Both the position numbers and the translations under genes were made by a program. A stretch of 30,464 nucleotides of DNA from positions 1 through 30,464 of the IMG/VR virus record IMGVR_UViG_3300042261_001560; one strand, 5' to 3'. Below, in pieces: positions 1 through 30,464 of this stretch; positions within the stretch are counted from its first letter, which is position 1; each line of letters starts with the position of its first letter. The notes under the pieces are model-generated. The model had not been told where the DNA came from and made no database searches. It saw only the letters and a program-made list of their open reading frames with translations. Origin of the DNA: a virus.

Positions 1-3000
1 TTTATGCTTATTTTGCAACTTCAATAATTGATTCCAATAATAATATAGTAGGTTCTTTTCCTTACTTTATTGGCAATAGATATAGATCCAAATTTATAGA
101 AGAAAATAAAAAATTAAATCAATCTTTTGATTTCAATAATTCTGATTTAATTCGCAATACTTATCCTTACAAAGTTAATGAAAAGTATTCTGGTAATGAT
201 TTTATAATTGAATCGAACGAAGTTATTAATCAAATTGCAGTTGTAGAATCTGTCAATAGTGATTCTATCGAAAATTATGAAATTATCAACTCTGGAGATG
301 ATTATAAAGTCGGAGATGTTATTCAATTTGATGAAAGTCAAACTGGGGGTGGAGGATTAGTTTCACAAGTGTCTGAAGTTGATGGTAAAACTATTGTAGA
401 TTTACAAACTTCTATTACTTCATATGATGATGCAATATTTACTTGGAATAATGGTCAAGAAATCAAAGTTACAGTTTCTCCAAGACATAGTTTAGAAAAT
501 CTTGATTATGTAAATGTATCTGGATTTTCATCTACATTAAGTTCTTTAAATGGTTTTCAACAAATTGGTGTAACTTCTTATACTTCAACTCTTATTCAAC
601 AAATTCCCACCTACGCAATATCAGGTATTGTAACTGACATTTATATTACAAATATTCCCGAAAATATTTCAATTGGTAGTTCTATTCGAATTGGAACGGA
701 AACACTATCTGTTCTGAATATTTTTAATAACATCATAAGAGTTCGCAGAGAAACCACAGGAAGTGCTCACACTGCAACAACTTCATCTTATTTTATTCCA
801 AACACATTTACAATCAATAAATCAGTAGACTATTTTGAATCTAAAGTTAATGATTTAGTTTATTTTAATCCAAAATATTCCGTTGGTGTAGGAACTACAT
901 CTGGTATTGGAATTGCAGTTACATACAATGTTGGTATTCAAACTAATAATATAATTTCGATTCCAACTCAATCAATTTATCTACCAAATCATCCATTTAA
1001 AACAAATCAGGAAGTAATATTCTCAAAACCATCAGGAACTTCTGCTATTTCTGTAGCAAATACCTCTGGCAGTACTGCGTTTAATTTACCATTAAGTGGA
1101 GATACTCAAACTGTATATGTCATTAGTAAATCTGTAGATCATATTGGTATAGTAACACAAGTCGGTCTTACAACTTCAACAAATGGTCTATTCTTTTTGT
1201 CTAATGGATCTAATGATTATCAATATTCAATACAATCAAACTTTACTCAGATTAAAGGAGATATTGAAAAAGTTTCTACTATAGTTTCTGTTTCTACAGA
1301 TCATCAACTTAAATCTGGTGATATAATTAATCTCAATGTTAAACCAAATCTGTCCGTTGGTATTGGTACTTCAACATCAATCAAAATAATTAAAGACAAT
1401 TTAACTAATTATATTTTAGTAAACCCAATTGGATTTAATTCAACAGGTATTAGCACCTCAACAAATACTATCAATATTACTTCTCACGGTTTAAAGACTG
1501 GTGATAAGATTAAATATTCTGCAAATGTTCCTGCATCTGGGTTATCAACTGGTTTCTATTTTGTTTATAAAGTTGATGATAATAGCATTAAATTATCAGA
1601 AACTTATACAGATTGCGTAACAACACACCCGCCAAACACAGTAAGCATTGCCAGTACAGGTGGGTCTTATCAAATAATTTCTTTAGTCAACCCACAATTA
1701 AATGTAATCAAAAACAATAATCTTGTATTTGATTTGAAAGATTCATCATTAGATGGTTACAAATTTAAAATTTTCTATGATCAAGATTTTAGTGATGAAT
1801 TTGTATCGACAGGATCTACAAATAGTTTTTCAGTAACTGGCGTTGGAACAGTTGGTGTTTCTACGAATGCTTCACTTGCAATTAATTATAGTTCCGAATT
1901 ACCTTCTCAACTTTTCTATAACTTAGAGAAGTCTGGTTACATCAGCACTGCTGATAAAGAAGTTCAGAAACATTCTCAGATTAATTTTATTGATAGTTAC
2001 TATAATGGTTCTTATAAAATTTCTGGAGTTGGAACAACAACATTTACTTTATCTCTATTAAATTCCCCAGAAAAAAAATCTTATAGTCAATCAGAATGTG
2101 ATATTTTAGAGTATTCAACTCTTTCTTCATCTGCTTCAGGTGGAATATCAAAAATTAGAACAGTGTCGCCCGGTTCTAATTATAAAAAATTGCCCATATT
2201 TAAGGGAGTAGAATCTACATTAGGCGTAGGTGCTTATATTCTTCCAAAGTCCGATAAAATTGGAACAATTAATGAGATTAGAATTCTCAATGAAGGTTTT
2301 GAATATTCATCAGATAAAACTTTGAGACCAGAATCTTCTGTAGCGAAACTTTTAATTATCGAAAATTCAAATACTATTTCAAATATTTCAATTTCTGATG
2401 GCGGTAAAAATTATTCTTCTGCTCCAGATTTAATTATTGTTGATAGTGATACTAATCAAAAAATTGATTCTGGAACACTTATTGCAAATATTCAAGCGAA
2501 TTCTATTGAATCTATATCAATTATTAATTCACCTAAAGGACTTCCAGAAAATCCAGTAACTATAAAATCGATCAATAATACAAACGGAATATCAATTCAA
2601 ACTGTACAATCTTCTTCATCTGGTATTGTTACCTGTCTCCTATTAACACCTCTTAATGGGTTTAATCCTGAACCATTTGCAATAGGTGATCAAATTTTTG
2701 TTGAAGGAATTCAAAAATATAGTACAGATGGTGATGGTTTCAATTCTCAAAACTATGGTTATAGATTTTTTACTGTTTCGAATTATATAAACGGAGGAAC
2801 AACATCACAGAGAAGATTAGAATTTAACTTATCTGGTCTGACAACAAATACAGGTATTGCTAAAACATCAGAAAATCTCTTTGGAACCATAGTAAATTAT
2901 AGGAACTACCCCAAATTTGAAGTTACTCAATCCTTTTCGGAATTTATTATTGGTGAATCTATAGAAGTAAATTCTGTAGTTGGATTTGTTAAGCAAGATT

Positions 3001-6000
3001 TAAATGTTGTTAAAAGTAATCAAAATTATATTAAAGTTTCTGGTTCATATGAACTCGAAACAAATCAAATTATCAGAGGATCTCAATCTGGTTCAATCGC
3101 AACAATAAATGAAATTAAAGAATCAACGGGACAATTTACTATTAATTATTCTTCAACTCAAAGACTTGGTTGGGCAGATAATATTGGAAAACTTGATGAA
3201 GACACGCAAGTAATACCAGATAATGACTATTATCAAAATCTTTCATATACAGTCAAGAGTTCTAAAGAGTGGGTCGATATTGTAAGTCCTGTCAATAGTC
3301 TTCTTCATACTAGTGGTCTTAAAAACTTCTCAGATACTGAAATTATTAATAGTGCATCTGTAGGCATTGGATCTACAGAATATATAATTTCCTTGTATGA
3401 TATTATAGACGAAAATAGAATTGATACTATCAATGACTTTGATTTAATTAAAGATATTGATGTATATGAAAATTCATCTAAATTTTTGAAATTTAAAAAT
3501 AAAAGATTTTCAAATTATATAGAATGTCGTACAAATAGAGTCCTTGAAATTGATGATATTAGTTCAGAATTTTCTACAACTGATCAAAAAATTGATACAA
3601 GTTTGGGAATTATCAATATCAACCCATCAAGAAAATATGAGAAGTATTTGGTACAGATTTCAACCAATGATTATTCTAGGGTTCAATTTACAGAATTGAT
3701 TATTTTAAATGATGGTAATGATATTTACACTTTAGAAAAAGGTTCAGTAAATACCGGTTTTTCTACTCAAACTGGATATCAATCAAATCAAATTGGAAAT
3801 ATTTATGGATATATTGATAATTTAAATAATACTTATCTAAAATTTGATCCGACTGATTCATACAATCTATCTTATAATATAAAATATTTAAATACAGCAT
3901 TTACAAACTCTGTTGCTGGAGTTGGAACTTCATCAATAGGATTTGTTAATTTAACCGGAATAACTTCTACACTATCCGCAGGTTCAACTGCTACATTAAC
4001 ACAAGAACTAACTTCTAAAATAGAAGCAGTATATTCGGAGATTCATTTGATAGATAATGTAACCAATGAAATGAATTATGTTGAAGTTTTTGTAGATCAT
4101 GATGGAACAAATACAAATATATCAGAATTTTATTTCGATACTGATGATGGTTTGAGTTCTAATTTTATAGGATCTTTTGGTGCATCCATAATCGGAGGAA
4201 TTTTAAAATTTGACTATACTAACACATCAAATAATTCAGTAACTATTAGATCTAGGAATGTTGGATTTGGAACTACTGCTGTTGGAGTTGGAACATATAG
4301 ATTTAAACTAAATGGTCAATTAGATGGGTATGAAAAGACTGTTAAATATGATTCATTGTATTCAAATGTTTCCACAGCGTCTACAATTATTTCTTTTGAT
4401 AAAAATGATTTTACTTCGTTAAAATCTATTATAAGAGTGAGTATTGGACAAACTAGCGCATTGCATCAAATAATGCTTGTTTCTGATACGAATAGTTCAT
4501 ATACTATACAATATCCTTTCCTTTCAATAGGAAGCACTCTTGGAATTGGAACTTTTGGTGGAGAAATTTCTGGAGGTATTACTTCATTAAAATTCTACCC
4601 AGATTTAAGTTTATCTGGAACTTTTGAAATCTTAAGTTTTAATCAAAGTTTTTATTCTGATTCAGACTATATTAATATTCCTCCAGATTTGACATATAGT
4701 AATGTAATTGAATCGTTAGGTGTTAAGAAGTATTTTGCAATTGGAGATAACGATATTAATAAATTGGATTTTGATTTAAATTATCAAGATATTCCCATCT
4801 TTATGAAAACTGTTGATCCATCAAATTCAAAAATATTGAATGCCTCTACTGGAGAAATTAATCTTCCACACTTTTTCAGTACAGGTGAAGAACTTATTTA
4901 CACTCCAAAATCCACTTTTGCTGGAGTTGGTGCAACATCTGTTGGTATAGGTTCAACTTTAAATTATGTAGGTGTTGTTACAGATATACTTCCGAGTAAG
5001 GTATATGCAATTAAGATTTCAGAAAATCAATTTAAAATTTCAACAAGAAGAGACTATGCTTTATCAGGAATATATGTAACATTTACATCCGTTGGTTCAG
5101 GAAATGCTCATGAATTTGAAATGGTAAAGAAAAATGAAAAATCTATTATTTCAATCGACAACATTATTCAATCACCGATAGCATACTCTTTATTAGATTA
5201 TACAGTTAATAATGGAGGACAGATTGGAATTACATCATCTATTTTTGGGTTGAGTGGTATTTCTTCAATTAATCTTGGAGATATTTTAAAAATTGATGAT
5301 GAGTATATGAAGGTTACTAATGTTGGATTGGGAACAACATACTCTGGTCCAATTTCTTTTGCAGGAACTTTTCCTTTAGTAGAGGTTAAGAGAGGTTTTG
5401 TTGGATCATCGGCAACTTCACATTCAAATTTTACACTTGCGTCTGTTTATAGAGGATCATTTAATATTTCTGGAAATAAAATCCACTTTGTAGACGCTCC
5501 TGAAGGAAGTTTGGATGATAGATTATCTTCAGATTTTGATAATCTGTCAGAAGCACGATCTTCGTTTAATGGTAGAGTATTCCTCAAAAATGATTACACC
5601 GAAAACCAAATTTATGATAACATCTCTGAAAGATTTACTGGAATTGGTCAAACTTATACATTGACTGTTGGTGGTGCGAATACAGTTGGATTGGGAACAA
5701 GTGGTGGAAATGGTATTGTATTAATTAATGGAATATTCCAAACACCAACAACAGAAAATAATATAAACAATAATTTTAAGATTATTGAAAATTCTGGAAT
5801 TAGTAGTGTTGTATTTTCTGGAATTAGAACTGAAACTGGAATTTTTATATCCAATTCTGATGTAAATATGAATCAATTACCTAGAGGTGGTATGATTGTG
5901 TCTCTTGGTTCTACTCCAGGTCTTGGTTATGCTCCTCTTGTCGGCGCATCTGTAACTGCAATACTTGATGGTTCTGGAACTATTGTGAGTATTGTACCGA

Positions 6001-7946
6001 CTAAAGTTGGTATAGGAACAACTGTGGGAAATTGGGGTTCTGGATATAGGAATCCAGTTTCAGTTGCGGTTACAGATATGATTTCTGGTAGTGGTGCGGT
6101 TATTCAAGCAAATGTTGGTGCTGGTGGAACACTATCGTTCGTCATTTCTAATGGTGGAAGTGGTTATGTAAATCCGACAATTAATATTTCACCACCAAAC
6201 TATGAAAATCTCCCAGTTATAGGTGTTTCCAGATTGGGTATTGGAGCAACTACAGATACTGGTATTGGGTTATTGTTGAATGTTGAAGTTGGAGCAAGTT
6301 CAACAACAGGTATAGGATCAACACTTTTCCAAGTAACTAATTTTAAAATAACAAGAAATGGATATGGGTTTAAGAGAGGTGATGTAATTAAAGCAGTTGG
6401 GTTGGTCACTGCTTATGGAATTTCTCAACCATTATCAGAATTTGAATTAACTATTCTTGAAACTTTTAATGACTCCTTTTCTTCATGGCAGTTCGGTAAA
6501 ATAGATTATATCGATTCAATTAAGAACTTGCAAGATGGTTCAAGAACTAGATTTTCATTATATTATAATTCAAAATTATTGAGTTTTGAAAAGGAAGATT
6601 CCAGTGTTATAGATTTCAATTCTTTATTAATCATTTTTGTTAATGGAATTCTCCAACAACCAGGAGTTTCATATCAGTTTGGTGGTGGAACAACATTTAC
6701 ATTTACTGAGGCACCTAAAGTAGAGGATGATGTTGCAATATTCTTCTATAGGGGAAGTAATGATGATAGTTCTGAATTCGATGTTTTTGAAACATTGAAA
6801 TCGGGAGATTATATTCAGGTATTTAATTCCAATAATTACCTTGATATTACTACTACCCAAAATCAAAGAACTGTTGTTGATATTATTGCATCAGATGTTA
6901 TTCAAACTGAACTTTATATGTCACAGGGAATAGATTCTAAAAACTATAAACCATTGAGTTGGACAAAACAAAAGGTTGATAAAATTATTGGAGGCAATTT
7001 AGTTTCAAAAGCAAGAGATTCAATAGAAACTCAAATCTATCCTACAGCAAAAATTATTAAGAGTTTTTCATCTACTGACCCTCAAATTTATATTGATAAC
7101 GCACAATTCTTTAATTATGAAGGAGAATTAAATATTGATTTCGATGCTCTTGTTGTCTCCGGTTCTCCAGATCCAGTTTCCGCTGCTGTTACAGCGATTG
7201 TTTCTGCTGCAGGAACTATTCAATCCTTATCTGTTGTTAGTGGTGGCAGTGGTTATGTTGGACCCTCAGTGATAGTTAAAATATCAGCACCATCTAAGAT
7301 TGGTGTGGGTGTAGGGACTACTGCAACTGCATCTATATCTGTTGTAAATGGTTCTCTCTCAGTAGCAACTGTAACTAATCCTGGTTTTGGATATACTTCA
7401 AGTATTCCACCTCAAGTTATCGCCCCTCTACCAGATCCAACTTATGAAAATATTTCTAAGATTGCAACCATCAATGGATCATCAGGAAATATTGTTGGAA
7501 TTGGAACAACAGTTGGAATTGGGACCGATTTAGCAATCAAATTTATATTATCATCAGTTAGTGGGTTGTCAGTTGGTTATCCAATTTATATTTTTGATAC
7601 TAAAGTTGGAAATGGTGTCACTTCAATATACTCTTCTAATGACACAATTGTTGGCATTGGAACTACTTTCTTAGATAACATCTATAATATTAACGGCATC
7701 GATATAGGTGCAGGCATAATAACATGCAATATTCACTCAAATTCTTCCATCGTTGGTATTGCTACAACTGGTTCTACAGTCGGTAAATTCTCTTGGGGCA
7801 AATTATCCGGTTTTACAAGATCATCTTCACCAATTTCAATTGCAGTTTCTGGTTTTACAGTCAATTCTGGTCTTACAACATTCCCAACAGTGCAAAGAAG
7901 AGGATATGGTTTAAGAAATATTGGAGCAATTAAAAAGATTCTTTAA
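1..7946 (+). CDS. gp7: Baseplate wedge protein, gp7-like, giant (5' end outside window)
   Basis: The frame is open from the first complete codon at nt 3 to the stop at 7946, giving at least 2,647 residues. The gene therefore starts left of the window; the GTG at 369 is internal. In T4, gp7 is the wedge initiator that holds the other wedge proteins, and is about 1,030 aa long. The assignment rests on position directly before gp8, and on a start segment (PYFIGNRYRSK, nt ~60-92) and a C-terminal segment (SWTKQKVDKIIGGNLVSKAR, nt ~6959-7018) that I associate with marine T4-like gp7. Most of the protein is Ser/Thr/Gly/Ile-rich with many GIGTT-like turns, GGxxY-x-P repeats (nt ~2391, 6026, 6142, 7230, 7370) and an IDDE...RG module (nt ~5271-5450). 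It is probably a beta-rich elongated wedge/fibre chain. A large fibre-like structural protein is the alternative reading; gp7 identity is an inference. Confidence 0.75.
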   Translation, partial: YAYFATSIIDSNNNIVGSFPYFIGNRYRSKFIEENKKLNQSFDFNNSDLIRNTYPYKVNEKYSGNDFIIESNEVINQIAVVESVNSDSIENYEIINSGDDYKVGDVIQFDESQTGGGGLVSQVSEVDGKTIVDLQTSITSYDDAIFTWNNGQEIKVTVSPRHSLENLDYVNVSGFSSTLSSLNGFQQIGVTSYTSTLIQQIPTYAISGIVTDIYITNIPENISIGSSIRIGTETLSVLNIFNNIIRVRRETTGSAHTATTSSYFIPNTFTINKSVDYFESKVNDLVYFNPKYSVGVGTTSGIGIAVTYNVGIQTNNIISIPTQSIYLPNHPFKTNQEVIFSKPSGTSAISVANTSGSTAFNLPLSGDTQTVYVISKSVDHIGIVTQVGLTTSTNGLFFLSNGSNDYQYSIQSNFTQIKGDIEKVSTIVSVSTDHQLKSGDIINLNVKPNLSVGIGTSTSIKIIKDNLTNYILVNPIGFNSTGISTSTNTINITSHGLKTGDKIKYSANVPASGLSTGFYFVYKVDDNSIKLSETYTDCVTTHPPNTVSIASTGGSYQIISLVNPQLNVIKNNNLVFDLKDSSLDGYKFKIFYDQDFSDEFVSTGSTNSFSVTGVGTVGVSTNASLAINYSSELPSQLFYNLEKSGYISTADKEVQKHSQINFIDSYYNGSYKISGVGTTTFTLSLLNSPEKKSYSQSECDILEYSTLSSSASGGISKIRTVSPGSNYKKLPIFKGVESTLGVGAYILPKSDKIGTINEIRILNEGFEYSSDKTLRPESSVAKLLIIENSNTISNISISDGGKNYSSAPDLIIVDSDTNQKIDSGTLIANIQANSIESISIINSPKGLPENPVTIKSINNTNGISIQTVQSSSSGIVTCLLLTPLNGFNPEPFAIGDQIFVEGIQKYSTDGDGFNSQNYGYRFFTVSNYINGGTTSQRRLEFNLSGLTTNTGIAKTSENLFGTIVNYRNYPKFEVTQSFSEFIIGESIEVNSVVGFVKQDLNVVKSNQNYIKVSGSYELETNQIIRGSQSGSIATINEIKESTGQFTINYSSTQRLGWADNIGKLDEDTQVIPDNDYYQNLSYTVKSSKEWVDIVSPVNSLLHTSGLKNFSDTEIINSASVGIGSTEYIISLYDIIDENRIDTINDFDLIKDIDVYENSSKFLKFKNKRFSNYIECRTNRVLEIDDISSEFSTTDQKIDTSLGIININPSRKYEKYLVQISTNDYSRVQFTELIILNDGNDIYTLEKGSVNTGFSTQTGYQSNQIGNIYGYIDNLNNTYLKFDPTDSYNLSYNIKYLNTAFTNSVAGVGTSSIGFVNLTGITSTLSAGSTATLTQELTSKIEAVYSEIHLIDNVTNEMNYVEVFVDHDGTNTNISEFYFDTDDGLSSNFIGSFGASIIGGILKFDYTNTSNNSVTIRSRNVGFGTTAVGVGTYRFKLNGQLDGYEKTVKYDSLYSNVSTASTIISFDKNDFTSLKSIIRVSIGQTSALHQIMLVSDTNSSYTIQYPFLSIGSTLGIGTFGGEISGGITSLKFYPDLSLSGTFEILSFNQSFYSDSDYINIPPDLTYSNVIESLGVKKYFAIGDNDINKLDFDLNYQDIPIFMKTVDPSNSKILNASTGEINLPHFFSTGEELIYTPKSTFAGVGATSVGIGSTLNYVGVVTDILPSKVYAIKISENQFKISTRRDYALSGIYVTFTSVGSGNAHEFEMVKKNEKSIISIDNIIQSPIAYSLLDYTVNNGGQIGITSSIFGLSGISSINLGDILKIDDEYMKVTNVGLGTTYSGPISFAGTFPLVEVKRGFVGSSATSHSNFTLASVYRGSFNISGNKIHFVDAPEGSLDDRLSSDFDNLSEARSSFNGRVFLKNDYTENQIYDNISERFTGIGQTYTLTVGGANTVGLGTSGGNGIVLINGIFQTPTTENNINNNFKIIENSGISSVVFSGIRTETGIFISNSDVNMNQLPRGGMIVSLGSTPGLGYAPLVGASVTAILDGSGTIVSIVPTKVGIGTTVGNWGSGYRNPVSVAVTDMISGSGAVIQANVGAGGTLSFVISNGGSGYVNPTINISPPNYENLPVIGVSRLGIGATTDTGIGLLLNVEVGASSTTGIGSTLFQVTNFKITRNGYGFKRGDVIKAVGLVTAYGISQPLSEFELTILETFNDSFSSWQFGKIDYIDSIKNLQDGSRTRFSLYYNSKLLSFEKEDSSVIDFNSLLIIFVNGILQQPGVSYQFGGGTTFTFTEAPKVEDDVAIFFYRGSNDDSSEFDVFETLKSGDYIQVFNSNNYLDITTTQNQRTVVDIIASDVIQTELYMSQGIDSKNYKPLSWTKQKVDKIIGGNLVSKARDSIETQIYPTAKIIKSFSSTDPQIYIDNAQFFNYEGELNIDFDALVVSGSPDPVSAAVTAIVSAAGTIQSLSVVSGGSGYVGPSVIVKISAPSKIGVGVGTTATASISVVNGSLSVATVTNPGFGYTSSIPPQVIAPLPDPTYENISKIATINGSSGNIVGIGTTVGIGTDLAIKFILSSVSGLSVGYPIYIFDTKVGNGVTSIYSSNDTIVGIGTTFLDNIYNINGIDIGAGIITCNIHSNSSIVGIATTGSTVGKFSWGKLSGFTRSSSPISIAVSGFTVNSGLTTFPTVQRRGYGLRNIGAIKKIL

Positions 7947-7951
7947 CTTCT

Positions 7952-7959
7952 TATAAATA
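7952..7959 (+). promoter_or_regulatory. T4-type late promoter upstream of gp8
   Basis: An exact TATAAATA lies in the 32-nt gap between the gp7 stop and the gp8 ATG. This is the sequence recognised by the phage late sigma factor (gp55-type) with the sliding clamp. Transcription would start a few bases before the gp8 start codon region, giving a very short leader. In so AT-rich a sequence the match alone is weak; the intergenic position is what supports it. Confidence 0.7.
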
Positions 7960-7978
7960 TAGAAAAAACTATATTCAA

Positions 7979-9544
7979 ATGTCTGCAATTGTAACAGATA
8001 AGTTTAGAATACTCAATGCATCAAATTTTATAGATTCTGTTCAGAATTCTTCAAATTCTTATTATGTTTTTGTTGGTTTACCCAATCCCGCACCAGCAAC
8101 TGTTGGATATGGAAGAACAGATAATTGGGACTCTAGTACTCCAAATCCAACAGATAATTTTGATTATGAAAATCACTATAAATCTACCATTCTATTTGGT
8201 AAAAAAATTACAAGTGCTAATATTAGGAGAGTAATCAGAAAAATTGATTGGTCTTCTGGACAAAGATATGAAATGTATAGACCGGATTATAGTATTATAC
8301 ACCCATCACCAAGAGGTTCATTTAGATTATATGATACAAATTATTATGTTATAAATTCAGATTATAGAGTTTATATTTGTATTGATAATGGTTCATCAGG
8401 ATTAAATCAGAATGGAAATGCATCACAAATTGAACCAACATTCACAGACTTAGAACCATCAAAATCTTCCGATGGTTATGTTTGGAAATATCTCTATACT
8501 GTCTCTCCTAGCGATATCATTAAATTTGATTCTACAGAATATATTACAATACCTAATGATTGGGGAACATCCACAGATGCACAAATATCAGCAGTTAGAG
8601 AAAATGGTAATTCCGATTTAAATGAAAATCAAATTAAAAAAGTTTATATTCAAAATCAAGGAGAGGGTTATTCTGCAGGAACATTAAGTTGCAATTTAGT
8701 TGGAGATGGGTCTGGAGGTACTGTTTCAGTTACTGTTGACACATCAACCAAAATTACAGATGTAACTGTTACTTCTGGAGGAAAAAACTATACTTATGCT
8801 TTAGTTGATTTAAAAACAACTGCCAATCCAGGAACTTTCGCAGAACTAATTCCAATTATTCCACCATCAAAAGGTCATGGATTTGATGTGTATAAAGAAT
8901 TGGGCGCAGATAAGGTTTTAATTTATGCCAGATTCGATGATTCAACTAAAGATTTTCCAATAGATACTAAATTTGCTCAGGTTGGTATTTTAAAAAATCC
9001 GACAGTATATGATTCTACAGGAATTAATACAACGGTTTATTCTAATACTGAATTTTCTTCAGTTTATGCGATGAGATTCGATGGCACTGTTACAGGAACA
9101 CCATCAGTTGGAGATAAAATAAAGCAAAATGTAAGCGGAGGGACTGCATATGGTTATGTAGTTTCTTACGATTCTGAAACAAAGGTTTTGAAATATATTC
9201 AAGATAGATCACTTTATTATGGAGGGGGAGGTTATTTTACTCATACAGACTTTGTTGGCATGTCATCATTCTTTTCACCATCAACTAATACAATATTTGG
9301 GTTTGAATCTGAAAAACAGGTTGTTAATGGAACTGGAACTTTTTCTGCAACTGTTGGAACATATTCAGGTATTACTACAACAATTTCGAATAAAGTTATA
9401 AATCTTGGAGTTGAATTTACAAATGGACTTGCAACTCCAGAGATAAATAATAAGTCGGGGGATATCATTTATATTGATAATAGACCTTTGGTTGCAAGAA
9501 ATTATAGACAAAAAGAAGACGTTAAAATTATCCTGGAATTCTAA
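7979..9544 (+). CDS. gp8: Baseplate wedge protein gp8
   Basis: A 521-aa protein starting MSAIVTDKFRILNASNF. Its aromatic N-terminal half contains KIDWSSGQRYEMYRPDYS and SSDGYVWKYLYTVSPSDIIK, typical of gp8-type wedge proteins of marine T4-like phages. In T4, gp8 (334 aa) forms dimers that bind gp7, gp10 and gp6 in the wedge. This version is longer. The extra length is mostly in the second half and includes two GxGY/GGxxY repeats (nt ~8647-8690 and ~8768-8812) of the same kind as those in its neighbours. The ATG lies 20 nt after a late promoter, with no strong Shine-Dalgarno. It is followed within 3 nt by the next ATG, so the two genes are probably co-transcribed. Confidence 0.85.
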   Translation: MSAIVTDKFRILNASNFIDSVQNSSNSYYVFVGLPNPAPATVGYGRTDNWDSSTPNPTDNFDYENHYKSTILFGKKITSANIRRVIRKIDWSSGQRYEMYRPDYSIIHPSPRGSFRLYDTNYYVINSDYRVYICIDNGSSGLNQNGNASQIEPTFTDLEPSKSSDGYVWKYLYTVSPSDIIKFDSTEYITIPNDWGTSTDAQISAVRENGNSDLNENQIKKVYIQNQGEGYSAGTLSCNLVGDGSGGTVSVTVDTSTKITDVTVTSGGKNYTYALVDLKTTANPGTFAELIPIIPPSKGHGFDVYKELGADKVLIYARFDDSTKDFPIDTKFAQVGILKNPTVYDSTGINTTVYSNTEFSSVYAMRFDGTVTGTPSVGDKIKQNVSGGTAYGYVVSYDSETKVLKYIQDRSLYYGGGGYFTHTDFVGMSSFFSPSTNTIFGFESEKQVVNGTGTFSATVGTYSGITTTISNKVINLGVEFTNGLATPEINNKSGDIIYIDNRPLVARNYRQKEDVKIILEF

Positions 9545-9547
9545 AAA

Positions 9548-12500
9548 ATGGCTCAAAAAACTAATCTTAATGTAAGTCCATATTTTGATGATTTTTCTGA
9601 AAAAGATGAGGGTTCTAGGGACAAAAATTATTATAAGATATTATTTAATCCAGGAAGAGCAATACAAGCTCGTGAACTAAATACTCTCCAGTCAATATTA
9701 CAAAATCAAGTTGAGTCTTTTGGTAGTCATATCTTTAAAGAAGGTTCTGTTGTAATACCAGGAAATATTACTTATGATAATCAATTTTATGCAGTAAAAT
9801 TAAATCCATCCCAATATAATGTTTATATAACAACTTACTTATCAAAATTTGTTGGTAAAAAAATTACAGGTCAAGTATCTGGAGTTACTGCATCTGTTCA
9901 ATATGTTCAATTGCCAAATTCTGAAGTTGAATATCCAACTTTATATGTAAAATATCTTGATTCTGATAAAAATTTTGAAATAAATCCATTTCAAGATAAT
10001 GAAGAGTTAATTGCATCTGAAGATATACAATATGAAACATCAACTATAATTTCAGGAACACCTTTTGCAACAACCATTTCAAAAAATTCTACAGCAACTG
10101 GATCGGCAGCATCTATTGGTGAGGGTGTATATTTTGTTAGGGGTACATTTGTTCGAGTTCCTAAACAAACTATAGTTTTAGATTATTATACAAATATTCC
10201 ATCTTACAGAGTAGGATTAAGAGTAAACGAAGAAATCATTACTGCAAAAGATGATACTACACTGTATGATAATGCGAAAGGTTTTACTAATTATGCAGCT
10301 CCTGGCGCAGATAGATTTAAAATTTCATTGTTTTTAACCAAAAAACTTTTAACAAATACAAATGATACTGATTTTATTGAATTATTAAAAATCAAAGATG
10401 GATCTATCAAAAAAATAGAAACAAAATCAAGTTATTCGATTATTAAAGATTATTTGGCACAAAGAACATATGATGAATCTGGTGATTATGTAGTAACACC
10501 CTTTCAATTTTCATTAAATAATTCTTTAAATGATAGACTTGGTAACGATGGTATATTCTTTAGCAATGAAAAGACTGATCAGGGTAATACTCCATCAGAC
10601 GATTTGATGTGTGTAAAATTTTCACCAGGAAAAGCTTATGTGAGAGGTTATGATGTTGAGAAAACTGGTGTTGAAATTATAGATGTTCCTAAACCAAGAA
10701 CAAAACAGACAATATCTTCGGTAAATATTCCTTTTGAAATGGGAAATTTGCTCAGAGTTAATAATGTAAGTGGTTCTCCAAAGCAAAGAGATGTAATTTA
10801 TCTACAAAGCAGAAGAAAAAATAGTACTACAGTTGCAGCGGGATCAACAATTGGTTCTGCAAGAGTATATACGTGCAATGTAACAGATGCCGCATACACT
10901 GGAGCATCTACAAATTGGGATTTATATTTATTTGATGTTCAAACTTATACAATTATTACATTAAATCAATCTGTTTCTTCATCAGAAATTCCAGCAACTT
11001 CATATATTAAAGGAAAAAGTAGTGGTGCGAGTGGTTATGCAGTTTCTGCCGGATCTGGAACTCAAATTAGTCTCAGACAAACATCTGGAACTTTTTCAAT
11101 TGGAGAACAAATTTTAATTAATGGAAGCGAATCAATTTCAAGAACTATTTTGTCGATTAAATCGTATAATACTGAAGATATTAAATCAGTATATCAATCA
11201 CAACCCAGCGGTTTTACAACTTCATTTGTAGCAGACGCTCAGTTAGATAGAGTTTTGAGGTCAGAAACAATAACAATAGCAGCAGAAAGTGGTGGAATTA
11301 GCGTAGTAACAGTTTCAAGTCCAGGAACTTTAAGTGGTATTAGTACAGATAACATTATAAGATATCAAAGACCAGGATTATCGGTAGAAACTTACAATAG
11401 AGTCGTATCCGTTTCTTCTTCATTATTATCTATGACTTTGGAATCGGTTTCAAGTGTAACTTCAGTTTGTGATGGTTCTTTACCTGCTTCATCACTAACA
11501 ATTTCTGGATATTCTTTAGGAATTTCTAAAATTAGAAATGAAGAAAAGGGATTTCTATATTCAGAATTGCCAAATTCAAATATCGCTTCAACCAATTTAA
11601 ATTCCTCAACAATAACATTTTCTGCCCAAACGAATACAAATTTAACACCTTCTTCAAAAACATTAACCGTAGACACTGGAAAGTTTAATCTTGGAATTAA
11701 TTCCTCTACTGCAAAATTTGAAGCATTTGATGAAGAAAGATATTCTATTGCATACAGTGATGGAACCGTAGAAAATTTAACATCTGATAAAGTTTCAATT
11801 GGCGGAAATTCTGCAGAAGTTACATTTTCTAATATTGCAAATACTCAGATTTCTGCAATTAATGCGACCTTTGTAAAATCGGGAATTCAAAGCAAAGTTA
11901 AACAATTTAATAGATCTCAATCAATTAACATAAATTTATCAAAAAATTCACAGTCTGGTGTTGGGATTAATACTTCTATAAATGATGGGTTAATTTATAA
12001 TCAATATTACGGTCTTAGGGTTCAGGATGAAGAAATATGTTTAAATTATCCAGATGTCGTTAGGGTAATTGCAATTTATGAATCTTTAGATACAAGTGCT
12101 CCAGTTTTAGATAAATTATCATTCAGTTCAATTGCAAATGTTGATAATAACGCTATTGTTGGTGAAAATATTATAGGTTCAAAAAGCAATGCGATTGCTA
12201 GAGTTGTAAACAAACCCTCAGCAAATACTCTTGGAATTGTTTATCTCAATAGTAATAGATTTATTGTTGGTGAAAATGTATCCTTTGAGGAATCCAACAT
12301 CAACACCACTTTATCCTCCATTACTTTAGGAAGTTATAGAGATATAAGTAGTAAATTTACTTTAGATAAAGGTCAGAAAGAACAATATTACGATTATTCG
12401 AGAATTGTAAGAAATTCTGGAGAAAGTGCCCCATCAAGACAACTTTTAGTTGTCTTCGATTATTATTCGGTTCCTTCATCCGACACTGGAGATGTATTTA

Positions 12501-15500
12501 CTGTAGATAGTTATGATCAAGAAAGATTTTCTAAAGATATTCCAAATATTGGTAAAAAAAATGTAAGATCTTCAGATACTTTAGATTTTAGACCAAGAGT
12601 ATCAGTATTTTCTTCAACAGATAAATCGCCATTTGATTTCGATTCTCGTTCTTTTGGAAATGAACCAAAACTAATTGTATCTCCAAATGAAAGTTCTTTA
12701 GTTGGTTATGACTTTTATCTTGGAAGAATTGATAAATTGTATATTGACAGTTTGGGAATTTTTACGGTTTTGCAAGGTTCGCCATCAACAAACCCAAAGC
12801 AACCAATTAAACCTGAAAATGTGATGGAAATTGCAACTATCACATTACCGCCATATCTCTATAATCCAAAGGATGCATCAGTTTCATTGTTGGATAATAG
12901 AAGATATACTATGAGAGATATTGGCAAAATTGAGGATAGAGTAGAAAACTTAGAAAGAGTAACATCCTTGTCATTACTTGAACTTAATACTCAAACTTTA
13001 CAAATACAAGATGCAAACGGAATCAATAGATTTAAAACCGGATTTTTTGTAGATGATTTCAAAAATACTGATCTAATCAATACCCAAGCATCTACATCAC
13101 AAGTTGATAAAAAAAATGATGAACTTACAACTCAAATTAGTAAAAATAGTATAAATCTTAGACCTGTTCTTTCTACAGCAGTATCAGATGAAAATTATGA
13201 TTCGTCAATCAATTTTACATTATTTGACTCAAATGTACAAAAAACTGGAGATGCGATTACATTAAAATATGAGTCTATTGGTTGGATTGACCAACCTTTC
13301 GCAACAAAAGTAGAAAATGTTAATCCATTTCATGTAATATCTTATAGTGGAACTATAAAGTTAACTCCATCTAATGATAGTTGGGTAAGAACAATTAGAT
13401 TATCTGATGTAAATATAAATCAAACAAATTGGACTTGGTTAAGAGATACCGGAACATTTAGAGTTGTTGATAGTAGCGAAAACATTTCTGTCGAAGATAG
13501 ATTGATTTCAAGTGGAACAGAACTCTATATGAGGTCTAGAAACACCGGATTCAGTGCCGTTAATTTAAAACCACTAACTAGAGTTTATCAATTTTTAGAC
13601 AGCAATAGTGGTGTTGATTTTATTCCAAAATTAATTGAAATCTCGTCTGATTCTACTCTCCAAAATTATGGTTCTTCTGCAGCATTTCAAGTTGGAGAGA
13701 CTGTAAAGGGGTCCTTTAATGGAGCAAATATATCTTTTAGAGTAGCATCATCAAATCACAAAGAAGGTGAATTTAATAATCCTTCCTTTACATATACCAC
13801 AAATCCATATTCAACCAACGAAACTATTCCAGAATCATATAGTGCATCATCCAAAACTCTAAATGTAGATATTTCTTCCTTATGTGAGTCTACTCAGGGG
13901 TTGTATTCTGGATATGTGACAATAGGAATGAAATTAGTCGGACAAACAAGTGGTGCAGTTGCGTATGTGAAAGATCTAAGATTAATTACTGATGCTAATG
14001 GATTTGTTTCGGGTTCATTCTTCCTAAGAGATCCAAATACTAATCCCCCCCCATCGGTTAGAATTGCAACTGGTTCTAAAGTTTATAAATTAACCTCAAG
14101 TTCAACAAATCAAACTCCTTCACCGGGAAGTACATTAATTTCTTCCGCAGAGACAATTTATAAATCGGAAGGAACTTGGGAAGAAAGGCAAAAAATTACA
14201 ACAACTACAACTTCCATTTACTTTGAAGATCCATTAGCACAATCATTTACTGTTGGTGGAGTTGCTGATACTACGAATGGAAATAGACCAAATGAAGATG
14301 TAAATGGTGCATATTTAACTGCCGTTGATTTATTCTTTGCGAATAAAGATGCCAATAATGCTCCCCTAACTGTTGAGATTAGAACTGTTGAACTTGGTAC
14401 TCCGACAAGATCAATAATTGGAAATCCTGTTACATTAAATCCAGGTGATATTAAAACTTCAACAAACGCAAGTGTTGCAACAAGAGTAACTTTTGACTAT
14501 CCAATTTATCTTGCACCTGGTTTAGAATATGCACTTGTTCTTCTTGCACCACAAACTGACCAATATGAGGTTTGGATTGCTGAAATGGGTGAAAAAACAA
14601 TCGAAACTGCAAATTTACCAGACTCTCAGGCAGTTAGATATTCTAGACAATTTGCAATCGGAAGTTTATTTAAATCTCAAAATGGTTCAATTTGGACAGC
14701 AAATCAATACCAAGATTTAAAATTTAAACTTTATAAAGCAAACTTTACATCAAAATCTGGTAGTGTTCTTTTCACTAACCCAACATTACATCAAAGTAAT
14801 AGTTATGTTCCAACTTTGACTTCAAACCCAATTACAATTTTACCCAGAAAATACACGCTCGGAATTACTACAATTTATGATTCCTCTTTGATTGGTATTT
14901 TAACAACTGGCAGAAAAGTTTCATCACAATCTGCATCATATTCAGGAAGTTATGGTTATATCGTAGGATCTGGAAGTTCTGTTTCTTCTGTAGCAATTGC
15001 AACTGGTGGATTCAATTATAGTTCAGGAAGTGTTCAAACTTATAATATTAGCGGAAATGGTAATGGTAGCAATTTAAGACTTAACATTACAACATCAAAT
15101 GGTGTTATTACTGGAGTTGCAGTTTCTTCTTTATATCCTGGAAACGGATATTCTGTAGGGGATGTTGTTGGCATTGTTACATCTACAGTATCGCCAGCTT
15201 CTGGTAAGGATGCTCGTATCACTATTACAGGAATCTCTGGTAGAGATACATTATATCTTTCAAATGTTCAAGGAAATTCTTTTTTAAATGTTGGTATTTC
15301 TTCTTTAGTTTATTATAATGACTCTGGAAATGCAGTTTCTCTTGCATCTACATCAATTACTTCTAGATCTTCTTCTACTGGTGGAATTTATTCTGGAAAT
15401 TTCTTCAAAGTTAATCATTATGATCATGGAATGTATTCTAATGTAAATAAATTAATTATTTCAAATGTTGAATCTGATGTTCCACCGACAACATTATCTT

Positions 15501-16726
15501 CCGCATTGTCTAAAACAGACACTGCAATTAGTATTGCATCAACATCTAATTTCGGAACTTTTGAAGGTTTAAATGTTGGAGTCTCTACAGGTTATATTAA
15601 GATAGATGATGAGATTATTAAGTATGAAAGTGTAGGTGTTAATCAACTTACCGCTATTACTAGGGGAATTGACTCAACAATAGTATCAAACCACGATATA
15701 AACTCTTTAGTTTACAAATACGAACTTGGTGGAGTATCATTGAGAAGAATCAACACAACTCATAATATTAGTAGTACTGAAATTGGAATTGATAGTTATT
15801 ATGTAGAATTTGACAGATCTTCAAATGGTTTAGATCGTTCCTCAGATAATAATTTGACCAATATTCCACAAATTTCTTTTAAAACGGAGCAAATTTGTGG
15901 AGGAAATTCTGTACACTCAACAGAAAATATTCAATTCAATTCAGTTGCTCCACATATTGGTTTATTGACTCCAGGATCGGTAACTTCCGCTACAGGTCAG
16001 ATCAAAACTACTAGTGGAACAAGTGTAAATGGCAATGAAATTTCTTTTATTGATCAAGGTTACGAACAAGTTCAATTAGAATCTGAAAATGAATTGCAAA
16101 CTACTAGAATAATATGCTCCAATATAAATGAGCAGACCTATTTAAGTGGTAATAAATCATTTACATTGAAAGTAGATCTTACAACTAAAGATTCAAATTT
16201 ATCACCTCTTATTTTCTGGAAAAATTCTTCTGTTGAGTTTAGAAGTAATAGATTAAATAAACCAATTGATGATTATATTGGCGACAATAGAGTCAATAGT
16301 ATTTTAAATGATCCTCATGCGGCAATTTATGTTTCAAATACAGTTAGACTTGCTCAACCAGCATCAGCACTTAAGGTAATATTAAGTGCTTATAGACATT
16401 CCTCTGCAGATTTTAGAGTTTTATATAGTTTAATTAGACCAGATTCAAGTGAAATTGAACAAGCATTTGAATTGTTTCCAGGTTATGATAATTTAACACT
16501 TGATAATAATCAGGATGGATATTATGATGTTGTAGATTCATCTAAAAATAGTGGATTGCCAGATGTATTTGTACCTGCAAGTTTAAAGGATCAATTTTTA
16601 GAATATGAATTTAGCGCATCAAATTTAGGTTTGTTTACTGGTTATACAATTAAAATTGTAATGTCTGGAACAGATCAATCTCATTCTCCAAGATTTAAAG
16701 ATTTAAGGAGTATTGCATTAGCATGA
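9548..16726 (+). CDS. Giant DUF4815-type baseplate / tail-fibre structural protein
   Basis: A 2,392-aa protein. The N-terminus (NVSPYFDDFSEKDEGSRDKN ... FNPGRAIQARELNTLQSILQ) matches the DUF4815 pattern of marine T4-like phages, which I recall as baseplate or fibre components. It occupies the place where T4 has genes 9-12 and wac. Middle regions contain a short helical stretch (IGKIEDRVENLERVTSLSLL, nt ~12916-12975) that could be a coiled-coil spacer. Further on is a conserved-looking domain (EDPLAQSFTVGG, nt ~14224-14260) followed by a beta-rich segment (YDYPIYLAPGLEYALVL-like, nt ~14490-14540). The C-terminal third has GGxNY/GxGY repeats (nt ~14995-15176) and an IDDE...RG module (nt ~15529-15720). 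It overlaps the next gene by 4 nt (ATGA). It may combine the roles of several T4 baseplate-pin proteins; that is an inference, so no T4 gene symbol is given. Confidence 0.75.
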   Translation: MAQKTNLNVSPYFDDFSEKDEGSRDKNYYKILFNPGRAIQARELNTLQSILQNQVESFGSHIFKEGSVVIPGNITYDNQFYAVKLNPSQYNVYITTYLSKFVGKKITGQVSGVTASVQYVQLPNSEVEYPTLYVKYLDSDKNFEINPFQDNEELIASEDIQYETSTIISGTPFATTISKNSTATGSAASIGEGVYFVRGTFVRVPKQTIVLDYYTNIPSYRVGLRVNEEIITAKDDTTLYDNAKGFTNYAAPGADRFKISLFLTKKLLTNTNDTDFIELLKIKDGSIKKIETKSSYSIIKDYLAQRTYDESGDYVVTPFQFSLNNSLNDRLGNDGIFFSNEKTDQGNTPSDDLMCVKFSPGKAYVRGYDVEKTGVEIIDVPKPRTKQTISSVNIPFEMGNLLRVNNVSGSPKQRDVIYLQSRRKNSTTVAAGSTIGSARVYTCNVTDAAYTGASTNWDLYLFDVQTYTIITLNQSVSSSEIPATSYIKGKSSGASGYAVSAGSGTQISLRQTSGTFSIGEQILINGSESISRTILSIKSYNTEDIKSVYQSQPSGFTTSFVADAQLDRVLRSETITIAAESGGISVVTVSSPGTLSGISTDNIIRYQRPGLSVETYNRVVSVSSSLLSMTLESVSSVTSVCDGSLPASSLTISGYSLGISKIRNEEKGFLYSELPNSNIASTNLNSSTITFSAQTNTNLTPSSKTLTVDTGKFNLGINSSTAKFEAFDEERYSIAYSDGTVENLTSDKVSIGGNSAEVTFSNIANTQISAINATFVKSGIQSKVKQFNRSQSININLSKNSQSGVGINTSINDGLIYNQYYGLRVQDEEICLNYPDVVRVIAIYESLDTSAPVLDKLSFSSIANVDNNAIVGENIIGSKSNAIARVVNKPSANTLGIVYLNSNRFIVGENVSFEESNINTTLSSITLGSYRDISSKFTLDKGQKEQYYDYSRIVRNSGESAPSRQLLVVFDYYSVPSSDTGDVFTVDSYDQERFSKDIPNIGKKNVRSSDTLDFRPRVSVFSSTDKSPFDFDSRSFGNEPKLIVSPNESSLVGYDFYLGRIDKLYIDSLGIFTVLQGSPSTNPKQPIKPENVMEIATITLPPYLYNPKDASVSLLDNRRYTMRDIGKIEDRVENLERVTSLSLLELNTQTLQIQDANGINRFKTGFFVDDFKNTDLINTQASTSQVDKKNDELTTQISKNSINLRPVLSTAVSDENYDSSINFTLFDSNVQKTGDAITLKYESIGWIDQPFATKVENVNPFHVISYSGTIKLTPSNDSWVRTIRLSDVNINQTNWTWLRDTGTFRVVDSSENISVEDRLISSGTELYMRSRNTGFSAVNLKPLTRVYQFLDSNSGVDFIPKLIEISSDSTLQNYGSSAAFQVGETVKGSFNGANISFRVASSNHKEGEFNNPSFTYTTNPYSTNETIPESYSASSKTLNVDISSLCESTQGLYSGYVTIGMKLVGQTSGAVAYVKDLRLITDANGFVSGSFFLRDPNTNPPPSVRIATGSKVYKLTSSSTNQTPSPGSTLISSAETIYKSEGTWEERQKITTTTTSIYFEDPLAQSFTVGGVADTTNGNRPNEDVNGAYLTAVDLFFANKDANNAPLTVEIRTVELGTPTRSIIGNPVTLNPGDIKTSTNASVATRVTFDYPIYLAPGLEYALVLLAPQTDQYEVWIAEMGEKTIETANLPDSQAVRYSRQFAIGSLFKSQNGSIWTANQYQDLKFKLYKANFTSKSGSVLFTNPTLHQSNSYVPTLTSNPITILPRKYTLGITTIYDSSLIGILTTGRKVSSQSASYSGSYGYIVGSGSSVSSVAIATGGFNYSSGSVQTYNISGNGNGSNLRLNITTSNGVITGVAVSSLYPGNGYSVGDVVGIVTSTVSPASGKDARITITGISGRDTLYLSNVQGNSFLNVGISSLVYYNDSGNAVSLASTSITSRSSSTGGIYSGNFFKVNHYDHGMYSNVNKLIISNVESDVPPTTLSSALSKTDTAISIASTSNFGTFEGLNVGVSTGYIKIDDEIIKYESVGVNQLTAITRGIDSTIVSNHDINSLVYKYELGGVSLRRINTTHNISSTEIGIDSYYVEFDRSSNGLDRSSDNNLTNIPQISFKTEQICGGNSVHSTENIQFNSVAPHIGLLTPGSVTSATGQIKTTSGTSVNGNEISFIDQGYEQVQLESENELQTTRIICSNINEQTYLSGNKSFTLKVDLTTKDSNLSPLIFWKNSSVEFRSNRLNKPIDDYIGDNRVNSILNDPHAAIYVSNTVRLAQPASALKVILSAYRHSSADFRVLYSLIRPDSSEIEQAFELFPGYDNLTLDNNQDGYYDVVDSSKNSGLPDVFVPASLKDQFLEYEFSASNLGLFTGYTIKIVMSGTDQSHSPRFKDLRSIALA

Positions 16727-16926
16727 TGATACCAGTAAAAGGTCATCCAAATTTATATCGTGATGAGCAAACTGGTGCTATAATTAATTGTGATAATCAA
16801 TCATATAATCAATATATGAACAGTTTAAACAATCGTAAATTGCAACAAATAGAAATTCAAAATATTAGAAAAGATATTGATGAAATTAAATCTTTATTAA
16901 AGGAGTTATTAAATGGATCCAAATGA
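16723..16926 (+). CDS. Small conserved phage protein, likely helical
   Basis: A 67-aa protein. The N-terminal part (IPVKGHPNLYRDEQTGAIIN) is compact and looks conserved. The C-terminal half (residues ~35-62) is rich in I/L/E/K with a heptad-like pattern, so it probably forms a coiled coil. I recall very similar small proteins next to the neck genes in marine T4-like phages, without known function. There are two adjacent ATGs (16723 and 16726); the first overlaps the upstream stop as ATGA, suggesting translational coupling. It overlaps the next small gene by 14 nt. Confidence 0.8.
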   Translation: MMIPVKGHPNLYRDEQTGAIINCDNQSYNQYMNSLNNRKLQQIEIQNIRKDIDEIKSLLKELLNGSK

Positions 16927-17089
16927 AATAACATTAAATTCTATAGATAAATTATTCGAATATGAAAAGCATGTTAGGATAATTGATGATTTATCTTATG
17001 AGGAATTAAAAAATTTTGCAAAACTCTATTGTAAATTATATTTAAAACAGCAAGAGGTGTTATTGTCTTTAGATGAAATGCAAATATAA
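16913..17089 (+). CDS. Small 58-aa phage protein of unknown function
   Basis: ATG at 16913 is preceded by a clear AGGAG (16901-16905) with a 7-nt spacer, which decides the start. The product runs MDPNEITLNSIDKLFEYEKH to LSLDEMQI, 58 aa, acidic and helical, with no cysteine pairs or membrane segment. Its start overlaps the end of the preceding gene by 14 nt. The SD, codon use like its neighbours, and packing between two real genes all support a true gene. I recall similar short proteins in this position in cyanomyoviruses but know no function. Confidence 0.75.
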   Translation: MDPNEITLNSIDKLFEYEKHVRIIDDLSYEELKNFAKLYCKLYLKQQEVLLSLDEMQI

Positions 17090-17092
17090 ATA
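17085..17092 (+). promoter_or_regulatory. T4-type late promoter overlapping the stop codon of the 58-aa gene
   Basis: An exact TATAAATA. Bases 17087-17089 of this box are also the TAA stop of the 58-aa gene. The next ATG is at 17116, a spacing similar to that of the box before gp8. It would drive the 114-aa and 151-aa structural genes and the neck genes 13 and 14. Confidence 0.7.
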
Positions 17093-17115
17093 AGAAGTAG
17101 ATATTAAAAAAATAG

Positions 17116-17460
17116 ATGGCATCCGCATATGTTAGTAATATAGTTGTAAATGCAGGTTCGGATTTTTCTCAGACCTTTACTTTAGAAGGTACTGATACAA
17201 ATTCCGCTTTCGATTTAACAGGATATGCGGCAAATTCTCAAATGAGAAAATGGTCAGGGAGTTCTTCTTCAATAACTTTTACAACATCAATTTTATATCC
17301 ACCCACTTCTGGAAAAATTATTATCAGTTTGACTTCAAATCAAACCTCAAATATAAAACCTGGAAGATATGTTTATGATATTATAATCACAGATGCTTAT
17401 GAGAATAAAAACCGAGTTGTTGAAGGTATGGTTCTCGTAACTCAGGGGGTTACAAGATAA
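17116..17460 (+). CDS. Small virion structural protein (114 aa), beta-rich
   Basis: The 114-aa protein runs MASAYVSNIVVNAGSDFSQT ... GRYVYDIIITDAYENKNRVV ... VLVTQGVTR. The predicted all-beta, immunoglobulin-like layout, with alternating hydrophobic strands and a closing GRYxYDI strand, resembles small accessory baseplate/tail proteins in many phages. I recall close relatives in cyanophages annotated only as virion structural proteins. It lies downstream of a late promoter and shares a TAATG overlap with the next gene, so the two are probably made together. The exact position in the virion is unknown. Confidence 0.75.
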   Translation: MASAYVSNIVVNAGSDFSQTFTLEGTDTNSAFDLTGYAANSQMRKWSGSSSSITFTTSILYPPTSGKIIISLTSNQTSNIKPGRYVYDIIITDAYENKNRVVEGMVLVTQGVTR

Positions 17461-17915
17461 TGTCAGATATTAAAGTTAGAGTTGGGCAACAAAATGCTGT
17501 AAAGGTTATTTCCAGCTCAACAGGAGGAAAATCTATAAATTCGGATTATGCAACTAATGTTGTTGGGGGCATTGCTTCAGTAACACAACTAAATGTCAGT
17601 GGTGTTTCAACATTTGCTGGAGTATCTACATTTAAAAGTAATGTGTATATTGATGGCGATTTATATATTAGCGATGATCTAACTTTAGATGAGTTTACTT
17701 CCAGAAATGCAGATATAACTGGAATACTTACTGTCAGGAACTCAATTTATTATACGCCTGGACAACCATATGGAATGGCATATTTTGACGCCAATGATCG
17801 AATAGTTTCTACTGCATCTACTACTTATGCAATATCGGAAACAAACTATATAATCTCAACAAACAATTCAGGCATTCCAACCTGGACAAATACAATAGAT
17901 GGAGGATCGTATTAA
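17460..17915 (+). CDS. Small virion / fibre-like protein with short beta repeats
   Basis: A 151-aa protein. A short N-terminal cap (SDIKVRVGQQNAVKVISSST) is followed by repeats of about ten residues (VSGVSTFAGVSTFKSNVYID, DGDLYISDDL, DITGILTVRNSIYY). These read like the rungs of a trimeric beta-helix or fibre shaft. The C-terminus (YGMAYFDANDRIVSTASTTY ... DGGSY) is not repetitive and could be a tip or cap. It lies just before gene 13, where T4 carries fibritin (wac), but I see no long coiled coil, so it is not a fibritin homologue by sequence. It starts and ends in TAATG overlaps. Confidence 0.7.
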   Translation: MSDIKVRVGQQNAVKVISSSTGGKSINSDYATNVVGGIASVTQLNVSGVSTFAGVSTFKSNVYIDGDLYISDDLTLDEFTSRNADITGILTVRNSIYYTPGQPYGMAYFDANDRIVSTASTTYAISETNYIISTNNSGIPTWTNTIDGGSY

Positions 17916-18757
17916 TGTCAAAACCTTCAAGTAGACAAGAATTAATAGACTATTGTTTGAGAAGACTGGGTGCTCCCGTTTTAGAAATTAATTTGGCAGA
18001 TGAGCAGATTGATGATATGGTCGATGATGCTTTACAATACTTTCAAGAGAGACATTTTGATGGTGTTGAGAGGATGTATTTAAAATATAAAATTACAGAG
18101 CAAGATTTAAATAGAGGTAAAGCAAACGGAACCTCTGGGGTTGGAATTGTTACTACAACAGGAACAACAAATATTTCTGGAATAGGGACTACTACTTTCA
18201 ATTTTTATGAAAATTCAAATTTTATTCAAGTTCCAGATTCTATCATAGGCATTGAAAAAATATTTAAATTTGATACCAGTTCAATTTCTGCAGGTATGTG
18301 GAGTATTAAGTATCAGTTATTTTTAAATGATTTGTATTATTTTAATTCCGTTGAACTTTTACAGTATGCTATGGTAAAGAGTTATTTGGAAGATATAGAT
18401 TTTTTACTTTCGACGGATAAACAAATTAGATTTAACAAAAGGCAAAATAGATTGTATTTGGATATTGACTGGAATGCAAAATCAAAAGATACATTTATTA
18501 TAATTGATTGCTATAGGATACTAGATCCAAATGATTTCACTAAAGTTTATAGTGATAGTTTCCTAAAAAAATATCTTACTGCATTAATGAAACGCCAATG
18601 GGGACAAAATTTAATTAAGTTTAGAGGAGTAAAACTTCCTGGAGGAATTGAATTAAATGGTAGAGAATTATATGAAGATGGAGAAAAAGAACTAGAAGAC
18701 ATCAGACAAAGAATGTCAATGGATTACGAATTGCCACCTTACGATTTTATTGGATAA
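17915..18757 (+). CDS. gp13: Neck (head completion) protein gp13
   Basis: A 280-aa protein. The N-terminus (SSRQELIDYCLRRLGAPVLE ... EQIDDMVDDALQYFQERHFD) is the typical gp13 segment. The C-terminal half has the conserved KKYLTALMKRQWGQNLIKF and LPGGIELNGRELYEDGEKEL segments. In T4, gp13 and gp14 form the neck that closes the filled head and receives the tail; T4 gp13 is about 309 aa. Residues ~68-97 contain a GIGTT-type Gly/Thr-rich insert like those in the baseplate proteins here. It has TAATG overlaps on both sides, with gene 14 directly downstream. Confidence 0.92.
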   Translation: MSKPSSRQELIDYCLRRLGAPVLEINLADEQIDDMVDDALQYFQERHFDGVERMYLKYKITEQDLNRGKANGTSGVGIVTTTGTTNISGIGTTTFNFYENSNFIQVPDSIIGIEKIFKFDTSSISAGMWSIKYQLFLNDLYYFNSVELLQYAMVKSYLEDIDFLLSTDKQIRFNKRQNRLYLDIDWNAKSKDTFIIIDCYRILDPNDFTKVYSDSFLKKYLTALMKRQWGQNLIKFRGVKLPGGIELNGRELYEDGEKELEDIRQRMSMDYELPPYDFIG

Positions 18758-20148
18758 TGGCACTTAATCCCTTTTTTCTGCAAGGTTCACCAAACGAACA
18801 AAGATTAGTTCAAGAACTAATTAATGAGCAACTAAAAATTTATGGTGTTGAAGTCATCTATATTCCAAGAAAATTTGTAAGAAAAGAAACAATCTTAAGA
18901 GAGATTTCTTCATCAAAATTTGATGACAATTTTACAATTGAAGCATATGTAAACAATTATGATGGTTATACTGGTCAAGGAGATATTTTAACTAAATTTG
19001 GAATGAGTTTAAAAGATGAAGTGAGCTTAATTATATCAAAAGAAAGATTTGAAGATTTTATTTCTCCATTTATGGATGCAATAACAGATGAGGAAATTGG
19101 TTTAGCATCCAGACCAAAAGAGGGTGATATTATCTATTTTCCATTAGGACAAAGAATATTCGAAGTTAAATTCGTAGAGCACGAAAATCCATTTTATCAA
19201 CTTGGAAAACTTTATGTTTATGAACTAAGATGTGAGTTATTTGAATATGAGGATGAGGTTATTGATACATCTATTGATGAAATTGATAGTCAAATTAAAG
19301 ATGAGGGATATATTACTACTTTGCAACTTATTGGGACAGGATCTACAGCGTCTGCAACAGCGGTTATTAAAACTGGTTATATTCGTGAAATATTTTTAAA
19401 TAATGACGGATATAATTATAATTCAGTACCGAATGTAGCAATTACAACCGCACCATATGGTGGATATAATGCATCAGCAGTGGCAATTACTACAACCAAA
19501 GCGGGTGTTAAATCCATTCAATCTATAGTATTAACTAATGCTGGAGCAGGTTATACTATTCCTCCAACTATTACAATTAGTGGTGGTGGGGGTATTGGTG
19601 CATCTGCTACATGCTCAATTGAAACTTCATTAAGTGGAATTTCTAGTTTTATAATTACCAATAATGGTTCTGGATATGTAACTTCTCCTATTATAACTAT
19701 TGTTGGAAATGTTGGTGTTGGACAAACTACTATTGCATCTTCAATTGTTGGTGTAGGTCAGAGTATTAGTTCAATTCAAATTGTAAATCCTGGTGCAGGG
19801 TATACTATTGCACCAAATGTAACAATTGCTCCACCGCCAGTTCTTTCTGGAATTGGAACTTATATGTTTAATGAGGAAGTATTTGGATCTGTATCAGGTA
19901 CTCGTGGTCGTGTTAAATCTTGGGATTTTGATACAAAAATACTCAAAGTATCTTTTGTAGACAATGCAGCAACAAAAGAATTTTATCCCGGAGAATTAAT
20001 TGTTGGATCTGCTTCAAGTGCTATATATTCTGTCCAGTCATATGACACATGGAACCAATATGATAAATATAGTGAAAATTTAGAAATTGAAAATGAAGCT
20101 GAAGGCATTATAGATTTTTCAGAATCAAATCCATTTGGTACATTCTAA
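18757..20148 (+). CDS. gp14: Neck protein gp14 with a beta-repeat insert
   Basis: A 463-aa protein, against about 256 aa in T4. Residues 1-~185 are the gp14 core (NPFFLQGSPNEQRLVQELIN ... VEVIYIPRKFVRKETILREI ... LYVYELRCELFEYEDEVID). The end (IIDFSESNPFGTF) is the usual gp14 C-terminus. Between them, residues ~190-370 hold four GxGY/GYNY repeats (nt ~19396, 19530, 19653, 19780) followed by an EEVFGSVSGTRGRVKSWD segment. The insert therefore sits inside gp14, just before its C-terminal tail. With gp13 it forms the neck; the insert may decorate the collar, where T4 has whiskers. That role is an inference. Confidence 0.9.
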   Translation: MALNPFFLQGSPNEQRLVQELINEQLKIYGVEVIYIPRKFVRKETILREISSSKFDDNFTIEAYVNNYDGYTGQGDILTKFGMSLKDEVSLIISKERFEDFISPFMDAITDEEIGLASRPKEGDIIYFPLGQRIFEVKFVEHENPFYQLGKLYVYELRCELFEYEDEVIDTSIDEIDSQIKDEGYITTLQLIGTGSTASATAVIKTGYIREIFLNNDGYNYNSVPNVAITTAPYGGYNASAVAITTTKAGVKSIQSIVLTNAGAGYTIPPTITISGGGGIGASATCSIETSLSGISSFIITNNGSGYVTSPIITIVGNVGVGQTTIASSIVGVGQSISSIQIVNPGAGYTIAPNVTIAPPPVLSGIGTYMFNEEVFGSVSGTRGRVKSWDFDTKILKVSFVDNAATKEFYPGELIVGSASSAIYSVQSYDTWNQYDKYSENLEIENEAEGIIDFSESNPFGTF

Positions 20149-20336
20149 TTACAATAAATATAATAGTTGATAAAAATAGTATCCAAACAAGAACATGCAA
20201 ACGAGCATAAAATTCTTTGGGAACAGAATGGAAAAAAGAAGAAATTGCTTGGAGAATGTTAAGTGGACAAATAAATTCATACGAATAAAATATAGAGTTC
20301 ATTTAAAAAATGTTTTGAATAATCGGGTATAGGACA
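20149..20336 (+). other. Gap between genes 14 and 15 with a possible decayed small ORF
   Basis: This 188-nt stretch is the longest gap in the window. One frame reads SKQEHANEHKILWEQ (nt ~20182-20226), then goes on to GKKKK and stops. The next frame continues plausibly as EWKKEEIAWRMLSGQINSYE and stops at TAA (~20287-20289). A single inserted base near 20226 would join the two into one ~36-aa acidic, helical protein, but there is no ATG at its front. A third frame has an intact ATG ORF (20195-20332, 45 aa, very basic) that ends just before gene 15. I cannot say which, if any, is translated. Confidence 0.35.
20153..20164 (+). promoter_or_regulatory. Possible late-promoter variant overlapping a TATAAT box
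   Basis: AATAAATA (20153-20160) differs from the late consensus at one base. It overlaps TATAAT (20159-20164), a perfect sigma70 -10 hexamer, with TTGGTA at 20135-20140 as a weak -35 at about 18 nt. It lies just after the gene 14 stop and could serve gene 15. In AT-rich DNA such matches arise easily by chance. Confidence 0.35.
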
Positions 20337-21134
20337 ACGCTAGGAACATACTACTATCACGAAATTATTAGAAGAACTGTTGTTGCATTTGGAACGGTTT
20401 TTAATGACATTTATATAAGGCATAAAGATTCTTCTGGAGATAGTATAAGTGAAATTAAAGTTCCTCTCGCATATGGTCCAATTCAAAAGTTCTTGGCAAG
20501 AATTGAACAACAATCCGAATTAAACAAACCGATAGCAATGACCTTGCCAAGAATGGCATTTGAAATGATATCTATACAATATGACTCTACAAGAAAAACA
20601 AATGTTACTCAATCATTTAAAGCAATAGATGGGCAAAATTTAAAAAAAGTATACTTGCCTGTACCTTATAATATTGGGTTTCAATTAAATCTTATGACCA
20701 AATTGCAAGATGATGCATTGCAAGTTGTTGAGCAAATTTTACCTTTTTTCCAACCATCATTTAATTTAACTGTTGATCTTGTAGATTCTATTGGCGAAAA
20801 AAGAGATATACCGATTGTATTAGATAGTACATCGTTTACTGATGATTATGAAGGTGATTTTTCTACGAGAAGAGTTTTAATTTATACTTTTAATTTTACG
20901 GCAAAAATTTACTTATTTGGACCTATTGCTGAAAGTTCTGATGGACTTATTCGCAAAGTTCAAGTTGACTATTATGCTGGAACTGATAAAAATACTGCTA
21001 AAAGAGAAATGAGATATACTGTTGTTCCAGATCCAATTAACGCATCCGCAGATGATGATTTTGGATTCAATGAATCAATTGATATGTTATTTGATTCTAA
21101 AGAATATAGTCCAACGCAACAAAAAGATATTTAA
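20337..21134 (+). CDS. gp15: Tail sheath stabilizer / tail completion protein gp15, start codon abnormal
   Basis: In T4, gp15 caps the tail tube and sheath and joins the tail to the neck (272 aa). The conserved N-terminus is clearly coded: LGTYYYHEIIRRTVVAFGTV, then DIYIRHKD and VPLAYGPIQKFLARIEQQ. Counted from the ACG at 20337 the protein has 265 aa, the expected length. Relatives I recall begin M-(L)-G-T-Y/F-Y-Y-H, so ACG stands where ATG is expected. The frame has no ATG or GTG before the TTG at 20493, which would delete 52 conserved residues. An in-frame ATG at 20310 is followed by TGA at 20316. The start is therefore uncertain (non-canonical start, mutation or sequence error), but identity as gp15 is firm. 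Confidence 0.85.
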   Translation, partial: TLGTYYYHEIIRRTVVAFGTVFNDIYIRHKDSSGDSISEIKVPLAYGPIQKFLARIEQQSELNKPIAMTLPRMAFEMISIQYDSTRKTNVTQSFKAIDGQNLKKVYLPVPYNIGFQLNLMTKLQDDALQVVEQILPFFQPSFNLTVDLVDSIGEKRDIPIVLDSTSFTDDYEGDFSTRRVLIYTFNFTAKIYLFGPIAESSDGLIRKVQVDYYAGTDKNTAKREMRYTVVPDPINASADDDFGFNESIDMLFDSKEYSPTQQKDI

Positions 21135-21140
21135 TAGACT

Positions 21141-21563
21141 ATGAAAAATAATTATGGAAGTTTGGACGAATCTCTCAATATTGAGAGTAGCATTGTAGAG
21201 GTAGAAAAGGTTAAAGAAGAATTAAATATCACTCCAATAAATTCTGAAGATATTCAAAAAGACTACGAATATACTCGTGCAAATTTATATTCATTGATTG
21301 AAAAGGGGCAAGAAGCAATTAATGGAATCATGGAACTTGCTGGCGAAGGAGGTAGTCCAAGAGCATATGAAGTTGCTGGACAACTTATTAAGAGTGTTGC
21401 AGATACTACAGATAAACTCATAGATTTACAGAAAAAACTAAAAGATGTTGAGGATCAAACTGTAAAGACAACTAATAATGTTACCAACAATGCAGTGTTT
21501 GTTGGATCTACATCTGAACTTTCAAAATTACTCAAGCAAGGTTTTCTAAATAATAAAGAGTAA
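21141..21563 (+). CDS. gp16: Terminase small subunit gp16
   Basis: A 140-aa protein. The central region (EYTRANLYSLIEKGQEAING, IMELAGEGGSPRAYEVAGQL) and the following long helix (LIDLQKKLKDVEDQ) match the coiled-coil core of T4-type gp16. The C-terminal NNAVFVGSTSELSKLLKQG is the usual tail segment. In T4, gp16 (164 aa) forms rings that regulate the large terminase gp17 and help start packaging. It starts 6 nt after gene 15. Unlike in T4, gene 17 does not follow directly; three genes lie between. Confidence 0.9.
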   Translation: MKNNYGSLDESLNIESSIVEVEKVKEELNITPINSEDIQKDYEYTRANLYSLIEKGQEAINGIMELAGEGGSPRAYEVAGQLIKSVADTTDKLIDLQKKLKDVEDQTVKTTNNVTNNAVFVGSTSELSKLLKQGFLNNKE

Positions 21564-21577
21564 TATTTTTTATTATT

Positions 21578-23371
21578 GTGCATAAATTAAAGTCTCATAA
21601 AACAGTTGGGCAGATTGCAAAAAAACATCGTCTTGAAGTTTCTTTTGTAAAAAATCAACTTGAAATGGGAATTCCTATTGAGTATGAGCACACAAAAGAT
21701 AAAGATCTTGCAACAGACATTGCTCTTCAACATCTTGATGAGATTCCAGATTATTATACTCGTCTGAAAAAAATGGAATCAGATGCTAAAAATCATCATA
21801 AAAAATTTAAAGATGTGAAGGAACATTGTGGTTGTGAAGATACTGCCGTTGAAGAACTCGAAGATCAATTAATGGATTTGAGTGACCATTCGTATAGATC
21901 TATTGATAGATTAATGCGTCGTATTATGAAAAAACATAATATGACGGCGAAACAATTACATAATGCATTTTTAGATAAAAATAAAAAAACTCCAGATGAT
22001 TGGATTAAAGATCTAAAGGAAGGAACTCTTCATCATTGGTTTAAAGGTTCTAAATCTAAAGATGGAAAACCTGGATGGGTTCAGGCCGATGGATCTCCCT
22101 GTGCCAATGAACCTGGAGAAACTAAAACACCAAAATGTTTTAGTAGCGGAAGACTTAGATCTTTAAAGAAAAGGGGGAAAAGGGGAGTTGCAATAATTAG
22201 ATCAGCAGTTCGTCGCAAAAGACAAAAGGATAAAGGTCAACAGCAAAAAACTGGAGCAGAAAAACCAACAAATGTTCCGACCTTTGCTAAGGGTAAAAAA
22301 GATAAAAATTACATCAAAGCAGAACCAGGAATTAAGGAAGCAATGGAACTTAACGAATCGAAAAAAGATAGACCAGGTAAAAATAGTGGTAAAAAAGATG
22401 CCTGCTATCATAAAGTAAAATCTAGGTATGATGTTTGGCCTTCGGCTTATGCATCTGCTTCTCTAGTAAAATGCCGTAAAGTCGGTGCTTCAAATTGGGG
22501 AACACAGTCAGAGGAAAAGGAAATGATTAGATATTGTCCCAAATGCCAAAAAGATGAGACTCGTGATGAATGTAAATACGGACCAAAATATTGGGATATG
22601 TTTTCCACCCCATCAGCACTTACACCAAATCAATTAAAATATAATATTGCTACGGTTCATCCTGGCAATTTTCCAGAATCATACGATCATGAGCATTCAA
22701 TGGCTCGTTCAGAACTTTCCACAATTATTTCAGCAGCAAAAAGACTTCGTAAAAAAATGAAAGGAGAAGGTGATATTAAAGCGTGGGTTCAATCAAAGAT
22801 TACTAAAGCAGCAGATTATCTTGATACTGCCGCAGATTATATTGATAGTGGAGAAATGAAGGAGCAGGTTGCAAATACTGATTCTCCAGCAGATAACCCA
22901 AATATTGAAAGATTTAGTACAGCAATTAAATCAATTATAAAAAGAAACCTACCAGATGCCCGAAAAATAAATGCTCTTAAACAAGCGGCACAAATATATC
23001 ATGGTTTGCGTGAAGAAATTAGTTTTGAAAAAGGAAAACTTTCTGGACCTTCATTACCTCTTGCAGATTCTTACGAATACTCAAATTGGAGAGTAGAGTT
23101 TGGATTATCGGAAGATTGGCAGAAAGTCAATCGTCAAGACAAAACCGATGGTTTAAGTCCTGCTGCAGTCAAAGCATATCGTCGGGAAAATCCAGGTTCA
23201 AAATTGCAGACTGCTGTAACTGAAAAGAAACCTAAGGGTAAAAGAGCAAAGCGTCGTGCTAGTTTCTGTCGTCGTATGAAAGGTGCAAAAGAAAAATTAA
23301 CTTCTGCAAAAACTGCAAGAGATCCAGATTCAAGAATCAATAAAGCACTTCGTCGTTGGAACTGTAACTAA
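21578..23371 (+). CDS. Mosaic Lys/Cys-rich phage protein (DUF5661-, DUF5872- and DUF6321-like segments)
   Basis: A 597-aa protein with a GTG start and no good SD. Segments in order: residues ~8-68 resemble DUF5661 (VKNQLEMGIPIEYEHTKDKD ... IPDYYTRLKKME). Residues ~157-195 have GKPGWVQADGSPCANEPGE and KCFSSGRLRSLKKRGKRG. Residues ~268-310 are DUF5872-like (KKDACYHKVKSRYDVWPSAY). Residues ~317-340 are a possible zinc-binding patch (CPKC at 320-323, C332). Residues ~395-430 hold AWVQSKITKAADYLDTAADY. Residues ~518-597 are DUF6321-like (LSPAAVKAYRRENPGSKL ... RRASFCRRMKGAKEKL). DUF names are from memory. The high basic charge suggests DNA or RNA contact, perhaps as an internal head protein. Function is unknown. 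Confidence 0.65.
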   Translation: MHKLKSHKTVGQIAKKHRLEVSFVKNQLEMGIPIEYEHTKDKDLATDIALQHLDEIPDYYTRLKKMESDAKNHHKKFKDVKEHCGCEDTAVEELEDQLMDLSDHSYRSIDRLMRRIMKKHNMTAKQLHNAFLDKNKKTPDDWIKDLKEGTLHHWFKGSKSKDGKPGWVQADGSPCANEPGETKTPKCFSSGRLRSLKKRGKRGVAIIRSAVRRKRQKDKGQQQKTGAEKPTNVPTFAKGKKDKNYIKAEPGIKEAMELNESKKDRPGKNSGKKDACYHKVKSRYDVWPSAYASASLVKCRKVGASNWGTQSEEKEMIRYCPKCQKDETRDECKYGPKYWDMFSTPSALTPNQLKYNIATVHPGNFPESYDHEHSMARSELSTIISAAKRLRKKMKGEGDIKAWVQSKITKAADYLDTAADYIDSGEMKEQVANTDSPADNPNIERFSTAIKSIIKRNLPDARKINALKQAAQIYHGLREEISFEKGKLSGPSLPLADSYEYSNWRVEFGLSEDWQKVNRQDKTDGLSPAAVKAYRRENPGSKLQTAVTEKKPKGKRAKRRASFCRRMKGAKEKLTSAKTARDPDSRINKALRRWNCN

Positions 23372-23372
23372 A

Positions 23373-23681
23373 ATGAAATCTTTTCAACAGTTTATTTCAG
23401 AATCTATTAACATTGCAGGAGATTTCAATGGAAATCTTTATATGAATTCGTCTCAACCAGAAATTGCAAATGAGTCTTTTCTTGCAGATGTTGTATGGCA
23501 GGGAAGATTATATCGTATGCAACTTGAAGGTAAGATTATGAGTAAGAATGAACTTGCGGAACAACTTCAATCAGAATATCCTGGAGCAATTGTCCATAAT
23601 GTTTATCCCGTAACAGAAGCGTCAATCAAAGTTAAGAATGCAGAAAGATATAGACCAGAAAGATTGTCATGGGGTGAGTAA
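23373..23681 (+). CDS. Small protein with a capsid-targeting-like N-terminus
   Basis: A 102-aa protein whose first ten residues, MKSFQQFISE, closely resemble the capsid targeting sequence of T4 internal head proteins (MKTYQEFIAE in IPI-III and Alt). I8-S9-E10 also fits the I/L-x-E cleavage rule of the gp21 prohead protease, so cleavage after E10 is predicted. The rest (ESFLADVVWQGRLYRMQLEG, ELAEQLQSEYPGAIVHNVYP) looks like a small alpha/beta fold I do not recognise. The ATG is 1 nt after the previous stop, and the end overlaps the next ATG (TAATG). A head-interior role is inferred only from the N-terminus. Confidence 0.65.
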   Translation: MKSFQQFISESINIAGDFNGNLYMNSSQPEIANESFLADVVWQGRLYRMQLEGKIMSKNELAEQLQSEYPGAIVHNVYPVTEASIKVKNAERYRPERLSWGE

Positions 23682-24985
23682 TGGCTCAGTGGAACAAGAT
23701 TAATCAAGATTATCTCAACCAAGAAAGAAGTCTGTTTGAGGTGTTCATGCAGGCTGATAGATATGGTGAGATCTTTGATCCAGTTGGACAAGGTTTTAAT
23801 GGCGATCTTTTTGGAAGAGTCAAAGTATCTGAACCATTTACTTTATTTGATTCCACTCATCGATATGCTCAAGATGGAGATTTTAGCGATATAGTTATTG
23901 GTGCGGGTTCTACTGTTGGTATTATAACTGCACAGAGCACTGCAACGTTAGGAATCGGAACAACTGCAGGGTGTTCTATTATTCGTGAAAGTAAGAGAGT
24001 ATTTTCATATCAACCAGGAAAAGCATTACAAGTTCTTCAGACATTTGTGTTTAATCCTGCAAAGGAAAATCTGGTTCAGAGAGCGGGATATGCATCATCA
24101 GAAAATGGTGTGATGTTAGAACTAAATGGTTCTCAATTAAGTTTTATCAAAAGAACTGCAATTTCTGGAGTTGGAACTACAATCAGTGTCCTACAAACAG
24201 ATTGGAATATTGATACTCTAGATGGATCTGGGCCAAATGAATCCAATCCGAGTGGGATTGCTTTGGATATAACAAAAGCACAAATTCTTTTTAGTGAATA
24301 TGAATGGTTGGGTGTTGGTTGTGTAAGAGTAGGTTTTGCAAATTCTTTCGGAAAGTTTCATACTGCACACGTTTTTAATCATGCAAATACTCTTGATAGT
24401 GTTTATATGACGACTGCATCTCTTCCAGTTCGTTATGAGATTCTAAACACAGGAATCACAACATCTACATCAACGATGAAACAGATATGTGTGTCTATTC
24501 AATCCAATGGTGGATATGAGAAAAGAGTTGCGTCTGATGTTGCAAGACAGGAGTCATTAGTTTCGGTGGCATCTACAACTTTTAAACCTCTTGCAAGTAT
24601 TCGTCTAAAGGCAGGAAAAGAGGATGCAATCGTTATTCCAAGTCAAATAAACTGTTTACCAGATAGTTCTTCTTCGGTTTATTATGAAGTTGCATTGATT
24701 AAAAATGCAACTTTAACTGGAGGAACTTGGGTAACTTCATCATCTCCAAATGTGGAACAGAACGTTACTGCAACATCAATGTCTGGTGGAACCATTGTTA
24801 GAACGGAATATATTTCTTCTGCAAATAAAGCGTCTACACCCCTAAATGAAGTAACCGAATATAATTGGGATTTGCAATTAGGTAGAACACAAACAAAAAT
24901 CAGTGATACATATACTTTAGCGGTTAGAGCAATTTCCGGAAGTGGAAATGCTATTGGTTCTTTAAGTTTTTATGATTTAACATAA
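23681..24985 (+). CDS. Putative virion structural protein (434 aa)
   Basis: A 434-aa protein that begins AQWNKINQDYLNQERSLFEV and has no signal peptide, membrane segment or enzyme motif I can see. The middle part (SENGVMLELNGSQLSFIKRT, DWNIDTLDGSGPNESNPSGI, ILFSEYEWLGVGCVRVGF, FHTAHVFNHANTLDSVYMTT) looks like a beta-sandwich domain. I recall it from structural proteins of marine T4-like phages, but I know no function for it. The rest is Ser/Thr/Gly-rich with GIGTT-type turns (residues ~85-100). It lies between genes 16 and 17 with a TAATG overlap upstream and a 1-nt gap downstream. Packaging is likely; the location in the particle is unknown. Confidence 0.65.
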   Translation: MAQWNKINQDYLNQERSLFEVFMQADRYGEIFDPVGQGFNGDLFGRVKVSEPFTLFDSTHRYAQDGDFSDIVIGAGSTVGIITAQSTATLGIGTTAGCSIIRESKRVFSYQPGKALQVLQTFVFNPAKENLVQRAGYASSENGVMLELNGSQLSFIKRTAISGVGTTISVLQTDWNIDTLDGSGPNESNPSGIALDITKAQILFSEYEWLGVGCVRVGFANSFGKFHTAHVFNHANTLDSVYMTTASLPVRYEILNTGITTSTSTMKQICVSIQSNGGYEKRVASDVARQESLVSVASTTFKPLASIRLKAGKEDAIVIPSQINCLPDSSSSVYYEVALIKNATLTGGTWVTSSSPNVEQNVTATSMSGGTIVRTEYISSANKASTPLNEVTEYNWDLQLGRTQTKISDTYTLAVRAISGSGNAIGSLSFYDLT

Positions 24986-24986
24986 T

Positions 24987-26720
24987 ATGGCAATTCAAGA
25001 TATTCAATTACAACAAAAGGATGCATATCTCTCTAACCCAAATCTTAAGAGAGCAAATACTCATATTCAGTGGACCGAAGAGCAAATTTTAGAATTCCTC
25101 AAATGCAAAGAAGATCCAGTATATTTTGCAAATAATTATTTGAAAATTGTATCATTGGATCATGGATTAATCCCTTTCAAATTATATAAGTTTCAAGAAA
25201 AATTAATCGAAAACTTTCATAAGCATAGATTTAATATTTGTAAGATGCCAAGACAGACTGGCAAAAGTAGTATTACAGTAGCATATTTATTACATTATGC
25301 ACTATTTAACGACAGTGTAAATATTGCTATTCTTGCAAACAAAGCATCGACTGCTAGAGACCTATTACAGCGACTACAACTGGCATATGAGAATTTACCT
25401 AAATGGATGCAACAAGGCGTCCTACAGTGGAACAGAGGTAGTTTAGAACTTGAAAATGGATCTAAAATTATGGCAGCATCCACAAGTGCTTCTGCAGTTC
25501 GTGGTGGTTCTTATAATATTATATTTTTAGATGAATTTGCATTCATTCCAAATCATATTGCTGACGACTTTTTTGCTTCCGTTTATCCCACTATTTCATC
25601 AGGAAAATCAACTAAGGTTATTATAGTTTCAACTCCACGCGGTATGAATCATTTTTATCGCATGTGGCATGATGCAGAAAGAGGTAAAAATGGATATATT
25701 CCTACCGAAGTTCATTGGTCTGAAGTTCCAGGTAGAGATGAAGAATGGAAAGCGCAAACTATTGCAAATACAAGTTTAGAACAATTTAGAATCGAATTTG
25801 AAACAGAATTTTTGGGGTCAGTTAACACACTTATTAATCCTGCAAAACTCAAAAATTTTGTATATGATGATCCAATTAGAAAAAATGATAGTTTATATGT
25901 TTACGAAAATCCAAAAGAAGAAAATAATTATTTGATTACCGTTGATGTCGCTAGAGGAATTGGTAATGATTATTCGGCATTTATTGTTTTTGATATAACT
26001 AATTTTCCATATAAAGTGGTTGCAAAATATAAAAATAATGAAATAAAACCTATGTTATTCCCAAGCATCATCAACGAAGTTGCTAGAGGTTATAATAATG
26101 CTTGGTTATTGATTGAAGTTAATGATATTGGAGATCAAGTCGCAAATATTTTACATTTTGATCTAGAGTATGACAACATTTTAATGTGTTCTATGAGAGG
26201 TCGTGCCGGACAAATTGTTGGTTCTGGTTTTAGTGGTAAAAAGTCTCAACTAGGTGTTCGTATGACCGCAGCAGTTAAAAAGTTGGGATGCTCTAACTTA
26301 AAAACCTTGATGGAAGATGATAAATTGCTAACAAATGACTATGATATAATTTCAGAATTAACCACTTTTGCACAAAAACACAATTCATTTGAAGCAGAAG
26401 AAGGATGTAATGATGACCTAGCTATGTGCCTTGTAATTTTCGCATGGTTAGTTGCTCAAGATTATTTCAAAGAAATGACAGATAATGATGTCCGTAAGAG
26501 GATATATGAAGAGCAGAAGAATCAAATTGAACAAGATATGTCCCCATTTGGATTCATTTCTGATGGACTAGAAGATTTTGGCGTTACTATCGATGAAGAA
26601 ACTGGAGATAGATGGATATTTGTAGGTCAAAAGAAAGAAAATAATCCTTTAGAAGTTTGGAATCTTGACGAATATGGTGATGTTTCTTCAGAATGGAAGT
26701 ATATGTGGGATTATAGATAG
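24987..26720 (+). CDS. gp17: Terminase large subunit gp17 (ATPase and nuclease)
   Basis: A 577-aa protein, complete and uninterrupted. It pumps DNA through the portal and cuts the concatemer. The ATPase domain has Walker A PRQTGKS at residues 88-94 (K93), Walker B IIFLDE at 178-183, and the coupling motif STPRG at 215-219. The RNase H-like nuclease domain has ITVDVARG with D320, LIEVND with E377, and CNDDLAM with D477; these are the probable metal-binding acids by analogy to T4 D401, E458 and D542. T4 gp17 is 610 aa, so the length is normal. The ATG follows the previous stop by 1 nt. A late promoter and 67-nt gap follow. Confidence 0.97.
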   Translation: MAIQDIQLQQKDAYLSNPNLKRANTHIQWTEEQILEFLKCKEDPVYFANNYLKIVSLDHGLIPFKLYKFQEKLIENFHKHRFNICKMPRQTGKSSITVAYLLHYALFNDSVNIAILANKASTARDLLQRLQLAYENLPKWMQQGVLQWNRGSLELENGSKIMAASTSASAVRGGSYNIIFLDEFAFIPNHIADDFFASVYPTISSGKSTKVIIVSTPRGMNHFYRMWHDAERGKNGYIPTEVHWSEVPGRDEEWKAQTIANTSLEQFRIEFETEFLGSVNTLINPAKLKNFVYDDPIRKNDSLYVYENPKEENNYLITVDVARGIGNDYSAFIVFDITNFPYKVVAKYKNNEIKPMLFPSIINEVARGYNNAWLLIEVNDIGDQVANILHFDLEYDNILMCSMRGRAGQIVGSGFSGKKSQLGVRMTAAVKKLGCSNLKTLMEDDKLLTNDYDIISELTTFAQKHNSFEAEEGCNDDLAMCLVIFAWLVAQDYFKEMTDNDVRKRIYEEQKNQIEQDMSPFGFISDGLEDFGVTIDEETGDRWIFVGQKKENNPLEVWNLDEYGDVSSEWKYMWDYR

Positions 26721-26741
26721 ATTGTGCAAGTCATAAGAATT

Positions 26742-26749
26742 TATAAATA
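26742..26749 (+). promoter_or_regulatory. T4-type late promoter upstream of gp18
   Basis: An exact TATAAATA in the 67-nt gap between genes 17 and 18. It is followed by an unusually good ribosome binding site for this window (AGGAG at 26776-26780, 7 nt before the ATG). This fits very high expression of the tail sheath protein late in infection. Confidence 0.8.
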
Positions 26750-26787
26750 CTTTTAGAATAATTCTGGAATTGTAGAGGAGAATAAAG

Positions 26788-28965
26788 ATGCCGCTAAATT
26801 TAGCATCTCCTGGAATTGTAGTAAGGGAAATTGATTTAACATTAGGAAGAGTAACACCATCATCAAACAAAATTGGAGCAATTGTTGCCCCTTTTGCTAA
26901 AGGTCCTGTAAATTCACCAACTTTAGTAGAAAATGAAAATGATTTACTGAGAAATTTTGGAGAACCATATTCGACAGATAAGCATTATGAACATTGGTTG
27001 TCTGCCTCTTCATATCTTGCTTATGGCGGATCACTTAGAGTTGTTAGAGCAAATGACAATGAGTTAAGAAACGGTTTTGTAGGAACTGCATCTAGCGTAA
27101 AAATTGATAGTTTAGATCATTATAATGCTTTAGGATATGATCAAAATACTCTTACTGGAGTAGTAGTTGCTGCTAAAAACCCAGGTTCTTGGTCAAATGG
27201 TGTTAGAGTTGCAATTATTGACTCTAAAGCAGATCAAATTTTAACAGGTATTAGTACTTCAGTATCATCCGGAATTACAACAATTTCCGTAGGATATGGC
27301 GTTACTCAATCAGTATCGGGTAGAATTAATCCCGGTGCTGGTTCAACATCTGTTCTTGACGGATATTTAAAGGGTATTATTACTCAAGTGAGTGAAAATA
27401 ATGTTTATGTAAAAGTTCTCTCACATGTATCTGCAGCAGGAACTGAAACTCCTGTGGATTATCAACCATCGGGAATTTATGCATTTTCTTCAACCGGAAG
27501 TGTTGCAATTCATACTAATGGTCAAACTGTTTCAACAGGAACAACAACATATAGTTCTGGACTTGATTGGTTTGATCAACAAAAAATAGGTTTAACAACC
27601 TCATCATCAATCAATTGGAATAACATTGCACCAAGACCTGGAACATCTGCATATGCTGCAGCAAGAAACTCAAGGTTCGATGAAGTGCATGTAGTTACGA
27701 TTGATGCCTTGGGCACAATTACTGGAAATGCTGGTACTATTCTTGAGAAGCATTTAAGTCTTTCTAAAGCATCTGATGCAGAATTCTCTATTGGAAATCC
27801 TTCATACTGGAGAAAATATCTCGCAAATAATTCTGAATATATTTTTGGTTTAGGTGCTCCTGCCGGTATTGTAACTACAGGTTATAGTTCAGGATTTACT
27901 ATTGCATCAGATACTGGTTGGGATCAGAAAGCAGATGGAATTATTTTTGCTGCAACAGGATCTTCAACAAATACTCTTGCTGGTGGTAAAGATTATGGCG
28001 GAAAAAGTGGCATTACAAGTACAGGATCCCTCACAGCATCATTGGCAAAGTTATCAGATGGATATGATTTATTTGAAAATACAGACAACTATAAGATAGA
28101 TTTTCTTCTGATGGGTTCAGCAGCATATGATATTTCAAATACACAAGCACTTGCAAATAAACTAATTTCTGTTGCTGAACTGAGAAAAGATTCCATTGCA
28201 TTTATTTCTCCATATAGAGGTTCTGCTTTAACTGATACTTCAACACAAACTGAGGTAACTGTAAAATCTTCACAAGATATTACATCAAATGTAATATCCT
28301 TCTATGCGCCCGTTTCTTCTTCTTCATATGCTGTATTTGATAGTGGATACAAATACATGTATGATAGATTTTCAAATACATTTAGATATGTACCTTTAAA
28401 TGGAGATATGGCAGGTCTTTGTGCCCGCAACGATATCAATAACTTCCCATGGTATTCTCCAGCAGGAACTACACGAGGGGCAATTCTGAATGCGGTTAAA
28501 CTTGCATATAATCCATCAAAATCTCAAAGAGATCAACTTTATTCAAATAGAATTAATCCAGTAATCTTCTCACCAGGATCTGGAATTATTTTGTTTGGTG
28601 ATAGAACAGGTCTTTCTAAATCTTCAGCTTTTGATAGAATTAATGTTCGTCGTCTTTTTGTTTATCTTGAAGATGCAATTTCTGGAGCAGCAAAAGATGC
28701 TTTGTTTGAATTTAATGATGAAATTACAAGAACAAACTTTGTAAATACCATTGAACCTTTCTTACGCGATGTTCAAGCAAAAAGAGGTATCTTTGATTAT
28801 ATTGTTATTTGTGACGAAACAAATAATACTGCTGCAGTGATAGATAATAATGAATTTGTTGCTGATATCTACATCAAACCAGCAAGATCAATTAACTTCA
28901 TTGGACTGAACTTTATTGCCACCAAGACAGGTGTTGATTTTGAAGAAGTAATCGGAAACTTTTAA
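26788..28965 (+). CDS. gp18: Tail sheath protein gp18
   Basis: A 725-aa protein (T4: 659 aa). The N-terminus (LASPGIVVREIDLT) and segment LVRNFGEP-like LLRNFGEPYSTDKHYEHWLS are typical of contractile sheath proteins. So is the C-terminal part (YNPSKSQRDQLYSNRINPVI, GIILFGDRT, FDRINVRRLFVYLEDAI, and the end AGINFIGLNF-like SINFIGLNFIATKTGVDFEE). The middle domain (residues ~150-340) is the exposed, variable part and carries Gly/Thr-rich stretches like those in the baseplate proteins. It polymerises around the tail tube and contracts on infection. It has its own late promoter and a strong AGGAG; gene 19 follows after 19 nt. Confidence 0.96.
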   Translation: MPLNLASPGIVVREIDLTLGRVTPSSNKIGAIVAPFAKGPVNSPTLVENENDLLRNFGEPYSTDKHYEHWLSASSYLAYGGSLRVVRANDNELRNGFVGTASSVKIDSLDHYNALGYDQNTLTGVVVAAKNPGSWSNGVRVAIIDSKADQILTGISTSVSSGITTISVGYGVTQSVSGRINPGAGSTSVLDGYLKGIITQVSENNVYVKVLSHVSAAGTETPVDYQPSGIYAFSSTGSVAIHTNGQTVSTGTTTYSSGLDWFDQQKIGLTTSSSINWNNIAPRPGTSAYAAARNSRFDEVHVVTIDALGTITGNAGTILEKHLSLSKASDAEFSIGNPSYWRKYLANNSEYIFGLGAPAGIVTTGYSSGFTIASDTGWDQKADGIIFAATGSSTNTLAGGKDYGGKSGITSTGSLTASLAKLSDGYDLFENTDNYKIDFLLMGSAAYDISNTQALANKLISVAELRKDSIAFISPYRGSALTDTSTQTEVTVKSSQDITSNVISFYAPVSSSSYAVFDSGYKYMYDRFSNTFRYVPLNGDMAGLCARNDINNFPWYSPAGTTRGAILNAVKLAYNPSKSQRDQLYSNRINPVIFSPGSGIILFGDRTGLSKSSAFDRINVRRLFVYLEDAISGAAKDALFEFNDEITRTNFVNTIEPFLRDVQAKRGIFDYIVICDETNNTAAVIDNNEFVADIYIKPARSINFIGLNFIATKTGVDFEEVIGNF

Positions 28966-28984
28966 TTCAGAGGCTTAAAAAACT

Positions 28985-29575
28985 ATGGCAACCAGACAAC
29001 AATTTAATACACCTCCTTTAAGGAAGATTACTGACTTCAAAAGTAAGTTAACCGGCGGTGGTGCTAGAAGCAATCTTTTTGAAGTTGTATTATCATTTCC
29101 AAATATCGCATCAGCAGATATTAATGTATTGGATAAATCAAGATTTTTGGTGAAGGGTGCGAACTTACCAGCATCTAATGTAGCTCCACTTGATGTACCT
29201 TTTAGAGGAAGAACCTTAAAAGTCGCTGGAGATAGATCCTTCGAAAGTTGGACAGTAACTGTAATTAATGACACTGATTTTGCAATCAGGTCTGCATTTG
29301 AAAATTGGATGAATAAAATTAATAGGGTTTCTGACAATACTGGAGAAACTGATCCATCAGAATACACTGCAGATGCTTTTGTTTATCAACTTGATCGTGA
29401 TGGAACTACTCTTAGAGCATATCATTTTTATGATATTTTTCCATCATCAATTGGTTCAATTGCTCTTGATTATAATACACCAAATATTCAAGAATTCACT
29501 GTGGAATTCCAAATTCTTTGGTGGGAAGCAATTAAAGGTAATTCACCTTCTGCTGGTGGTACGGACATCAACTAA
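28985..29575 (+). CDS. gp19: Tail tube protein gp19
   Basis: A 196-aa protein (T4: 163 aa). It has the T4-like tail tube pattern: GGGARSNLFEVVLSFPN, then KGANLPASNVAPLDVPFRGR with LKVAGDRSFESWTVTVIND, and a long helix FAIRSAFENWMNKINRVSD. It ends FTVEFQILWWEA. Rings of this protein form the inner tube through which DNA passes. It directly follows gene 18, probably on the same transcript, with an SD-like AGAGG about 11 nt upstream of the ATG. The order 18-19-20 is as in T4. Confidence 0.96.
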   Translation: MATRQQFNTPPLRKITDFKSKLTGGGARSNLFEVVLSFPNIASADINVLDKSRFLVKGANLPASNVAPLDVPFRGRTLKVAGDRSFESWTVTVINDTDFAIRSAFENWMNKINRVSDNTGETDPSEYTADAFVYQLDRDGTTLRAYHFYDIFPSSIGSIALDYNTPNIQEFTVEFQILWWEAIKGNSPSAGGTDIN

Positions 29576-29579
29576 ATAA
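29572..29579 (+). promoter_or_regulatory. Possible late-promoter variant before gp20
   Basis: CTAAATAA overlaps the gene 19 stop codon and lies 25 nt before the gene 20 ATG, the same spacing as the exact boxes before genes 8 and 114-aa. It departs from TATAAATA at more than one base, so it is only a candidate. Confidence 0.35.
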
Positions 29580-29604
29580 ATTATACACAATTTAAGTTTA
29601 TAAG

Positions 29605-30464
29605 ATGGCGAAACTTTTTGGTTTTTCGATTGAAGATAATGTTCAAAAATCCAAATCTGTAGTTGCCCCCGTTCCTCCCAATAATGAGGACGGGGTTGAT
29701 TATTTTATTCAGTCTGGATTTTATGGACAGTATGTAGACATTGAAGGAGTTTATAGGACAGAATATGATTTAATTCGTCGTTATCGTGAAATGGCACTTC
29801 ACCCAGAATGTGATAATGCCATTGAAAGTGTTGTAAATGAAGCAATTGTAAGTGATCTGTACGATTCTCCAGTAGAGATTGAATTATCAAATTTAAATGC
29901 GAGTGATCGTTTAAAAGAAGTAATAAGAGCAGAATTTAAATATATCAAAGAAATCATGGACTTTGATAAAAAGTGCCATGAAATTTTTAGAAATTGGTAT
30001 GTTGATGGTAGAGTATTTTATCTTAAAGTTATCGACCAAAAAAATCCTGCGGCAGGTATTCAGGAACTAAGATATGTCGATCCAATGAAGATAAAGCATG
30101 TTCGTCAAGAAAAAAAGACGGAGAATGGTGTTAATGGATATCGAAATTTAAATTTAAGATCTGGAAATGATGCTGACCAGTACAATTTTCCAGAAATTGA
30201 AGAGTATTTTGTATACACTCCAATGCCAAATTTTCCAACAGGAACAATTAGTGGAGGATCAAAAAAAGGAGTTAAAATTGCAAAAGATTCTGTCACATAT
30301 TGTACATCAGGTCTTGTAGATAGAAATAAAGGAACTGTTCTCTCGTATTTGCATAAAGCAATTAAAGCACTCAATCAGTTAAGAATGATTGAGGATTCTT
30401 TAGTAATTTATCGTCTATGTCTTGTTGGCAATACAAGAGTAAAAACAAATAGGGGATATTCATA
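29605..30464 (+). CDS. gp20: Portal protein gp20, N-terminal part, interrupted by an apparent intein (3' end outside window)
   Basis: The ATG at 29605 opens a frame of 286 codons that reaches the right edge. Residues 1-271 are portal: VPPNNEDGVDYFIQSGFYGQ, YVDIEGVYRTEYDLIRRYRE, ALHPECDNAIESVVNEAI, DGRVFYLKVIDQ, ELRYVDPMKIKHVR, and LNQLRMIEDSLVIYRL. The portal is the dodecameric ring at the head vertex through which gp17 pumps DNA, and on which the neck assembles; T4 gp20 is 524 aa. In T4-like relatives Y-R-L/I is followed by S/T-RAPERRIFYID. Here residue 272 onward is CLVGNTRVKTNRGYS instead, in frame and without a stop. The portal C-terminus must lie beyond the window. No strong SD precedes the ATG. 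Confidence 0.93.
   Translation, partial: MAKLFGFSIEDNVQKSKSVVAPVPPNNEDGVDYFIQSGFYGQYVDIEGVYRTEYDLIRRYREMALHPECDNAIESVVNEAIVSDLYDSPVEIELSNLNASDRLKEVIRAEFKYIKEIMDFDKKCHEIFRNWYVDGRVFYLKVIDQKNPAAGIQELRYVDPMKIKHVRQEKKTENGVNGYRNLNLRSGNDADQYNFPEIEEYFVYTPMPNFPTGTISGGSKKGVKIAKDSVTYCTSGLVDRNKGTVLSYLHKAIKALNQLRMIEDSLVIYRLCLVGNTRVKTNRGYS
29667..29695 (+). other. GC-rich hairpin inside the start of gp20
   Basis: CCCCG (29667-29671) pairs with CGGGG (29691-29695). After a one-base bulge (29672), TCCTC (29673-29677) pairs with GAGGA (29686-29690), leaving an 8-nt loop. Ten pairs, mostly G-C, are unusual in such AT-rich DNA. No U-tract follows, so it is not a simple terminator. Confidence 0.5.
30418..30464 (+). 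other. Start of an intein (Hint block A) within gp20, truncated by the window
   Basis: From Cys272 of the portal frame the protein reads CLVGNTRVKTNRGYS to the edge. This fits the intein N-terminal block A: a nucleophilic Cys1, a hydrophobic residue, Gly, then D/N-T-x-V-x-T and a turn with Gly. It lies exactly where relatives have the conserved RL/SRAPERR motif. A returning extein would then start with Ser, a valid +1 nucleophile. Only 15 residues plus two bases are visible, so blocks B, F and G, a homing endonuclease, and whether it is continuous or split cannot be judged. Confidence 0.85.

Follow-up and report, generated by a model that had tools for sequence, protein, structure and literature searches.

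The window, a stretch of 30,464 bp that makes up an entire IMG/VR contig, comes from a T4-like cyanophage (cyanobacterial myovirus), whose closest isolate is Synechococcus phage S-SRM01 (80% DNA identity across 46% of a 22-kb query). Its genes encode, in order, a neck protein, a gp15-type sheath stabiliser, a small terminase-like packaging protein, gp17, gp18, gp19 and the portal protein gp20 (Table 1). A 597-aa protein whose N end carries DUF5661 and whose C end carries DUF6321 is encoded at 21578-23371, between the genes for the small and the large terminase. The contig end falls 47 nt inside an in-frame insert in the T4-like gp20 gene. At the 30417/30418 junction the portal ORF, open from 29605, passes from ...EDSLVIYRL to CLVGNTRVKTNRGYS with the frame unchanged and stays open to the end of the record, and the Portal_T4 (PF07230) match, which covers residues 54-271, ends at this junction. 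A first-pass annotation of the window had read the insert as the beginning of an intein, either continuous or split. As the window is the whole contig, it holds no sequence downstream of the insert.

Table 1. Coordinates of the portal intein, of neighbouring packaging and tail genes, and of the insertion sites mapped in T4-like portals
Feature	Position	Strand	Evidence
Large terminase gp17, intein-free, uninterrupted	24987..26720	+	Terminase_6N 1.5e-20, Terminase_6C 5e-11
Tail tube protein gp19, directly upstream of portal gene	28985..29575	+	Phage_T4_gp19 E=1.4e-7; T4-like structural gene order
N-extein, first 271 residues of T4-like gp20 portal, C-terminal end ...QLRMIEDSLVIYRL	29605..30417	+	Portal_T4 E=7e-73; 87% identity to S-SRM01 portal
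Start of intein a, 15 codons + 2 nt, cut by contig end	30418..30464	+	Block A motif CLVGNTRV; completed by L003
Intein a, full length, 1,257 nt (419 aa)	L003:10168-11424		99.99% overlap of L003; Pfam; model
Portal insertion sites, S-SRM01 numbering	248, 253, 261, 273 (= site a), 313 (= site b), 316, 325, 350/351, 392/393		

Completion and anatomy of intein a

A separate record, L003 (IMGVR_UViG_3300047491_000300), matches the window from 20251 to 30464 with 1 mismatch in 10,214 bp (99.99%) and extends 2,182 bp past the window end. It completes an intein of 419 aa (intein a) that ends at SRAPERRIFYID, confirming the intein suspected at 30418, and the SRAPERR continuation anticipated for the portal follows directly (...NFVANGIVVHN/SRAPERRIFYID; C-terminal boundary in L003 ...EKHNFVANGIVVHN|SRAPERRIFYIDVG). 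A further contig, L031, overlaps L003 over 1,575 bp at 99.94% identity, and in it the frame runs on to the portal stop. Because of these overlaps the window, L003 and L031 were treated as one virus, the join being defined by 99.9% identity of the overlaps, not by a single molecule. We also searched IMG/VR with a degenerate DNA pattern for the junction only (YRL-C-[LIVMF]-x-G-[ND]-T-x-V), which retrieved 16 loci, every one of them (16/16) a T4-like portal with a complete intein at exactly this position (site a).

These data bear on two trivial or structurally different readings of the insert. The contig breaks 47 nt into the insert, just where a mixture of occupied and empty strains would break an assembly, so its last 47 bases might be a chimeric join of the portal to an unrelated intein. 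The same junction is nevertheless present in L003, inside the 10,214-bp overlap with its single mismatch, and is shared by 15 further loci; since the independent record both matches across the junction and continues beyond it, a misjoin at 30418, which the first-pass annotation had named as a finding that would overturn its proposal, is ruled out, and an artefact of this kind is extremely improbable. T4-like marine phages are known to have split inteins (in gp41, NrdA and NrdJ), and the window by itself could not distinguish a continuous intein from the N-half of a split one, in which case the portal would be made as two chains joined in trans. In L003 and L031, however, one open frame leads from the N-extein through two inteins to the portal stop, and the complete loci of related phages likewise consist of one open frame. 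Of the two forms initially envisaged, the continuous one therefore stands; the split form, with N and C halves on separate ORFs, is rejected for the window's virus and has next to no probability.

Intein a is of the class 1 type, with Cys1, a block-B TxxH, a C-terminal His-Asn and a +1 Ser, and the expected blocks A, B, F and G are all present. Cys1, in the block A motif, is conserved in 54/54 aligned relatives; in block B (GTDTHPIL), His68 is found in 54/54 and Thr65 in 37/54, the others having Asn or Ser. Asp400 is likewise invariant (54/54), the terminal Asn occurs in 53/54 (one row is misaligned) and the penultimate His in 50/54. Block G of L003 reads VVHN/SRAPERR, and the +1 residue is Ser, Thr or Cys in 59/59 members of family A. 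Another site-a intein (L006:2626-3861) ends in GIPVGN instead of VVHN and lacks the penultimate His. Two LAGLIDADG motifs, LFGFLLGDGSI (D213) and ILGLLDADGCY (D306), bear out the prediction of a LAGLIDADG or HNH domain; each acidic residue is found in 50/54 aligned relatives, and both are intact in L003. The proposed search with Hint-domain profiles was also positive, Pfam giving Intein_splicing at 1e-12 and LAGLIDADG_3 at 4e-7, both over cut-off. An AlphaFold model built on the alignment of 54 relatives (pLDDT 94.3) predicts a Hint fold with a homing-endonuclease domain. The best PDB matches of this model in Foldseek are the TliVMA intein-endonuclease, PI-SceI and PI-PfuI (E to 2e-18), which have the Hint and LAGLIDADG endonuclease architecture in common with intein a but only 12-17% identity to it, and which reside in other host proteins of archaea or yeast.

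Intein b and the predicted spliced portal

Forty portal residues after intein a, L031 carries a second insert of 464 aa (intein b), which is HNH-like and ends in DAGIYTCN/STGEVRDD, followed by 248 portal residues to the stop. It matches Pfam Intein_splicing (1e-10), and its fold is Hint-like, matching mini-intein structures. Intein b contains an HHxN(x)nNxPxNL-type HNH-like motif and no Pfam HNH match, so that its nuclease is assigned by the motif only. In the penultimate position it has Cys in place of His, a substitution that can slow intein splicing. The +1 position of site b is Ser in all occupied alleles and mostly Asn or Gln in empty ones, a pattern that fits the need for a nucleophile there.

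The precursor thus comprises ~1,442 aa (271 N-extein, 419 intein a, 40 middle segment, 464 intein b and 248 C-extein). In-silico removal of both inteins yields a 559-aa portal, 508/559 residues of which (91%) are identical to the 563-aa portal of S-SRM01, itself intein-free at both site a and site b. PF07230 was also matched on both exteins in the related locus L011. The T4 gp20 structures 3ja7 and 6uzc match the S-SRM01 portal at 1e-101 or better, and T4 gp20 aligns over the entire S-SRM01 protein. By residue count on this alignment, site a separates I276 from T277 where helix alpha5 of the stem (255-278) ends, and site b, which belongs to the clip domain (279-358), separates A316 from S317. 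Residues 288-311 of T4 gp20 fall within the intervening segment, and a peptide of these residues is reported to bind gp17 and inhibit packaging (PMC4493910). Judged from the insert position, an unspliced chain would be unable to form a working portal ring, and on sound structural grounds splicing would be needed for the portal.

Portal inteins in related phages

A profile of intein a retrieved 79 loci, all in T4-like portals where the flanks were readable, and a profile of intein b another 79, mostly portals. After deduplication, 101 distinct inteins remained from the two probe families; they occupy about nine sites of T4-like portals (Table 1), and all of them (101/101) are free of internal stops. 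Additional N-terminal and unmapped insertions exist beyond these sites. The invaded positions lie in or beside the stem, clip, channel-loop and tunnel-loop core of the portal. For family B, Asn followed by Ser, Thr or Cys was used in calling the intein ends and Cys1 was built into the search pattern; since these criteria presuppose both features, only family A tests Cys1 and the end residues freely. At site 350 (TLPGG^SNLGEL; L219-L236, match at 3001 to about 3450) many mini-inteins of 146-151 aa without endonuclease were observed, accompanied by relatives of 435-471 aa with an HNH-like insert.

Among the GenBank phage records, 2,360 of which contain a portal homologue, inteins at the T4-like gp20 sites mapped here were not found in isolates. 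At E<=1e-5, intein a matches just four records; three are gut crAss-like terminases, and the only portal match is the huge phage LR756508, at other sites. This uncultured 484-kb phage (L096, LR756508.1 144734-151285; a record without annotation) has three inteins in its portal gene, one of them with an HNH-like insert, at sites that differ from those of the window. No cellular donor was identified in 84,980 prokaryote genomes; the best matches to intein a are generic archaeal or bacterial inteins, mostly at 21-30% identity and in non-portal proteins among the exteins examined. Bacillus phage SP-15 encodes a 'hypothetical protein' (L097, SP15_022), not annotated as a portal, with a Hint-like stretch 31% identical to intein b.

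Inteins, LAGLIDADG endonucleases, inteins in phage packaging genes and mycobacteriophage portal inteins are already known. Six cases of portal (PORT) inteins have been described in cluster C1 mycobacteriophages (PMC5050341); these likewise lie within a phage portal protein but, unlike that of the window, belong to actinobacterial phages with a POG1190 portal. Mycobacteriophage records gave no match to intein a, intein b or a site-248 intein at E<=1e-5 in a collection in which no C1 record was found. Terminase large-subunit inteins have been reported in Salmonella phage Maynard, Rak2/K64-1 and Campylobacter phage IBB_35 (PMC3868846, PMC5259590, PMC3322345). These inteins of T4-like and other myoviruses are also homing inteins in the DNA-packaging motor, but they are located in gp17, whereas the window's is in gp20 and its gp17 is intein-free. 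In-frame, intein-like inserts of ~320-330 aa were also observed in the gp17 Walker A of L007, L016 (about 12500-13500, minus strand) and L013 (about 9204-10211, minus strand), with the form RQxGK^...THN/STT and Lys or Ala, not Cys, as the first residue. L013 has a second gp17 insert at FES^CEFLGS (about 8144-8685, minus strand), whose N part ends in a stop and whose C part (IISHN/CEFLGS) is in a different frame, which would be accounted for by fracture of an intein, by a frameshift or by an error of assembly. Intein-rich crAss-like phages have several inteins per genome in TerL and PolB, including two in one TerL gene (PMC7886860), compared with two in one portal here and three in the LR756508 portal. 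The open-access literature yielded neither an account of a T4-like gp20 intein nor any description of the portal as a multi-site intein target.

Mobility, decay and function

Of the 80 nearest portals, just 2 carry an intein at site a and the other 78 are empty there. The portals of L101-L103, 90-91% identical to that of the window, are empty, while that of L104 (87%) is occupied. The inteins cluster by insertion site, with 3 changes for 4 sites, the minimum; site 253 inteins nest inside the site a clade, which suggests one target shift. Silent divergence is lower in the intein than in the flanking portal in 7/8 pairs, for example 0.24-0.31 against 1.47 in L018/L020, 0.39-0.45 against 1.9 in L024/L027 and 0.05-0.28 against 1.3 in L026/L027, where dS above about 1 is near saturation; the pair L018/L023 has no such deficit. 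Sliding identity between L026 and L027 is mostly 95-100% in the intein and 57-88% on both sides, with a step at each junction. The inteins of L018 and L004 are 50% identical and their portals only 33%, and the L022 portal is closest to that of L030 (85%) while its intein is closest to that of L018 (85% versus 65%). In tree tests with groups named after the trees had been seen, the portal grouping is rejected on the intein alignment (p-AU 0.005), while on the portal alignment, which is shorter, the intein grouping is not rejected (p-AU 0.135 without outgroups, 0.32 with outgroups). Because the portal tree cannot reject congruence, reliance was placed on the silent-site contrast. The grouping by site, the 2/80 occupancy and the usually lower silent divergence together show that the inteins spread horizontally.

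Taken together, intein a is very probably a mobile, selfish homing intein, continuous and of the class 1 LAGLIDADG type, which sits at the end of gp20 alpha5 and has to splice for a working portal. Its anatomy, conserved catalytic residues, empty and occupied alleles and horizontal movement are all read from sequence, and we infer from them splicing and DNA cleavage by intein a. The precursor would be translated as a single chain, from which inteins a and b would excise themselves by Cys1/Ser+1 chemistry to leave a normal portal of ~559 aa. When two phages share one cell, the endonuclease would cut the intein-free gp20 gene at the YRL^SRAPERR codons, and repair of the cut gene would copy the intein in. 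Through this cut-and-copy spread the intein would behave as a selfish mobile element, one protected by its location, since the portal would tolerate neither failure to splice nor imprecise deletion of the insert. The horizontal spread and site fidelity of these sequences are consistent with the predicted site-specific cleavage of empty alleles.

In the close relatives L002, L007 and L016 the acidic residue of the second LAGLIDADG motif is Asn instead of Asp, and most of the endonuclease is missing in L014/L069 and L075; mobility is therefore already decaying in some lineages, and the presence of Asp to Asn and endonuclease-less copies resembles the invasion, decay and loss known from the homing cycle. 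With sister inteins 93% identical to intein a among the substituted copies, a domesticated element that has kept splicing while its endonuclease no longer works could be considered for the window too, but this is unlikely given that the L003 copy retains both acidic residues and that dN/dS of the endonuclease is 0.05-0.16 in 7/8 pairs (silent changes in the eighth, at 0.45, are too few for it to be counted), values that place the endonuclease under purifying selection. Even less probable is a conditional-splicing switch, by which portal rings would form, and head assembly and motor docking follow, only when conditions such as redox state or timing permit splicing. Cysteine-based splicing can indeed be redox-sensitive, as published for other inteins, and portal and terminase inteins co-occur in relatives. 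Such a switch is attractive because of the intein position, to which its support is limited, the insertions at T4 gp20 276/277 and 316/317 flanking the gp17-binding peptide 288-311 (PMC4493910). However, the sporadic 2/80 occupancy with near relatives devoid of the intein, the purifying selection on the endonuclease and the horizontal movement are what a homing parasite predicts, and no observation demands regulation.

The selfish homing intein of the window is less interesting than the hot-spot pattern to which it belongs. The T4-like portal gene is likely to be an unrecognised intein hot spot, invaded at about nine sites in or beside the core by two unrelated families, LAGLIDADG and HNH-like, and by mini-inteins of ~147 aa, with up to three inteins per gene; the pair in the window's virus would bracket the motor-docking segment, so that portal maturation and motor docking would wait on splicing.

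Head assembly is nucleated by the portal, the ring that admits the viral DNA and to which the packaging motor is attached, and the virus would therefore depend on protein splicing for its capsid. The gp20 gene is also a standard PCR marker for T4-like cyanophages, and the common CPS1 forward primer lies a short way downstream of site a. An intein at site b, 325 or 350 would add 0.4-1.4 kb to the gp20 amplicon, and such phages would consequently be hidden from amplicon surveys. New inteins, among them the mini-inteins of ~147 aa, can be drawn from the roughly nine portal sites, and related phages, with alleles that are occupied, decayed or empty, offer a tractable natural series in which pure parasitism may be told apart from tuning of assembly.
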